This document shows positions 1 through 64,000 of a DNA stretch of 64,000 nt, in pieces (position 1 is the stretch's first letter; each line of letters begins with the position of its first letter). Source of the DNA: Flavivirga eckloniae (GTDB lineage: Bacteria > Bacteroidota > Bacteroidia > Flavobacteriales > Flavobacteriaceae). Location: contig NZ_CP025791.1 of NCBI RefSeq assembly GCF_002886045.1, forward strand, positions 4,417,001 to 4,481,000, given 5' to 3'. Position numbers and translations under genes: made by a program. The notes under the pieces are model-generated. The model did not search any database, was not told the DNA's origin, and saw only the letters and a list, made by a program, of their open reading frames with translations.

Positions 1-921
1 ATTTCTAACAAAATTGTTAGTTATTATATTTTTCTGAGCTCCATTTCCAATATATATACCAGCGTAATCCTGGCGAAAATCATTGCTCGGTTCGTTAGTA
101 TTTGGATCTGTAAAACAACCTTTTCTATCTGAATTAGCATTATTTTTAACTATATTGTTAGATATTACACAGTTTTGAGAACCAGTGCCTATATCATTGG
201 AGCCATCTACAGATCCATCCAAAGCGATTCCAGCAATTATGTTGTCCACAACTATATTACTATTAACAACCACCTCAAAAGATCTATTTAAAGTAATTCC
301 AATTCTAGAATTACTAATAAAGTTTGATGAAATATTACTTAAAGATGATCCTCCTTTGTAATTTGTTCCTCCAAACAAGGCATCTGTAATGGCAATTCCT
401 GCACCCGAACTGCTATCTGATCCGGTTATTTTGTTATCTCTAATCGTTACATTAGTACTATTCACTACTTCAATTCCTTTGTTTTTAAAGCTATTAATAT
501 TCAATCCTGTAATATTAATATTATCCGAATCAATAATAAGAATACCTTTGTTTCCAAGGTTAGTGGGGAAATTAGTATCCTCTGCTAAATAGCCTATCTT
601 ATCTCCAATTATACTTATATTCTTAACTCCGTTGAGATAAAAAATTATCCATTTTGAGTATAGCTTACCATAATTTTTGATAACTACATTATCTTTAGGT
701 ATTATAAATTGATTACTTCCGTTTCCATTTCCAACTATTAATTGGTTTAGATAGTAATCTCCAGGGGTAATTTCAATACACCCACCTCCACTAGCAGAAA
801 GAGTATTAATTATATCGTTAATTTCCCACATATTGGCCGAGTTTATTTGTGTGCAATTTTGAGCGGATAAATTTGAAATAAATATTGATAAAAAAAGGGT
901 TGTAGCAAATTTGAGGTTCAT
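1..921 (-). CDS. Secreted right-handed beta-helix repeat protein (partial, 3' end outside window)
   Basis: The reading frame stays open from an ATG at 921 to the left edge, giving 307 codons with no stop; the C-terminus lies outside the window. The first ~21 residues form a signal peptide (hydrophobic core FATTLFLSIFIS, then a likely cut after NLSAQ). The rest is rich in Asn, Ile and Val with repeated N-x-I/V strands such as NISIIGD, NINITGLNI, NVTIRDNKI and NCVISNNIV, the rung pattern of parallel beta-helix (PbH1) proteins. Proteins of this fold include polysaccharide lyases and surface proteins. I see no catalytic signature, so no substrate is assigned. It is the first of three unrelated genes separated by hairpin elements. 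Confidence 0.8.
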   Translation of the reverse strand, partial: MNLKFATTLFLSIFISNLSAQNCTQINSANMWEINDIINTLSASGGGCIEITPGDYYLNQLIVGNGNGSNQFIIPKDNVVIKNYGKLYSKWIIFYLNGVKNISIIGDKIGYLAEDTNFPTNLGNKGILIIDSDNINITGLNINSFKNKGIEVVNSTNVTIRDNKITGSDSSSGAGIAITDALFGGTNYKGGSSLSNISSNFISNSRIGITLNRSFEVVVNSNIVVDNIIAGIALDGSVDGSNDIGTGSQNCVISNNIVKNNANSDRKGCFTDPNTNEPSNDFRQDYAGIYIGNGAQKNIITNNFVRN

Positions 922-964
922 ATTCTAGTAGTTTAATTTTTTGGTTGATTACAGATAACGTTTA

Positions 965-1134
965 GTATATGGCAAATAGGGAAGTAGAAAGCGATAAACC
1001 TTCAAGTTTGCACTGAGCCAAAACGTTGTTTTTGTTTTTAATTTATTCATTCTTAAAAGCCAAATCAACGATTTGGCGTGTTGGTAAATAACACTAATTT
1101 TCGTAAACTACCGAACGCCCTATTTGTTATACAC
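965..1134. repeat. Long-armed inverted-repeat element between beta-helix and tail-fibre genes
   Basis: The arms at 965-981 and 1118-1134 are inverted copies, each containing CAAATAGGG or its complement. A smaller perfect hairpin lies inside (GCCAAATC at 1060-1067 and GATTTGGC at 1071-1078). The interval 922-1172 has no credible gene. Together with the hairpins at 1895-1949 and 2363-2411 it divides the region into one-gene units. That they are recombination sites of a cassette array is inference. Confidence 0.5.
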
Positions 1135-1172
1135 CGTGTTGTAGCAAATTGTTTCTTTAATAATCAAATAAT

Positions 1173-1853
1173 TCAAATTTGATTATTCTTTTCTAATCTT
1201 TTTTGTAATTCTAGAAATTTAGTTGTTAGCAATTTTAAGGATTCGATTTCCTTTTTTAGCACTTGAATTTCTTTATCTTGAGTTTTTAATTGTTTTTCCT
1301 GTTCAATAGTATAAAGAGTTAATTCTTCAATTTTTTGCAATAACTTTGAGTCCATTTCACCGAGATAAATTCCGTTTTTTTCAACTTCTTTAGCACTTGG
1401 GATATCTTTTAAATGACCTTTTTCTTTAATATGGCTTTCTACTTCTTCTAATGTGGGTAATTTGTAATCTTTAAAAAACACAAAGTCTGACCATCCAGTT
1501 TCTACTTTTATTTCTTTAGCTCTAATATTCCCATTGACTGCTAATTTCCAAGAACCGGGATTATTTGTTCCAATTCCAATATTTCCATTTTCTTTAATTA
1601 ATAATCCAATAGTATTTCCATTTCCATGAGTGCCATTTGATACAAAAAATTTATAGTTTCCTGTGGCATAATAATTTCTAAATTCAGTATGTCCACTAGT
1701 TGTAAAAGGAGTTAATTCGAATTTAAAAGGTTCTACGGATACACTATATATTTTATTATTATATCCAATTTGTAAATTGCCATTAGAGTCAATTTGCGCT
1801 TTAACTTTTAGACTAATTGAAATTAATACAATTAATAAGAATGTTTTCTTCAT
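1173..1853 (-). CDS. Secreted tail-fibre-like protein with C-terminal coiled coil
   Basis: The 226-residue protein has a signal peptide (~1-19, MKKTFLLIVLIS...VKA). A beta-rich middle section follows, with the phage-tail-like motif NGNIGIGTNNPGSWKLAVNG at about 90-109. The next block, IRAKEIKVETGWSDFVF then YKLPTLEEVESHIKEKGHL, is shared by many flavobacterial proteins annotated as tail fibre or cell-wall anchor proteins. The last ~60 residues are a charged heptad-rich coiled coil, probably for trimerisation. It resembles the C-terminus of phage tail fibres without the S74 chaperone domain. Its job is unknown; a surface fibre is plausible. It stands alone between two hairpin elements, consistent with accessory cargo. 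Confidence 0.75.
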   Translation of the reverse strand: MKKTFLLIVLISISLKVKAQIDSNGNLQIGYNNKIYSVSVEPFKFELTPFTTSGHTEFRNYYATGNYKFFVSNGTHGNGNTIGLLIKENGNIGIGTNNPGSWKLAVNGNIRAKEIKVETGWSDFVFFKDYKLPTLEEVESHIKEKGHLKDIPSAKEVEKNGIYLGEMDSKLLQKIEELTLYTIEQEKQLKTQDKEIQVLKKEIESLKLLTTKFLELQKRLEKNNQI

Positions 1854-1894
1854 AACAATTTTGTTTTATGATTTATATTCGCTTTTTTTAGCTT

Positions 1895-1949
1895 GTGCTT
1901 AACGTTTTGACTAAACTGCGTTTCGATGCAGTTTAGGTTTTGTTAGCAC
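1895..1949. repeat. Cassette-boundary-like hairpin
   Basis: Outer arms GTGCTTAAC (1895-1903) and GTTAGCAC (1942-1949) enclose a perfect inner stem, CTAAACTGC (1911-1919) with GCAGTTTAG (1928-1936). The imperfect outer and perfect inner pairing resembles the two-box layout of integron attC sites, but no integrase gene is in view. Its right end TGTTAGCACC is the exact inverted copy of 2363-2372, so the two bracket the DUF2200 gene. Confidence 0.5.
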
Positions 1950-1955
1950 CAGTTT

Positions 1956-2345
1956 CTACTTTTTTTCTTCACGCAAAATTTTCTCCATTTCACGGCCTCT
2001 TGCCAATTCATCAATCAGCTTTTCCATACGTCTACATTGTTTATACAATTCAAATTCATCCTCTATTTCTTCAATTCGATAACCACAAACGACTCCTTTA
2101 ATCAAGTGTGCGTTTGGATTTATTTTAGCTTTTTGAAAAAATGTTCTAAAAGTTGCTTTTTCATCAATAAGTGCTTGTAAAACATCTTGATCAAAACCAG
2201 TAAACTATTTAATTACTTGGTTGAGTTCTTCTTTTGTTCTACCATTTTTTTCCAATCTATTCAGGTAAAGTGGATAAATGGATGCAAATATCATATTGGC
2301 AACCTTTTCATTTTTCTCAACTGTAACTTTCATTTTCATTTTCAT
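1956..2345 (-). pseudogene. DUF2200 family gene with in-frame amber stop
   Basis: The frame from ATG 2345 to TAG 1956 is 130 codons in one register, broken only by TAG at 2205-2207 (codon 47). The conceptual protein matches the DUF2200 pattern: IFASIYPLYLNRLEKNGRTK, then IK*FTGFDQDVLQ, FFQKAKINPNAHLIKGVVCG, YRIEEIEDE and MEKLIDELARGREMEKIL. In the family as I know it, the interrupted position is usually Trp (WLTGYDQ), so a single TGG-to-TAG change explains the stop. All sequence after it is intact, which suggests a very recent mutation, a base-call error or stop suppression. Three in-frame ATGs (2345, 2339, 2333) could start it. The function of DUF2200 is unknown. Confidence 0.8.
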
Positions 2346-2362
2346 TTGATTTTGAATTGATT

Positions 2363-2411
2363 GGTGCTAACAACTGGATATGTATACCAATATACATATA
2401 CCCGTTATATG
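2363..2411. repeat. Cassette-boundary-like hairpin
   Basis: GGTGCTAACA (2363-2372) is the inverse complement of 1941-1950 on the other side of the DUF2200 gene. An inner stem pairs GGATATGTATA (2376-2386) with TATACATATACC (2391-2402, one bulge). The sequence ends in CCCGTTATATG. The rest of the 2346-2514 gap shows no gene. Confidence 0.5.
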
Positions 2412-2514
2412 TTTACCTACAAATCTAATGGGTTTTTAATTTGGCTAAAAATTATTTAAGACAACTTTTAACTATTAAAAAAGTGCTTTTTATATTGATA
2501 TGTTACAGTTATAT

Positions 2515-3567
2515 CTAATTTATCACATCAGTAACACAAACAGCAGAAATAACATCAAAACTACGATATTGTTCGATTAACTCACCATCAGATCTAACTT
2601 CATAAACAATCACTTCATCAGAATCTTGTAAACAAGCAATAAGCCATTTTCCATTAGCTATAATATTAAATTCTCGTATGGTTTTACCTTTAGTGTATTG
2701 AAATGATTGTAACTCCAAATCGTCACCGTGTATTTTAAATATGGTAATAGCATCCAAAGTTCTATTGCCAGCATATAAATAGTTCCCATTTGGATGAATT
2801 CTAATAGCAGAAGCACTAGGTGTTTCATTAAAAAATTCGGGTAAAGAAGTAACAGATTTTAAAAAGGTGAATTTATCGTTTTTTTGCTTTAAAATGGAGA
2901 TATCTCCGGTTAGTTCATTTATTACATATCCCAGATCACCTTTTTTATTAAAAACTATATGTCTTGGACCACCACCTTTCTCAACAGGAATATCATTATG
3001 TTTTGTCTCGATTAATGTCGCACCATCTAATTGGTAGGTCTTTATAGTATCCATGCCTAAATCTGGAACAAAAACAGCCTTACCGTTCGGGTGAACCACA
3101 GATTGATGCGCATGAGGCCCTTCCTGTCTTTCTAAGTTTATACTGCTTCCCTCATGCTGAAAGTTTTGGGCATAAGGTGATAACGCTCCACCATCTTTAG
3201 TTGGGAACAGAAGTAAATTGCCAGAACCATAACAAGCAATAAATAAACAATCATTTTTAAAAGTAATATGGCACGGCAAACTACCATCAATAGCTTGTTC
3301 GTTTATTAACCGTAATGAATAATCATCCTGTACCTTGAAAGCTTTAACTTTTGGCTGTTCGTTTTCAAAAACTTCGGTTAAAGCGTATAAGTATTTTTTA
3401 TCGTCACTTAAAGCCAGATAAGCCGGATTAGTCATTGAAAATGTGTGAAGCACTTTAATATCACCATTTTTATTATTTATTTCAATGGTGTAAATACCTT
3501 CACCTTTCCCACCAAAATCATCGGTGAGCATTTGTGTATAGCATCCTATGTAGAAAACAGAGCTCAT
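2515..3567 (-). CDS. Lactonase family protein (6-phosphogluconolactonase-like beta-propeller)
   Basis: The 350-residue protein has no signal peptide and the normal length for the PF10282 lactonase family, a seven-bladed propeller acting on sugar lactones such as 6-phosphogluconolactone. It opens with FYIGCYTQ, close to the typical F-x-G-T-Y-T start, and has the family landmarks NPAYLALSDDKKYLYA (~47-62), GPHAHQSVVHPNG (~150-162, with the conserved His pair), PDLGMDTIKTY, GGGPRHIVF (~198-206) and IHPNGNYLYAGNR. It is likely a cytoplasmic or periplasmic sugar-lactone hydrolase. It runs opposite to the phosphonate locus and seems independent. The exact substrate cannot be read from sequence. Confidence 0.85.
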   Translation of the reverse strand: MSSVFYIGCYTQMLTDDFGGKGEGIYTIEINNKNGDIKVLHTFSMTNPAYLALSDDKKYLYALTEVFENEQPKVKAFKVQDDYSLRLINEQAIDGSLPCHITFKNDCLFIACYGSGNLLLFPTKDGGALSPYAQNFQHEGSSINLERQEGPHAHQSVVHPNGKAVFVPDLGMDTIKTYQLDGATLIETKHNDIPVEKGGGPRHIVFNKKGDLGYVINELTGDISILKQKNDKFTFLKSVTSLPEFFNETPSASAIRIHPNGNYLYAGNRTLDAITIFKIHGDDLELQSFQYTKGKTIREFNIIANGKWLIACLQDSDEVIVYEVRSDGELIEQYRSFDVISAVCVTDVIN

Positions 3568-3723
3568 TATAATCTAAATTTAGTTTAATCTTTATAATGC
3601 CAAATTAAGCAATTTGTGAATTTTTAACTTATAGTTAATATTATAAATCGGGTTTTTTTGAATTTTTTTAAACTTAAGTATCACCTTCTAATTATACATA
3701 CATCAGACTTCAATCCTATCCTT

Positions 3724-3916
3724 AATTTAGGATATTATACGTTTTTTAGCTTCAGAAAACATGCTCCTTAAGTTATAAAAAGCTTAACATTTTTAACAAT
3801 AAAATTACAATTAAGCCTTCATTTCATAATTCTTTCTTAAACTTTAAAAGTTTACTATTGGTAAAAATACAGGTTAATTTGTAGTGTTAATTTTAATAAA
3901 AGTAAAATAATTTACA
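3724..3916 (+). promoter_or_regulatory. Upstream control region of the phosphonate locus, duplicated at 18,382-18,573
   Basis: Gap 3568-3916 contains no gene. Two blocks recur upstream of the susC remnant at 18574 with almost the same spacing. One is a TTTAGGA-type box (3724-3740; counterpart 18382-18398). The other is a 33-bp stretch, 3783-3815, identical to 18442-18474. The second block ends 101 bp before the start codon here and 99 bp before it in the other copy. A GTTARTTTG motif about 45 bp before both starts could be part of the -7 region of a Bacteroidota promoter. Shared control by the XRE-cupin regulator at 17542 is inference. Confidence 0.5.
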
Positions 3917-6900
3917 ATGGACAAACACAAGTTACTACTAATATGGGCCATGTTAGTATGCATTACCGGATACACTCAAGAGGTTTTCTTGGGAAAGGTT
4001 ATGGACGAAAATAATGTACCACTACCAGGAGCAACTATTGTATTAAAAGGTAGCTCGCAAGGTGCCTCTACAGATTTCGATGGAAATTTCAAAATCGATG
4101 TACCTTCACTTAACGAAACTCTTATTATATCTTATGTAGGATATACTACCTTAGAATTTGCTATAAATGGGCAAAGTAGAGCAGACATTATATTACAGCC
4201 AGATTCAGAACAACTAAATGAAGTTGTAGTAACAGCACTGGGGATTAAAAGAGAGAAAAAATCGCTTGGTTATGCCTCTCAGGAATTAAATTCCGATGAA
4301 GTAGATGCCGGTAAGGAAAACAACCTACTAAATAACCTATCAGGTAAAGTTGCCGGTTTACAAATAACAAGTAGCCCTTCTGGACTTGGAGGTTCAGCCA
4401 GAGTGTCTATTAGAGGAGAAGCTTCTCTTAATATTAACGGTAACTCACCTTTATTTGTGGTAGATGGCACACCTATTAGCAATGAAATTGTGGGGTCGAC
4501 CGGAACAGGAACACAGGATGTAGATTATGGTAACGGGGCAGCAGAGATTAACCCAGAAAGTATAGAGTCTATTAACGTTCTTAAAGGACCAGCCGCAGCC
4601 GCACTTTATGGAGCAAGAGCAGCTAATGGTGCTATTATTATTACTACTAAAAAAGGATCGGGTAATGGTAGGCTTAGCGTTAGTATAAATTCTTCAGTAG
4701 GAATAGAAAATATCTTAATGCTTCCGGATTGGCAAAATGAATACGGACAAGGTAATAACAAACAATTTGAATTTGTTGATGGTAGTGGTAGTGGAATTGC
4801 AGATGGAGTAGACGAAAGTTGGGGGCCAAGATTAGATACAGGATTATTAATTCCTCAATTCGATTCACCAAGAGCAGATGGTACAAGAGGAGGAGATTAC
4901 TTGGTAAGTGATGCTCCCATTACTGCAACTCCATGGGTATCTAATCCAAATAATACTAAAGATTTTTTTAGAACAGGAACCATTTTAAGAAATAGTATTT
5001 CAATGTCTAAATCGGGGGATTTTGGGAATTACCGTATATCATATCAAAACTTGCAGCAAGAAGGAACTGTACCAAATACCGATTTAAAAAGAAACTCACT
5101 TAATTTTAATTCTGCTTTTAACCTAAACGATAAAATAACATTAAATACGAATATAAACTATGTAAAAACAGATAGTGATAACAGACCTTCTTTAAGTTAT
5201 GGTACAGAAAGTATTATGTATCTGTTTATCTGGTATGGGAGACAAGTTAACACACATAATTTGAGAGATTATTGGATGCCCGGTAGAGAAAATCTACAAC
5301 AATTCAACTATAATTATAATTACCACGATAATCCATATTTTAATGTTTACGAGAACACAAACTCTCAAGATAAAGATAGAATATATGGTAATGTAAGTTT
5401 AAGTTATAAACTTAATGATCATTGGAATGTGATGGTTCGTACCGGTCGTGATTTTTATCGTGATTTAAGGGCTAAAAAAAGAGCTTTTAGCACCCAACGT
5501 TTTCCATTAGGATTTTACCGTGAAGACAACGTGTTTTTTGAAGAAAGTAATTCCGATTTCTTAATAACCTATAATAATAAATTTAATGACATATGGGGCG
5601 TTACGGTTTCTGCGGGAGGTAACCAGTTTAGACAAAAGCAAGATTTCACACAAACTGTAGCACCGCAACTTATTAACCCTGGTGTATACTCTTTTAATAA
5701 CACAAGAAGACCTTTAGAAGTAACTACTAATGACAAAGAAAAAAGAATTAACAGTTTATATGGTTTTGCTCAATTCTCTTATGATGATAAACTATTCTTA
5801 GACATTACAGGTCGTAACGACTGGTCAAGTACATTACCCACAGATAATAATTCATATTTCTACCCTTCTGCAACTGTAAGTGCTATAGCAAGTGAGGTTT
5901 TTGAGATGCCGGATTTCGTAACTTTTGCAAAATTAAGATTAGCATATGCCGAAGTTGGTAACGATACAGATCCCTATAAATTAACAAGCTTTTTCGTAAA
6001 CGAAAGCCCTTTTGGAGATAATCCAGCGCTTACCGAATCGTCGTTAATTCCAAATGCTAATTTAAAACCAGAAAGAACAGCATCTTATGAGTTTGGTCTG
6101 GATTTACGTTTATTTAAAAGTAAGCTTAATCTTGATGTGACTTATTATAGTGGAGCTACTAAAAACCAGATTATACCTATTAGTACAGATGTTTCTAGCG
6201 GATATACAAGTAAACTCATCAATGCCGGTGAAGTTAAAAATTATGGATTTGAAGCCATTACCAATATCACGCCAATTAGAACAGATGACTTTTCATGGAG
6301 AACATCTTTTAACTTTTCAACAAACAAGAGTAAGGTAACAGATCTTGGAGGTGTAAATTATACTTTAACAGATAGAAACGGAGCATTTATTCAGGCAAGA
6401 GAAGGTGGTTCAATCAGTGCTATTTATGGTAGGGGCTTTCAAAGAGTTGACGATCCCGGTAGTGCGAACCATGGAAAAATTATTTATAACGCTCAGGGAA
6501 TTCCTCAAAGAACAGACGATTTAGTTTACCAAGGGGATTATGCTCCGGATTATACCTTAGGTTTTCAGAATATGTTTAAATATAAAAACTTCGACCTAAG
6601 CTTTTTAATAGATACCAGACAAGGAGGTATAGTTGTATCCAGAACAAAAACTATAGGAAGTACATCGGGACAATTAAAAGAAACACTTATTGGTAGGGAA
6701 AATGGTATTGTAGGCGACGGTGTTGTAGAAGTATCTCCGGGGGTATACCAACCAAATACTACAAATATCGATGCAAGAACATACAATAACCAATATTATA
6801 AAAGGGATAATGTTGAAGCTGCAAAATATGATGCATCCTATACAAAACTAAGAGAAGTTACTCTTGGCTATACATTTTCCAAAAATTTGGTTGAAAAATT

Positions 6901-7078
6901 AAAACTTACAAATGCGAGATTCTCTCTAACCGGAAGAAATTTATTGCTTTGGACTGATAATCCTCACTTCGATCCTGAAACGGTTGCTGTGTCTGGAGGA
7001 ACTCTACAGCCTGGTATAGAAAACATGGCATACCCTAGCTCAAGATCATTCACATTCAATTTAAAATTAGATTTCTAA
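3917..7078 (+). CDS. SusC/RagA-family TonB-dependent outer-membrane transporter (phosphonate locus)
   Basis: The 1,053-residue protein has a signal peptide (~1-20), a carboxypeptidase-regulatory-like domain (~23-103; GKVMDENNVPLPGATIVLKG, DFDGNF), the SusC signature LNEVVVTALGIKREKKSLGY (~100-119), a TonB plug (~120-245; LFVVDGTPI, GPAAAALYGARAANGAIIITTKKG) and a beta-barrel ending in Phe (FNLKLDF). It should import a ligand captured by the adjacent SusD protein, 11 bp downstream. SusC pairs usually import oligosaccharides or peptides. Here every downstream gene that can be read concerns phosphate esters or phosphonates, so a phosphorylated or phosphonylated ligand is inferred. A degenerate copy of the first codons lies at 18574. 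Confidence 0.93.
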   Translation: MDKHKLLLIWAMLVCITGYTQEVFLGKVMDENNVPLPGATIVLKGSSQGASTDFDGNFKIDVPSLNETLIISYVGYTTLEFAINGQSRADIILQPDSEQLNEVVVTALGIKREKKSLGYASQELNSDEVDAGKENNLLNNLSGKVAGLQITSSPSGLGGSARVSIRGEASLNINGNSPLFVVDGTPISNEIVGSTGTGTQDVDYGNGAAEINPESIESINVLKGPAAAALYGARAANGAIIITTKKGSGNGRLSVSINSSVGIENILMLPDWQNEYGQGNNKQFEFVDGSGSGIADGVDESWGPRLDTGLLIPQFDSPRADGTRGGDYLVSDAPITATPWVSNPNNTKDFFRTGTILRNSISMSKSGDFGNYRISYQNLQQEGTVPNTDLKRNSLNFNSAFNLNDKITLNTNINYVKTDSDNRPSLSYGTESIMYLFIWYGRQVNTHNLRDYWMPGRENLQQFNYNYNYHDNPYFNVYENTNSQDKDRIYGNVSLSYKLNDHWNVMVRTGRDFYRDLRAKKRAFSTQRFPLGFYREDNVFFEESNSDFLITYNNKFNDIWGVTVSAGGNQFRQKQDFTQTVAPQLINPGVYSFNNTRRPLEVTTNDKEKRINSLYGFAQFSYDDKLFLDITGRNDWSSTLPTDNNSYFYPSATVSAIASEVFEMPDFVTFAKLRLAYAEVGNDTDPYKLTSFFVNESPFGDNPALTESSLIPNANLKPERTASYEFGLDLRLFKSKLNLDVTYYSGATKNQIIPISTDVSSGYTSKLINAGEVKNYGFEAITNITPIRTDDFSWRTSFNFSTNKSKVTDLGGVNYTLTDRNGAFIQAREGGSISAIYGRGFQRVDDPGSANHGKIIYNAQGIPQRTDDLVYQGDYAPDYTLGFQNMFKYKNFDLSFLIDTRQGGIVVSRTKTIGSTSGQLKETLIGRENGIVGDGVVEVSPGVYQPNTTNIDARTYNNQYYKRDNVEAAKYDASYTKLREVTLGYTFSKNLVEKLKLTNARFSLTGRNLLLWTDNPHFDPETVAVSGGTLQPGIENMAYPSSRSFTFNLKLDF

Positions 7079-7089
7079 TACAAAGACTA

Positions 7090-8670
7090 ATGAAAACAAA
7101 ACAATTTATAAAAAGTTTAGCAGCCATGGCAATTATAGCTATTGCATTAATTAGCTGTGATAAAGACTTCGAAGAAATTAACAGTAATCCAAACTTTTCA
7201 GAAGAAGCAAATCCGGATTTGTTACTTCCAGGTGTTATACGTGAAATGGCACACAATTGGGGAAACCAAGGATGGGAAGAAGGTTTTACGGTAACGCAAT
7301 ACGCATCTCGTTTACAGTTTACTTCGGGTGACAGATATGATTGGTCACCTACAGGGAACCCTTATGACGATGCTTATAACTCTTTAAGAGATATTGAAAA
7401 CATTATACGAACAACAGCCGACAATCCTGCAACCCAAAATTATTATGGTGTTGCGCTGGTAATTAAATCTTGGATTTATTCATACTTAACAGATGCTTAT
7501 GGCAACGTGCCTTACACAGAAGCCATAAAAGGAATTAGCGATGATAATATCACTCCAAAATTCACCCCTCAAAGTGAGATATACGACGGGCTTTTAAAAG
7601 ATTTAAAACAGGCCAATACGGTTTTAACCGATGCTTCAAATATTTCAGGAGATATTCTTTACGGGGGAGATATTCTAAAATGGAGAAAATTTGCTAATTC
7701 TTTACGATTAAGGTTGGCTATGAGAATTAGCGATGTAAACAATTCCAGAGCGGTTTCCGAAATGAATGAAATTGTAAACAGTTCGGCAACTTACCCAATT
7801 TTTGAAAATAATGAAGACGCCGCAAATATGCAGTGGAATTCAGATAACCCACAACCCAAGTTTAATACACGTTCAGGAAGTTTTGACGAAGTAAGACTAA
7901 GTACAACGTTAGAAACACGTTTAAAGGATCTCAATGATATAAGACTGATTGTTTTTGCACAACCAACATCAAACTCTGGTCAGGGAATTTATTCTCCTAA
8001 CATGGATGATTATGTAGGTATGCCAAACGGTTTGGACGATGATTCGGCTTTAGGTTACAGCCCAACAGGAAATCCTGCAGAATCCGGTTCAAACTTCATC
8101 TCTCGATTGGGGGTTTTAATAACGTGTAGAGCATGCGATGTAGAAAATGCATCTCCAACAGCCTCGCAAACTATAATTATGAGTTATTCTGAACTTCAAT
8201 TTATTTTGGCAGAAGCCAGGGAACGTGGCCTTATTTCTGTCGGTGATGCTTCCGGTTATTATAACAAAGGTATTACCGCTTCTTTTGAATATTATACAGA
8301 AAGAATTATAGCAGGAGGGTGGAATGACATAGCTACCGCACTTCAAGCTTTTGATATTCCAGATTATATTGCGCAGTCATCAGTAGCATATACAGGAACT
8401 TCAGATCAAAAACTAGAGAAAATTGCACTTCAAAAATGGATCGCCCTTTACTATACTGGTTTTGAGGCCTGGTCTGACTGGAGACGTACTAATATGCCAG
8501 AGGTAATTCCCGGTCCAGATGCCGTAAATGAAGGGAAAGTACCAGTTCGTTTTCAATACCCAAATTCGGTAAAATCTACCAATAACGCTAACTATCTAGA
8601 AGCTGTTAAGAATATGGGTGCAGACGATCTTAATACTAGATTATGGTGGGATGTAGCAAGCAATAACTAA
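7090..8670 (+). CDS. SusD/RagB-like nutrient-binding lipoprotein (SusD_2 type)
   Basis: The 526-residue protein has a lipoprotein signal ending ALISC, with Cys23 as the lipidated residue. The mature start, DKDFEEINSNPNFSEEANPD, is the opening of the SusD_2 (PF12771) branch. Further family features are QYASRLQFT, YLTDAYGNVPYTEA (~136-149), WRKFANSLRLRLAMRIS (~198-214), SYSELQFILAEARERG (~364-379) and ALYYTGFEAWSDWRRT (~456-471). It forms the lid of the SusC channel and captures ligand at the cell surface. SusD_2 proteins often serve loci for non-canonical ligands, which agrees with the phosphonate context. The next gene begins 9 bp after its stop, so susC, susD and the hydrolase form one operon. 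Confidence 0.92.
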   Translation: MKTKQFIKSLAAMAIIAIALISCDKDFEEINSNPNFSEEANPDLLLPGVIREMAHNWGNQGWEEGFTVTQYASRLQFTSGDRYDWSPTGNPYDDAYNSLRDIENIIRTTADNPATQNYYGVALVIKSWIYSYLTDAYGNVPYTEAIKGISDDNITPKFTPQSEIYDGLLKDLKQANTVLTDASNISGDILYGGDILKWRKFANSLRLRLAMRISDVNNSRAVSEMNEIVNSSATYPIFENNEDAANMQWNSDNPQPKFNTRSGSFDEVRLSTTLETRLKDLNDIRLIVFAQPTSNSGQGIYSPNMDDYVGMPNGLDDDSALGYSPTGNPAESGSNFISRLGVLITCRACDVENASPTASQTIIMSYSELQFILAEARERGLISVGDASGYYNKGITASFEYYTERIIAGGWNDIATALQAFDIPDYIAQSSVAYTGTSDQKLEKIALQKWIALYYTGFEAWSDWRRTNMPEVIPGPDAVNEGKVPVRFQYPNSVKSTNNANYLEAVKNMGADDLNTRLWWDVASNN

Positions 8671-8679
8671 AATTTGTCA

Positions 8680-10332
8680 ATGAATTATTTTAAATATCTA
8701 ATCATGACCATAGGCTTTTTTAGTCTATGGTCATGTTCAACAAAAAAAACATCAAAAGAAACTCAAAAAGCCAAACACGTTGTTGTAATAGGTTTTGATG
8801 GATTAAGTCCGGACGGATTAAAACATGCAAACACCCCAACGTTCGATAAATTGATGCAGGAAGGCGCTTATTCTTTACAGGCAAGAGCTGTATTACCAAC
8901 AAGTTCCAGTACCAATTGGGCATCAATGATAATGGGTGTCGGACCCGAACAGCATGGCATCACATCCAATAGTTGGGATAAACACAATTTGGTTCTACCA
9001 ACAGTTGCACAAAGCGAAGACTTCTTTTTTCCAAGCATATTTCATTTGATCGATACACAAATCGAAAACGCAGAAATAGGGGTGATTTACCACTGGAAAG
9101 AATTCGGAAGACTTTTTGAAAAAAATACAGTAGACTATGATGTTAATTCAAAAACAGAAGACGAAACCGCTGCGTTGGCTTCGGAATACATAAAAACGAA
9201 AAATCCAACCTTCACATTTGTACATTTTGACCATATAGACCATGCAGGTCACGAGTATGGTCATGGAACAGATCATTATTACGAGTCTGTAGAAAAAGCA
9301 GATTCATTATTGGCTGTTTTAATTAATACTATTAAGACTTCAGATATTGCTAATGAAACTATGGTTATTGTTAGTTCAGACCATGGCGGATTGGGTAAAG
9401 GTCATGGCGGGGAATCGTTGCAGGAGGTAGAAATACCTTTTATTATTTGGGGTAAATCGGTAAAAAAAGATTATAAAATAACCGCTCCGGTTTATCAATA
9501 CGATAACGCAGCAACAGTGGCTCACATCTTGAATCTTAAAAAACCGTTTGCTTGGATCGGGAGACCCGTAAAGCATGCTTTTGAAGGTTTTAATGAAACG
9601 GTAAAATACCCTGTAACCGAACGTTTGGAACCACCTGTAATTTTACCAAAAAGCGAAGGTTATAAAAAAGCAGGAGGACTATTCAATAATGAAGTTACCG
9701 TTACCATCGAAAACCTCAATACTGTTACCGGCGACATTTTCTATACAACAGACGGTTCTCTGCCAACCAAAGCTTCAAAAAAATATAACACCCCTTTTTC
9801 TATCAAAGAAAACACAGTACTTAAAAGTGCCTTCTACATTAATGGTAAAATAAGCAGCGTGGTAAGCGAGGCATTTTTTAGAATTAAAGATGAAGATTAC
9901 AAAGCACCTATTCATTACGACATATTTTATTCTGGTAATGACCTTGCAAACATTCCTTCTATACGAAATAAAAAACCAGATGTTAGTGGAAGCTGTTTTG
10001 AGATGACTTCAGAAGAAATAAAAGAAAAAGTAAAGAAACATTCCACAGTACGTTTTACAACAAATATTACAATTACAGAAGAAGGCAAATACACCTTTTA
10101 TACGAGATCGGATGATGGTAGTAAGCTATGGATAAATGATGATGAGGTGGTTAATAATGATGGCGACCATGGTGTAAAGGAAAGAAAAGGAAGTGTTCAT
10201 TTAAAACCAGGAGTTTACCCCTTAACCCTTACGTGGTTCAATGGCGAAGGCGGGTTTTGGTTAGATACTTATTACAAAAGCAACACCATTAATAAGCAAA
10301 TGATACCAACAACCATTTTAAGCTCAAATTAA
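8680..10332 (+). CDS. Surface alkaline-phosphatase-superfamily phosphodiesterase with PA14 domain
   Basis: I chose ATG 8680 over the in-frame TTG at 8674 because it opens directly into a lipoprotein signal (MNYFKYLIMTIGFFSLWSC), giving 550 residues. Residues ~30-310 form a type I phosphodiesterase/nucleotide pyrophosphatase domain: VVVIGFDGLSPDG (metal Asp), PTSSSTNWASM (Ser/Thr nucleophile region), HFDHIDHAGHEYG and SSDHGGLGKGHGG (metal ligands). Then comes a chitobiase-C-like beta domain (~325-400, FYTTDGSLPTKAS) and a PA14 domain (~415-545, FYTRSDDGSKLWINDDEV), which usually binds glycans. It probably cleaves phosphate or phosphonate esters at the cell surface before or during SusCD uptake. 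Sequence cannot separate a phosphodiesterase from a phosphonate monoesterase. Confidence 0.85.
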   Translation: MNYFKYLIMTIGFFSLWSCSTKKTSKETQKAKHVVVIGFDGLSPDGLKHANTPTFDKLMQEGAYSLQARAVLPTSSSTNWASMIMGVGPEQHGITSNSWDKHNLVLPTVAQSEDFFFPSIFHLIDTQIENAEIGVIYHWKEFGRLFEKNTVDYDVNSKTEDETAALASEYIKTKNPTFTFVHFDHIDHAGHEYGHGTDHYYESVEKADSLLAVLINTIKTSDIANETMVIVSSDHGGLGKGHGGESLQEVEIPFIIWGKSVKKDYKITAPVYQYDNAATVAHILNLKKPFAWIGRPVKHAFEGFNETVKYPVTERLEPPVILPKSEGYKKAGGLFNNEVTVTIENLNTVTGDIFYTTDGSLPTKASKKYNTPFSIKENTVLKSAFYINGKISSVVSEAFFRIKDEDYKAPIHYDIFYSGNDLANIPSIRNKKPDVSGSCFEMTSEEIKEKVKKHSTVRFTTNITITEEGKYTFYTRSDDGSKLWINDDEVVNNDGDHGVKERKGSVHLKPGVYPLTLTWFNGEGGFWLDTYYKSNTINKQMIPTTILSSN

Positions 10333-10388
10333 ATGGATCACCAAAAAAATATTATTTCAGTTTTTTTCTACTTTTTTGTTGAATTAGT

Positions 10389-10435
10389 CCTTTTCTCCAA
10401 GGAGGGTTCAGTTGAATCCTCCTATGGGGAGAAGG
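10389..10435. repeat. Imperfect 47-bp palindrome inside the phosphonate operon
   Basis: CCTTTTCTCCAAGGAGG... is mirrored by ...CCTCCTATGGGGAGAAGG around a GT centre near 10411. It sits in the 139-bp gap between the surface hydrolase and the PLP enzyme, the only large gap in an otherwise tight operon. It could be a mobile REP-like palindrome or an attenuator that lowers expression of the distal genes. There is no T-run directly after it, so a simple intrinsic terminator is less likely. Confidence 0.55.
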
Positions 10436-10471
10436 TATTTTTAAAATGTATCGAAACCTCTTATAAGTAGT

Positions 10472-11851
10472 ATGATGAAACCGGAAAACCATAACAGAAA
10501 AACAGAAGGCGATATAAACCAAACATTGGCAAGAAACACATGGATGGAAACCCAAGTAGACGAAAATACCAAATCATTTTTAGAGGAAGATGCGCGCTAT
10601 TTTTTGCATCAATCCATGTCTACACCATGTCTGGATGTTATAAAGAAAAGTAACCAATCAAGTTTCTTCAATTTACAAGGAAAGCCGTATTTGGACTTTC
10701 ATGGTAATAATGTGCATCAAGTTGGATATAATCAAGAAGAACTTATTGAAAATTTAATAAAACAGTTACATAAACTGCCTTTTTCACCACGTAGATACAC
10801 CAATAAACCAGCCATAAAATTTGCAAAAAAGTTAGCGTCATTAACGCCCTCAGATTTAAACAGGGTATTATTAACGCCCAACGGTAGCTCTGCCGTGGGC
10901 ATCGCTTTAAAATTAGCAAGAGCCGTAACCGGAAAATTTAAAGTTGTTTCCTTTTGGGATTCTTTTCACGGCGCGTCATTGGATGCTATTAGTGTTGGAG
11001 GAGAAGCAGTTTTTAGAGATTCTATGGGGCCATTAATGCCCGGAGTGGAGCGCATTCCCCCACCAGTAACGTATCGCGGTATTTTTGAAGACAATGAAGA
11101 TAAATGTCTGGAATATCTAGAATATGTGTTTAAAAAAGAAGGAGACATTGGAGCCTTTATTGCCGAAACCGTTAGAAATACCGATGTACAAACTCCTTCG
11201 AAGTCATTTTGGCAAAAAGCAAGGGCGCTTTGCAACACCCATAATGTACTGCTTATACTTGATGAAATTCCTATAGCATTGGGTAGAACAGGGTATATGT
11301 TTGCTTTCGAGCATTATGGTATCGAACCCGATATTTTATGCCTAGGAAAAGGTTTAGGCGGCGGCATTTTTCCACAAGCGGCCATCGTAACCCGGGATAA
11401 GTTTAACATTTGTCAGGAGATATCCCTTGGGCATTATACCCATGAAAAAAGTCCATTAGGGTCTGTTTGCGGATTAACCACTATAGATATTATTGAAAAA
11501 GAACAATTACTTAAAAAAGTAAGACGGGATGAGCTTTACATGCGCTCATCATTAGAAGCTTTAAAGATCAAATACCCATTAATTGGAGACATAAGAGGCA
11601 TGGGATTATTATGGGGCATTGAATTGGTAACTAGTAAAGATACCAAAGAAAAGGCCGTAGATGAGGCCGAACGTATTATGTACGAATGTCTGGCAGAAGG
11701 GTTGAGTTTTAAAGTGTCCGCAGGAAACGTTCTGCAATTATCACCACCACTTACCATTTCAAGAGAAGATTTAGATAAGGCACTAAATATTTTAGATAGA
11801 GCACTTTTAAAAATAAGTGATCAAATTAATAATCATCAAACTATTGTTTAA
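10472..11851 (+). CDS. pbfA: Class III PLP-dependent enzyme, PbfA-like (1-hydroxy-2-aminoethylphosphonate ammonia-lyase candidate)
   Basis: The 459-residue protein has the class III aminotransferase fold. It shows the cofactor-binding GSSAVGIALKLARAVTG (~133-149), LILDEIPIALGRTG (~263-276, with the PLP-pyridine Asp) and LGKGLGGGIFP with the Schiff-base lysine at K293. The N-terminus carries RYFLHQSMSTPCLDVI and YLDFHGNNVHQVGY, a pattern I associate with a subgroup linked to phosphonate clusters. PbfA eliminates ammonia from (R)-1-hydroxy-2-aminoethylphosphonate to give phosphonoacetaldehyde, the substrate of the phosphonatase encoded downstream. Class V PhnW is absent here. A class III transaminase for 2-aminoethylphosphonate remains possible. 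The stop is 2 bp before the next ATG. A relic of its 3' end lies at 18659. Confidence 0.7.
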   Translation: MMKPENHNRKTEGDINQTLARNTWMETQVDENTKSFLEEDARYFLHQSMSTPCLDVIKKSNQSSFFNLQGKPYLDFHGNNVHQVGYNQEELIENLIKQLHKLPFSPRRYTNKPAIKFAKKLASLTPSDLNRVLLTPNGSSAVGIALKLARAVTGKFKVVSFWDSFHGASLDAISVGGEAVFRDSMGPLMPGVERIPPPVTYRGIFEDNEDKCLEYLEYVFKKEGDIGAFIAETVRNTDVQTPSKSFWQKARALCNTHNVLLILDEIPIALGRTGYMFAFEHYGIEPDILCLGKGLGGGIFPQAAIVTRDKFNICQEISLGHYTHEKSPLGSVCGLTTIDIIEKEQLLKKVRRDELYMRSSLEALKIKYPLIGDIRGMGLLWGIELVTSKDTKEKAVDEAERIMYECLAEGLSFKVSAGNVLQLSPPLTISREDLDKALNILDRALLKISDQINNHQTIV

Positions 11852-11853
11852 AC

Positions 11854-13452
11854 ATGAAGCAACATATTAATATAACAGTATTGGCAATTTTAATAACCTG
11901 TTCGGTTTTTGCTCAAAAGAATAGCTTTTTGGTACAGCCTTATTTACAGGATGCCACACCAAATTCGATTAAAATAATGTGGGAAACGGCATTGGGAGAA
12001 GAAAGCATTGTAGAATGGGGAAGTACAAAGAAACTTGGAAAAAAAACCACAGGTACTGCTAACGATATCAATTTTGGTAAATCCAGAATTCATGAAGTTA
12101 AAATTCAAGGCCTTAAACGTTTTACAAACTACTATTACAGAGTAAAAACCGGTCGTTTAGTTTCTGATATTTTCCAGTTTAAAACCCCACCTTTTGCTAA
12201 TGATGAGGGATCATTTAATATTTTGGCGATGAGCGATATGCAACACGATTTCAATCATCCCGATAAATTCTCAGAAATCGTAAATGACGGTGTACTTTCA
12301 TATTTGAAACATGAATTTAAAGGAGACGTACCCAATAATTTGGCATTGGTTATGATTCCTGGTGATTTGGTGAAAGATGGCGATGAATACGATCAATGGA
12401 AAAACTATTTCTTTAATCCTGCCGAAAAGCTATTTGCCGAAGTTCCTGTATATCCGGTACTCGGGAATCATGAAAAAAATTCCACCTTCTACTTTAAATA
12501 TTTCAGTCTGCCGGAAAACGGAACACCTGCTTATGCCGAGCATTGGTGGTACAAAGACTATGGGAACACCCGAATAATAGGGTTAAACTCTAACAAAGGG
12601 TTTAGAGATATTAAAACACAGTTAGAATGGTTGGAAAAGCTGTTGAAGGATACTGAAAATAATGATGACATAGATTTTGTTTTTGCACAGCTGCATCACC
12701 CGCATAAATCTGAACTTTGGATTCCCGGAGAAATAGATTTTACAGGAGAAGTTATTAAAGTTCTGGAAGCATTTACAACAGGTTCAGGAAAGCCTAGTTT
12801 ACATTTTTTTGGACATACACACGGATATTCCCGCGGACAATCTAAAGACCATAAGCACCTATGGATTAATGTAGCTTCGGCAGGAGGTGCTATTGACAAT
12901 TGGGGCGAGTTTAAAGGAAAGGATTATGATGAGTTTACAGTTACCCAAGATGAATATGGCTTTGTAATGGTTGAGGTAGAAAACAATAACAATGATCCTA
13001 AGTTTACCATTAAGCGTATAAGCCGAGGTAACGAAAGTAAGTTAAGGAACAATGAACTTAGAGATAGTATTACTATTTATAAAAAACCTCGAAAACCTCT
13101 TTCGCCAAAGGCCATAGCTCCTCATGATGAAAATATAGCTGTTACAGACATTATTTTAAAAGCAAGTCCATTTAAAAGTGAACACAGTAAAGCATTTCAT
13201 GCCGCGTCCCATTGGCAAGTGTCTAAAAGCAAAGAATTTGAGGATTTGATTTTAGATAGTTGGAAACAGAGCGAGAATTGGTATTATATGGAAAACCGTC
13301 AGAAACACGATGATCTTACAGATGAAAAAATAACACGCTTAGAACCTGGTACCACTTATTATTGGAGAGTGCGGTATCGCGATCAGAACCTAAATTGGGG
13401 CGATTGGTCTAATACTTTGAACTTTAAAACACAACAAAACTTATCTAAATAA
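11854..13452 (+). CDS. Secreted purple-acid-phosphatase-like metallophosphoesterase with two Fn3-type domains
   Basis: The 532-residue protein has a signal peptide (~1-20), an N-terminal purple-acid-phosphatase Fn3 domain (~24-112; QPYLQDATPNSIKIMWET, HEVKIQGLKRFTNYYYRV), a calcineurin-like catalytic domain (~120-390) and a C-terminal Fn3-like domain (~440-530, TTYYWRVRYRDQNLNW). Metal-binding motifs are MSDMQ, PGDLVKDGDE, GNHE (Asn205), LHHPH and GHTH, as in dimetal phosphoesterases with DxQ at the first site. It should hydrolyse phosphomonoesters or diesters outside the cytoplasm. Its paralogue at 18771 is about as long and clearly homologous, but differs at the GNHE motif. Confidence 0.87.
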   Translation: MKQHINITVLAILITCSVFAQKNSFLVQPYLQDATPNSIKIMWETALGEESIVEWGSTKKLGKKTTGTANDINFGKSRIHEVKIQGLKRFTNYYYRVKTGRLVSDIFQFKTPPFANDEGSFNILAMSDMQHDFNHPDKFSEIVNDGVLSYLKHEFKGDVPNNLALVMIPGDLVKDGDEYDQWKNYFFNPAEKLFAEVPVYPVLGNHEKNSTFYFKYFSLPENGTPAYAEHWWYKDYGNTRIIGLNSNKGFRDIKTQLEWLEKLLKDTENNDDIDFVFAQLHHPHKSELWIPGEIDFTGEVIKVLEAFTTGSGKPSLHFFGHTHGYSRGQSKDHKHLWINVASAGGAIDNWGEFKGKDYDEFTVTQDEYGFVMVEVENNNNDPKFTIKRISRGNESKLRNNELRDSITIYKKPRKPLSPKAIAPHDENIAVTDIILKASPFKSEHSKAFHAASHWQVSKSKEFEDLILDSWKQSENWYYMENRQKHDDLTDEKITRLEPGTTYYWRVRYRDQNLNWGDWSNTLNFKTQQNLSK

Positions 13453-13473
13453 GCAGTAAGATTCTAAAAAAGT

Positions 13474-14382
13474 ATGAGTTTAACAAGAAGACATTTTTTA
13501 AAAACAGCGGGCATTTTTACCATATCAACTATGGTAATACCTCTAGAAGGCTGTTTTGGTGCTATAAATTCTAAAATAAGAATTGGATTGGTTACCGATT
13601 CTCATTACGCAGACCGGGAACCGAATAACACACGGTATTACAGACAATCTATAGAAAAAATGGATGAATTTATCACGCTCATGAATCTGGAAAAAGTAGA
13701 TTTTGTTATGCATATGGGAGATTTTAAAGATGAGGATGCAAACAAAAATAAGATAGATACTTTGAAATATTTGCAGGCTATAGAAGCATCATATTCAAAA
13801 TTTAAGGGACCAAAATACCATTGTGTTGGCAACCATGATGTAGATAGTATAACTAAAGAGGAATTTCTTAACAATATCGATAACACAGGTATACCTAAAC
13901 ATAAAAGCTATTATTCATTTAATCAATCGGGGTTTCATATCGTGGTTTTAGATGCCAATTTTGATAAACAAGGGAACAACCATTTTTTTAAAGAAGGAGC
14001 CGATTGGCAGGATACTAATATTCCAAAGATTCAATTAGATTGGTTAAAACAGGATTTAGCAACCAACGATCTTCCTGTTATCGTGTTCTGCCACCATCCG
14101 TTGTTCGAATATTTTAGAGCAGGCAAAAAATACCACATTAATAATTATAGTGAAGTTCAATTGATTTTAAAGAATTCAGCTAAAGTCGTTGGCGTATTTC
14201 AAGGTCATGTGCACGAAGAGAAGTATAAAGAACACAAAGGCATGCATTTTATCACACAATTAGGTATGGTAGATTATAGTGGGTTAGAGAACAATAGTTT
14301 TTCAATTGTAGAAATAGATGAGAATAGCATTGTTATTAATGGTTTTAAAAGAGCAAACAATTATAATTTCCCTGTTCAATGA
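13474..14382 (+). CDS. Tat-exported metallophosphoesterase
   Basis: The 302-residue protein begins with a twin-arginine signal (SLTRRHFLKTAGIF). A possible lipobox follows (PLEGC, Cys27), so it may be a Tat-exported lipoprotein. Calcineurin-like motifs appear in order: TDSHYADRE (~40-48), MGDFKD (~80), GNHDVD (~113-118), CHHPLFE (~208) and GHVHEEKY (~246-253). The set is complete, so activity is expected. The substrate is unknown; the layout is closer to ADPRibase-Mn/CpdA-like phosphodiesterases than to purple acid phosphatases. Its last four bases overlap the next gene (ATGA), indicating translational coupling to the transporter, so the product of this enzyme may be what the transporter carries. 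Confidence 0.85.
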   Translation: MSLTRRHFLKTAGIFTISTMVIPLEGCFGAINSKIRIGLVTDSHYADREPNNTRYYRQSIEKMDEFITLMNLEKVDFVMHMGDFKDEDANKNKIDTLKYLQAIEASYSKFKGPKYHCVGNHDVDSITKEEFLNNIDNTGIPKHKSYYSFNQSGFHIVVLDANFDKQGNNHFFKEGADWQDTNIPKIQLDWLKQDLATNDLPVIVFCHHPLFEYFRAGKKYHINNYSEVQLILKNSAKVVGVFQGHVHEEKYKEHKGMHFITQLGMVDYSGLENNSFSIVEIDENSIVINGFKRANNYNFPVQ

Positions 14383-15662
14383 AGTTTAAGTTAGCAGTCC
14401 ATACCAGGTTTATAATACAGGCTTCCATTGCCGCTTTCGGAGCCTATTTTTGTATGTACGCTTTTAGAAAGCCTTTTACTGTGGCAACTTTTGAAGGACA
14501 AAGCTTTTTTGGAATTGATTATAAAATTCTATTGATAATTGCACAGGTAATAGGGTATACACTGTCTAAGTTTTTGGGGATAAAAATAATCTCCGAAATG
14601 AAATCCAATAAACGTATGCTGTATTTAATTGGGTTTATAATGTTCGCAGAATTAGCACTGTTAGGTTTTGCCATAATTTCTGCCCCGTTCAATATGGTGT
14701 GTTTATTTTTAAATGGTTTACCTCTGGGGATGATTTGGGGGATTGTGTTTTCGTATTTAGAAGGTAGAAAAACAACCGAAATTTTAGGCGTTGTACTCTG
14801 TTCCAGTTTTATTGTTTCGTCTGGTGTAGTAAAATCGGTTGGGAAATATGTTATGGATTCACTAGGTTTTTCGGAGTTATGGATGCCATTTATTACTGGT
14901 TTACTGTTTATTATTCCGTTGACTTTTTTCACGATACTTTTAGAAAAACTACCGCCACCAACTCTAACCGATCAAAAAAGCAGAACACATAGAAAACCAT
15001 TAAATAAAGCAGAGCGCTTTCAGCTTTATAAAGTATTCGCTTTCCCATTAACATTAATTATTGTGTTTTATGTATTTGTAACTGGAGTACGCGATTTTAG
15101 AGATAATTTTGCCCGAGAAATATGGGATACTTTGGGGTACAAGGATAGCATAGGAATTTATGCTTTTTCAGAAATACCTATAGCCATAACCGTATTGCTA
15201 ATTATGGCTTTTATTGGGTCTGTTAAAAATAATTACAAAGCTTTTAAATACTATCATATTGTTTTGTTGTTAGGGGGCTTGGTAATTGGGCTGTCTACTA
15301 CAGCATTACAATTACAAGTAATTAACCCTGTGGTTTGGATGATTCTTTCCGGTTTTGGCATGTACGTTTGCTACATCCCCTTTCAGGGCTTATTCTTCGA
15401 TAGAATGATAGCGACCTTTAAAATAGAAAGCAATGTTGGCTTTTTAATTTATATAGCAGATGCTTTTGGTTATCTGGGTAGTGTGCTCATCCTGCTTTAT
15501 AAAAACTTTGGAAAAGGGAGTATATCTTATTTGTCATTTTTCACCTATATGGTTTATGTCGTAGCATTTATAGCTATAGGGTTGGCGGTTTTATCATATA
15601 CTTTTTTCAAAAATAAATATCGAAATAAATTAAAAATAAACACACTTATTTATGAACAATAA
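14379..15662 (+). CDS. DUF5690-type MFS-like inner-membrane transporter
   Basis: The 427-residue hydrophobic protein has about 12 predicted membrane helices. It opens with IIQASIAAFGAYFCMYAFRK, which fits the DUF5690 family of Bacteroidota and resembles helix 1 of organophosphate:phosphate antiporters (GlpT/UhpT type). Charged residues within the membrane region include RKPF near residue 31 and TGVRDFRDNFARE near 230-242, candidates for anion binding. It overlaps the upstream phosphoesterase by 4 bp and the downstream oxidoreductase by 11 bp. The inferred role is import of a phosphonate or phosphorylated compound released in the periplasm. The family name is from memory; the transport function rests on context. 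Confidence 0.7.
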   Translation: MKFKLAVHTRFIIQASIAAFGAYFCMYAFRKPFTVATFEGQSFFGIDYKILLIIAQVIGYTLSKFLGIKIISEMKSNKRMLYLIGFIMFAELALLGFAIISAPFNMVCLFLNGLPLGMIWGIVFSYLEGRKTTEILGVVLCSSFIVSSGVVKSVGKYVMDSLGFSELWMPFITGLLFIIPLTFFTILLEKLPPPTLTDQKSRTHRKPLNKAERFQLYKVFAFPLTLIIVFYVFVTGVRDFRDNFAREIWDTLGYKDSIGIYAFSEIPIAITVLLIMAFIGSVKNNYKAFKYYHIVLLLGGLVIGLSTTALQLQVINPVVWMILSGFGMYVCYIPFQGLFFDRMIATFKIESNVGFLIYIADAFGYLGSVLILLYKNFGKGSISYLSFFTYMVYVVAFIAIGLAVLSYTFFKNKYRNKLKINTLIYEQ

Positions 15663-16812
15663 AACCTACGACCTAATAATTGTTGGAGGGGGTGTTTTAG
15701 GAACATTTCATGCATATCATGCGCTTGCAAAAGGTTACAGTGTACTAATGTTGGAAAAAAATAATGCGCCCTTGGGTGCTACTGTTCGTAATTTTGGACA
15801 GGTAGTTCCTTCTGGGATGAACTTAAAATGGCAGAGTTATGGCTGTGAAAGCTTAGCGATTTATAAATCCATTCAACAAAGGTTCGACATTAGTATTAGA
15901 CAAAATGGAACGGTATATATAGCTTCAAATGAAGAAGAAGCACAATTACTGGAAGAACTGTATCAAATTAATGAGGCCAATAATTACGAATCTTATTTAT
16001 TAACCAAGGAACAGTGTTTAAAGAAATATAAAGGATTAAAGGAAAGTTATTGCAACTCAGGATTGTTTTTTCCTCAAGAAGTAACCGTAGAGCCTAGAGT
16101 AATGATAGGCAAGTTGCATAAGTTTATGAAGGCCCATTATGAGTTAAATTATTTACCCAATACCACTGTAATAAACACACATGAAGTTAATGGTGCCGTG
16201 GAGGTGGTTTCTTCGGAAGGCACCGTCTATAAAGCTTCCAAAGTAATTATTTGTAGCGGAAGTGATTTTAAAACGCTTTATCCAATGGTTTATAATAATA
16301 GCGATTTACAGGTTTCGAAATTACAAATGTTACAAACCAAATCCCAAGGAAATTATGAATTGAATGGTTCTGTTTTAACGGGTTTAACCATTCGTCGTTA
16401 TGAGTCATTTACACAGTGTCCGTCTTACGAAGAGATAAAATCTAAAGAAGATCTGAATAGTTTCGAGAAGCAATTTGGAGTGCATATTCTTTTTAAGCAA
16501 GCCACAGATGGCTCTGTAATTATTGGAGATTCACATGAATATGCAGATGCTAAGGATATTGATAATCTTGGTTTTGATCTAAATATGGATATTGATGATT
16601 TTATGATAAAAGAGGCTAAAAAAATCATCAACTTGCCAAGTTACGAGATTCAAAATCGTTGGGCAGGGTTTTATTCACAATGTAAAACGAAAGACATTTT
16701 TGAGTGCCAGATAGGCGATAATGTACATATAGTTACAGGTATTGGCGGAAAGGGTATGACAGGAAGTGCAGGGTTTTCCAAAGATAGTATTAACAGAATA
16801 ATGAATATTTAA
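15652..16812 (+). CDS. FAD-dependent oxidoreductase, TIGR03364-like (phosphonate-associated)
   Basis: The 386-residue DAO-fold flavoprotein has an N-terminal dinucleotide-binding motif IIVGGGVLGTFHAYHAL (~8-24), an acidic strand end MLEKNNAPLGAT (~33-44), NFGQVVPSGMN (~48-58) and a C-terminal FAD motif VTGIGGKGMTGSAG (~363-376). This fits the oxidoreductase clade TIGR03364, which is known to sit next to phosphonatase-like hydrolases. Here the phosphonatase-like gene starts 14 bp downstream. The probable reaction is oxidative deamination of 2-aminoethylphosphonate or its N-methyl form to phosphonoacetaldehyde, which would explain the absence of a PhnW transaminase. It is cytoplasmic, with no signal peptide. 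Confidence 0.78.
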   Translation: MNNKTYDLIIVGGGVLGTFHAYHALAKGYSVLMLEKNNAPLGATVRNFGQVVPSGMNLKWQSYGCESLAIYKSIQQRFDISIRQNGTVYIASNEEEAQLLEELYQINEANNYESYLLTKEQCLKKYKGLKESYCNSGLFFPQEVTVEPRVMIGKLHKFMKAHYELNYLPNTTVINTHEVNGAVEVVSSEGTVYKASKVIICSGSDFKTLYPMVYNNSDLQVSKLQMLQTKSQGNYELNGSVLTGLTIRRYESFTQCPSYEEIKSKEDLNSFEKQFGVHILFKQATDGSVIIGDSHEYADAKDIDNLGFDLNMDIDDFMIKEAKKIINLPSYEIQNRWAGFYSQCKTKDIFECQIGDNVHIVTGIGGKGMTGSAGFSKDSINRIMNI

Positions 16813-16826
16813 AATTATAGAGATAT

Positions 16827-17504
16827 ATGACAAACATAAAAATGGTAGTTTTTGATATGGCAGGAACTACAATTAATGAACACAATGTAGTATACAAAAC
16901 ATTATACACAGTAATTAATGAATCCGGACTTCCTGTATCGTTAGAAAAGGTTTTAGAACTGGGAGCAGGTAAGGAAAAATTTCAGGCCATAAAAGATATT
17001 ATTAATGAAATAGATCCGGCTACAAGTATTAATCCTGAAATGATATTCGGAAACTTTAAAAATATGCTCGATGAAGCCTATTCTATTTTGGCAGTTACAC
17101 CAATAGATGGTGTTGATGCGACTATGTTAGAGTTAAAAGAAAAGGGCATTAAAGTCGTTTTAAATACGGGTTATAGTGAAACTGTTGCAAATACACTTTT
17201 ACATAAACTGAATTGGGAAAAAGATGTGCATTACGATTTACTGGTAACCGCAGATGATGTAGAAAAAGGGCGCCCACATCCGGATATGATTTTAAAAGCG
17301 ATGGATGCATTACACGTTTTTGACCCAAAGACAGTGTTAAAAGCTGGAGATTCTGCAGTTGATATTGAAGAAGGAAAAAATGCTAATTGTGGTATTACAG
17401 TTGGTGTGCTTTCTGGAGCACAGACTAAAGAACAATTGAAGTCGGCAGAACCAACCTACATTATAGAATCATTAGCCACTCTAAACCAAATAATGGATTA
17501 CTAA
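16827..17504 (+). CDS. Phosphonatase-like HAD hydrolase (TIGR03351-like, PhnX homologue)
   Basis: The 225-residue HAD-superfamily protein carries the phosphonatase-type first motif FDMAGTT (nucleophile Asp10, with Ala in place of the second Asp). Thr117 or nearby in VVLNTGYS is motif II, KGRPHPDM (~149-156) has Arg where most HADs use Lys, and AGDSAVDIEEGKNA (~174-187) is the C-terminal acidic motif. These are the marks separating PhnX and its TIGR03351 relatives from other HADs. The cap has Lys residues in GAGKEKFQAIK (~48-58) that could form the Schiff base with the aldehyde. It should cleave phosphonoacetaldehyde or a close analogue to an aldehyde and phosphate. It is the last gene of the operon, followed by a hairpin terminator. 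Confidence 0.82.
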   Translation: MTNIKMVVFDMAGTTINEHNVVYKTLYTVINESGLPVSLEKVLELGAGKEKFQAIKDIINEIDPATSINPEMIFGNFKNMLDEAYSILAVTPIDGVDATMLELKEKGIKVVLNTGYSETVANTLLHKLNWEKDVHYDLLVTADDVEKGRPHPDMILKAMDALHVFDPKTVLKAGDSAVDIEEGKNANCGITVGVLSGAQTKEQLKSAEPTYIIESLATLNQIMDY

Positions 17505-17510
17505 TTTTAT

Positions 17511-17543
17511 AAAAGCCTGATCATAATTTTGATTGGGCTTTTT
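17511..17543. terminator. Bidirectional intrinsic terminator
   Basis: AAAAGCC (17511-17517) pairs with GGCTTTT (17536-17542) and is followed by T. It sits between the convergent phosphonatase-like gene and the XRE-cupin gene and overlaps the regulator's stop codon, so it can end transcripts from both sides. Confidence 0.7.
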
Positions 17544-18117
17544 AACCATTTTCCGAATAGAAGTATAAAACAAGCATGGTGCAGTCTTCGGTTCCTCTGT
17601 TTACTGGTACATGAGGCAACCTTCCATTAAAGTATATGGAATCTCCCTCATTAATAGTCACTTCTTCATTATCAATAATGTAAGAACAGCTTCCTTTCAA
17701 TATATATTTAAACTCCCAGGCATCAGTAATTACTTTTTCGCGATACGAGTTTGGAGAAACAGTTAAAATAACAGCTTCGAATCCTACCGTATTTAAACTT
17801 TTACCAAAAATCTGAAAGTATTTGAATCCTTTGGCCTCAACCTCTTTTTCTAAAGTTTGCTGCTCTTCTTTTTTTACCAAGATGAATTTTGCTCCTGCTT
17901 TGCTTTCAACCCCTTCAAAAAAATTACTGGCATCAATATTCAATGCGCTTATAAGTTCTAGTAAAACTGGTAGAGACGGAATTGTACGGCCATTTTCTAT
18001 TCTTGAAATAAGCCCATTACTAACACCTGCATCTTTAGCTAAAGAACTAATGGTTATATTTTGTTTTTTGCGAATTGATTTTATGCGTTTTCCAATACCA
18101 ATTAAAAAGTCATCCAT
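17542..18117 (-). CDS. XRE-family regulator with C-terminal cupin domain
   Basis: The 191-residue protein has an N-terminal helix-turn-helix (~8-62; RIKSIRKKQNITISSLAKDA, VSNGLISRIENGRTIPSLP) and a C-terminal cupin_2 barrel (~112-188; FKYILKGSCSYIIDNEEV, INEGDSIYFNGRLPHVPVNR). This fold usually represses or activates a neighbouring catabolic operon and senses a small metabolite in the cupin. It lies convergent with the phosphonate operon and divergent from the duplicated promoter remnant, so it is the obvious candidate regulator of both copies. The gap 18118-18381 in front of it holds another TTAGGA-type box near 18261. Confidence 0.88.
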   Translation of the reverse strand: MDDFLIGIGKRIKSIRKKQNITISSLAKDAGVSNGLISRIENGRTIPSLPVLLELISALNIDASNFFEGVESKAGAKFILVKKEEQQTLEKEVEAKGFKYFQIFGKSLNTVGFEAVILTVSPNSYREKVITDAWEFKYILKGSCSYIIDNEEVTINEGDSIYFNGRLPHVPVNRGTEDCTMLVLYFYSENG

Positions 18118-18381
18118 AGTGCTAAATTAATCTTTCTTTTTGTTTTTAATATATAGTTTAATGAAACAATAGCCTACCTAACTACCTATTGTACATCCAT
18201 AATATTTTCCGTTTAAGTGTTCGTTGGTTAAGTCATTAATGTACTTAAACTATTTTGACAAATTAGGACACTATGAAACTATAACTTACAGTTAGCGTTG
18301 CAAATAGATTCTTTTTTTAATTTATTAATTCATTGGATTATCGCCTATTTTGATTATTTACCCATTACCAACTTAGAGTCT

Positions 18382-18573
18382 TATTTAGGACGTTGTACCC
18401 TTTTATAGAATCCAAAAAGAACAGGTTGTGAGTAATAGAAACTTAACATTTTTAACAATAAAATTACAATTAAGTCTAGATTTTATAACGCTTTTTTAAT
18501 CTTCAAAAATTTATTAATCGTAATAATGTGAGTTAGTTTGTTGTGGTAATTTCAATACAAAAAATAGGTTATA
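18382..18573 (+). promoter_or_regulatory. Second copy of the phosphonate-locus control region
   Basis: TATTTAGGACGTTGTAC (18382-18398) and the 33-bp block 18442-18474 match 3724-3740 and 3783-3815 with near-identical spacing; the 33-bp block is identical. The start codon of a susC relic follows 99 bp later. A looser TTAGGAC repeat lies near 18261-18270. The conservation of the blocks, while the sequence between them has drifted, suggests they are functional sites and that the promoter may still drive the phosphoesterase at 18771. Confidence 0.5.
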
Positions 18574-18640
18574 ATGAACAACTGCAAATTACTATTAATA
18601 AATGCTTTACTAACATCTATAGCTTATAGTATTCAATTCC
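18574..18640 (+). pseudogene. Relic of a susC 5' end (signal-peptide codons only)
   Basis: ATG 18574 begins MNNCKLLLINALLTSIAYSI, alignable with MDKHKLLLIWAMLVCITGYT of the SusC gene at 3917 and preceded by a matching promoter. After about 20 codons the homology stops and the sequence becomes the end of a PbfA-like gene in another frame; the short ORF runs on to TAA at 18712-18714. The junction is placed near 18630-18655 by eye. Confidence 0.65.
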
Positions 18641-18658
18641 TTTTTAAACACAATATAC

Positions 18659-18768
18659 TTGTCTCGTCCACCTACAGTTTAGAGAGAAGGTTTAAATATT
18701 CCCTCAATTATTAAATAGAAGTCTTATTAAAGTAAGCGATAATTAAAAATGCCCAAATCATCATTTAA
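18659..18768 (+). pseudogene. Relic of a PbfA-like gene 3' end
   Basis: Bases 18659-18697 align without gaps to 11738-11776 (28 of 39 identical by eye). Bases 18710-18740 align to 11794-11824 at a similar level. Read in the parental frame it gives LSRPPTV*REGLN against LSPPLTISREDLD, so it is broken by a stop. The distance from the matched point to the next start codon is 112 bp here and 116 bp in the intact locus. Confidence 0.65.
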
Positions 18769-18770
18769 AA

Positions 18771-20351
18771 ATGAAACACTACAAAACAATTCTATTATCA
18801 ATTTTAATAGCCTCGGGGCTATCTGCTCAAACTAATACTTTATTGGTACAACCTTACTTGCAAGATGCTACTCCTAACTCCATTAAAGTGATGTGGGAAA
18901 CGAAATCTGGAGAAGAAAGCATTGTAGAGTGGGGGAAATCGAAAAAGCTAGGGAAAGTTACCTCAGGTCATGCATCCCATGTAGATTTAGGGAATTCAAA
19001 AATTCATGAAGTAAAAATTGAAGGCCTTAAACGGTTTACAAATTATTACTACAGAGTAAAATCCGACGCAATTGTTTCAGATATTTTTCAATTTAAAACA
19101 CCACCATTAGCAAAAGATAAGGAGTCGTTTAATATTATAGTAATGAGTGATATGCAGCAAGATTCCAATCATTCGAATGTGTTTTCTGAAACAGTAGACC
19201 AAGGTATACTAACATACCTTAAAAAAGAGTTTAAAGAAGACTTACCAAACAACTTAGCTATGGTTCTGGTTCCTGGAGACCTAGTAGAACATGGTAATGA
19301 ACATAGCCAATGGCAAGGCCATTTTTTTAATCCGGGAAGAAAATTGTTTTCTAAAGTCCCTGTTTACCCCGTATTAGGAAGCCATGAAAAAAGTTCAGGT
19401 TCTTATTTTGAGTATTTCAGTTTACCCGAAAACGGTACGCCAGAATATGCAGCACACTGGTGGTATAAAGATTATAGCAATGTTAGGATTATTGGTTTAG
19501 ACTCAAACGAGGCGTTTGGAAATATTGATGCACAATTAAAATGGCTGAAAAAAATATTGAAAGATACAGCTAGCAATGAAAACATAGATTTTGTCTTTGC
19601 TCAATGGCATCACCCTTATAAATCTGAGCTTCGAATTTCGGGAGAAACAGATGTTGCAGGAAAAGCTATTAAAGCTTTAGAAGCATTCACTACGAGCTCT
19701 GGAAAACCGAGTTTACATTTTTTTGGTCATACACATGGTTATTCACGTGGACAATCCAGAGATTCCAAACACTTGTGGATTAATGTGGCATCTGCAGGAG
19801 GAGCAATCGATAACTGGAATGAGTCTGACGGAAAGGATTATGATGAGTTTACGGTAACTCATGATGAATACGGGTTTTTAATGGTAGAGGTTGTAAATGA
19901 AAATAATGACCCAAAATTTACGATTAAACGCATCAGCCGAGGTAATAAAAACAAGATTAGGTATAATGAGCTTAGAGATAGTATAACGATTTATAAAAAA
20001 GCACGTAAACCAGAAACTCCTATGGTGATGTTTCCAAACAATGGAACCGTACCCAATGTTGGTGTAGTTTTAAATGCAGGTCCGTTTAAAAGCAAACATA
20101 AGAAAGCCTTTCATGCAGCATCCCACTGGCAAGTGTCCAAATATGAAGACTTTAAAAAGGTTGTAATGGATGTTTGGAAGCAAAATGAAAACTGGTACAA
20201 TAATGAGAATCTTCAAAAGGATTATGTGCTTACAAAAGAAAGATTAGAACCTTTGGAGTCTTTTACAACGTATTATTGGAGGGTGCGTTACCGAGATCAG
20301 AACTTAAACTGGAGTGACTGGTCGGATGTATTAAGTTTTAAAACGAATTAA
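18771..20351 (+). CDS. Purple-acid-phosphatase-like metallophosphoesterase, divergent paralogue
   Basis: The 526-residue protein has the same layout as the gene at 11854: signal peptide (~1-19), N-terminal Fn3 domain (QPYLQDATPNSIKVMWET), calcineurin-like domain and C-terminal Fn3-like domain. Long stretches are identical. Motifs are MSDMQ, PGDLVEHGNE, WHHPY and GHTH, but the third motif reads GSHE, with Ser204 where the paralogue has the metal-coordinating Asn. Activity may be lowered, or the enzyme may have changed specificity. It follows the susC/pbfA deletion scar by 3-60 bp and ends before a perfect palindrome. It is the only intact gene of the duplicated segment. Confidence 0.87.
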   Translation: MKHYKTILLSILIASGLSAQTNTLLVQPYLQDATPNSIKVMWETKSGEESIVEWGKSKKLGKVTSGHASHVDLGNSKIHEVKIEGLKRFTNYYYRVKSDAIVSDIFQFKTPPLAKDKESFNIIVMSDMQQDSNHSNVFSETVDQGILTYLKKEFKEDLPNNLAMVLVPGDLVEHGNEHSQWQGHFFNPGRKLFSKVPVYPVLGSHEKSSGSYFEYFSLPENGTPEYAAHWWYKDYSNVRIIGLDSNEAFGNIDAQLKWLKKILKDTASNENIDFVFAQWHHPYKSELRISGETDVAGKAIKALEAFTTSSGKPSLHFFGHTHGYSRGQSRDSKHLWINVASAGGAIDNWNESDGKDYDEFTVTHDEYGFLMVEVVNENNDPKFTIKRISRGNKNKIRYNELRDSITIYKKARKPETPMVMFPNNGTVPNVGVVLNAGPFKSKHKKAFHAASHWQVSKYEDFKKVVMDVWKQNENWYNNENLQKDYVLTKERLEPLESFTTYYWRVRYRDQNLNWSDWSDVLSFKTN

Positions 20352-20354
20352 TAC

Positions 20355-20387
20355 AGACCTGTCAGGTTTTTAAAACCTGACAGGTCT
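20355..20387. terminator. Perfect 33-bp palindrome between convergent genes
   Basis: AGACCTGTCAGGTTTT (20355-20370) is followed by one T and its exact reverse complement (20372-20387). It lies 4 bp after the stop of the + strand phosphoesterase and upstream in space of the convergent sulfatase's end. It can fold into a 16-bp stem in either transcript. Similar ACCTGTCAGGTTTT palindromes are, from memory, repeated in flavobacterial genomes, so it may be a REP-like element acting as a terminator. Confidence 0.65.
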
Positions 20388-20472
20388 AGATAATTTGATG
20401 TTATATAATAAGATTCTATGCGTGTAAATTTATATAGTTTGTGGCTTAATCAACATAGAAACTGGCATTAGA

Positions 20473-21996
20473 TTAATGATACCCAGTTTTTATTTTACTA
20501 TCCCGGGTTGAGTTATACAGATTGAGTAGTTTGTCAATTTTCGCTTTATATTTCGCATTACTAATTAGATTCTTTTCTCCTTTTTCAGAAGGATTATCTG
20601 TTAAGTTAAATAAAGCTATAGGATGACGTTTCAAATCGGTTCTATCTTTTTTATCTACCTGAATAATCAGTTTCCAGTTATTTTCCACAATGATGACTTC
20701 TTTACCAGTTCCTGCCTGTATCATTACAAAAGGATGTGTTTCAATGTCTTTTTCGTCAACCAAAATTGGAAGAAGGTTTGAAGAATCCATAGCCTGATCT
20801 TCTTCAAACTTTTGATTGGTTATAGCAGCTAAAGTAGCCATGATGTCTATTCCTATAACGGGTTTGTTAGACATCCTATTGGGTTTAATTTTCGCCGGCC
20901 AGGATACAATAAAAGGAACTTTGTTACCACCTTCAAACCTTTGGTTTTTCCCGCCACGGTAAATATCACTTGGACGATGTCCGGATTTTAAGGTTTCTGG
21001 AATAAGTAATCCACCATTATCTGAAGTAAAAATGATAAGCGTATTCTCGTAAATACCTTTCTGTTTTAAGGTTTTTATGAGCATATCCATTTGAATGTCT
21101 AATTCCTTAACCAAATCCAAATGTTTTGAGGGTGTAGTACCTGCAATGCTTTTTCCGTTTAAACTGGCAGCTGGTGTATGTGGTTTATGTACAGCTAATG
21201 CACAATAGTACATAAAAAACGGTTCGTTTTTCTTGCTGCTTTTTATGTATTCGACCGCTTTGTTCGCCAATAAAGGTCCCATATCATGCGGATCCCAGTA
21301 AGAATCTCCCAGACCTTCAGATTTGTCAAGCTTAACACCAATTTTGGTCATGTTTTCTTGGGATATATAGGTGATTTCGGATTTCTTATGAAGAGGCATC
21401 CATTGCTCATTTTCATAAACGACATACGGAACATCCTGTATTCCTGCTGGGAATAAAAGGCTATAATCGAACCCGTGTTGTTTGGGACCATTGCCCAAAA
21501 CTTTAGTAACGTTTACATCCAGTTCCGGTTTAGACCGATCGCCTCGATATACCTTAGTAATATCATCTTTTCTAGGAAAATCTATACCAAAGCCCCATTT
21601 ACCAAAAAAGGATGTTTTGTAGCCGGCATTTTTCATTAAACTACCTAATGTTAATTGATTAGGTTTTAAAGGAGACCGTTGGTAAGATCCCCAAACACCC
21701 CAGGGCGCATAACTTCGGTAGCAGTGATTTCCGGTCATAATCGCATATCTGGTCGGAGCACATAATGCAGCCGGAGAACGGGCATCGGTGAAGATAATGC
21801 CTTCTTTAGCGAGTTTATCTAAAGCTGGTGTTTCAACAATGATCTTATCTGAATGACGTTTGCGGTAATGTGAAATATCTCCAACACCAATATCATCAGC
21901 GAGTACGACGATAACATTGGGCTTAGATTGTCCAAAGCTCTGAATGGATAGCGCTAAAAAGTATAAAAAAAGTGTTTTTAATATGTTTTGTGTCAT
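20473..21996 (-). CDS. S1-family sulfatase
   Basis: The 507-residue protein has a signal peptide (~1-22). The N-terminal metal site is VIVVLADDIGVGD, and the formylglycine motif is CAPTR with Cys79 in SPAALCAPTRYAIMTGNH. Other S1 landmarks are KWGFG, ALAVHKPHTPAA (~270-281) and IIFTSDNGGLL (~322-332), plus the C-terminal subdomain. It removes sulfate from an algal sugar in the periplasm once matured by a formylglycine-generating enzyme or anSME, not encoded in this window. It is the last gene of a three-gene operon (GH29, GH43, sulfatase) with 2-bp and 11-bp gaps, which suggests joint processing of a sulfated oligosaccharide end. The S1 subfamily is not assigned. Confidence 0.9.
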   Translation of the reverse strand: MTQNILKTLFLYFLALSIQSFGQSKPNVIVVLADDIGVGDISHYRKRHSDKIIVETPALDKLAKEGIIFTDARSPAALCAPTRYAIMTGNHCYRSYAPWGVWGSYQRSPLKPNQLTLGSLMKNAGYKTSFFGKWGFGIDFPRKDDITKVYRGDRSKPELDVNVTKVLGNGPKQHGFDYSLLFPAGIQDVPYVVYENEQWMPLHKKSEITYISQENMTKIGVKLDKSEGLGDSYWDPHDMGPLLANKAVEYIKSSKKNEPFFMYYCALAVHKPHTPAASLNGKSIAGTTPSKHLDLVKELDIQMDMLIKTLKQKGIYENTLIIFTSDNGGLLIPETLKSGHRPSDIYRGGKNQRFEGGNKVPFIVSWPAKIKPNRMSNKPVIGIDIMATLAAITNQKFEEDQAMDSSNLLPILVDEKDIETHPFVMIQAGTGKEVIIVENNWKLIIQVDKKDRTDLKRHPIALFNLTDNPSEKGEKNLISNAKYKAKIDKLLNLYNSTRDSKIKTGYH

Positions 21997-21998
21997 AG

Positions 21999-23333
21999 TT
22001 ATTGAAATTGTAGCCAGTTTAAATTTACAATTTTATCTGCACCCCACTCAGAAATAAATACAACTATAATATTTTGCATGCCGGTTACTTTTTCAAGCAT
22101 TGGCGTTTCAATGGTTTCCCAGCTATTCCATCCGCCGGTATATTTTACAGGAAAGTCTGCAATTAGTTTACCTTTAGGATCACCTATTCTCACTTCAAAA
22201 TGGCCAATACGCTGTCCGCTGGAAACTCTAGCTATCATTTTTGTAGCAGATCCATCTCCAAAATCAACATTGTTAAATGTTACAGAACTCATCATTTGAG
22301 TATCACAAACCATCCAGCCTATAGGTTCGTTGCCGCCAACAAAAGCTGTTTTAGCATTTTTAATGTGATTGTATCTATCTACCTGGATTTTTTCTCCAAT
22401 GGTAGGAGCGCCTATACCTCTAAGCGTTGGTTTTACCTTTTTTATGGTACCATCTTTTTTAAACTCCATGTAATCTGCTCTCATGGAGCGCAGTTTATTA
22501 AAACCACTTATATCCCACCAATGGTAAAATAAAATCCACTTCCCGTTATACTTAACTACAGAATGATGATTGGTACCGTTACCAATGTTATCCATAATTT
22601 TACCTTGATAAACAAAAGGTCCCATAGGATTATCACCTGTGGCATATCCAATGGTATAGCCTTCATCGGTAAAAACATGGGCAAAGGTTAAATAGTACTT
22701 TCCGTTATATTTGAACGGAAAAGGACCTTCTACATATCCAGCTGGTATGCCTTGAATTTTTATGGCTTTACCATCAATACTTTTCATATTGTCCTTAAGC
22801 TTAGCGACTTTTAAGGTTTTATCGCCAGCGAAGTATAGGTATGCTTTTTCATCATCGTCTAACAACAGTCCAGGGTCTATACCATCAAGCCCTTTTATAT
22901 AGTTCTTTTCCCATTTGAATGGTCCTGTAGGGCTTTTGGAAGTACCAACCCCAATTCTTCTAAAAGAAGAACCGTCTTCTGGCTGAGCTGGATAGTAATA
23001 ATAGTAAGTGTCTCCTTTTTTTATGCAATCTGGAGCCCACATGCCGTTTGAATCCTTTTTGCCCCATGGCACTTCATTTTGGTCTAAAATAACACCGTGG
23101 TCTTTCCAGGTACTGCCTTTTTCTAATGAAAACATATGGTAATCGGGCATACAGAACCTAGGAGCTTTAACGCCTTCTTTAGGAACAATATCATGTGAGG
23201 GGTATAAATACAATTTACCGTCAAAAACTCGAGCAGTAGGGTCTGCTGTAAACATATGGGTTACTAATGGATTTTGTGCATGTAGCAAGCTTACCAGAAA
23301 AAAGGCTACAATCGTTGAAATTTTAATGTTCAT
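21999..23333 (-). CDS. Glycoside hydrolase family 43-like with C-terminal CBM6-like domain
   Basis: The 444-residue protein has a signal peptide (~1-19). A five-bladed propeller domain follows, with the catalytic base in FTADPTARV (Asp31), the pKa-modulating Asp in GIDPGLLLDDD (~150-160) and the acid Glu in YVEGPFPFKY (~195-204). A C-terminal beta-sandwich (~310-444; FGDGSATKMIARVSSGQ, IGHFEVRIGD, GGWNSWETIE) matches carbohydrate-binding module 6. GH43 members are arabinosidases, xylosidases or galactosidases; in this galactan locus an exo-acting galactosidase or arabinosidase would fit. It lies between a GH29 and a sulfatase gene in one operon. Confidence 0.85.
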   Translation of the reverse strand: MNIKISTIVAFFLVSLLHAQNPLVTHMFTADPTARVFDGKLYLYPSHDIVPKEGVKAPRFCMPDYHMFSLEKGSTWKDHGVILDQNEVPWGKKDSNGMWAPDCIKKGDTYYYYYPAQPEDGSSFRRIGVGTSKSPTGPFKWEKNYIKGLDGIDPGLLLDDDEKAYLYFAGDKTLKVAKLKDNMKSIDGKAIKIQGIPAGYVEGPFPFKYNGKYYLTFAHVFTDEGYTIGYATGDNPMGPFVYQGKIMDNIGNGTNHHSVVKYNGKWILFYHWWDISGFNKLRSMRADYMEFKKDGTIKKVKPTLRGIGAPTIGEKIQVDRYNHIKNAKTAFVGGNEPIGWMVCDTQMMSSVTFNNVDFGDGSATKMIARVSSGQRIGHFEVRIGDPKGKLIADFPVKYTGGWNSWETIETPMLEKVTGMQNIIVVFISEWGADKIVNLNWLQFQ

Positions 23334-23344
23334 TATTTTTTATA

Positions 23345-24751
23345 TTAATAGTTTAAATGGATTTTAAAAACATTGGCAAAGTCGTTTAAATCTTCGGCTT
23401 TGAATTTTATTTCTAATCCATTTTCAGAATGTTTATATGTCATTTTTTTGTTCGATCCCAAATGTTTTATGCTATTAATGTCTCCCTCTCTTAATTTAAA
23501 ATTTGTATTTAAAGACTTAACAACAGTGCCTTCTTTGGGTTTTCCCAGAAAGGTTAAATACAGGTAGTCTCCATTAATGGTATACCTGATATCTTCTTTG
23601 GTAAATTGAATCTTTGCAAAGTGGTTATTATGGTGGGAGTTATAATTATCGGTTGGAATAATGGTAGGGCCTTCACCAAATATAAACCATGGCGATGTAT
23701 TGTAAATAGCTTCTCCATTAACGTGTAACCATTCGCCCAATTTGGTTAGGTTTTCAACAACTTCTTTTGGAAACGATCCGTCTGCTAAGGGAGGAATATT
23801 TAATAAGAATATACCATTTTTACTCACCACATCAACCAACATGTCTACTAACTCGTTAGTCGATCTAATCGGTGTGCTTTCTCTGTAGAACCAGCCATGA
23901 GTTTCCCAGTCTAGCGGTACGTTCATATCCATATCTGTCATCCAAACGTCATAAGGTGTTTGTTCCAGCAAACCATTTTCCAAATCTCTCATTCCTATAC
24001 CTGGAGGGATGTCGTTTGATTTGTAAACAAACTGAACGGATTTATTGTTTTTAATAGCTTGATTATAGAAATATGTAATGAAATCTCGTTGGTATTTTTC
24101 GTGGAAAACGGGTTTAGATTTGGTGTTTTGTCCTATATATTTTGAGTTTCTCAGTGTTTTTAGAAAATTACCTTCTTTAGTGCCTCCAAAGCTTGCATCT
24201 ACCCAGAAAATATCGGGATCATACTTGTCTACACCTTCTTTAGCAAAATTTATCCAATCATCATCATCGATTGAATGGTATGACACCAGAAATTTCATTC
24301 CTTTGGCTTTTACAGCTTTTGAAACTTCGCCCACAATGTCTATATGTGGATTTAGTTTATATGAATTGTAATTTGAAAATTTGCTGTCCCAATGCAAGAA
24401 GTTACTACCATGCCAACCAATTACACCACCAAATTTGGCGCCTGCCAATTCAAAAAGGCCTGCCCATTTGTTGGCATCGAAATGCTTTGCTGTAAATAAA
24501 TTTATGGCTTCATCGTTGGATAGGTTTTCGTTACCTTCTTTATACTTTATAGTCCATATACCCCAATGGCAGTAGATACCAAATTTGCTATTGATTAGCC
24601 ATTGTGGCGTTTGATGTTTTCTTAAAGAAGTCCAATCGCTAGTATAATGACCTTCTTTTTTTTGAGCATGAGAATAGGGACTATATATGATAACAATTAA
24701 TAGAATAGAAAGGCAAACTAACTGGTTTGTGTAAAAAAAATGTTTTTTCAT
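23345..24751 (-). CDS. GH29-family alpha-L-fucosidase/alpha-L-galactosidase
   Basis: The 468-residue protein has a signal peptide (~1-29). The GH29 fold shows WLINSKFGIYCHWGIWTI (~50-67), WAGLFELAGAKFGGVIGWHG and KYDPDIFWVDASFGG, with the likely nucleophile Asp185. The C-terminal part holds VDMLVDVVSKNGIFLLNIPP and a beta-sandwich. GH29 removes alpha-L-fucose; porphyran loci are known to use GH29 enzymes on L-galactose, which is configurationally related to fucose. With GH16, GH86 and GH117 in the same locus, alpha-L-galactosidase is the better guess. It is first in the operon that also encodes the GH43 and a sulfatase that could unmask its substrate. Confidence 0.85.
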   Translation of the reverse strand: MKKHFFYTNQLVCLSILLIVIIYSPYSHAQKKEGHYTSDWTSLRKHQTPQWLINSKFGIYCHWGIWTIKYKEGNENLSNDEAINLFTAKHFDANKWAGLFELAGAKFGGVIGWHGSNFLHWDSKFSNYNSYKLNPHIDIVGEVSKAVKAKGMKFLVSYHSIDDDDWINFAKEGVDKYDPDIFWVDASFGGTKEGNFLKTLRNSKYIGQNTKSKPVFHEKYQRDFITYFYNQAIKNNKSVQFVYKSNDIPPGIGMRDLENGLLEQTPYDVWMTDMDMNVPLDWETHGWFYRESTPIRSTNELVDMLVDVVSKNGIFLLNIPPLADGSFPKEVVENLTKLGEWLHVNGEAIYNTSPWFIFGEGPTIIPTDNYNSHHNNHFAKIQFTKEDIRYTINGDYLYLTFLGKPKEGTVVKSLNTNFKLREGDINSIKHLGSNKKMTYKHSENGLEIKFKAEDLNDFANVFKIHLNY

Positions 24752-24807
24752 TGTTTGGATGCGTTTGAATGTATTTCTCTAATTTTCCATGTCATCAAAG
24801 TATGCAT

Positions 24808-24861
24808 AAAAAAAGAGCAATTTAAAATAAAGACTTGAAATCTTTATTTTATTAATTGCTC
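24808..24861 (-). terminator. Intrinsic terminator of the GH86-GH16-sulfatase-beta-helix operon
   Basis: On the minus strand a long stem (24841-24861 pairing with 24815-24833, GAGCAATT at the base) is followed by seven T residues (24808-24814 on the complement). It lies 27 bp after the stop of the Fn3 lipoprotein at 24888, marking the end of the operon that starts at 34058. Confidence 0.8.
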
Positions 24862-24887
24862 CATTTTATAGTTTATAATTAGTTTAC

Positions 24888-25595
24888 TTACTGCGTTCTA
24901 AATTCAAAAACTGGGGATTGAGAGGTGTTTCCGTGTCCATCCTTTGTAACGACCTTCCAGTAGTATACGGTATCGGGGTTTAGGTTGGTACCCGAAGCGT
25001 TGGAACTGGAGGTATTGGTAAGTAATGTAGTCGGCGGGTTGGCCGTATCCAGATACACATCATAGGATTCGATATCATTATCGATATCGCTTCCCGTCCA
25101 CTTTAGGTCAGGGCTCGTAACTGCGAGGCCTCCCATAACCGGGCTAACCAGTTCTGCAGGGAACGGTGCATGATTTTCAACAGGCGCCCCGGCATTATAG
25201 AACCTCCATTTAGGGCTGATGGCCGTTTGTGTAGAACCATTGACCTTAGAAACGACAAGCCATGCATAAGGCACGCCCCTTAGTATGGTTTCCTGTACCG
25301 TGGTACTCTGTGTATTTACATTTTTAACCGTATTGTCCAGTAGGTTTTCTATAACCAGGGTATAACTATCGGTATTCTCGGATGCTTCCCACTCGAAAGG
25401 AACGGTACTCATTTCATCAGAAACAATGGTTCCCTCGTTACACTCAGAATTTTCAAGAGGGAAGAGCAGAGCAGCCGCCTTGGGCGTTGTATTGCCGCCT
25501 CCATCGCCACCGTCATCGCTACCGCCACATCCGGCAATGATTAAAAGGACAAACAAATAGGCTAATGGATTTATATGTTTATTGTAATTTATCAT
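24888..25595 (-). CDS. Surface lipoprotein with two Fn3-like domains (copy 1)
   Basis: The 235-residue protein has a lipoprotein signal ending LIIAGC (Cys23) followed by GGSDDGGDGGG, an acidic glycine-rich stretch like the export tags of surface lipoproteins in Bacteroidota. Two Fn3-like modules follow (~40-130, PFEWEASENTDSYTLVIENL; ~145-235, LKWTGSDIDNDIESYDVYLD and VYYWKVVTKDGHGNTS). Its start overlaps the stop of the beta-helix gene by 4 bp (ATGA), so translation is coupled. The copy at 30817 differs by essentially one residue (Asn versus Lys near position 9) and has the same arrangement behind the GH86 gene. A docking or anchoring partner for the secreted enzyme is inferred; no known family name is claimed. 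Confidence 0.85.
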   Translation of the reverse strand: MINYNKHINPLAYLFVLLIIAGCGGSDDGGDGGGNTTPKAAALLFPLENSECNEGTIVSDEMSTVPFEWEASENTDSYTLVIENLLDNTVKNVNTQSTTVQETILRGVPYAWLVVSKVNGSTQTAISPKWRFYNAGAPVENHAPFPAELVSPVMGGLAVTSPDLKWTGSDIDNDIESYDVYLDTANPPTTLLTNTSSSNASGTNLNPDTVYYWKVVTKDGHGNTSQSPVFEFRTQ

Positions 25596-25980
25596 TTCTT
25601 AATAATTTTAGATTGAGAATTAACATTAGGGGCTACCACATTAACAAAGTACAGACCGGCAGTAAGGCCTTGCACACCAACAACTAGGTTTTGGGTATCT
25701 CTGTTCACACTTTTTTGAAGCACTACCTGACCGGTAGAAGAGATCACTTGGTAGGTAACGATTTGTTCATCACTATCAGGGAAGGCGATGGTAAACTGGT
25801 TATCTACAACAGTAGGAGCTACCGTAACACGATCGAAAAGGAAGATGTTCTGTTTGTGCTGTCCTTGGCAGTCCTTGTTAGTGGTAACCTCCAGATTGTT
25901 GGCACCTTTGCTCAGCTGTAGTGTTACCTGGCTTTTGTCCGTAATAGTAAGCGCACCATTTAAATTAATTCTATAAAGTT
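24888..25980. repeat. 1.09-kb direct repeat, copy 1
   Basis: This block is nearly identical to 30817-31909 with a constant offset of 5,929 bp, so no net indels. It covers the whole Fn3 lipoprotein gene plus roughly the last 130 codons of the upstream secreted protein. Identity drops sharply at about 25980. The block looks richer in G+C than its flanks. No transposase or terminal repeat is visible, so gene conversion or segmental duplication is more likely than an insertion sequence. Confidence 0.85.
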
Positions 25981-28378
25981 GGCCCCCTTGTAAGTCAAGT
26001 GAAACAGAAGCTTTTAATTTATCTACCTTCGTTAGCACTGATAAAGCTTCAGGCTCATCAATTTTTACATCAAAACATTGTTCGTAATCGGCATCAGCAG
26101 TAGTTGTAATGCAAATAGTGTAATCTCCACCTTCCATATTATCGAATACCACGTTAGATGTAAAGGTTTTTTCGTTACTGGTTCCTTCTATTTTAGCAGT
26201 AAAGGTATAAGATGTTTCTTTAGATGTAATAGTTACAGATCCATTATTACTACTTCCACAGTTTTCGCCAGTGGCTAAAACAGAAAAGTTGTCTGCTGCT
26301 AGAGTAAATACAGGGCAACCAACAGCATTTACTGTTGAACCTTGAGGGGTGTCTGCACATTGATCATGCTCATCGGCTACACCGTCATTATCTTGATCGT
26401 TTTCAGGTAATAAAACACAGTTTTCACCTGGCAGGCCATAACAACCTAAACCAGAAGGACCGTATTGAGGATCCCAGTCTATACCAGCAACCCAGTTATC
26501 ACCACCGAATTCGTAAGCTCCAGCATCTGGATTAGTACCTTGAAAACCGTCTGTTATTCCTGCTATGACTCTTCCTGCATCTATAGGGCTAGAACCTGCT
26601 TTTAAGGTGAAATCACCACCTGCCGCATTATTAAATACTGAGCTATCTATTATTAAATTATTTTGTTGATCAGATTGAGGTTCCCAAGTTGTCTCAGTCT
26701 CTTGAGTATTAGGATTATCTGTTCTTTCAGAATCTGTAATATTGTTCCATACATTTACATTAGAGAATGCGGTACCTGATAGATGCCATGCACCCATAGC
26801 ACCACCTGTAGCTTGTATAAACGTATTATTGTAAATATTAATGTCCAATGCATTCCAATTCATCTGTACTGCTGTCCATTCTACATTCCATACAACATTG
26901 TTATAGACTTCAAATCCGTTAGGGTTAGTATCTAAATAAATTCCTGCTGCTTTTTTAAGATCTCCTCTTCCTTGCGCATCATGAAACCAATTATGATGTA
27001 TTGATATGTTTTTTGGATTAGCGGCAGCACTAGCGGCATTACTAGATCCAGAGTAATAAAACAACCCACAATCATCAGCAATTAAGTTACTGAATGAGAC
27101 ATCGTTAAATGCGATTTCAGAATTGTTGTTTATTACATTCATACCATCACGTCCAGACCTTGTAATTGTATTGTTTAAAATCTTTGAATCTGAGGCATCT
27201 CTAGATCGAATTGGACCATCATAATTACCTAAATATCCAGAATCATGGATGTAATTGTTTTGAATTAAAGTATTTCTTCCTTGATCGATAATTGAAGATC
27301 CATCATTAAATGCGATTTCACATTTTTCTATAATATTACTATCAAATCTTGGATTTGACCAATTGATTTCAATAGCCCCAACTCCTGTTGAAATACCTTC
27401 TGCAGCACTTCCACGAGTCATACCTCCATAAAAACTAGATACCTGATATAGTCTATTGGAATTTCCATTTAAATGTATAGTTCCTCCAAAAACTGCTAAG
27501 TTTCTAATTTCAATATAATTTTTCCTATTAATGTTAATGGTACTTTCTCTTCTCGAAACTAGAATGGAATTATCACTAGGAGCACTTCCTGATGGTAATT
27601 GTACAAATAATTCTCTTGTTGTTGGGTTAAAATACCATTCATTTTGGAAATCTAAGGCCTCTTTAACACCTTCAAGGTAAAAATCTCCACCATCTCCTGG
27701 TGGGTGAAATTGAACTATCCAGCCTGCATTAGTACCATGTGTACTTTGCCAGTCTACCCTTCCTGGTGAACTTGCTGTAATTGGAAATTTCCAAGACGTC
27801 CATCCAGAACCTGGTCGATCACCATAAAACCATAGTGTCCCTCCATCTTCCCATGCATAATTAGGTATTTCACTATTTGATAAATGTCCTGAAGCTGTGC
27901 TACTTCCATCACTACCGCCTGTACTTCTTCTAGAATCTATGGTAAATCTATCACCATCTACATTATTAGGCCATCTAGCTAAATCTAATACTGTTCCTTC
28001 ATGCATTACAAACATGCGTTGGCCAGAATTCCAATCCAAAGTACTTTTGTAAATACTTCCAGAATCTTGAGTGAAGTTATTTACGTTTTCCATAGCAGAT
28101 ATTATAACCCTTTCTCCTGGATATGATTGGTAAATAATAGGATTTCCTGCCGTTCCTGAATTTATAGGTGTAAGTGTTTCTTCGTAAGTACCTTCTCTAA
28201 TGTATACAATATCTCCGGCAACAGCAACACTAGCTGCTTTTGTTATCGTAAGGTAAGGACTGTCTATATCACCAGTGTTTAAGTCGTCGTCTCCATTTTT
28301 AGCTACATAAATGTCTTTAGCTAAAGCATTGAAAAACATTAACAAAACTGGTATGATTATAAGTTTTTTCATATTCAA
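25592..28378 (-). CDS. T9SS-exported multidomain beta-helix protein, probable galactan-active enzyme
   Basis: The 928-residue protein has a signal peptide (~1-20), then a DUF1565-like start (DIYVAKNGDDDLNTGDIDSP) and a long parallel beta-helix (~60-610; NTLIQNNYIHDSGY, ISIHHNWFHDA, INIYNNTFIQA). A thrombospondin-type-3 calcium stretch (~665-690, DQDNDGVADEHDQC), a SprB-like repeat (~700-775) and a T9SS type A sorting domain (QGLTAGLYFVNVVAP ... SKIIKK) follow. Beta-helix enzymes include lyases and carrageenases; no catalytic residues could be picked, so the activity is unknown. It sits in the operon with GH86, GH16 and a sulfatase and is coupled to the downstream lipoprotein. Its C-terminus is shared with the GH86 protein. 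Confidence 0.82.
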   Translation of the reverse strand: MNMKKLIIIPVLLMFFNALAKDIYVAKNGDDDLNTGDIDSPYLTITKAASVAVAGDIVYIREGTYEETLTPINSGTAGNPIIYQSYPGERVIISAMENVNNFTQDSGSIYKSTLDWNSGQRMFVMHEGTVLDLARWPNNVDGDRFTIDSRRSTGGSDGSSTASGHLSNSEIPNYAWEDGGTLWFYGDRPGSGWTSWKFPITASSPGRVDWQSTHGTNAGWIVQFHPPGDGGDFYLEGVKEALDFQNEWYFNPTTRELFVQLPSGSAPSDNSILVSRRESTININRKNYIEIRNLAVFGGTIHLNGNSNRLYQVSSFYGGMTRGSAAEGISTGVGAIEINWSNPRFDSNIIEKCEIAFNDGSSIIDQGRNTLIQNNYIHDSGYLGNYDGPIRSRDASDSKILNNTITRSGRDGMNVINNNSEIAFNDVSFSNLIADDCGLFYYSGSSNAASAAANPKNISIHHNWFHDAQGRGDLKKAAGIYLDTNPNGFEVYNNVVWNVEWTAVQMNWNALDINIYNNTFIQATGGAMGAWHLSGTAFSNVNVWNNITDSERTDNPNTQETETTWEPQSDQQNNLIIDSSVFNNAAGGDFTLKAGSSPIDAGRVIAGITDGFQGTNPDAGAYEFGGDNWVAGIDWDPQYGPSGLGCYGLPGENCVLLPENDQDNDGVADEHDQCADTPQGSTVNAVGCPVFTLAADNFSVLATGENCGSSNNGSVTITSKETSYTFTAKIEGTSNEKTFTSNVVFDNMEGGDYTICITTTADADYEQCFDVKIDEPEALSVLTKVDKLKASVSLDLQGGQLYRINLNGALTITDKSQVTLQLSKGANNLEVTTNKDCQGQHKQNIFLFDRVTVAPTVVDNQFTIAFPDSDEQIVTYQVISSTGQVVLQKSVNRDTQNLVVGVQGLTAGLYFVNVVAPNVNSQSKIIKK

Positions 28379-28414
28379 TTGTTTTAAGTGTTTTAGTGTA
28401 AGTATATAATAAAG

Positions 28415-29959
28415 TTATTTAGTGTTTTTATTTATGATTTCTTGAAGCTGCGCTTCAAACTTTTCTACTTTTTCAGGGTGTTTTGATGCAATGTTTATAG
28501 CTTCGCCAGCATCTTCACTTAATAAGTAGAGCTGTGGTTCTGTTAAAAACCCGGCATCGATTCCTTTTTCGTTAACCCATTCGTAACCTTTTTTGCTTTT
28601 TGGTTGTATGTACTTGTATTGACCAGATCTTAGGGCATAGGTATAGGCTTCTTCTAACATTAACGCTCTTCCTGTTTTGGATTTACCAATCCAGGCATTC
28701 CAATGATCTTCACTATCCAACACATCGGTATTAGGCGTTTGTTGCGTCATTGCAGAAACGGAAGCCAATAAATCTACTTGGTTCATTAAGGCGTTGGATT
28801 CTCCCGGTAAAATAGTTTTTGGCCAATAGGTAATTGTTGGTACTCGTGTACCTCCTTCTAAGATACTATATTTACCACCACTGAAAGGACCTGCGGGTTT
28901 ATGTTCTCCTAAAAGTTCTACGGCATTGTCTTCATAACCGTCATTAAGTACAGGGCCGTTATCACTTGTGAAAATAATAAGCGTATTTTCTGCTATTCCC
29001 AGGTCTTTTACTTTTTTTATTATTTCTCCAACTACATAATCTACTTGTACAATAGCATCACCGCGTGGTCCCATTTGGCTTTTGCCCTTAAAATCGGAGT
29101 GAGGTAGTCTTGGTACGTGTATATCGTGAAATGAATAGAATAAAAAGAATGGGTTTTTAGCATTTTTTTCTAAAAAGTCATGTGCTTTTTTATTAAATAC
29201 ATATGGAAAGTCTTCATCTACCCATTCGGCAGATTTACCGCCTCCCATATAGCCTATTCTACTTATACCATTCACTATAGTTTTATTATGTTGCGGGTCT
29301 GCAGCTTGTCTGCGTAGCTCTGGGTTTTCTTCACCGGTTGGTCTGTCACCAACTTTTTGGTTATAACTTACTTCAATAGGATCGTCGGTCGATAGGTTTA
29401 TAACATGCCCATTTTCTAAAAATACGGTTGGAACGCGATCTCCGGTGGCAGGAAGCAAGAAACTGTAATCGAACCCAATTTCGTTAGGACCTGGTTGTAT
29501 TTTGGTATTCCAATCTATATTTCCGTTACCTAAACCTAAATGCCATTTTCCAACAACACCTGTTGTATATCCTGCCTTTTTTAGGGTTTTAGGCAATGTA
29601 GATCTGTTAGGATCGATTAATAGAGGAGCGTCGCCTTTAAGTACAGCGGCTTTATTTCTAAAAGCATAATTTCCGGTTAGCAAAGAATATCTGGAAGGTG
29701 TACATGTTGCCGCAGCGCTATGGGCATCTGTAAACCTTAAACCATTTGCAGCCATGTTGTCCAAATGAGGTGTTTTTACCCTTTTGGCTCCATAGCATCC
29801 AATATCACCATACCCTAAATCGTCTACATACAGTATAATGATGTTTGGTTTTGTTATTGGATTTTCTTTTTGCGTTGCCTCTTTACTGGATTTGTTATTA
29901 TTGCATGCCAGTAATAAAGCACATAAAACTATTACGCTTAGTTTTAAAATTTTTGTCAT
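28415..29959 (-). CDS. S1-family sulfatase lipoprotein
   Basis: The 514-residue protein has a lipoprotein signal (LCALLLAC, Cys19). S1 motifs are IIILYVDDLGYGDIGCYG (metal site), TCTPSRYSLLTGN with formylglycine Cys86, KWHLGLG, SFHDIHVPRLPH (~270-281) and IIFTSDNGPVL (~330-340). It is predicted to be anchored in the periplasm or outer membrane and to desulfate galactan oligosaccharides. In the operon it lies between the GH16 porphyranase-like gene (7 bp upstream) and the beta-helix gene, so it likely acts on products of these endo-enzymes. Its sequence differs clearly from the other three sulfatases, which argues for distinct sulfate positions. Confidence 0.9.
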   Translation of the reverse strand: MTKILKLSVIVLCALLLACNNNKSSKEATQKENPITKPNIIILYVDDLGYGDIGCYGAKRVKTPHLDNMAANGLRFTDAHSAAATCTPSRYSLLTGNYAFRNKAAVLKGDAPLLIDPNRSTLPKTLKKAGYTTGVVGKWHLGLGNGNIDWNTKIQPGPNEIGFDYSFLLPATGDRVPTVFLENGHVINLSTDDPIEVSYNQKVGDRPTGEENPELRRQAADPQHNKTIVNGISRIGYMGGGKSAEWVDEDFPYVFNKKAHDFLEKNAKNPFFLFYSFHDIHVPRLPHSDFKGKSQMGPRGDAIVQVDYVVGEIIKKVKDLGIAENTLIIFTSDNGPVLNDGYEDNAVELLGEHKPAGPFSGGKYSILEGGTRVPTITYWPKTILPGESNALMNQVDLLASVSAMTQQTPNTDVLDSEDHWNAWIGKSKTGRALMLEEAYTYALRSGQYKYIQPKSKKGYEWVNEKGIDAGFLTEPQLYLLSEDAGEAINIASKHPEKVEKFEAQLQEIINKNTK

Positions 29960-29965
29960 TTTTTG

Positions 29966-30802
29966 TTATTCAGGTTTTAAGGTGTATGATCTCACCCAAT
30001 CATAATAGGTTGTATTTTTTGAGTTATCTGCTAATTCTTCTGGGGTAGGGGGAGTTTCCCAATTATATGTTTCTGTTACTAAATGCATATACATTTCTCT
30101 ATTGAATGGTTTGTCTCTAAAGAATGTACTTGGATTCATTGTAAATTGATATTCGCCATCTAAGTATATTTTTATGGTATTGGCATCTATCCACCAGCAT
30201 CCATAAACATGATAAGCTTCATTTGCAGGAGGATCGATTTCTGTGACTTTACCTCCGGCAGATTTTACTGTTCTTTCTCCATTACAATCTGTATGGAATA
30301 TATGTGTATTGGAGTGGAGTTTGGTTCTAAAGTCTAAATCTCTTTTTTGATGTCCTACAACTTCCACAATATCTAATTCCAATTGTTCGAATGGACATTG
30401 GCTAGAAACGGGCTTGTTTTTTAACCAGAAAGTGGACGACATTGAAACGCTTGACGCTTTCATGCGCGTTTCATAATACCCATAAAAGGCATCTTTTGCG
30501 ACTGATGCTACGGCGCCTCCTGCTATATTATACTTTTTATCTCCTTTTAGCACGGAGTTTTTAATTTGTAGGTTTCCATCTTTTACAGATACCGAATAGG
30601 CTCTGAATGTAGCTGGAGGTCTACCATGTACCCAGTAGGGGGATCTGTCAAACCATTTTGTTTTATCTAATTTTTCCTGATTAAATTCATCTGAAAATTT
30701 TTCATTCTTAACCCATTTATACCCTTTGGGTGCTTTAGGTGGTTGTGCCTGAAGCAAAGAAGGTATAATGAGTAGAATGATATAGAATATAGTTTTTTTC
30801 AT
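29966..30802 (-). CDS. GH16-family beta-porphyranase-like endohydrolase
   Basis: The 278-residue protein has a signal peptide (~1-19) and a single GH16 jelly-roll domain. The catalytic motif is ELDIVE, with nucleophile Glu142, Asp144 and acid/base Glu147. The segment WFDRSPYWVHGRPPATFRA (~47-65) strongly recalls porphyranases (PorA/PorB of Zobellia), where this region shapes the pocket for L-galactose-6-sulfate. Beta-agarases of the same family differ here. It should cut beta-1,4 bonds in porphyran or hybrid agar. There is no T9SS tail, so it is periplasmic or secreted another way. It is the only small single-domain endo-enzyme in the operon. Confidence 0.85.
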   Translation of the reverse strand: MKKTIFYIILLIIPSLLQAQPPKAPKGYKWVKNEKFSDEFNQEKLDKTKWFDRSPYWVHGRPPATFRAYSVSVKDGNLQIKNSVLKGDKKYNIAGGAVASVAKDAFYGYYETRMKASSVSMSSTFWLKNKPVSSQCPFEQLELDIVEVVGHQKRDLDFRTKLHSNTHIFHTDCNGERTVKSAGGKVTEIDPPANEAYHVYGCWWIDANTIKIYLDGEYQFTMNPSTFFRDKPFNREMYMHLVTETYNWETPPTPEELADNSKNTTYYDWVRSYTLKPE

Positions 30803-30816
30803 TGTTTAAGCTAATG

Positions 30817-31524
30817 TTACTGCGTTCTAAATTCAAAAACTGGGGATTGAGAGGTGTTTCCGTGTCCATCCTTTGTAACGACCTTCCAGTAGTATACGGT
30901 ATCGGGGTTTAGATTGGTACCCGAAGCGTTGGAACTGGAGGTATTGGTAAGTAATGTAGTCGGCGGGTTGGCCGTATCCAGATACACATCATAGGATTCG
31001 ATATCATTATCGATATCGCTTCCCGTCCACTTTAGGTCAGGGCTAGTAACCGCTAGGCCTCCCATAACCGGGCTAACCAGTTCTGCAGGGAACGGTGCAT
31101 GATTTTCAACAGGCGCCCCGGCATTATAGAACCTCCATTTAGGGCTGATGGCCGTTTGTGTAGAACCATTGACCTTAGAAACGACAAGCCATGCATAAGG
31201 CACACCCCTTAGTATGGTTTCCTGTACCGTGGTACTCTGGGTATTTACATTTTTAACCGTATTGTCCAGCAGGTTTTCTATAACCAGGGTATAACTATCG
31301 GTATTCTCGGATGCTTCCCACTCGAAAGGAACGGTGCTCATTTCATCAGAAACAATAGTTCCCTCGTTACACTCAGAATTTTCAAGAGGGAAGAGCAGAG
31401 CAGCCGCCTTGGGCGTTGTATTGCCGCCTCCATCGCCACCGTCATCGCTACCGCCACATCCGGCAATAATTAAAAGGACAAACAAATAGGCTAATGGTTT
31501 TATATGTTTATTGTAATTTATCAT
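30817..31524 (-). CDS. Surface lipoprotein with two Fn3-like domains (copy 2)
   Basis: The 235-residue protein is almost identical to the one at 24888: same lipobox LIIAGC, acidic Gly-rich linker and two Fn3-like modules. The visible residue difference is KPLAYL here versus NPLAYL in copy 1. It overlaps the GH86 gene's stop by 4 bp, exactly as copy 1 overlaps the beta-helix gene. Keeping two copies each locked behind a protein with the same C-terminal tail suggests a functional pairing between lipoprotein and tail. It is 15 bp upstream of the GH16 gene. Confidence 0.85.
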   Translation of the reverse strand: MINYNKHIKPLAYLFVLLIIAGCGGSDDGGDGGGNTTPKAAALLFPLENSECNEGTIVSDEMSTVPFEWEASENTDSYTLVIENLLDNTVKNVNTQSTTVQETILRGVPYAWLVVSKVNGSTQTAISPKWRFYNAGAPVENHAPFPAELVSPVMGGLAVTSPDLKWTGSDIDNDIESYDVYLDTANPPTTLLTNTSSSNASGTNLNPDTVYYWKVVTKDGHGNTSQSPVFEFRTQ

Positions 31525-31909
31525 TTCTTAATAATTTTAGATTGAGAATTAACATTAGGGGCTACCACATTAACAAAGTACAGACCGGCAGTAAGGCCTT
31601 GCACACCAATAACTAGGTTTTGGGTATCCCTGTTCACACTTTTTTGAAGCACTACCTGACCGGTAGAAGAGATGACCTGGTAGGTAACGATTTGCTCATC
31701 ACTATCAGGGAAGGCGATGGTAAACTGGTTATCTACAACAGTAGGAGCTACCGTAACACGATCGAAAAGGAAGATGTCCTGTTTGTGCTGTCCCTGGCAG
31801 TCCTTGTTAGTGGTAACCTCCAGATTATTGGAACCTTTGCTCAGCTGTAGTGTTACCTGGCTTTTGTCTGTAATAGTAAGCGCACCGTTTAGATTAATTC
31901 TATAAAGCT
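30817..31909. repeat. 1.09-kb direct repeat, copy 2
   Basis: This block corresponds to 24888-25980. It includes the Fn3 lipoprotein gene and the codons for the last ~130 residues of the GH86 protein. Further upstream the two parent genes are related only at the level of a SprB-like repeat domain. Confidence 0.85.
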
Positions 31910-34058
31910 GTCCGCCTTTTAAATTTAAAGAAACGGAGCTTTTAGATTTATCTACCTTCGTTAGTACAGATAGATTCTCAGGTTCGTCAATTACAACAGT
32001 ATATTTAAGGCTAACACTGGCATCTGTTGTAGAAGTAACGGTTACATCATAAGTTCCTGTTGCTAGGTCTTCAATGCTATATCGTGCTGAAAAATCGTAT
32101 GTTGCATCTACGCCATTTCCGGTTACATGAACTTGATAATTGTCTTGAATCAATGGGTTAACGGTTATGGCTCCGTTATTTTGATCTGGACATGCATTTC
32201 CGGAGCTCAATACGCTTACTCTATTTTTAGCGGTATCGAACTTTTCAACGGTTAAGATTAATGAACTAATTCTTCCTCCTGAATCTGGGAATTCAATGCT
32301 TACTTCGTTATTTGTATTTAATACGTTAGCAGGAAAAGGAATATCTATCATGCCAAAGAAATCATCCCGACCTACCTGATCGTAACCTCTCCAATTAACT
32401 GGCATAGGAATATTTTGTCCGTTTACTTTTACTATAGGTTGTTTGGATACGTTGTGCTTTCTTCCAATACTCATTCTTAGGGTAGCATAACCATCTCCAG
32501 TTGTAACGTCATTAAAATTATAAATAATAGGGGTGTTAGCGTTTATGGCCTGCAAGTAATCAAGTGTGTAGTAGTTTTTAGCCCTTAAAGCGTTATCAAA
32601 TACAACTGGATCACTAAAGTTATACTCTAAAACAACTGTTTCGTCTTTTATTAATGTGATTGTAGAAGGGGCAGTTGTAGTGGTGTTAATTGATAAGTCT
32701 GGCATGGCATTAACATATACTTTTAATGCTTTGGTTTTTACGTCAACGAAATTAGGAATGTCCGAAATCATTTGTAAATCAACCGTTTGTTCGTTTTCAT
32801 CCAGGTTACTTAGTGCCACATACATTTTGTTACCATCAACAAAAGCATGGGTTTGTATATCCGGATTGTCGCTTTTAATTAAAACACGTTTTCCCTTTAC
32901 ATCTTTCCATAGTTCGTAAAACATTATTCTAGGGCTGTATTTCCATCCTGCAGGTGTAGGATCTCCAATATTTGTTGGTATCCATAGGGCCGGGGTATAG
33001 GGTTGGTAGTTATTTGCGGCTGTTATATGCCAGGTGGCTTTCCCAACCATAAATGGAATTGAGTTGGCTAAACGGTCTTGCCTGTCTAATAAGTTAAAGA
33101 GGATATGATTTATTGAAATCATGGTTTGCGAACTTGCAATTTCGCTGTAATCAGGACCATACCCTTTTTCTATAGCACCATATTCTGTAATAGCATGTGG
33201 TTTAATGGCTCCCCATTTTATAAAACTATAGTTTTCTATTAAATCCAGAATAGCTTCAGAATTACTTCCTGAACGCTTTGTGTCTTGTCCTGTTATATTG
33301 ATACCATCGTAGAGGTGGGTAGAAAATCCGTACATATTATCTCCAGCAGTATCCATAAACATTTTCATGTTTTCTTCCCAATGGCCAAAATCATTTAATT
33401 CCATTGATGGCCACGCTGATGAGTATCCCACAACTTTCATATTGGCTAGTGCAGGGCTATCGCTAATTCTTTTAGCTACTTCGTTATAGAATTGAGCCAT
33501 TTGAAGTTTTATACGGTCATTTTCTGATGAATTCCAGCCGCCTGAATAAAAGTCGTCTGCATGCACAAAAGGCTCATTCATAACTTCAAAAAATTCTAAT
33601 GCATTACCGTTGCTTTCATAGTCCTTAAAGTATTCTACAGCCCAATCTGCTGCGGCATTTAGATCTAAGCCATCTAGAAATGCAGTACGGGGATGACTCG
33701 TCATTACCCAGCCTTCTTTTACATCTCTTACATCATTGTTTCCAGGACGGTCGCCAGGGTATACACCGGCTCTTCTTTCTGACGCGGTGTTGCTGGATGC
33801 GTTAAAGGCATAGCCATAAGGCCCCCAAAATTGTCTGCCTCCTGTTACATTATAGTCATTCCTGAACGTAGTGGCGTCTGAATCGCTACTGGCATCATGA
33901 ACGTTAAAATACTTGGTTCTGTCTAATTCGGATTCGTCCCCTATAAATCGCTCGCAATTTATATCTATTCGAACTGTTGCGTTTTGCGCCTTGACTTTTA
34001 CCGTTAAGTAAAAGGCAAATAATAGTAGGATAAATGTTCTATAGTATTTGTATTTCAT
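31521..34058 (-). CDS. GH86-family beta-agarase/beta-porphyranase with T9SS tail
   Basis: The 845-residue protein has a signal peptide (~1-24). A GH86-like (beta/alpha)8 domain follows, with RIDINCERFIGDESELDRTK and YFNVHD at the start, the acid/base Glu162 in EVMNEPFVHADDF, and the likely nucleophile Glu292 in HAITEYGAIEKGYG. Beta-sandwich domains (~400-620) come next, then a SprB-like repeat (~635-710) and a T9SS type A sorting domain. GH86 enzymes are endo-acting on agarose or porphyran. Surface exposure through T9SS fits a first-cut enzyme. It is the first gene of a six-gene operon with a good promoter (34087-34127). Confidence 0.82.
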   Translation of the reverse strand: MKYKYYRTFILLLFAFYLTVKVKAQNATVRIDINCERFIGDESELDRTKYFNVHDASSDSDATTFRNDYNVTGGRQFWGPYGYAFNASSNTASERRAGVYPGDRPGNNDVRDVKEGWVMTSHPRTAFLDGLDLNAAADWAVEYFKDYESNGNALEFFEVMNEPFVHADDFYSGGWNSSENDRIKLQMAQFYNEVAKRISDSPALANMKVVGYSSAWPSMELNDFGHWEENMKMFMDTAGDNMYGFSTHLYDGINITGQDTKRSGSNSEAILDLIENYSFIKWGAIKPHAITEYGAIEKGYGPDYSEIASSQTMISINHILFNLLDRQDRLANSIPFMVGKATWHITAANNYQPYTPALWIPTNIGDPTPAGWKYSPRIMFYELWKDVKGKRVLIKSDNPDIQTHAFVDGNKMYVALSNLDENEQTVDLQMISDIPNFVDVKTKALKVYVNAMPDLSINTTTTAPSTITLIKDETVVLEYNFSDPVVFDNALRAKNYYTLDYLQAINANTPIIYNFNDVTTGDGYATLRMSIGRKHNVSKQPIVKVNGQNIPMPVNWRGYDQVGRDDFFGMIDIPFPANVLNTNNEVSIEFPDSGGRISSLILTVEKFDTAKNRVSVLSSGNACPDQNNGAITVNPLIQDNYQVHVTGNGVDATYDFSARYSIEDLATGTYDVTVTSTTDASVSLKYTVVIDEPENLSVLTKVDKSKSSVSLNLKGGQLYRINLNGALTITDKSQVTLQLSKGSNNLEVTTNKDCQGQHKQDIFLFDRVTVAPTVVDNQFTIAFPDSDEQIVTYQVISSTGQVVLQKSVNRDTQNLVIGVQGLTAGLYFVNVVAPNVNSQSKIIKK

Positions 34059-34086
34059 ACAATTTTTTTTAAAAATTTGGCAAATA

Positions 34087-34127
34087 CAAAGTTACCTCAC
34101 AAGTAGCCCTAGGGGAAGGACATATGT
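34087..34127 (-). promoter_or_regulatory. Promoter and putative operator of the GH86 operon
   Basis: On the minus strand TAACTTTG (34094-34087) matches the Bacteroidota -7 consensus TAnnTTTG, 29 bp before the start codon. The palindrome ACATATGT (34120-34127) lies 33 bp further upstream, centre to centre, in the position expected for an activator site. The same octamer occurs before 45882, 46740 and 61222. Confidence 0.55.
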
Positions 34128-34155
34128 TTTAAATGGTATAACGAATGTGTTTTTG

Positions 34156-35067
34156 CTACTGGTTTTTTAACCATTTGTCGAGTAGTGCTATCCAGTTTTT
34201 TAAATGGGGATTGTTTTTACCGAAAGCGAAGCCATGACCGCCTTTAGGGTAAATATGCATTTCTGTTAAGACATTGTTTTTTTTGAGAGCTTGAAAGAAA
34301 AATAGTGAATTTTCTATAGGAACAATATTATCGTCGGTAGTGTGTAAAATAAAGGTAGGGGGTACTTTGTTATTTACTTGTAATTCATTTGAATAGAAAT
34401 GAACTATTTCCTTAGAAGGATTTTTACCTAATAAGTTAAACTTAGAGCCTTGATGTGTTATGGCGTCTTTCATTGAAATTACGGGGTAGATCAATGCCAT
34501 AAAATTTGGTTTTGCACTTAAGTTGTCAATATTATCCTGGTTTTCATAGCTTTTGTAGTCGTAATGGGTGCCAAGTGTAGCGGCTAGATGGCCTCCTGCC
34601 GAGAAGCCTAAAACACCTATTTTGTTTTTATGTATGTTCCATTTTTCGGCGTTAAAGCGTATTAGTTTTATGGCGCGTTGTACATCCTGTAATGGCGCTA
34701 AATGGGGTTTGATTATTGATTTTGACTTTGGTAGCCTATATTTTAAAACAAATGCTGAAATGCCTAACGTGTTTAACCATTTTGCAAAGTTTGTGCCTTC
34801 GTGATCAAAGGCTAAATTGCCATAACCACCACCTGGTAAAATTAAAACAGCTTTTTTTGTTGAAATGTTTTTTGGAGCTATAAATACTTCGAAACTTGGT
34901 ACTTGTACATTGGAAATACTTTTTATGTTTCCAATTTTTACAATTTCCTGCTCGTTGGTTTCTTTTTGATTTGGAACTGTTTTCCACAGTGTAATAACAG
35001 TTTCTTGTGCTAATAGGCTAAATGATATTAGGGAGAAGGTGCAAACAAAAAATAATTTTTTTAACAT
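34156..35067 (-). CDS. Alpha/beta-hydrolase, carbohydrate-esterase-like
   Basis: The 303-residue protein has a signal peptide (~1-20). Features are the oxyanion-hole motif LPGGGYGNLAFDHEG (~77-91), nucleophile elbow GFSAGG (~155), DDNIVP (catalytic Asp, ~245) and GGHGFAFG (catalytic His, ~278). This is the BD-FAE/acetyl-esterase-type pattern often found with sugar deacetylases. In this locus it could remove acyl or methyl groups from galactan oligosaccharides. It is transcribed after the acyltransferase gene (35-bp gap), a pairing that may signal addition and removal of acyl groups on different molecules. The substrate is not known. Confidence 0.82.
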   Translation of the reverse strand: MLKKLFFVCTFSLISFSLLAQETVITLWKTVPNQKETNEQEIVKIGNIKSISNVQVPSFEVFIAPKNISTKKAVLILPGGGYGNLAFDHEGTNFAKWLNTLGISAFVLKYRLPKSKSIIKPHLAPLQDVQRAIKLIRFNAEKWNIHKNKIGVLGFSAGGHLAATLGTHYDYKSYENQDNIDNLSAKPNFMALIYPVISMKDAITHQGSKFNLLGKNPSKEIVHFYSNELQVNNKVPPTFILHTTDDNIVPIENSLFFFQALKKNNVLTEMHIYPKGGHGFAFGKNNPHLKNWIALLDKWLKNQ

Positions 35068-35102
35068 GTGGCTTCCAAATTGTATTGATTCGTTAAATCT
35101 GG

Positions 35103-36251
35103 TTAAGATTTAAATTTATTCTTTATCCATTTACGTGTTGGGGCTTCAAGGTACTTAAAAGACAGATAACCAATAAGAATGACTACAAGTATAAAAATAA
35201 TGTAATAGCTTCTAGTTTCAAATAGGGAGTTGTTAAATGGTCGTAATATGCCGTTTACTTTTTCATTTCTATCTAGCATAAAGTAAAACGCAATTAAATT
35301 GATTATAAACATATGCCATATGTAAATTGAAAAGGACCAATCACCTAATTTCCTTAGAATTTTAAATGCATAGAGTTTATTGGTGAATTTACTTCCGTAA
35401 GCAGATGATAGTATAAGCATCATGAATATAAAAACGGTAATGGTATCGTACCATGATAGATACATGGATATAGCGCTTAATATTAGTAAGGAGGCAAACA
35501 TCCAGCTTTTTCCAAAAATATTTTTGAAGGTTGAGAATTTATAAACTTGCCAAACAATCATTCCTGCGATAAACCCAACAATACCACGAAGTGTTCCCCA
35601 GTGCCAATTTACATCTAAATCTTTTTTATCTGGGTTAGGGGGATAGGTTAAAAAGGGCTGCATAGGTGCGAGAACAAACTCAATAAAAAACCAAAGAGCT
35701 ATAACTAAGATTAGCCCTAAGATCCATTTTTTGTAACCTATTTTCTTGAAAGCTATAAAGGCAAACGGAAAGATCATGTATGCCCACCATTCTGCACTTA
35801 AACTCCATGCGGGCATGTTCCATGTGGCAAAATCGAAAATACCTACGGTTTCTAAAAACAGTAATTGTACGGGGATGGCATCTAATCTGTATATGTGCTG
35901 ATTCCAATCGCTTAATAATTCGAATTTCCCAACATATAAATAGGCTAAAAATAAGCATACCTCTGCCGTTAAGACTAAAAAGTGCAAAGGGTATATTCTA
36001 GCAAATCGCGCAATTAAAAAGGTTTTATAGCTTTTTTTTGCAATACCTTTATTGAAAGTGTCTTCGTATACATAGCACATTATAAAACCACTTAAAATGA
36101 AGAATAGGTCAACCATTAAGTAGAGCTTATTAATAATCCCGCTTTCCTTGTCTAGTATGATGGCTCCCAAAAAGAAATGGAAATGCAATGTGGCTACTAA
36201 AATAGCGGCAATGCCTCTTAAAGAGGATAGATTATGTAAATAGGGCTTCAT
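35103..36251 (-). CDS. Acyltransferase 3 family membrane protein (OafA/YrhL-like)
   Basis: The 382-residue integral membrane protein has about ten hydrophobic helices. It opens with LSSLRGIAAILVATLHFHFF, carrying the conserved catalytic-type His and the R-G motif of acyltransferase family 3. Other landmarks are FFILSGFIMCYVYED (~51-65), RFARIYPLHF (~82-91) and the C-terminal LEAPTRKWI. Such enzymes O-acylate surface polysaccharides or lipids. It is unusual inside a degradation locus. It may modify the cell's own surface, or be a passenger with the esterase. A long hairpin separates it from the upstream GH29 gene. Confidence 0.87.
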   Translation of the reverse strand: MKPYLHNLSSLRGIAAILVATLHFHFFLGAIILDKESGIINKLYLMVDLFFILSGFIMCYVYEDTFNKGIAKKSYKTFLIARFARIYPLHFLVLTAEVCLFLAYLYVGKFELLSDWNQHIYRLDAIPVQLLFLETVGIFDFATWNMPAWSLSAEWWAYMIFPFAFIAFKKIGYKKWILGLILVIALWFFIEFVLAPMQPFLTYPPNPDKKDLDVNWHWGTLRGIVGFIAGMIVWQVYKFSTFKNIFGKSWMFASLLILSAISMYLSWYDTITVFIFMMLILSSAYGSKFTNKLYAFKILRKLGDWSFSIYIWHMFIINLIAFYFMLDRNEKVNGILRPFNNSLFETRSYYIIFILVVILIGYLSFKYLEAPTRKWIKNKFKS

Positions 36252-36265
36252 ACTTATTGATTAAA

Positions 36266-36335
36266 AAAAGAGGCTGTTTCAAAAGTTATGGTATTCAATA
36301 CGACATCGAACTTACTTTTAGAAACAGCCTCTTTT
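36266..36335 (-). terminator. Long-stem hairpin after the GH29 gene, terminator or MITE-like
   Basis: AAAAGAGGCTGTTTC (36266-36280) and its exact complement (36321-36335) flank a 40-bp loop whose edges also pair partly (AAAAGT/ACTTTT). On the minus strand the stem ends in a run of T. Arms of the type GAGGCTGTTTCAAAAGT resemble ends of some insertion sequences, so a small inverted-repeat element serving as terminator is possible. Confidence 0.65.
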
Positions 36336-36362
36336 AATTTTTCCTAATATAGAAAAATGATT

Positions 36363-37940
36363 CTATTTTTTAGGTGTTATCTTAAATGAGAATGCATGTT
36401 TGCCCACTTGTTTTTTAGGTAGTTTTATTTTTAAGCCTTCTGCATCTGTTTTAAAATCTAAATGCCCTTCGTTTCCTAACAATTCAATGGAAGCAATGTT
36501 TGTTTTAAGTAGTTCGTTGCCTTCTTTAAACGATGTTATGGTTAGTTCTTCCTCTTCTGGCCAGTCTAAAACTATAGCATATAAAATATCTCCTTTAGTT
36601 GTAAAGCGAATATCTTTAGAAGTATTGTCTGCATTTTGGTTTTCGCTTAAATGACCTTCTTTTACCTTAGCATCACCTTCGCCGTATATTTCGAAAGTTC
36701 TTGTACCGTAAATAGCTTCGCCATTTACTTTTAACCAAGCTCCCATTTCTAAAAGACGTTCTTTTACAGGCTCTGGAATTTCACCATTTGCTTTTGGAGT
36801 TATGTTTAGTAAAACGGCACCGTTTTTACTAACTACATCAACTAAAAAGTCAACTAATCTGTTCGTGGATTTATAATCTGGATCGCTAATATGTGACCAT
36901 GACTTCCAATCGATAGAATCGTCTGTTAACCATGGAAAATCTTTCTTTTCGCTCATTCTTGAACGCTCAAGATCTAATACAGCAGTTCCTTCTTTAAAGT
37001 CTTTGAATTTGTATGTTGATACGACTTCTTTTCCGTTTTTATCTGCTGTGTTGTAGTAGTGCTCTAAAAATTCTTTTCTGTGCTCTTCGCTAACAACATC
37101 CATTTTATTGTCGAACCACACTAAATCCGGATCGTACTTTTCAATGATTTCTTTTAATCTGGCTAACCATTCGTCATTAAATTTCTTGTCTGCCAATGGG
37201 TAGTATTTCTCAACACCATTTTCAATTTCATGGTTGCTACGTGGCATTTGGTTGTCTCCTTTTTTTAACTTAGGTCCGTATAAACCAGCATATTTAGGAT
37301 CTGAAGCATCTGTAGTTTCATCCCATGTTGGGTACCATCCGAATAACCATTGACGGTGATAGGTAGCAATAAATTTCATATCGCGTTTACGGATTTCTTT
37401 TGATAGTTCTCCCATAACATCGCGTTTAGGACCTTTATCTTTGGCGTCCCATTCTGTAAGATCACTATCCCACATGGCAAAACCATCTGCATGTTCAGAC
37501 ACTGGTCCTGCAAATTTAGCTCCAGCCTTTTGAAATAAATCTGCCCATTCTGCAGCGTTAAATTTTTCGGCTTTGAACATTGGAATGAAGTCTTTGTAAC
37601 CAAATTTATCGAGTGTACCATATGTTTTTACGTGGTGGTCGTAAAAAACACTGGCCTTACCATCTTTAGCTTCTGGATTGTCTTTGTTTACATACATCCA
37701 GTGTGCATACCATTCGTTTTCGAACTCTGGTACGGAGTATGGCCCCCAGTGGCAGTATATACCAAATTTAGCATCTAAAAACCATTCTGGAGTTTTATGT
37801 TGTTTTAGTGATTCCCAATCGGCAGAGTATTTTGCCTCTTCCTTAACTACTACAGCAGTTTCGTCTTTTTTGGTCTCTTTACAAGCAAAAAGCATAACAG
37901 ATATAGTGAGGATAAAAGTTACTTGTTTGATGAATTTCAT
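36363..37940 (-). CDS. GH29-family alpha-L-fucosidase/alpha-L-galactosidase lipoprotein
   Basis: The 525-residue protein has a lipoprotein signal (ISVMLFAC, Cys20). GH29 features are WFLDAKFGIYCHWGPYSVPE (~55-74), EWYAHWM, FKAEKFNAAEWADLFQKAGA, SEHADGFAMWDS (~148-159) and KYDPDLVWFDN with likely nucleophile Asp277. A C-terminal beta-sandwich follows (~420-525). It is closer to classical fucosidases than the GH29 at 23345, which lacks the SEHADGF-type pocket and reads IGWHGSNFLHW instead. The two are therefore likely to act on different residues, for example L-galactose and L-fucose or sulfated versus plain ends. It appears monocistronic with its own upstream region. Confidence 0.88.
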   Translation of the reverse strand: MKFIKQVTFILTISVMLFACKETKKDETAVVVKEEAKYSADWESLKQHKTPEWFLDAKFGIYCHWGPYSVPEFENEWYAHWMYVNKDNPEAKDGKASVFYDHHVKTYGTLDKFGYKDFIPMFKAEKFNAAEWADLFQKAGAKFAGPVSEHADGFAMWDSDLTEWDAKDKGPKRDVMGELSKEIRKRDMKFIATYHRQWLFGWYPTWDETTDASDPKYAGLYGPKLKKGDNQMPRSNHEIENGVEKYYPLADKKFNDEWLARLKEIIEKYDPDLVWFDNKMDVVSEEHRKEFLEHYYNTADKNGKEVVSTYKFKDFKEGTAVLDLERSRMSEKKDFPWLTDDSIDWKSWSHISDPDYKSTNRLVDFLVDVVSKNGAVLLNITPKANGEIPEPVKERLLEMGAWLKVNGEAIYGTRTFEIYGEGDAKVKEGHLSENQNADNTSKDIRFTTKGDILYAIVLDWPEEEELTITSFKEGNELLKTNIASIELLGNEGHLDFKTDAEGLKIKLPKKQVGKHAFSFKITPKK

Positions 37941-38004
37941 TTTATGTTTATTAACGTTATTTTGAATAGTGCTAATGTATTTATATAATATTTTTCTAAT
38001 GAAA

Positions 38005-38012
38005 CCATATGA
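38005..38012 (-). promoter_or_regulatory. Partial ACATATGT-type site upstream of the GH29 gene
   Basis: CCATATGA at 38005-38012 lies 65 bp before the start codon at 37940, within the 60-86-bp range seen for the perfect octamers. Two of eight positions differ, so it is only a weak candidate. The rest of gap 37941-38110 shows no gene. Confidence 0.25.
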
Positions 38013-38110
38013 ATTATATTATATAACAAATGTCTAATAGTAAAAATATCAATATTCATTAAAGGTTTGATACTTCAAAACTTAAGCGGTCTTATGCGTT
38101 ATATGAAGTA

Positions 38111-38995
38111 TTAAGGGGCCGTTGTTTTATATTTTTTTGGTAATTTTTTTATAGGTTTTATTAGAATGTTTTTATAAAACACTTCGGCTGCTTCAGATTG
38201 AATTTGAATTTTTCCTTCGGTCATGGGTGTCCAAACATTATCGATTTTCGCTTGTGCATTTTTTACAACCATGACTATTTCTCCGTTTAATACGTGAATG
38301 GCCATGTTTTCGAAACAAATAAGTTCCATGGTATTCCACATTCCGTGTTCTTTTTCCGGATCCCCTGGTTTATAACATCTACCTGTTTTAAAACCTTTGC
38401 CCCAACTAAAATCTACTAATGGTGCATTGGGATCAAAATAAAACTTATTGCCTTTTTTTACTGCAGTAGCTTGTGCTTTTACATTATCGTCGCCTATGGT
38501 GATAAAATCGCCACAATCTGTTTGTTGTACTTCGCATTCGAGGCTTGTCATCCAAACATTCCAAAAATCTGTATAATCGCCAATGCTGTGATACAGCACA
38601 CCGCTATTTCTTTTTTTGTTTAGTCGTGGTTCCCATTTTTTATCGCCCCATTTAAATTCCCATTTTAAGTGGTAATTTTTATAGGGCTTTTTTGTTACAA
38701 GTCCTGCAAAAATTTCTCCTGATATTTTTAAAATATTCTCTCCACCTTCTTCAATTATGGTGAATACTTTTTTTGGGTCTTTATTCAAACCTATTGGTGT
38801 CCCTTTAGTTACATCGTCAAATTTTTCATAGCCATCAATTTTGGTAGAACTATGAGGTGCTCCCATAAAAATATCCCAGTCGGATAACTTATTCTCTAAT
38901 AAATTATACCAGGCTGTGGTGTTTTGGGCTACTATTTTGTTTGCTGAAATGAATATGAAACAACTGTAGATTAATATTGTAACTGTTTTTTTCAT
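38111..38995 (-). CDS. DUF1080 (3-keto-disaccharide hydrolase-like) secreted protein
   Basis: The 294-residue protein has a signal peptide (~1-23) and one concanavalin-like DUF1080 domain (PF06439). Segments include DWDIFMGAPHSSTKIDG (~38-54), YHLKWEFKWGDKKWEPR (~105-121), NSGVLYH and SECEV-type TSLECEVQQTDCGDF (~149-163), and [18 protein letters not shown] near the end. It is homologous to the C-terminal half of the protein at 40302 almost throughout. DUF1080 members include enzymes that cleave 3-keto-glycosides; whether this one does is unknown. It is the last gene of the operon beginning at 45882. Confidence 0.85.
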   Translation of the reverse strand: MKKTVTILIYSCFIFISANKIVAQNTTAWYNLLENKLSDWDIFMGAPHSSTKIDGYEKFDDVTKGTPIGLNKDPKKVFTIIEEGGENILKISGEIFAGLVTKKPYKNYHLKWEFKWGDKKWEPRLNKKRNSGVLYHSIGDYTDFWNVWMTSLECEVQQTDCGDFITIGDDNVKAQATAVKKGNKFYFDPNAPLVDFSWGKGFKTGRCYKPGDPEKEHGMWNTMELICFENMAIHVLNGEIVMVVKNAQAKIDNVWTPMTEGKIQIQSEAAEVFYKNILIKPIKKLPKKYKTTAP

Positions 38996-39051
38996 GTGTT
39001 TAAAGTAAGATGTTTTTAGCTAGCAAAACCAGTAACCCCAAATAACATGGA

Positions 39052-40272
39052 TTACTTTTTAGTTTTTACGCCTTTGGCTACATGTTGTTTTTTATTCCAT
39101 GTTGTAAATCTTCTAATGTATTGATAATCTGAATTTTTATATTGATGTGTTAATCCCCATCTTAAAATTTCGGTAGGGTTCTTTTCGTTATCAGCAGTTC
39201 TGTTTAAACCAATGGCGTGGGGCGCTCCTTTTACCACACCTTTTATTTCGAAATTAATACCATCTGGCGCCCACTGTACTGTGTTTTTCTCAGGACCGTC
39301 TGTTGTTATTAAAGATGCTATACCACCATTATAGGGCCAAACACAGATTTCATGACCACTATTGCTAATTGGGTTATATGGCGATTTTATATAGGGACCT
39401 TTGGGGTTGTCTGCTATAGCAACACCATGTCTTATTTGACGCCCGCCAAAGGTTATGGCTTCTCCCATTTGTTCTCCTTTATAGTATAGGTAGAACTTTC
39501 CTTTGTATGGTAATATGCAAGGGTCGTGTACTTTATGGCTATCGAAATCGCCTTTTTTCTCTACGGCGAATCTATCTTGTTCTTCACCTTTCCAAATACC
39601 ATTACCTGCCGGACTTAGTATGGGGGCTTTGCTTTTTGTCCATGGTCCATTAGGAGAATTGGACCAGGCTAAGCCAACTTGATTTTTAACTCTAACCGTA
39701 TAAGGTGATTTTACTGTTTGGTAGCATAGATAGTACATGCCTTCGTGTTCCATAATTTCTACAGTAAACACAGAGCGATCATCGTAAGCACCTTTTTCGC
39801 CGCGAGGTACGGCCATACCTTCTTCTTTCCATGTCCATCCATCTGTTGAGGTTGCATACCAAATATCACATCTGTCCCAAGGGAATACTTTGTCGTTTTC
39901 TACATCGCCTCCAAAACCTTGAGAAGGCCCCGTACTTTTACTATACCAAACATAATATTTTCCATCGTGTTTAATCATGGCACTTGGGTCTCTTCTTACT
40001 ACGCCTTCTTCATAAGCTAAGTCGCCTTTTAAATCTGCTACATTATGTTCGAAAAACCATTCGTTTCCTAAATCTGTTGGCCATTTTAAAGCTCTTTTTG
40101 AAGCTGCACTCAATTTGTCTTTATTGGTGATGCCTAAAAAGTCCAATTTTTCATCGGAAATCTCAACTTGCGTGTTTTTCTGTATGGTTTCTTTTTTTTC
40201 TTTTGGGTTGCAGTTAATTAGTACCAGTCCTGTGCCTATGTACCCTATTAGTATGTATATTATTCTTTTCAA
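39052..40272 (-). CDS. GH117-family alpha-1,3-L-(3,6-anhydro)galactosidase
   Basis: The 406-residue protein has a lipoprotein-type signal (GTGLVLINC, Cys21). The five-bladed propeller begins [20 protein letters not shown] (~55-74). Key residues fit the GH117 pattern: Asp95 in RRDPSAM, Asp250 in SHKVHDPCI and the His307-Glu308 pair in SGHEICVW. Other landmarks are [23 protein letters not shown] and [20 protein letters not shown], all recalled from characterised neoagaro-oligosaccharide hydrolases. It removes 3,6-anhydro-L-galactose from the non-reducing end of neoagaro-oligosaccharides. It shows that the locus handles agarose-type as well as porphyran-type repeats. Confidence 0.92.
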
Positions 40273-40301
40273 ACTGCCTTGTTTTTGCTTTTTCGGTTGG
40301 G

Positions 40302-41921
40302 TTATTTTTTATTTAAACCTGCGGGGAATTTAGAGATGGGTTTAATTTGTATATTCTTATAATAAACTTCTGCGGCTTCCGATTGAATTTGAATTTTACC
40401 CCTTGTTACCGGAATCGTTTTTCCGCCTATATCGTAACGGGCATTTTTAACTCTGTTTACTACTTTGCCATTAACTAAGTGAATGCTTTCATCTCCCAAG
40501 CAATATATTTCAAGTGTGTTCCATTCTCCGTTAGGGTTTTCGTGTAATTCAGATTTACTTGCTTGTCCAGATTCAAAACCTTTGGCCCATTTTAATGGTG
40601 TTAATTTTCCTTTTGGGTTGTATACAAAATAAGGTTTTCCGTTAGCATTTAGCTTCCTATCGGCAGGAACATCTCCATAAACATCTCCTAAAGCTATAAA
40701 ATCACCACAGTCGCCTTCTTGTACCTGAAACTCCAAACACGCCATCCATACGTTCCAAAATGCCCCGTGAGGTCCTTTAGCGTGATATAAAATACCGCTA
40801 TCTCTTTTGTCTTTTAATCGTGGTTCCCATTTTTTTTCGCCCCATTTAAATTGGGTTTTAAAGTGATAGTTGCTGTATTCGTTTTTGGTTGTTAACCCGC
40901 CATATATTTCTCCTGTGATGTAAAGGATGTCCTCGCCATTTTCTTGTATAACGGAAAATACATTTTTAGGGTCGTTATTTAGCCCTAATGGTTTACTGGT
41001 TCTTACGTCATCCGACTTTTCAAAATCTATATCAACAGAGGTATGAACGCCTCCCATCCAAACATCCCATTTGGATAGTTTAGAATCTAATAGGTTTTCT
41101 CCCTTTTTAGGAATCTGGACATTTGTTTTTTTCATGGCCCAAAGCATACCTTGCTTTAGGTGCTCTAGAAAGTCGTTATCCTGATATGTTTCTTTTGTAT
41201 GCCCCATACCTGTATAAAAAACTCTTCCTCCTTCGTAGTGCAGATACCAGGAAATTGGATGTTGCATCCCCATTTTTTCACCTTTATAACTGGTTTCATC
41301 TAATTCTAGGATAACATTAACGTGAGATGCCACAGGTTTTCTGAAATTATACCATTCGTCAAATTTTTGGAAGGTGTCTTTGTAGTTTCCAATGGCTGGA
41401 TGATAACATTCCGGATTAACTTTTACGGTAGCTAGTTGCTGCTTTGGGTGCGATTTAAACTGGGCGCCTACCATTTGTTCGTAAAAAGGCCAATTGAATT
41501 CTGTATCGCTAGCTGCATGAAGACCGACATAGCCACCTCCTTGGTTTATATATTTCTCAAAAGCTTTTTCTCCTGTTTCATCCAATATGTTACCTGAAGT
41601 GTTTAAAAACACGATTAGCTTAAAATCATTCAGTTGCTTTTCGTTAAAAAAGAGTGAATCCTCAGTTGTAGTGATATCCCAATTGTTTTCTGATGCCATT
41701 TTTTTTAAAGCAACTATGCCGTCAGGGATGGATTGATGTCTCCAACCATTTGTTTTAGAAAATACTAATATTTTATCTTTTTTTATGGGCTCATGTAAAG
41801 CTAAGGCTTTAGAAGCATTATTGTTATTGGCTTCTTCGTTTTGTTTTGCTTTACTGTTGTACGAAGCAAAACAAAGCCCTAAAGTTGCTATTAGTATTAG
41901 TTGCTTTAAAAAAAATGGCAT
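40302..41921 (-). CDS. ThuA-DUF1080 fusion protein
   Basis: The 539-residue protein has a signal peptide (~1-25). An N-terminal ThuA domain (~50-265; [55 protein letters not shown]) has a class I glutamine-amidotransferase-like fold. A C-terminal DUF1080 domain (~275-535) is closely similar to the separate protein at 38111. ThuA proteins are linked to 3-keto sugar or trehalose metabolism, and DUF1080 to cleavage of 3-keto-glycosides. The fusion suggests joint handling of an oxidised disaccharide. No 3-dehydrogenase gene is in the window. It lies 29 bp before the GH117 gene and 5 bp after the GH3 gene. Confidence 0.87.
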
Positions 41922-41926
41922 ATTGT

Positions 41927-44155
41927 TTATAATTTAATTGTTGTTTTGATTGATTTGGAGGCACCTAATGCTTCACTGCGCTTTGATGGTAAAGAACCGT
42001 TTACGTAAATTGTGTAGTCTCCTTTTCTAGTAACTTCTTTGCCTTCATCATCAAATTGGTTGAAGGTTTCTTTTGATAGGTTAAAAGTTACTGATTGTGT
42101 TTCTCCTGCTTTTATAAAAATACGTTTAAATGATTTTAAATCGTAAATAGGATCTTTGGAACCAGCTAGGGGAGAACTAATGTATAATTGCACAACTTCT
42201 TCAGAGTCTATTTTTCCTGTGTTTGTTACTTTTACGGTTGCTTTATAATTATCATCAATTTTAAGGTCTTTATATTCAAAAGATGTGTATGATAGACCAA
42301 AACCAAATGGGTACAAAGGTTCTTCTGTCATGTACTTATAGGTTCTTCCTTTCATGTTATAATCTTCGTAAGGAGGTAATTGGTCAACTGATTTTGGAAA
42401 TGTGATCGGTAATTTTCCTGAAGGGGCAACATCTCCAAATAACACATCGGCAACGGCATTACCACCTTCTTCACCAGGATACCAAACAAAAAGTATAGCT
42501 TCAACAATATCGTGTAATTCTGGAATGGCAATTGGGCTTCCTCCTGTTAAAACCAATACTAAAGGTTTTTCTGTTTGACTTTTTATTTTCTTTATATAAT
42601 CTATTTGGTTTTGAGGCAATTTAATATTTGTTCTATCTCCTTTTTCGCTTGATGCCAAAGCTTCGCCTTCTTCACCTTCTAATAGAGCGGAAATTCCCAT
42701 AACCGCGATACAAACATCTGATTGACCAGCTTCTCCTGTAGACCAATCTATAGGGTTTACATTTTTTCTGAACGGTAATACTCCGGATTTGTAATTAATA
42801 CTTGTTCCTGGACTTACTTTACTTACTATACCGTCTAAAATAGTTTGTGTGTTACTGGTTAAACCGTAGTAATTCCCTAATAAAACTTCTTCGTTTGAGG
42901 CATTAGGACCAACCACATACATGGTACGTGTATCTTTTTTAAGTGGTAACAGATTGTTTTCGTTTTTTAATAACACTATAGATTTTTGAGCAGCTTCACG
43001 GGCTATTTTTCGGTGATCTTCTGAGTCTATAACTTCTGCAGTGATTTTATCGTAAGGATTCAAGCCTATTGGATCGAACATGCCTAATTTAAATCTGGTA
43101 AGCAGGTTTTCCTTTAGTCTTTTGTTTAATAAATCTTCGGTGATCAGCTTTTGGTTTAAAGCATTTTGCAGTACTTTATAAACATTTCCACAGTTAATAT
43201 TGGTACCACTGTGTAATGCCAAGGCAGCAGATTCTTCTGGTGTTTGGGTTACTTTATGAAATGCATGGAAATCTTTTATGGCACCACAATCTGATACGAT
43301 GTATCCATCGAATCCCCAATCTTCGCGCAAAATATCTTGTAATAGATATGGGCTACCACAGCAAGGTTCCCCTAGTGTTCTATTGTAGGCTCCCATAACA
43401 CCTTCTACATTAGCTTCCTGAACGAGAGCCTTAAATGCTGGTAAATAGGTTTCAAATAAATCTTTTTTATTAACGACTGCATCAAATTCATGACGAAACT
43501 CTTCTGGTCCACTGTGTACTGCATAATGTTTTGCACAGGCAGCGGCTTTAATATAGTCTGGATTATCGCCTTGTAAACCTTTTACAAACGATACGCCTAT
43601 TCGGCTTGTTAAATAAGGGTCTTCGCCATAAGTTTCCTGTCCGCGCCCCCAACGTGCGTCTCTAAATATGTTTACATTTGGCGACCAAAAAGTTAAACCA
43701 GCATATCTACTTCTGTTATTAATTTTAAGTGCTTCGTTGTATTTTGCACGGGCTTCGTCGGATATGGCATTTCCAACACGATGTATTAATTCTTCATCAA
43801 AAGTAGCTCCCAGTGCTATGGCTTGAGGGAACACCGTGGCTCTACCATTACGAGCTACACCGTGTAAACATTCGTTCCACCAATTATACTCAGGTATATT
43901 TAGGCGTTCTATGGGCGGACAGACATCTAACATTTGCGAACACTTTTCTTCTAGGGTCATTTCAGCAATTAAAGTGTCTACTCTTTTATTCAAAGATAAC
44001 GAGGTGTCTTCCCATGGGTGTTTTGGTTTAGGTAATTTGGTTTCTTCTTTTGCAGTAGTTTGAGAGGTTTTGCTATTGTTCTCTTTACAACTGTAAAAAT
44101 TGAAAACACTTATTGCCAATAGAGCTACAGTAAGTGTTTGAATTGTTTTTTTCAT
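41927..44155 (-). CDS. GH3-family beta-glycosidase lipoprotein
   Basis: The 742-residue protein has a lipoprotein signal (SVFNFYSC, Cys23). GH3 N-domain features are WWNECLHGVAR (~91-101), FWSPNVNIFRDARWGRGQET and GYIVSDCGAI with nucleophile Asp289. The GH3 C-domain (~390-600; LLKNENNLLPL, VLVLTGGSPIAI, LFVWYPGEEGG) and a C-terminal Fn3-like domain (~650-725) complete the normal length. Family members are beta-glucosidases or xylosidases of the periplasm. In a galactan locus the substrate may be a xylose or glucose side chain, or beta-galactose. It lies between the sulfatase and the ThuA-DUF1080 genes in one operon. Confidence 0.92.
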   Translation of the reverse strand: MKKTIQTLTVALLAISVFNFYSCKENNSKTSQTTAKEETKLPKPKHPWEDTSLSLNKRVDTLIAEMTLEEKCSQMLDVCPPIERLNIPEYNWWNECLHGVARNGRATVFPQAIALGATFDEELIHRVGNAISDEARAKYNEALKINNRSRYAGLTFWSPNVNIFRDARWGRGQETYGEDPYLTSRIGVSFVKGLQGDNPDYIKAAACAKHYAVHSGPEEFRHEFDAVVNKKDLFETYLPAFKALVQEANVEGVMGAYNRTLGEPCCGSPYLLQDILREDWGFDGYIVSDCGAIKDFHAFHKVTQTPEESAALALHSGTNINCGNVYKVLQNALNQKLITEDLLNKRLKENLLTRFKLGMFDPIGLNPYDKITAEVIDSEDHRKIAREAAQKSIVLLKNENNLLPLKKDTRTMYVVGPNASNEEVLLGNYYGLTSNTQTILDGIVSKVSPGTSINYKSGVLPFRKNVNPIDWSTGEAGQSDVCIAVMGISALLEGEEGEALASSEKGDRTNIKLPQNQIDYIKKIKSQTEKPLVLVLTGGSPIAIPELHDIVEAILFVWYPGEEGGNAVADVLFGDVAPSGKLPITFPKSVDQLPPYEDYNMKGRTYKYMTEEPLYPFGFGLSYTSFEYKDLKIDDNYKATVKVTNTGKIDSEEVVQLYISSPLAGSKDPIYDLKSFKRIFIKAGETQSVTFNLSKETFNQFDDEGKEVTRKGDYTIYVNGSLPSKRSEALGASKSIKTTIKL

Positions 44156-44187
44156 AAAATATTATATAATTGAGTTAATCTATTTTG

Positions 44188-45882
44188 TTAATCGTTCCAA
44201 TGCGCGTCGATAACTTTTTGAATATGCGGATACTTTTCTCCGTCTTCTTCATTGAGTTCTTTTCGCTTTGCAATAAGTTGTTCTTTTAAGTTGGCTATAA
44301 TGTCCTTATATGCTGGATTTTTGTATGCATTGTTCATTTCTTTTGGGTCTTTTGTTAAATCATAGAATTCCCAAGCTGGAGGTGTATGCATTGTAAATCT
44401 ATTCCCCCAACTGCTTTTGTTCCATTCGGCGTCCGGATTATCTGTATCTACCCAGTATTTGCCGTAATAGAAAATAAGTTTATGCTCTTTTGTTCTAATG
44501 CCAAAGTGAGCAGGGTTAGCGTGCGCATGGGCCATGTGCATCCAATATCTGTAATATGTAGATTGCTGCCATCCTTCGGGTTCTTTGCCTGTTTCTAGAA
44601 TGTGTTTAAAACTATGACCTTGCATTTGTTCTGGTGGTGTTCCGCCAGCCATTTCTATTAAGGTGGGGGCAAAGTCGGTGTTGTTGATTATAGCATCGGT
44701 TCTGGTGCCTGCTTTAATTTTCGCTGGATATCTTACAAAAAATGGCATTCTTAGTGATTCTTCATACATCCAACGCTTGTCTACATAATCATGTTCCCCT
44801 AGCATGAATCCTTGGTCTCCTGTGTAGACTATGATTGTGTTTTCATAGAGTCCTTCGTCTTTTAAAAATTGGATCATTCGTGCCACATTGTCGTCTACGC
44901 CTTTTACGCAACGTAAATAGCGCTTTAAGTATTCCTGGTATGTGGCATGGATGTATTCTTTTTCAGACATGAGTTCATGAATTTTTTGCTCTGGATTAAA
45001 ATCGGGATCGGAATTCTTAACAGATTCTTTATTCCAGGTTCTCATGCCTTTGTTTCTAATGATATTTCTTCTGGAAACAGACGAACCTATATCTCTTACG
45101 AGTTCTCCATTTACACCTTGTGTAGCAACAGAGCCGTTGTTGCCATTATGGTACATGCTTGCAGGTTCGGGGATGTAGGTGTCTTCTAAATAGTCTTTAT
45201 AACGTGGCGCATATTCAAAATCGTCGTGTGGCGCTTTAAATTGGTACATTAAAAAGAATGGCTTGTTTTTATCTCTTTTGTTTTTAAGCCAGTTTATGGT
45301 GATGTCGGTAACTATATCCGAACTATGGCCTTTATACTGCTTGCCTTCATAGTTTTCATCGCTGGGGTGGGCATAATTCATTCCGGTTTCGGTCATCCAG
45401 GGATCAAAGTAGGACCCTTGTTGGCCGTGGTGCGTGAAGATGTTGTAATAATCGAAATTGGGCTTAGATGTTAAATGGTATTTGCCTATTATGGCTGTTT
45501 GATAGCCTAGTTTTTTAATTTCTATGGGTAGGTATTGGTTTTCGGTTGGCAAAACACCTTCTAAATCCAATACACCATTGGCTTGACTATGTTGACCTGT
45601 TAGAATAGCAGCTCTACTTGGGGTGCAAATCGAATTATTTACAAAGCAATTATCGAAAATAATACCTTCGTTTGCTATTTTGTCGAGGGTAGGGGTTGGG
45701 TTTAACTTTGCGAGTCTGCTGTTGTAAATTCCAAAGGCTTGAGATGTATGGTCGTCTGCCATAATATAAATAATATTTGGCTTCTTTTCAGGCTCTTTTT
45801 TTTGAGTTTTTGAGCAAGAATTATTCAATATCAATAGTACCAAAAAGACAAGACGAGGTATTCGATTATTGGTCATTTTCAA
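44188..45882 (-). CDS. S1-family sulfatase lipoprotein
   Basis: The 564-residue protein has a lipoprotein signal (LLILNNSC, Cys23). S1 motifs are IIYIMADDHTSQAFG (metal site), SICTPSRAAILTGQ with formylglycine Cys86, KYHLTSKPNFDYY, YQFKAPHDDFEY (~208-219) and IIVYTGDQGFMLGEHDYVDKR split around residue 350 (metal Asp). The long C-terminal half resembles iduronate- or heparan-type sulfatases in length. It is first in the operon sulfatase-GH3-ThuA/DUF1080-GH117-DUF1080 and carries an upstream ACATATGT site. The sulfate position is unknown. Confidence 0.9.
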   Translation of the reverse strand: MKMTNNRIPRLVFLVLLILNNSCSKTQKKEPEKKPNIIYIMADDHTSQAFGIYNSRLAKLNPTPTLDKIANEGIIFDNCFVNNSICTPSRAAILTGQHSQANGVLDLEGVLPTENQYLPIEIKKLGYQTAIIGKYHLTSKPNFDYYNIFTHHGQQGSYFDPWMTETGMNYAHPSDENYEGKQYKGHSSDIVTDITINWLKNKRDKNKPFFLMYQFKAPHDDFEYAPRYKDYLEDTYIPEPASMYHNGNNGSVATQGVNGELVRDIGSSVSRRNIIRNKGMRTWNKESVKNSDPDFNPEQKIHELMSEKEYIHATYQEYLKRYLRCVKGVDDNVARMIQFLKDEGLYENTIIVYTGDQGFMLGEHDYVDKRWMYEESLRMPFFVRYPAKIKAGTRTDAIINNTDFAPTLIEMAGGTPPEQMQGHSFKHILETGKEPEGWQQSTYYRYWMHMAHAHANPAHFGIRTKEHKLIFYYGKYWVDTDNPDAEWNKSSWGNRFTMHTPPAWEFYDLTKDPKEMNNAYKNPAYKDIIANLKEQLIAKRKELNEEDGEKYPHIQKVIDAHWND

Positions 45883-45953
45883 GTGTGAATTTATTAGTAT
45901 AAATATCGGGTATTTATTTGATAAGCGTTATAACATATTTAATAGATGTTACC

Positions 45954-45961
45954 ACATATGT
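45954..45961 (-). promoter_or_regulatory. ACATATGT palindrome upstream of the sulfatase-GH3-GH117 operon
   Basis: The perfect octamer ACATATGT lies 72 bp before the start codon at 45882, with a related AACATATT 20 bp nearer. No clear -7 box was found. Recurrence before other operons of the locus is the reason for listing it. Confidence 0.45.
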
Positions 45962-45993
45962 TTTATTTTGAGAGAAAATGTTGTACAAAAAAA

Positions 45994-46014
45994 GCTTGCA
46001 ACAAGTTGCAAGCT
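45994..46014 (-). terminator. Intrinsic terminator after the small T9SS protein gene
   Basis: On the minus strand AGCTTGCAA and TTGCAAGCT form a 9-bp stem with a 4-base loop, followed by seven T residues. It lies 28 bp beyond the stop at 46042. Confidence 0.85.
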
Positions 46015-46041
46015 CCTTAGGTAGGGTGTTGATTTTGAGGG

Positions 46042-46740
46042 CTAGTTTTTAATGAACTTGGAAACGCTTCCTGTATTTGTTCTTAAAAAGTATAATCCTC
46101 TTGCTAAACTTGAAACATCCATATTAGTAAGCTGATTAAAGCTTTTAACTTCTTTTCCTGCTACGTCAAATACTTTGGCAGATTTAATATCGTTGTTTCT
46201 TGTTGAAATGGTAATTGTACTTGCTGTGGGGTTAGGCGAAACAGAGATTTTTTGAATACCAATGTCATCTGCTGATAATGTACCATTAATAGTAATATAA
46301 TTTTGAGCAGGTAAAGTAGCGGTAAAGCCAGAGTCAGAGTTTGAAATTCTTAGGCGATACCCTCCAGCATCTTCCCCTACACCAAAAAGTTCTGATGCTT
46401 GCATTTCAGTAGTTGTTTTGAAATTAGAACCGTTAAGAACATTTGCAACAGCACCAGCTGCGTCCATAATTATATCTGCTGATAAATCTGTTCCGGCTGG
46501 TAAATCTGCTCCGTGTGTTACGGCTTTTTTCCATTGTTGACCCCATGGTGCCGCATTTTGTTGAACCCATAATTCTACAGTAATTGAACCACCAGGGATA
46601 ACTGCATCTGAAGTATAAGTAATAGGAATTGTTAACGAAGTTCCTGTGTCAAATGTATTACCATTCCAAGATAGGGCGTCTTGAGCAAAAGAAATAGCTG
46701 CTGCTAAAAAAGCAGTTAAAAAAAGTAATTTTTTCATCAT
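46042..46740 (-). CDS. Small T9SS-exported protein of unknown function
   Basis: The 232-residue protein has a signal peptide (~1-19). A beta-rich unknown domain of about 135 residues follows (LSWNGNTFDTGTSLTIPITY, ITVELWVQQNAAPWGQQWKK, GYRLRISNSDSGFTATLP). The C-terminal T9SS type A sorting domain (~155-232) contains ISVSPNPTASTITIS and ends VSKFIKN. The middle part reads like a carbohydrate-binding-module sandwich with exposed Trp residues, but I do not recognise the family. It has its own promoter region with an ACATATGT site and its own terminator, so it is expressed independently within the locus. Confidence 0.82.
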   Translation of the reverse strand: MMKKLLFLTAFLAAAISFAQDALSWNGNTFDTGTSLTIPITYTSDAVIPGGSITVELWVQQNAAPWGQQWKKAVTHGADLPAGTDLSADIIMDAAGAVANVLNGSNFKTTTEMQASELFGVGEDAGGYRLRISNSDSGFTATLPAQNYITINGTLSADDIGIQKISVSPNPTASTITISTRNNDIKSAKVFDVAGKEVKSFNQLTNMDVSSLARGLYFLRTNTGSVSKFIKN

Positions 46741-46825
46741 GTAATTTATTTAAGAGTTAATTTAAGTTACCCAATATTAAAAAATGTATTAGTGAAATTG
46801 CTGTATAAATGATTCATTTAGTAGA

Positions 46826-46833
46826 ACATATGT
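46826..46833 (-). promoter_or_regulatory. ACATATGT palindrome upstream of the small T9SS protein gene
   Basis: The perfect octamer lies 86 bp before the start codon at 46740, in the 139-bp gap to the ASPIC/UnbV gene. It is flanked on one side by a T-run, like the site at 45954. Confidence 0.45.
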
Positions 46834-46879
46834 TTTTTTACTAATAAATACTAATTTTTATTGTAAGTATAATCTTTCG

Positions 46880-49800
46880 TTAATTGGTTGAGAAAATTTT
46901 TGTTGTATTGTTGTTAATAGCAGTGAGAATAGCAGTTTTGCTATTTGGAAGTTTTATTTTCTGAATATCTTTAACGTTATATGGTGCAAAAAAACCACTT
47001 TCCAGATAATTTAAGGATTTAAATGTTCCTGTTTTTGTGCCAAGCATTAATAGCCCGACAGATGCATCTGCTCTGGTTGTTTCAACTTCTACTTCAAATT
47101 TGTTTCCTGCAATTAGTATATCGTTTATCCCGTCTTGATTAAAATCTTCTACTGTAATACCATTAATTACAGAAAATTGGGCTTGAATGGGTAACTTTTC
47201 TATAGTTAATTTGCCGCTTTTGTTTTTTAAAATAATGCTTGCAAATTCTTTAGCTTCGTATTTTAAGGCTTTATTGTTTACATCTCCAATTATTTGCGAA
47301 ATATCTGCTTTAGCAAACTCCTGATATGTCTTATATTTTTCTCCTATTCTTGGCATTTGCTGTGAGGTACATTGTTTACCTCTAATTGGAACTTCTCTAT
47401 CCTTGTAATGCTTTGCTAAAAATATATCGTTTGTGCCATTTTGGTCAAAATCGTTTGCATATACAATAAAAGGTTTTTCCTTGCTTGCACTAAACTTATA
47501 GTTTAAACCTAAATTACCAACTACAAAATCGGTATCTCCATCTTTATCTATGTCTGATGCTACAATTTTATTCCACCAACCATTTGTGTTTTCTAATCCG
47601 TATTGGTTGGTGACATTTTTGAAAATTTTGTTTTCCAGTTTAAAAATGGTGATTGGCATCCATTCACCAACTAAAATTAGCTCGTTGGTTTGGTTCCCAT
47701 CTATATCACTCCAAACCGCCGAAGTTACCATGCCAATGTTAGATAGTTCTGGTGCTATGGTATTGGTAACATCTGTAAATTTACCTTCTTTGTTTTCCAA
47801 TAAAAAGCTTTTAGGTGCATATGGGTAGGTCTTTGGGATTAAACGTCCACCAACGAATAAATCTAAATCGCCGTCGGCATCAAAATCTAAAGGAACTACA
47901 GCAGAACCGCTTTCGTTTAATTCTGGAAGGTTATTAGATTTATTAAATTGACCTTTACCGTTGTTTATGTATAATCGATCTTGTAGGATAGGGTCGTGTA
48001 TTTCAAATTCATTGCCACCGCTTACAACGTATAAATCTAAGTCATTGTCTCCATCTGCATCAAAAAATGTAGCGCCTACATCTTCATGTCTGGAGTCGTT
48101 TTTAAAAGCAGGTTGTTTTTTTACTTTGAATTTTCCGTTGACTGTTTGAATATAGGTTTGTCCGGATTGATTTCCGGCACCGCCCACATAAAAATCTTCT
48201 AAACCATCACTATTAATATCTCCAACAGCTAAACAAGGACCGTTTTGGGATAATTTGTGTGGTATAAGTATTTGATCTTTAAAATCGTCATAAATATTCT
48301 CTTTATGAACAAATGGTTGCTCAAACATTTCAGAAGTAACTTCGGTTAGTATTGGAGAGACAGGGAGGGTATTGTTTTCTGCTTTTTTTGCATCGGTGTA
48401 GTTAATTGTAAGCAGTTGGTTAATGGTAATGTTGTTTAATATATGTTCCTTACCGTCTGGCCAAAGAATTTGAATGCTGTCAATCTGTTGCGTCTTTCCT
48501 AATCCAAAATGGGCAATTGGTTCTACAGATGACAAATAGCCTCTTACGGTTTTAAACTCTTGATATTGTATACTGTCGTTATAGAAAAGGGTAATCTTAT
48601 TCCCCAGACCAAATGAATTGTTTTTTGATCCTTTGAATTTTATTCTTAGGTAGTTGTTTGATGTGTTTTCGGAATTGTTTTTATAAATAAAGGCCTGGTC
48701 GTCTATATTATTGATGATTAAATCTAAATCGCCATCATTATCTAAATCGGCATATGCAGCTCCATTGGAGAAACTGGGTGTGTCGATACCCCATTTTTTT
48801 GATGTGTTTTCAAATTTATAGTTCCTTTTGTTTTTAAAAATGTAGTTTTTTAGTTTGTTTGAAGGGAAAAAATCAACAATCTCCTGAATAATTTGATCTT
48901 TGGAAATGTTGGGATTAACGCCTTTTTGAGTATACTCTTTATATTTTATGGAGGCATCACGATTCCAGATATCCCTTTTATAGCCATTGGTTACAAAAAT
49001 ATCTTTATACCCATCGTTATCAAAGTCACTGCCCAAACAAGACCAGCTCCAATCTGTTTTCGAAATGCCAGATAGCTGTGAGATATCGCTAAAAAAACCA
49101 TTCCCTTGATTAAGGAGCAGCACATTGTGCATATATTGATTATGAAGCCCCTGATCGAGATAAAAATTATATTCTTCTACATTCATTGTAGCCATGTTGG
49201 TCTTTGATCTCACATAGTTTTCCGGCGACATGTCGAGTTCGATAATATCCTCTAAACCGTCGTTGTTTATATCAACAATATCTACTCCCATACCGTAAAA
49301 AGCAACATGATTTGTTCTCGTTTTTACTTCATTTTTAAGGGTTTCTCCTTTGTTATTGATGTACATATAATCGTGTTCATAAAAATCGTTTGATACAAAA
49401 ATGTCTTTATAACCATCATTATTAATATCGGAAACTGCTAATCCTAAACCATACCCTAAATTATCTTCTATACCTTTTTCTTTTGAACTGTTTACAAACT
49501 TTCCGTTGTTGTTGATGTATAGTTTATCCCGGTAATTGTCGTTATTCTGATTTTTTAAATTGATGTATTGTTCATACGATAAGAAAAAGTCTTTGGGTCT
49601 GTTTATTAAATACATATCGAGGTCGTTATCATTATCTACATCGAAAAATGTAGCCATCATAGAGAACCCTTTGTCAGCGAGCCCATAGGCTTCAGCTTCT
49701 TCTTTAAATGTGTTATCTCCCTGATTGATATAAAGCAAATTTCCCCTTAAATCTTCGGGCTCATTCCAACCTCCTTTGCATATATAGATATCTAATAAGC

Positions 49801-50182
49801 CATCTGCATTAACATCTGCCATAACTACACCATTGTGCCAAGATTTTTTACTTGCTATACCAGATTTTTTTGTGATATTTTCGAAGGTGAAATTTCCTTT
49901 GTTTATGTATAGATGATCTTCTACCTGGTTTCCTGTAAAGTAAATATCTGGCAGGCCATCGTTATTGATGTCGCCAACAGCAACGCCACCTCCGTTGTAA
50001 GCATAATTATATACTCCAAAGAAGTTATTCATATTTTCTGAGATACGATTATTAAAAGTAATGTTGGTCTTTTCACTTTTAATTAATGAAAATAATGAAT
50101 CATTAGAAATGGGCTCGGTTTTTTGCTTAGAACAGCTTACAGCGAGAATTACTAATAATAGTATAGTTGTATATTTTAACAT
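46880..50182 (-). CDS. VCBS/FG-GAP repeat lipoprotein with ASPIC/UnbV domain
   Basis: The 1,100-residue protein has a lipoprotein signal (LVILAVSC, Cys17). It has many FG-GAP/VCBS blades with calcium-binding loops of the type DINNDGLPDIY, DVNADGLLDIY, DVDNDNDLDMY, DLDNDGDLDLI and DADGDNDLDLY, forming one or two beta-propellers. An ASPIC/UnbV (CRTAC1-like) region lies near residues 500-570 (NNYLRIKFKGSKNNSFGLGN, VRGYLSSVEPIAHFGLG, IQILWPDGKE). Such proteins are common surface proteins in loci of marine Bacteroidota and probably bind glycans or proteins; no enzymatic activity is known to me. It is 53 bp downstream of the haloperoxidase fusion, whose N-terminal half is homologous, and likely co-transcribed with it. 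Confidence 0.87.
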   Translation of the reverse strand: MLKYTTILLLVILAVSCSKQKTEPISNDSLFSLIKSEKTNITFNNRISENMNNFFGVYNYAYNGGGVAVGDINNDGLPDIYFTGNQVEDHLYINKGNFTFENITKKSGIASKKSWHNGVVMADVNADGLLDIYICKGGWNEPEDLRGNLLYINQGDNTFKEEAEAYGLADKGFSMMATFFDVDNDNDLDMYLINRPKDFFLSYEQYINLKNQNNDNYRDKLYINNNGKFVNSSKEKGIEDNLGYGLGLAVSDINNDGYKDIFVSNDFYEHDYMYINNKGETLKNEVKTRTNHVAFYGMGVDIVDINNDGLEDIIELDMSPENYVRSKTNMATMNVEEYNFYLDQGLHNQYMHNVLLLNQGNGFFSDISQLSGISKTDWSWSCLGSDFDNDGYKDIFVTNGYKRDIWNRDASIKYKEYTQKGVNPNISKDQIIQEIVDFFPSNKLKNYIFKNKRNYKFENTSKKWGIDTPSFSNGAAYADLDNDGDLDLIINNIDDQAFIYKNNSENTSNNYLRIKFKGSKNNSFGLGNKITLFYNDSIQYQEFKTVRGYLSSVEPIAHFGLGKTQQIDSIQILWPDGKEHILNNITINQLLTINYTDAKKAENNTLPVSPILTEVTSEMFEQPFVHKENIYDDFKDQILIPHKLSQNGPCLAVGDINSDGLEDFYVGGAGNQSGQTYIQTVNGKFKVKKQPAFKNDSRHEDVGATFFDADGDNDLDLYVVSGGNEFEIHDPILQDRLYINNGKGQFNKSNNLPELNESGSAVVPLDFDADGDLDLFVGGRLIPKTYPYAPKSFLLENKEGKFTDVTNTIAPELSNIGMVTSAVWSDIDGNQTNELILVGEWMPITIFKLENKIFKNVTNQYGLENTNGWWNKIVASDIDKDGDTDFVVGNLGLNYKFSASKEKPFIVYANDFDQNGTNDIFLAKHYKDREVPIRGKQCTSQQMPRIGEKYKTYQEFAKADISQIIGDVNNKALKYEAKEFASIILKNKSGKLTIEKLPIQAQFSVINGITVEDFNQDGINDILIAGNKFEVEVETTRADASVGLLMLGTKTGTFKSLNYLESGFFAPYNVKDIQKIKLPNSKTAILTAINNNTTKIFSTN

Positions 50183-50235
50183 AATGAGAGAGTTTTTATG
50201 CTTTTTTAAAGTTTTATGGATTAATTATAAAACGT

Positions 50236-53200
50236 CTACTTTTTTATAAGCATTCTTGTTTGGTTATTAATTTTAAGAACATAAACACCAGATGATAAGG
50301 TGTTTAGGTGGTTTAGCTTCGTCTTTTTTGTGTCAGAATCAAATACTTTCCCTTTTAAAGGAATAATACTCCCTTTCATATCTACTAATTCAAAGAGATC
50401 TGTTTCTAATGTATTGGTAACATATAAAACTCCATTTGAGTCTATTGGATTTGGATAAGCGAGATAGGTTGAGGTGTTCGTTTCCTGTTTAGTTTGTTTT
50501 TGGAAATATTTTACTCCAAAATTAAATGCTTTAACTCCTATCTGGGCTCCTATTAATCGTCCTGGGATATCATCTGCAGGCGGATGGATGCCACCCCATA
50601 TTCTGGATAAACTGCATTGATCTGAAGCATCTCTATAGGTAGCCCATTGTAATTTTACATCAACACTTGGACCTTCTTCGAAAACCAAAAACTCATTTTT
50701 TCGTGCAATAAACTCACCATAACCGCCTGGGAAATATTCGCTTCCGGTTAGTAAAGTCATGACTTCTGCAGCTGCTCTGGAATACGTGGAATGCCCCGAT
50801 ACATAACCTGCAAAAGGAGGGGTTACAAAACTGGGGCGTTGATATGGCCACCAATTCTCTGCCAAAATCCATCCTACACCGGCATTATCTGTATCTGGAT
50901 TGTTTATATAATCAGGACCTTTCCAGGTATATAATTTAATTTTCCCTATGTTTTCTCCATTTCTGCCTTCAAGTGCATCACCGGCGTTTACAACTTCTAT
51001 TAAATCTTCTTTTAGAGGAATACCTGCAACATTATAATTATCTAGAGACATGTCTGAGCTTTGTCCTAAATCTGCCATATAACGAATTGCAGAAATAGGT
51101 CGAATATAATCGTACCATCCTTTTATACTCCAAGCCGATATGGCGGCATCATGCATGGTTCCACCCAGAAGAAAATAGGACTTTACATCCCATTCCAGAG
51201 GATCTAAAACATTACCTTCTCCTCCTAATTTCTTTTCTAGTAATTTGTGGTCGCTCACATAATTAAGTAAAGTAAACCAATGTCCTGGTGGTGTTTCAGA
51301 ATCGGGACCATCGGCCCAAAATTCCGCAAGCACTCTGGCGTAATCGCCTCTGGGTACTAATTGTTCTTCGTAGGGAGCATTGGTATATGGATTTGTATCG
51401 TGTCCATTGCCAATATCACCTCCTTCAATTAATTTGTAAAAATCGGGGTGATTTGAAAAATGCTCCGGAAAATTAGCAATATCGATATTGCCAATGGATT
51501 TTGGGGAAATGTCCCAAAGCACATTGTCGTTTGGATCCAGGTGTGACCCCCAAATAGATACTAAAGAAAACCCCCATTTATAGGATTCGCTGGAGGAAGT
51601 CTCATTGTTTAAGTCTAAATAGGGGGGAGGGCTGGGGTCGTGGTATACAAAGTAGTCATTGTTATTTCTGTTAAACGTATCTTTTACATCATCATCAAGA
51701 GAAAAGGGGTTTACGGCACCCCACTCGGGGCTTAAAAAGGCTGGTGTCGATCCTGGAATCGGGTTACCGCTTTGGTCAATAAACTCGTTTAAGCTTAAGG
51801 GTTGCCAACGATTGGGATTTGTTAGGCTTGGGTTTCCTGACTTAGTAGGGAATAAAGAGTTGTTTACTGGTTCGTAAAAGGCATTATTGTAACCATTTAA
51901 TTCTCGAGAACCATCTGTATTACCATAATCTATAATTGTTTTTGCTATAAAATTACCTAAGGAAGCAGCATTTCCGTCTGAATAATCTATGGAGTCTGCT
52001 GTTAGGCTATAATCCAATTGATTCATTATAAAATCGAACAACTCTTGAGATTCCTCATGGCTTGGAGAGTTTTTAAATCTATGCGACAACAAGCGGTATG
52101 CAGCATAACTCATTGCTTTAGCTCTGGCATCGACGACATTTTCATTTGGCATAAATCTCACATATTTACTATTAAAATCATGCAATGTTTTACCTATTAA
52201 GTATGTTTCTGAATTGTTATCGAACAAGGCCCATGAATCGTATAGCGCCACACTAGTATGAAATAAGTTTCTTGCATGTACCGTAGGTCTGGCGTAATCA
52301 CCCCGTATTGCCATTAATAGTGCTTCATTCCATATGCGAGCAATGGAATGTTCGTTTGAAAGTGATGATACAGACAGGCTAACCTGTAAAATAACCAGCT
52401 CATTAGAACATTCAGTTCCTGTTTCTCTTACAGATATGGTTCCTGTTTTCGTAATTCCCCATTTTACAGATATGGAATTGGTTCCATGTCCTTCTATTAT
52501 TTCTCCTCCGGTAATATTCCAATTAAGACTACTATTTTCGGATGTTGGTGTATATGCGTAAGATTCTGTTTTTAGAACTCCTGAATTTGTATTTCCTACG
52601 ATTTCGTTTGAGGCAAGATATTCGCAAGAACCATCATCATCAATTGCTTCTGGATCGTATGTACAGGAATTAGGGTCTGTGCAGCCCATTTTTTTGTTTA
52701 CTTGAGGGATGTTATAGTCGCTAAACCCACTACCTTCTATAAAAAGTATAGCATCATTGATTTGAAAACCTGAATGGTTTTCGACTAATCCGGAAGGCCA
52801 TTTAATTGTGATTTCTTGAATTTCGGAAGCGGTTCCCAAACCAAAATGCATGGGTTTTAGGCTTTGCGATAAATAATTAATTGAGGAGTTATGGCGATGT
52901 ATTACTCCATTGTCTGTTTTTAAGGATACTATCGCACCTATGGCATCCCTATTTGAAGTTGTACCACGCAAGGCAACTTTAAACCATTTTAAATCTTCAC
53001 CAGATTGGGAATTAATACTTTTGTTTTCGTAAAAATGGGATTCTTTATCACTATTGGTAACAAATAAATCTAAGTCCCCATCGTTGTCGTAATCAAAAGC
53101 AACAGGAGTTGCGCTAGTGGAAGCATCATTAAGGTTAAGTTGCGCAGAAAAATCTTGGAACGTATTACCGCCTTCAACATATAAATTTTTAAAATAGTAG

Positions 53201-54270
53201 TTTTGTTGTTGTGCGGGAATACCACTCTTAAATCCGTTAGTAATAAAAATATCTTCATCGCCGTCCAAATCAAAGTCTGCGAAAATAGGTCCCCATGACC
53301 ATCCTGTGTCTACAACACTATTTTGTAAAGCCAAATCTTCAAAAGTGTTATCACCTTTATTGGTTAATAGGGCATTGGTTTTAATAGTTGCTATATAAAA
53401 ATCAAAAAAGCCATCATTATTGTAATCGCCAATAGCCATACCCATATCATCATGTTTACTGTCGAGACCATATTGAGAAGCTTGATCGCTAAACGTATTG
53501 CCTCCAAGGTTAATAAAAAGGTCATTTGGTTCGGTAAAGTCTTGACTAACATATAAATCCATCCAACCATCACTATTAAAATCGAAGGGAATAGACATAA
53601 AGGAACTTTTACTTGGAATATTTCCAAAAAAAGAAGATGTGGCATTTTCGAATGTTCCATCACCTTTATTTATATAAAACGTGTTGGAATTACATGCTCC
53701 CCAGTCGCATATATATAAATCCAGAAAGCCATCATTATTAGCATCGAACCATGTGGCGCCTATATTTAAACAACCATTAAACACCTCGATTCCTGCGGTC
53801 TCGGTTACATCAATGAATGTTCCATTACCTTCATTGTGGAATAGTTGTACTTTTTTGGCATGAGTAAAAAAGATATCTGGAAAGCCATCATTATCATAAT
53901 CTCCCCAGGATACCCCATATTTAAAACCATCTGCAGCACCGTTTTGTGAAAATGTGCCGTCTGGTGAAAGTAAATTTACAAGTCCGGAGGCTTCTGTAAC
54001 ATCAGAAAACGTTCCATCACTGTTATTTCTGTAAAGCTTGCTTTTTGTATTTTGTTTTGTGTCCAAGTCTTTAGCTTTAGCTACAATAAATATATCTAGA
54101 TCTAAATCGCCATCATAGTCTGCAACTGCAACACCATTGTTTTCGTTTAAACTTCCTAAGCCAACGATATTTTCAATTCGTTGAAAAGTTTGTGCTTGTA
54201 TTGAACTTATACAAGTAAAGTATAGTATAGATGTAAATAATAGAGAAAAAAATGCCTTTCTATTTTTCAT
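50236..54270 (-). CDS. VCBS-ASPIC/UnbV-vanadium haloperoxidase fusion with T9SS tail
   Basis: The 1,344-residue protein has a signal peptide (~1-26), FG-GAP/VCBS repeats (~35-420), an ASPIC/UnbV domain (~440-510; FKVALRGTTSNRDAIGAIVS, INYLSQSLKPMHFGLG), a Cys-rich linker (MGCTDPNSCTYDPEAIDDDG), a PKD-like domain (~555-635) and a vanadium-haloperoxidase/PAP2 domain (~640-1265). The vanadate-site signature is complete: KxxxxxxRP with Lys1050 and Arg1057 in KGWYDYIRP, VSGH with His1160, and SRxxxxxH with His1229 in SRIWGGIHPP. A T9SS type A sorting domain closes it. It should oxidise halides with hydrogen peroxide at the cell surface, or act as an acid phosphatase of the same fold. The fusion to a CRTAC1-like module is unusual. 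Confidence 0.87.
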   Translation of the reverse strand: MKNRKAFFSLLFTSILYFTCISSIQAQTFQRIENIVGLGSLNENNGVAVADYDGDLDLDIFIVAKAKDLDTKQNTKSKLYRNNSDGTFSDVTEASGLVNLLSPDGTFSQNGAADGFKYGVSWGDYDNDGFPDIFFTHAKKVQLFHNEGNGTFIDVTETAGIEVFNGCLNIGATWFDANNDGFLDLYICDWGACNSNTFYINKGDGTFENATSSFFGNIPSKSSFMSIPFDFNSDGWMDLYVSQDFTEPNDLFINLGGNTFSDQASQYGLDSKHDDMGMAIGDYNNDGFFDFYIATIKTNALLTNKGDNTFEDLALQNSVVDTGWSWGPIFADFDLDGDEDIFITNGFKSGIPAQQQNYYFKNLYVEGGNTFQDFSAQLNLNDASTSATPVAFDYDNDGDLDLFVTNSDKESHFYENKSINSQSGEDLKWFKVALRGTTSNRDAIGAIVSLKTDNGVIHRHNSSINYLSQSLKPMHFGLGTASEIQEITIKWPSGLVENHSGFQINDAILFIEGSGFSDYNIPQVNKKMGCTDPNSCTYDPEAIDDDGSCEYLASNEIVGNTNSGVLKTESYAYTPTSENSSLNWNITGGEIIEGHGTNSISVKWGITKTGTISVRETGTECSNELVILQVSLSVSSLSNEHSIARIWNEALLMAIRGDYARPTVHARNLFHTSVALYDSWALFDNNSETYLIGKTLHDFNSKYVRFMPNENVVDARAKAMSYAAYRLLSHRFKNSPSHEESQELFDFIMNQLDYSLTADSIDYSDGNAASLGNFIAKTIIDYGNTDGSRELNGYNNAFYEPVNNSLFPTKSGNPSLTNPNRWQPLSLNEFIDQSGNPIPGSTPAFLSPEWGAVNPFSLDDDVKDTFNRNNNDYFVYHDPSPPPYLDLNNETSSSESYKWGFSLVSIWGSHLDPNDNVLWDISPKSIGNIDIANFPEHFSNHPDFYKLIEGGDIGNGHDTNPYTNAPYEEQLVPRGDYARVLAEFWADGPDSETPPGHWFTLLNYVSDHKLLEKKLGGEGNVLDPLEWDVKSYFLLGGTMHDAAISAWSIKGWYDYIRPISAIRYMADLGQSSDMSLDNYNVAGIPLKEDLIEVVNAGDALEGRNGENIGKIKLYTWKGPDYINNPDTDNAGVGWILAENWWPYQRPSFVTPPFAGYVSGHSTYSRAAAEVMTLLTGSEYFPGGYGEFIARKNEFLVFEEGPSVDVKLQWATYRDASDQCSLSRIWGGIHPPADDIPGRLIGAQIGVKAFNFGVKYFQKQTKQETNTSTYLAYPNPIDSNGVLYVTNTLETDLFELVDMKGSIIPLKGKVFDSDTKKTKLNHLNTLSSGVYVLKINNQTRMLIKK

Positions 54271-54421
54271 TACCCAAATTTTATTTAATCTATGGTTAGA
54301 TTTGTTATAAATTGATAATAAACACTATAATGAAGAGGCCTTGTTGTTCCGAACTAGGGACGAAGAGGCATCTCATTATGTTGAGAGGTCCTGTAGTTCA
54401 TGTTTCGATTTGTTCGAATGT

Positions 54422-54450
54422 TAATCAACTATTTGTATTTTAGTTGATTA
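54422..54450. repeat. Perfect hairpin in the leader of the haloperoxidase gene
   Basis: TAATCAACTA (54422-54431) and TAGTTGATTA (54441-54450) are perfect inverted arms with a 9-base loop. The gap 54271-54605 holds no gene. The hairpin lies about 150 bp upstream of the start at 54270 and could be an operator or leader structure. A T-rich run follows on the plus strand, but no plus-strand gene ends here. Confidence 0.4.
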
Positions 54451-54539
54451 GTTTTGTTTTTTGGGGTAGAATACGTCTAAACGGACGTTAATATAGCTAA
54501 AAAGTTAACTATATTATAGGTATTGAGTATAAAATAAAT

Positions 54540-54570
54540 AAGGATCTGTTTGAATTGCAAACAGATCCTT
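54540..54570 (-). terminator. Intrinsic terminator of the susC-susD-binding protein operon
   Basis: AAGGATCTGTTTG (54540-54552) and its exact complement (54558-54570) form a 13-bp stem with a 5-base loop, followed on the minus strand by a T-rich tail. It lies 36 bp after the stop at 54606. Confidence 0.85.
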
Positions 54571-54605
54571 ATTCGTTATTATATTAAATCTGAAAAGCGA
54601 TTTAA

Positions 54606-56111
54606 TTACGGTCTTACTTCTTTGGTAAGGAGTTTCCAGTTATCCATGTAGACTACACCTGTACCACCTTCAAGTCTTACAGCAATTTGCGCAAGTGTTG
54701 TTGTGCTACCGTATATTATATCGGCTGTAGTAGAAACTTCTACCCATTCACCTCTTGGAATGGCAGCTGCACGTGCGTCTCTCCATTGTTGGAACCATGG
54801 GTTACCTATAGTTGGCCAAATTTCACCATAAGTACCTCCAGCTTCTATAAATAAATCAAAAGTGATTATATATTCACCTGCTGGAACATCTATGTTTTCG
54901 CTGCAGACAAATCTTACGGTACCGCCACTTCCTGTAATTTTTAAACTTGAGCTACCGCTAGTGGCTCTGTCATTCGAAATTTCTACAGCTCCACCAACGT
55001 TATCATGCCTTACAGTCCATGCAGCGGGTGCATTAATCCCTTCGAAATCAAATATATCGGCAGAAGCCATTGGTACGGAACTCACATTATGCATTGCCAC
55101 AGGTAAATCTGTAAAAGCTACAGGACTACGCGTATCTTTAGATTGTAGCGTACCGTTACCGTCATAAGAGACCGTTAAAACATCTGGTCTGTAAATTGGT
55201 TCAGATAATTTTATTTCCAAAATAGTAGCATCTTCACTGTTTAAGCTAACAGATTCTATGCCTAGTGGCGTTGTGCCATTTAACATAACAGAGAAATGTG
55301 ATTCTTGAGAACTAAAAGGAGAAAATTCACCATTAAATGGTATCTGTATAGTTTCATCTTCCAATTCATTAGCTTCAGATACTGCTACAACAAATGGTTT
55401 TGATGAAGGGGTTACTATAACCTTTAAAAATGTTTCCTCAGCATCTACTTCATAGAATGGTATTCTAATATCTCCAAAAGGAACAGCCGATGTTACCCTG
55501 AAGTTCCAGTTAGATTCACCAAGTTTTAAGAATGTTATAATAGGATTTGCTTCTTCACTAAAGGAAGGACTTTGACCAGGAAATTTCCAGTTAAAATTGC
55601 TTAAACCACCAGTTACATTAGAAGTGAATTGTACTTCTGTTCCCGATTCTACAGTAAGCGTACCGGTAGTTTGATCGAAACTAAATCCAGGCACGTCCGG
55701 GTCTACCGGTGCAAGGGAGAACGTAGCTGATGCTCCTTCTAAAACTGTAATGGTTACTGTAGCAGTTTCTGCCGAGTTTTTATTCAATTTAACTTCTTTG
55801 TCTCCTGAAGATAAAAATTTCACTTTTATTTTTTTAGTATCCAACCCTCCTGAAACAATCTCATAAGAACCTTCTGGGAATTCCCATTGTCTATCATCGC
55901 TGGTTCCTATGGAAGCATCAAGGAATTCTACGTCAAAACCTTCTCGGGTTATTAAATCTCTATCATTATTAGCTTCAATTATACTAGTGATTATAAAAGC
56001 TACCGGAACCGTTCCTTCTGGAGGTGTAAAACTGTCGTCTCTTGTTGTGCACGAAAGTATGATTAATGTGCAAAGAGTAGCAATGTAAAATTTTATGTTT
56101 TTTAAGATCAT
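54606..56111 (-). CDS. Surface glycan-binding lipoprotein (SGBP, SusE/F position)
   Basis: The 501-residue protein has a lipoprotein signal (LCTLIILSC, Cys21) followed by TTRDDSFTPPEG, a typical surface-export stretch. It contains PKD-like beta domains (~35-120 and ~135-240; TVESGTEVQFTSNVTGGLSN, FNWKFPGQSP), a third Ig-like domain (~245-335) and a C-terminal carbohydrate-binding-like sandwich (~350-495; FDFEGINAPAAWTV, SGSSSLKITGSGGTV, GVVYMDNWKLL). It is third after SusC and SusD, the usual place for a glycan-binding protein that retains polysaccharide at the surface. A terminator follows. The ligand is presumed to be porphyran/agar from the enzymes around it. Confidence 0.87.
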   Translation of the reverse strand: MILKNIKFYIATLCTLIILSCTTRDDSFTPPEGTVPVAFIITSIIEANNDRDLITREGFDVEFLDASIGTSDDRQWEFPEGSYEIVSGGLDTKKIKVKFLSSGDKEVKLNKNSAETATVTITVLEGASATFSLAPVDPDVPGFSFDQTTGTLTVESGTEVQFTSNVTGGLSNFNWKFPGQSPSFSEEANPIITFLKLGESNWNFRVTSAVPFGDIRIPFYEVDAEETFLKVIVTPSSKPFVVAVSEANELEDETIQIPFNGEFSPFSSQESHFSVMLNGTTPLGIESVSLNSEDATILEIKLSEPIYRPDVLTVSYDGNGTLQSKDTRSPVAFTDLPVAMHNVSSVPMASADIFDFEGINAPAAWTVRHDNVGGAVEISNDRATSGSSSLKITGSGGTVRFVCSENIDVPAGEYIITFDLFIEAGGTYGEIWPTIGNPWFQQWRDARAAAIPRGEWVEVSTTADIIYGSTTTLAQIAVRLEGGTGVVYMDNWKLLTKEVRP

Positions 56112-56127
56112 GTTTTTGCGTTTTTAA

Positions 56128-57933
56128 TTAGTTAGATGAGCTTCCTAATACTTCAATTGCAGGAATTGGGAAGTAACCAGCCTGTGGATTAGCTGCTAAT
56201 TTCTTAGCTGCTTCATCAAATTCTCCTACGATACCATTAGTATTATACTCAATATCATTAAGGAAATTAATCCAGTCGCCAGTATCGGATCTTCTGTTCG
56301 TGTCTTGCCATGTAATACCTCTACCTTCAAATGCAAATTCTAATATACGTTCTTCATTATAAAGGTGTGTTAGAATATTTTGAGCGTTTAAGGCTCTTGT
56401 TCCAAGTATTACTCCTGGTAATGTCGTATTAGTTACTGCATTGGAGTTTCGTGGACCTGCAAGATAGGTTCTGTCTGTACCAAAAAGTGTTTCTAGATCT
56501 ATTACCCCTGCACGACTTCTTACTCTATTTATGTATTCAACAGCTTCTGCAACACCGGCATCACCTCTATCTTTCAATAAGGCTTCTGCATACATAAGGT
56601 ATACGTCTGCTAATCTCATTAATCGTTCATTAATTTCAGATACAGCTTGAGCAGGTTCTCTGTCTAAATTCCAGTTGGTGAATTTTTTAATTCTAGACTG
56701 TGATGTTGTCCACCCAAGAACATCAGCTCCTGGAGTAAGGTCAAGATCATAGTATTGAGCCCCATCTGCTGTAAACGCTATAGTAGCATTACATCTTGTA
56801 GAAAAACCAGCAAAGTTTTCCGGGGCTTTATTATTAATATCACCGTCTTTATAGTTTTTAGGGTTGTTTTCGTCTACAATATCACTTTTAAATAATTCTG
56901 TAATAAAGTTAGAGCTGTGCGTAATTCCCCATCCACCTTTTTGCCAGTTGAAAAGATATCCTCTTGTAGTGGTTTCGTTAAGAGTAGATCCTTCACCACC
57001 TCCAAAGTTTCCAGCGGTAACTTGTGGTTGTTGGGAAAAACCTACCTCAAAAATAGATTCTTGGTTCCACTCGCCATCTATGTTTGAGTTGTCTCCAAAA
57101 TTATCTACCAGTGCGTATTGACCACTGCCTTCTCCTGCAACAATTTTTTGAAATTCAGTAACAGCTTTATCGTTCATACCTTGGTATAAGTATGCTTTTC
57201 CAAGATAAGCTGTAGCAGCACCCCAGGTAGCACGCCCTTTATATGTTTCAGTCCATTCGCGTACTATATATTCTGTACCCTCTTCATTAATCGTTCTATC
57301 TCCTGTATTATAAGGTAAATACTTTTGCGCATAAAGTAAATCTTCTTCTATTTGAGCATATATCTCTGCAGTGGTTTTTATATTACGAGCATTGTCCTGA
57401 GTACTTGTTAATGTCGTAGCAGGCTCTGTTATTAATGGTAATTTTCCAGGCTCGTAAGTGTTTACCAACCAGAAATACCCAAGAGCTCTTAAAAAGCGCG
57501 CTTCACCTAATAAAGTAAGCTTTATATCTTCTCTAATTATTCCTGGTTCTAAAACTTCAATAGAAGAAATACTCACATTAGAACGGTCTATTAACTGATA
57601 TAGGTCTCTAAAGGAATTTAATACAACCCCACCATCTGAACTAAAAGTAAGACTATTTAAAGCTCCTGTGCCACCATTTAAATCATAGTGAGGTGCTTTT
57701 GAAGTAACACTCATAGCTTCAAAAGTATTTGCTGCAGTACCTCCGCACACACCATTAAACTGTAATCCTGAGTAAATTCCAAATATTGTAGATTCAGCAG
57801 TATTTCTGTCTACAACGAATTTATTAGCATCAGGAGAGTTAATGTTTTCGGCGGTTAAAAATTCTGTTTCATCGCATGAATAAAAAGATGTTATGCATGC
57901 AATAGTTAATGTAATTAATTTCAATTTTTTCAT
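56128..57933 (-). CDS. SusD/RagB-family nutrient-binding lipoprotein (galactan locus)
   Basis: I placed the start at ATG 57933 (MKKLKLITLT) because it gives a compact lipoprotein signal ending SFYSC and avoids overlap with the SusC stop; an in-frame ATG at 57966 would add 11 residues, and 57939 is also possible. The ~601-residue protein has RagB/SusD features: NFSV-type TPR helices (LTLLGEARFLRALGYFWLVN), LPLITEPATTLTS, ARNIKTTAEIYAQIEEDL, WGAATAYLGKAYLYQG, RLMRLADVYLMYAEALL and ILEFAFEGRGITWQDTNRR near the C-terminus. It caps the SusC transporter and binds oligosaccharides. It belongs to the classical SusD branch, unlike the SusD_2 protein at 7090. Confidence 0.9.
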   Translation of the reverse strand: MKKLKLITLTIACITSFYSCDETEFLTAENINSPDANKFVVDRNTAESTIFGIYSGLQFNGVCGGTAANTFEAMSVTSKAPHYDLNGGTGALNSLTFSSDGGVVLNSFRDLYQLIDRSNVSISSIEVLEPGIIREDIKLTLLGEARFLRALGYFWLVNTYEPGKLPLITEPATTLTSTQDNARNIKTTAEIYAQIEEDLLYAQKYLPYNTGDRTINEEGTEYIVREWTETYKGRATWGAATAYLGKAYLYQGMNDKAVTEFQKIVAGEGSGQYALVDNFGDNSNIDGEWNQESIFEVGFSQQPQVTAGNFGGGEGSTLNETTTRGYLFNWQKGGWGITHSSNFITELFKSDIVDENNPKNYKDGDINNKAPENFAGFSTRCNATIAFTADGAQYYDLDLTPGADVLGWTTSQSRIKKFTNWNLDREPAQAVSEINERLMRLADVYLMYAEALLKDRGDAGVAEAVEYINRVRSRAGVIDLETLFGTDRTYLAGPRNSNAVTNTTLPGVILGTRALNAQNILTHLYNEERILEFAFEGRGITWQDTNRRSDTGDWINFLNDIEYNTNGIVGEFDEAAKKLAANPQAGYFPIPAIEVLGSSSN

Positions 57934-57943
57934 AATCATTTTT

Positions 57944-60900
57944 TTAAAACCCAATTTGTAATCCAATTATACCTTGTGCAGTGACTGGCTGAAGTCCTGT
58001 ATCAACACCTCTAGTAGCCAAACCATCACCACCAATTTCTGGATCGTAACCACTGTAGTCTGTTATAGTTAACAAGTTTTGAGCAGATATGAAGATACGA
58101 ATTTTTTGTAACCCTATGTCCTTCATTTTATCTAAAGGCAATGAATAACCTAACTGTATATTACGTAATCTAACAAAATCTCCGTCTTCTAAAAATAAAT
58201 CTGAAGCAGAACTATAATTAGGATCTTGAGTTCCATTTTGTCTTCTTGCAGGAATGCTAGAGTTTGGATTTAATGCAGAATGCTGATAAGCAATATCTTT
58301 GTGCGTACCATGTGCATAGGTTAAATTTTTAGGTCCGTTAAACACTTTGTGTCCAAACATTCCAAACCATTGCATCGTAAAATCTAAATTTTTGTAATTG
58401 AGATTCAAGTTAAAACCAGCTTCGAAATCTGGTAAGTTATTCCCCATAAAGATTCTGTCATCATCGTTAATTATACCATCACCGCTATCTAAGATACCAT
58501 CTTGCCCTGCTACCATAATAACATTACCATCTGCATCAATTTCCGGATTTCCATTAGCATCAAGTTGAGGCATTAGTAAATCTTCGGTAATTTTGTCTTT
58601 ATATCTTAAATCACCTATTTGATTTCCTCTTCCTAACCTTTCAGAAACTAAAGCATCGTATGCATCTAATTCTTCTTGATTTTTAATAACTCCATCAGTA
58701 GGAATTAAAAAGAAGGCACCTGCGCTATATCCAGGTCTAATAAATGTAACTGGAGTTTGTATAACATTGTTGTTGGCTCTTAGAGGGAATCCTCCTTGAA
58801 TAACGTCTGTAGAAGTTCCTGTTAACTTGTCTACTGTATTTGTGTTTTTAGTATATGTGGCTGCAACCGACCACTTAACAGCTTTAGAGTTATTTCTGTA
58901 ACCAAGAGACAATTCAAGACCTTCGTTGGTTAATGATGCAATATTTAAACCAATTGGTCTTTCCTGAACACCGGCAGAAGGTACTGTTGGTAGTTGGAAT
59001 AATAGGTCTTTTTTCTTAGCAGTATAGTAATCTGCAGTAATCGTTAAGGCACCTTTAAAAAGACCTAAATCTACACCGTAGTTTATACTTTCTGTAGTTT
59101 CCCATTTAAGGTTTGAGTTACCAAGATCTAATCTTGCCGCACCAAATTGAGGACCTCCTCCAAATACAGGATTGGCATTACTTAGTAATCTGGATTGGAA
59201 ATTGAAATCTGGGATTCTGTCGTTACCCACTGTACCCCAACTAGCTCTAAGCTTTAAATTTGATACTGCAGATAAGAAATTTGCATTTTTGAAAAAGCCT
59301 TCTTTGCTTACTATCCAAGCACCGGAAACTCCTCCAAAATAACCAATTTTATTGTTTATAAATTTTGATGTTCCATTTCTTCTAACATTCGCAAGTAAGA
59401 AATATTTACCGCCATACTCATATTTAAGTCTCGAAAAATAACTATTGGTACTACTTGGGTTTTTTGTAGATTCACGTCTAGAAATATTTTCTGCACTGGT
59501 AATTGTTCTTTGTTCTGGGCTAACGAATGTATTACCGCTTATTCTAAACTCTTCCCATAATAGCTCTCTGCTTTCTGCTCCTAAAAGTAAAGCAATTCTG
59601 TGATTTCCAAAATATTGATCGTAATCTAAGATGAAATCTCTATTGAACACTTGATATGTCGTGTTGTAGTTCGTTAAATCTGCAGGACGAGGATCTTGGG
59701 TTAATTCACCAGTTTCCTGACTTCTTATTTCTTGTCTTGGTGTATAGAAGAAAGATTCTGTATTCGCTCTAAAACCAGATAAGGTTGTTCTTGCTCTTAA
59801 AGACTCGAAAAGCTTGTATTCTAAAGTAACATTAGCACCAAGATTGAATTCTTTTCTTTGGTTATCTGCAGAAAACTTTCTGGCTAAATCCCCAACAACA
59901 TTATTGGTAGAAGTAAATACGCCTCCATCAGGTTGTACAGCACCTTCTGGGGTGTTAATAGACCCAGATCCAATATCAAAAGGTCTGTTGAACGGAGCTA
60001 ATCGAATCGCATCGTATAATAATCCCCAAGGGGCTAACCTTCTTTTCCCTGCTGAAATGTTCGTACCAACGTTAAGAGAGAATTTGCCTTTTTTCAAGGT
60101 AGCATTTGTTCTTAAGTTGGTTCTGTTTAGGTTTGATTTTTTGTATACACCGTCTTCTTGATAATTATCTAACGTTACATTATAGTTAATATCTTTATTG
60201 CCACCAGAAACTCTTAAATTAGCGTTAAGGGATTGGGCGAAATCGTTAATCACAAAATCTTGCCAATCTGTATCGTAATCTAAAGCATCTTTATTTCTAT
60301 CTAAAATAGAAAAGTATCTCAAGTTCGGACTATTGTTATCATGCACCGTTCTGTCTATTAAAAAAGCATCTGCCGTATTTGCGGTATTAATTGCAGAAGT
60401 AACTTTTTTAACAGCCGTAGTTAAGTTAAAGTCAATTTTTGCTTTTCCTACTTCTCCTTTTTTAGTTGTAATTATTATTACACCGGCTGCACCTCTGGTA
60501 CCATAAATAGATGTTGTAGCAGCATCTTTAAGGATTTCTATATTCTCGATGTCGTTCGAACTTAAATTAGGATTTGTTTCTAATTGAACACCATCTACTA
60601 TATAAAGAGGAGCTAATCCATTTTCGGTTGGATTTAAAAGATTTAGGTTAGGATCAGGCTCTCCGCTATTACCTCTTCTTCTTGAAGATAGCGTATTAGT
60701 ACCTCTAATTTGTATAATGGCTTCTCCACCAGGTTCTCCACCTGCAGCCATAACACTTACACCTGCAACTCTACCTTGTAATGCATCCTGGAAGTTGTTA
60801 GAAGTAAATTTCTGAACATCCTCTCCTTTTACAGAAACGACAGATCCAGATACCTCAAGTCGCTTTTGTTTACCATATCCAATAACAACTACTTCGTCTA

Positions 60901-61222
60901 ATTTAGCTATATCCTCATCTAAGGAGACATTAACCGTAGTGTTGGCTCCAACTGTAACTTCTTTAGTTACATAGCCAATATAGCTAAATACCAAAACAGA
61001 ATTGGCACTTGCTCTTAAAGAATATCCTCCGTCAAAATCTGAAACTGTTCCCTGAGAAGTACCTTTTATTATAATACTTACTCCAGGAAGTGGTTGTCCC
61101 TCTGAAGTAACGAGACCAGTTATTGCTTGTGATTGAGCGTTGGACATACTAATACTCATTAAGCATAACATAGCAAAAAAGCCTATTTTGTTACGCCAAT
61201 GAAATTGTAAATTAAAATTCAT
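57944..61222 (-). CDS. SusC/RagA-family TonB-dependent outer-membrane transporter (galactan locus)
   Basis: The 1,092-residue protein has a signal peptide (~1-29), a carboxypeptidase-regulatory-like domain (~32-108; ITGLVTSEGQPLPGVSIIIK, DFDGGYSL), the SusC signature KLDEVVVIGYGKQKRLEVSG (~108-127), a plug domain (LYIVDGVQLETNP, IEILKDAATTSIYGTRGAAG) and a beta-barrel ending IIGLQIGF. With the SusD gene next to it, it imports galactan oligosaccharides into the periplasm. The start codon is at a good distance from two CATATG-type sites upstream. It is first in the operon susC-susD-SGBP and divergent from a sulfatase gene. Confidence 0.93.
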   Translation of the reverse strand: MNFNLQFHWRNKIGFFAMLCLMSISMSNAQSQAITGLVTSEGQPLPGVSIIIKGTSQGTVSDFDGGYSLRASANSVLVFSYIGYVTKEVTVGANTTVNVSLDEDIAKLDEVVVIGYGKQKRLEVSGSVVSVKGEDVQKFTSNNFQDALQGRVAGVSVMAAGGEPGGEAIIQIRGTNTLSSRRRGNSGEPDPNLNLLNPTENGLAPLYIVDGVQLETNPNLSSNDIENIEILKDAATTSIYGTRGAAGVIIITTKKGEVGKAKIDFNLTTAVKKVTSAINTANTADAFLIDRTVHDNNSPNLRYFSILDRNKDALDYDTDWQDFVINDFAQSLNANLRVSGGNKDINYNVTLDNYQEDGVYKKSNLNRTNLRTNATLKKGKFSLNVGTNISAGKRRLAPWGLLYDAIRLAPFNRPFDIGSGSINTPEGAVQPDGGVFTSTNNVVGDLARKFSADNQRKEFNLGANVTLEYKLFESLRARTTLSGFRANTESFFYTPRQEIRSQETGELTQDPRPADLTNYNTTYQVFNRDFILDYDQYFGNHRIALLLGAESRELLWEEFRISGNTFVSPEQRTITSAENISRRESTKNPSSTNSYFSRLKYEYGGKYFLLANVRRNGTSKFINNKIGYFGGVSGAWIVSKEGFFKNANFLSAVSNLKLRASWGTVGNDRIPDFNFQSRLLSNANPVFGGGPQFGAARLDLGNSNLKWETTESINYGVDLGLFKGALTITADYYTAKKKDLLFQLPTVPSAGVQERPIGLNIASLTNEGLELSLGYRNNSKAVKWSVAATYTKNTNTVDKLTGTSTDVIQGGFPLRANNNVIQTPVTFIRPGYSAGAFFLIPTDGVIKNQEELDAYDALVSERLGRGNQIGDLRYKDKITEDLLMPQLDANGNPEIDADGNVIMVAGQDGILDSGDGIINDDDRIFMGNNLPDFEAGFNLNLNYKNLDFTMQWFGMFGHKVFNGPKNLTYAHGTHKDIAYQHSALNPNSSIPARRQNGTQDPNYSSASDLFLEDGDFVRLRNIQLGYSLPLDKMKDIGLQKIRIFISAQNLLTITDYSGYDPEIGGDGLATRGVDTGLQPVTAQGIIGLQIGF

Positions 61223-61281
61223 ATTATTTCCGATTTAAATTAGTGTTACAAATGTTAATATTTGTTAATTAATACATAACA

Positions 61282-61310
61282 ACATATGTTTAAATTCACA
61301 ATACATATGA
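61282..61310 (-). promoter_or_regulatory. Paired CATATG sites in the susC-sulfatase divergent region
   Basis: ACATATGT (61282-61289) and ACATATGA (61303-61310) lie 60 and 81 bp before the susC start, centres 21 bp apart, i.e. about two helical turns. The divergent gap 61223-61610 contains no gene. A TAACATTTG stretch near 61245 could be part of the susC -7 region. The distant sulfatase start at 61611 has no clear copy of the octamer. Confidence 0.45.
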
Positions 61311-61610
61311 TTTAATTCATTGATATACTTGGGTTGGTGTAGGGTAAGTAGTAATTTGTACTTGGGAAGTGATAGGTGAAGGCAAAAAAAACTTATTGCT
61401 TTTCCGGTTCAAAAATTAGGTATATTATATTATATGTGCAAATATTTTGTAGGTTTATTCTTAATTTAATTAATGCTTTTTTTGATTTAGGGCACGGGAA
61501 ATCTATTCGTTTTTTATTGTTGAACATTTGTTTTGTTTATTAGCTCATTTGTCCCCGATAAAATCGTTTAATTTAGCAATATTTGATTTGTTAAAAATTA
61601 AGTAAAGCCT

Positions 61611-64000
<2,390 letters not shown>

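Follow-up and report, generated by a model that had tools for sequence, protein, structure and literature searches.

A SusC/SusD gene cluster of Flavivirga eckloniae with phosphonate-degradation and phosphoesterase genes, a probable aminophosphonate utilisation locus

Low-Pi-induced SusCD complexes, termed PusCD, have been described in plant-associated Flavobacterium, and six of them have PMEs, PDEs and "phosphonate-degrading enzymes" encoded nearby; the plant-associated strains were reported to be without the common organic phosphorus transporters (Lidbury et al., PMC8115612). 2-Aminoethylphosphonate (AEP) and its relatives are found in lipids and glycans, and HAEP is cited as a bacterial sphingophosphonolipid head group (PMC4642753). 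PbfD1, annotated as TIGR03364, oxidises both N-methyl-AEP and AEP (PMC10590968), and the known AEP permease, AepP, is related to GlpT (PMC8316502). A preliminary description of the locus reported here knew of no described SusCD-phosphonate system and had thus missed PusCD; given that precedent, the novelty of the pairing is moderate. What is new is a defined phylum-wide module, the proposal of DUF5690 as a transporter and a SusD lineage linked to the module.

Gene content of the Flavivirga eckloniae locus

The window analysed here is a 64,000-nucleotide stretch of the F. eckloniae genome. Nine ORFs between 3917 and 17504, whose place and strand were confirmed, form one co-directional run on the forward strand. 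Intergenic gaps within the run range from -11 to +21 bp, the sole exception being the 139 bp that separate the phosphodiesterase gene from that of PbfA. ORFs and family matches bear out the gene list of the preliminary description (SusCD, an alkaline phosphatase (AP)-superfamily hydrolase, PbfA, two metallophosphoesterases, DUF5690, TIGR03364 and TIGR03351). The XRE-cupin gene (17542-18117) and the metallophosphoesterase gene at 18771-20351 are probably members of the locus too.

3917..7078, + strand: SusC-type TonB-dependent outer-membrane transporter (TIGR04056 670.8 bits, cut-off 368.25; TIGR04057 signature)
7090..8670, + strand: SusD-like lipoprotein, SusD-like_2 (PF12771 325.2 bits; groups on the tree with SusDs of other such loci)
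8680..10332, + strand: probable lipoprotein phosphodiesterase, NPP-like, alkaline phosphatase superfamily (PF01663 105.7 bits, PF07691 63.3 bits)
10472..11851, + strand: PbfA (NF049939 717.8 bits, cut-off 525)
11854..13452, + strand: purple-acid-phosphatase-like metallophosphoesterase, Pur_ac_phosph_N + Metallophos (PF16656, PF00149)
13474..14382, + strand: calcineurin-like phosphoesterase, Metallophos (PF00149 53.1 bits)
14379..15662, + strand: DUF5690, proposed inner-membrane aminophosphonate transporter, MFS fold, OPA-like (PF18943 551.1 bits)
15652..16812, + strand: FAD amine oxidase, TIGR03364, the family of PbfD1 (401.1 bits, cut-off 285.1)
16827..17504, + strand: phosphonatase-like HAD hydrolase, TIGR03351 (223.8 bits, cut-off 218.9)
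17542..18117, - strand: XRE-cupin transcriptional regulator, convergent with the run (PF01381, PF07883)
18771..20351, + strand: second purple-acid-phosphatase-like metallophosphoesterase, probable further member (BLASTP 359/524, 69% identity to 11854-13452)

A polysaccharide utilisation locus would pair SusCD with carbohydrate-active enzymes, and the run does not: family profile searches found none of these within 3917-17504, and the first of their genes, at 21999, is on the opposite strand. The run does have the composition of a PUS, a SusCD pair co-directional with PDE/PME genes and no CAZyme. The earlier statement that no glycoside hydrolase is present holds for the run itself and fails beyond 20473, from where sulfatase, GH43, fucosidase and porphyranase-type genes follow on the strand opposite to the run. 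A Bacteroidota-type promoter pattern had no match ahead of the SusC gene and was no more frequent than in shuffled sequence.

PbfA, the TIGR03364 oxidase and the TIGR03351 HAD all pass their curated cut-offs, the last by 5 bits only and against a model classed as a "hypothetical equivalog"; the HAD scores below the PhnX cut-off of TIGR01422 (110.2 versus 220 bits). We aligned 113 HADs, including four that pass TIGR01422 (328-348 bits versus 220). The Asp nucleophile (D10), the Gly and Thr of DxAGT, the cap-domain Lys (K51), the motif-3 Arg and two motif-4 Asp were constant in all 113. K51 aligns with the Lys of MG..K in the four TIGR01422 proteins, which is the PhnX cap-domain lysine named as catalytic (PMC12632274). 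K49, which a phmmer alignment with B. cereus PhnX and the first family alignment had put in this place, was rejected because the wider alignment with true PhnX gives K51; K49 is kept in just 67 of the 113. We also weighed, and set aside, an inactive phosphonatase homologue of the PcrP/PA2803 kind, since PcrP, which has no activity, is without residues retained in the window HAD (PMC12632274). A search of the genome gave no PhnW above cut-off, no PhnJ and one weak PF12974 match. The enzyme set fits hydrolytic degradation of AEP relatives, which agrees with the phosphonate catabolism first suggested for the locus.

For the phosphodiesterase, the ORF listing gives a TTG start at 8674, and the in-frame ATG at 8680 is the likelier start. 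The protein combines PF01663, PA14 (PF07691) and CHB_HEX_C/Fn3_assoc domains. Its D42, D189, H193, D236 and H237 are invariant across 26 aligned sequences and, by analogy with NPP, are candidate metal ligands; the best Foldseek matches of its structure model are NPP1, NPP3 and Xac NPP. Acidic residues behind the lipoprotein cysteine are a surface-export signal. SusD carries them after its lipobox cysteine (CDKDFEE), whereas the phosphodiesterase, although lipoprotein-like (LWSC), has non-acidic residues there, which weakens the surface location first assigned to it. Read by eye, the N-terminus of the metallophosphoesterase at 11854-13452 is signal-peptide-like, and that of the phosphoesterase at 13474-14382 is twin-arginine and lipobox-like.

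Recurrence of the SusCD-phosphonate pairing

In 30 of 48 Bacteroidota genomes a SusC-SusD pair lies no more than 10 kb from a TIGR03351-type HAD; of 20 random regions, set at hand-picked coordinates in 20 of these genomes, 1 has such a pair. The 30 comprise the window, 17 of 21 family relatives and 12 of 26 other phylum loci, a set that omits G000, G001 and G176, counted with the family. A one-sided Fisher test of 29/47 against 1/20 gave 9e-6, with counts that ignore shared ancestry. Gene labels came from profile models built on these loci themselves, which distant or unusual genes can escape; the label MBL was given by eye, from an HxHxDH motif, to a protein for which Pfam and NCBIfam returned no family. 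In the phylum search the TIGR03351 cut-off was reached in 10 of 29 matching genomes, so that 19 of the 26 phylum loci were accepted by E ≤ 1e-40 only. By the rule used, 18 of the 48 loci are without a pair; among them, two (L091 and L105) have SusC cut by the end of the retrieved sequence or of the contig and seven more show just a TonB-type receptor. PbfA lies 10 kb or less from the HAD in 13/21 family and only 2/26 phylum loci, and an XRE regulator of the window type in 20/21 and 14/26. The preliminary description had suggested a search for such recurrence in Bacteroidota and named, as an outcome that would refute it, SusCD genes never co-located with the phosphonate genes in other genomes; they are co-located in many, so this outcome did not occur.

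We then placed the SusDs on a tree restricted to SusD-like_2-type sequences, as assigned by model (RagB-type sequences were left out), that were unique and at least 400-420 residues long, which reduced 109 rows to 93. SusDs from phosphonate loci (60 rows, four of them from Chitinophaga loci with DUF5690 and no enzymes) cluster together, with 3 label changes versus 27.3 in shuffles; support for the deep forks that join them is low (SH-aLRT 54 and 83).

Such genomes are rich in SusCD pairs (that of the window has 20 PF12771 matches, 9 above cut-off), and a polysaccharide-type pair might lie next to an unrelated phosphonate cluster by chance. The contrast with random regions and the clustered SusD tree both argue against this explanation, which we disfavour as highly improbable. 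In the window's own genome, none of the 19 other SusD regions, some of which overlap in part (for example L270/L271 and L282/L285), has a phosphonate gene by profile models. The gene content, family membership and conserved catalytic residues of the locus are direct observations, as is its recurrence, and the SusCD-phosphonate link is not chance. As many related genomes carry the same pairing, we take it to be probably a genuine system for the use of natural phosphonates and not an accident of position.

A broader role in organophosphate scavenging is harder to dismiss. SusCD, the phosphodiesterase and the metallophosphoesterases might be there for phosphodiesters (glycerophosphoethanolamine or nucleotides, for example), in the manner of a PUS, with the phosphonate enzymes sharing regulation only. 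PUSI and PUSII of Flavobacterium johnsoniae combine SusCD with PDE/PME (PMC8115612), and the window phosphodiesterase, by model and by sequence, is closest to nucleotide pyrophosphatase/phosphodiesterases. At one locus (L316), a SusD of the phosphonate-locus lineage stands beside SusC and an AP-superfamily enzyme with no phosphonate gene, which suggests that the importer of window-type loci may serve phosphoesters in general. However, the phosphonate genes remain with SusCD in many lineages despite varied gene order and content, and the run of the window, like that of several relatives, has PbfA in between its phosphoesterase genes. On balance we regard general scavenging as somewhat unlikely.

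DUF5690 and the proposed route of uptake

Of the 29 genomes with a TIGR03351-type HAD, 28 encode DUF5690, against 14 of 366 other genomes, and 69 of 80 named DUF5690 loci hold a phosphonate gene. By profile models, 10 of 20 extra DUF5690 loci are without one, and four Chitinophaga loci show SusC-SusD-DUF5690 without phosphonate enzymes. The structure model (pLDDT 89.9) has the MFS fold, and the glucose-6-phosphate transporter (G6PT) provides the first four Foldseek matches, the pattern we take for an organophosphate:phosphate antiporter (OPA) fold; GlpT (1pw4) gave a TM score of 0.71, and other MFS transporters score near the OPA ones. By sequence, TIGR00881 is matched by 4 of 80 DUF5690 members (best 8.8e-8), the window protein not being among them. 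The TIGR00881 matches L264 and L265, judged by eye, seemed unlike organophosphate transporters. An hhalign comparison of DUF5690 with two MFS proteins gave nothing, no PDB sequence matched, and the name DUF5690 was absent from the literature searched. Given the resemblance of its model to organophosphate:phosphate antiporters, we propose DUF5690 as the inner-membrane aminophosphonate transporter.

Collectively, our data make it probable that the locus is an aminophosphonate utilisation system reaching from conjugate import through cleavage to phosphate; the substrate, each reaction and transport step in F. eckloniae and the order of events are predicted from the genes. The substrate that SusC-SusD brings through the outer membrane would be AEP, N-methyl-AEP or R-HAEP esterified to a lipid or glycan. 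In the periplasm the NPP-like lipoprotein and the metallophosphoesterases would release the small phosphonate, which DUF5690 would pass across the inner membrane. PbfA would then convert R-HAEP, and the TIGR03364 oxidase N-methyl-AEP or AEP, to phosphonoacetaldehyde, which the HAD would cleave to phosphate and acetaldehyde. The XRE-cupin protein is probably the substrate sensor.

We infer a conjugate, and ester cleavage ahead of inner-membrane import, from the phosphoesterase genes: apart from the window, 29 loci have a SusCD pair, and 23 of these encode a phosphoesterase of the modelled types as well. The same count argues against free small aminophosphonates as the sole substrate, with SusCD and the esterases just aiding uptake, and porins would admit a molecule as small as free AEP. 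Every cytoplasmic enzyme does act on small molecules, and the Chryseobacterium, Flavobacterium and Tenacibaculum loci of our set carry a lone TonB receptor rather than SusCD; even so, we hold this explanation to be quite unlikely. As to the carrier in the conjugate reading, a phospholipase C gene (PF04185 + PLipase_C_C) adjoins the genes of L108 and weaker PF04185 matches (33-57 bits) occur in L100, L101, L112, L247 and L261, which lean towards a lipid; the window phosphodiesterase, with its PA14 and CHB_HEX_C domains, points rather to a glycan.

Comparison with known systems

The locus shares with the PUS of plant-associated Flavobacterium the association of SusCD with phosphodiesterases and phosphatases, not CAZymes (PMC8115612). 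It differs in that the available text of that report names no individual phosphonate enzyme or pathway, and in its nearest regulator, which is XRE-cupin. Like the PhnWX, PbfA and PbfD-PhnX pathways, the locus has PbfA, a TIGR03364 (PbfD-group) oxidase and a phosphonatase-like HAD, and in being without PhnW it resembles the PbfD2-PhnX route; its HAD is TIGR03351 instead of TIGR01422, and its uptake genes are SusCD and DUF5690 instead of an ABC transporter (PMC10590968, PMC12366243). AepP, like DUF5690 in our proposal, is an MFS transporter made of one protein, akin to GlpT and encoded beside phosphonate catabolic genes (PMC8316502), but most DUF5690 members are not recognisable as OPA by sequence. 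The locus supplies candidate genes for outer- and inner-membrane uptake and a candidate function for DUF5690.

The evidence seems to us evenly poised on a wider proposal, a dedicated phosphonate-ester system throughout the Bacteroidota in which a specialised SusD lineage would import AEP-type conjugates, extracytoplasmic phosphoesterases would unload them and DUF5690, which Pfam lists as a family of unknown function, would carry aminophosphonates across the inner membrane. If it is true, some SusCD pairs now named glycan importers belong to that system. In Maribacter forsetii, SusC/D P177_RS04595/04600 was assigned to laminarin from expression; the neighbours reported for it are an alkaline phosphatase, an FAD-dependent oxidoreductase and a "phosphonatase-like hydrolase", and, by these gene descriptions, our Maribacter loci L228 and L232 match them (PMC11345257). 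SusCD expression by itself does not imply polysaccharide use.

Gene content and predicted chemistry of the run

The window's genome is complete, in a single contig of 5.67 Mb. Nine ORFs and their family assignments confirm the gene cluster reported in the preliminary description, in which a SusCD pair, phosphoesterases and phosphonate genes share one direction:

3917-17504, all co-directional, in order: SusC; SusD-like_2; NPP-like phosphodiesterase (CHB_HEX_C and PA14 domains); PbfA; purple-acid-phosphatase-like enzyme; calcineurin-like phosphoesterase; DUF5690; TIGR03364 flavoenzyme; TIGR03351 HAD
After the run, opposite strand: XRE-cupin regulator
Beyond the XRE-cupin gene: second purple-acid-phosphatase-like copy, 69% identical to the first
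20473-44155, minus strand: sulfatases, GH43, fucosidase, beta-porphyranase domains, GH3 (ten ORFs scanned)
46880-54270, minus strand: two adjacent large FG-GAP/UnbV_ASPIC repeat proteins

The minus-strand genes at 20473-44155 make up a porphyran/agar-type PUL, which suggests a red-algae degrader.

We read the nine-gene run as a putative aminophosphonate utilisation locus. PbfA scored far above its curated cut-off (717.8 bits against 525), the TIGR03364 FAD amine oxidase passed clearly (401.1 against 285.1), and the HAD passed TIGR03351 narrowly (223.8 against 218.9) and fell below the TIGR01422 cut-off (110.2 against 220 bits). Excerpts of PMC10590968 report that PbfD1, annotated as TIGR03364, and PbfD2 oxidize N-methyl-AEP and 2-aminoethylphosphonate (AEP) to phosphonoacetaldehyde, and an excerpt of PMC12366243 that PbfA forms the same product from R-HAEP. 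Phosphonoacetaldehyde supplied by PbfA or the oxidase would then be the substrate of the HAD, acting as a phosphonatase. Across 113 aligned HADs of the loci described here, the nucleophile Asp, the Gly and Thr of DxAGT, the motif-3 Arg, both motif-4 Asp and the cap-domain Lys K51 were invariant, and K51 aligns with the Lys of four proteins passing TIGR01422. Profile searches of the window's genome found no PhnW over cut-off, no PhnJ and one weak match to PF12974; for the families searched, the run is thus the one phosphonate route recognised in this genome.

Recurrence of the SusCD pair and its phosphoesterases

TIGR03351 was over cut-off in 22 of 299 family genomes, the window's included, and reached E <= 1e-40 in 29 of 395 phylum genomes, 10 of these over cut-off. 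Neighbourhoods were read in 21 family relatives and 26 further phylum genomes, and a SusCD pair was scored where a SusC/TonB-receptor ORF of at least 600 aa adjoined a SusD-type ORF no more than 10 kb from the HAD. By this fixed rule, pairs occurred at 17/21 family and 12/26 phylum loci, against 1/20 random regions (29/47 versus 1/20, one-sided Fisher P = 9e-6, uncorrected for shared ancestry), or 30/48 loci with the window. At two loci lacking a pair (L091, L105) SusC was cut at the stretch or contig end, and seven others carried a TonB-type receptor only. Nineteen other SusD regions of the genome that holds the window were also checked, and our profile models showed a phosphonate gene at none of them.

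Gene order differs between loci. Runs like the window's were seen at L044, L212 and L214. A second layout, found in Zobellia, Flagellimonas and Galbibacter among others, has DUF5690, FAD oxidase and HAD, then XRE on the other strand, then SusC, SusD and phosphodiesterase, several with PbfA and more phosphoesterases. In other families (L103, L104, L106) HAD-DUF5690-oxidase adjoins SusC-SusD and an AP-superfamily gene. At L036 and L060, a short SusD match adjoins XRE, PbfA and PAP with no SusC; here the importer has apparently decayed and the enzymes been retained.

Phosphoesterases of the modelled types lay within 10 kb of the HAD at 19/21 family and 10/26 phylum loci and in 0/20 random regions, and at 23 of the 29 loci with a SusCD pair. 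In their place, L026 has a metallophosphoesterase-PQQ protein, L108 a phospholipase C, and some further loci weak PF04185 matches. Candidate metal ligands of the phosphodiesterase were kept in 26/26 aligned sequences, and its structure model (pLDDT 82.3, with low values in part of the catalytic domain) had NPP enzymes as first structural matches. These phosphoesterases would act outside the cytoplasm, at the cell surface or in the periplasm. There is reason to think, mainly because of the SusCD-phosphoesterase pairing, that the putative imported substrate is esterified.

A tree was built by a quick method from 93 SusD-like_2 proteins, of which 60 belong to these loci and 33 do not; its deep forks are weak. 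Locus membership required 3 label changes on it, against 27.3 in shuffles. One outsider SusD within the group, L309, adjoins SusC and an AP-superfamily enzyme, and the 16 kb read there (L316) contained no phosphonate gene. The SusD lineage is therefore tied to phosphoester hydrolases at least partly independently of phosphonate genes, which lends some weight to the alternative that SusCD and the phosphoesterases serve phosphodiesters generally.

DUF5690 as a candidate transporter

On the aminophosphonate reading, an inner transporter would be sought in DUF5690. This family occurs in 42 of 395 phylum genomes; of the 29 genomes that have a TIGR03351-type HAD, 28 carry it. Its gene is no more than 10 kb from the HAD at 21/21 family and 21/26 phylum loci, and it was seen in 0/20 random regions. 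A search with a DUF5690 alignment gave 590 confirmed stretches, of which the best 80, all named loci, were read: a phosphonate gene flanked 69 of them and a SusCD pair 37, and 22 had only a TonB-type receptor. Of 20 further DUF5690 loci, ten carried a phosphonate gene, among them PhnW at seven and phosphonoacetaldehyde dehydrogenase at two; our own profile models showed none at the other ten.

The structure model (pLDDT 89.9) has an MFS fold, and Foldseek gave glucose-6-phosphate transporter as first matches, with GlpT at TM 0.71. TIGR00881 matched 4/80 members; sequence searches of PDB gave no match and two profile comparisons found nothing. Since AepP, a known AEP permease, is related to GlpT according to an excerpt of PMC8316502, our best guess is that DUF5690 is an aminophosphonate transporter.

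Four Chitinophaga loci (L246, L248, L249, L262) have a minimal SusC-SusD-DUF5690 run, outer and inner transporter adjacent, without phosphonate enzymes; an XRE gene precedes it in the last three. Relatives outside Bacteroidota occur in Rhodanobacter (L256, L263; near a phospholipase-C-like protein), Novosphingobium (L254) and Planctomycetota (L258).

Comparison with known systems

None of the literature matches listed, as titles and abstract openings, describes this locus as such. The kind of system is already known, because PMC8115612 places PusCD/PUS systems of plant-associated Flavobacterium beside phosphonate-degrading enzymes. New here are the module as defined above, its spread across the phylum, the lineage of SusDs and the role proposed for DUF5690. 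Two Maribacter loci (L228, L232), with a second, RagB-type SusCD immediately upstream of DUF5690, are seemingly of the same type as the M. forsetii SusCD that an excerpt of PMC11345257 assigns to laminarin. The reported neighbours of that SusCD match the locus described here, and its laminarin assignment merits re-examination.
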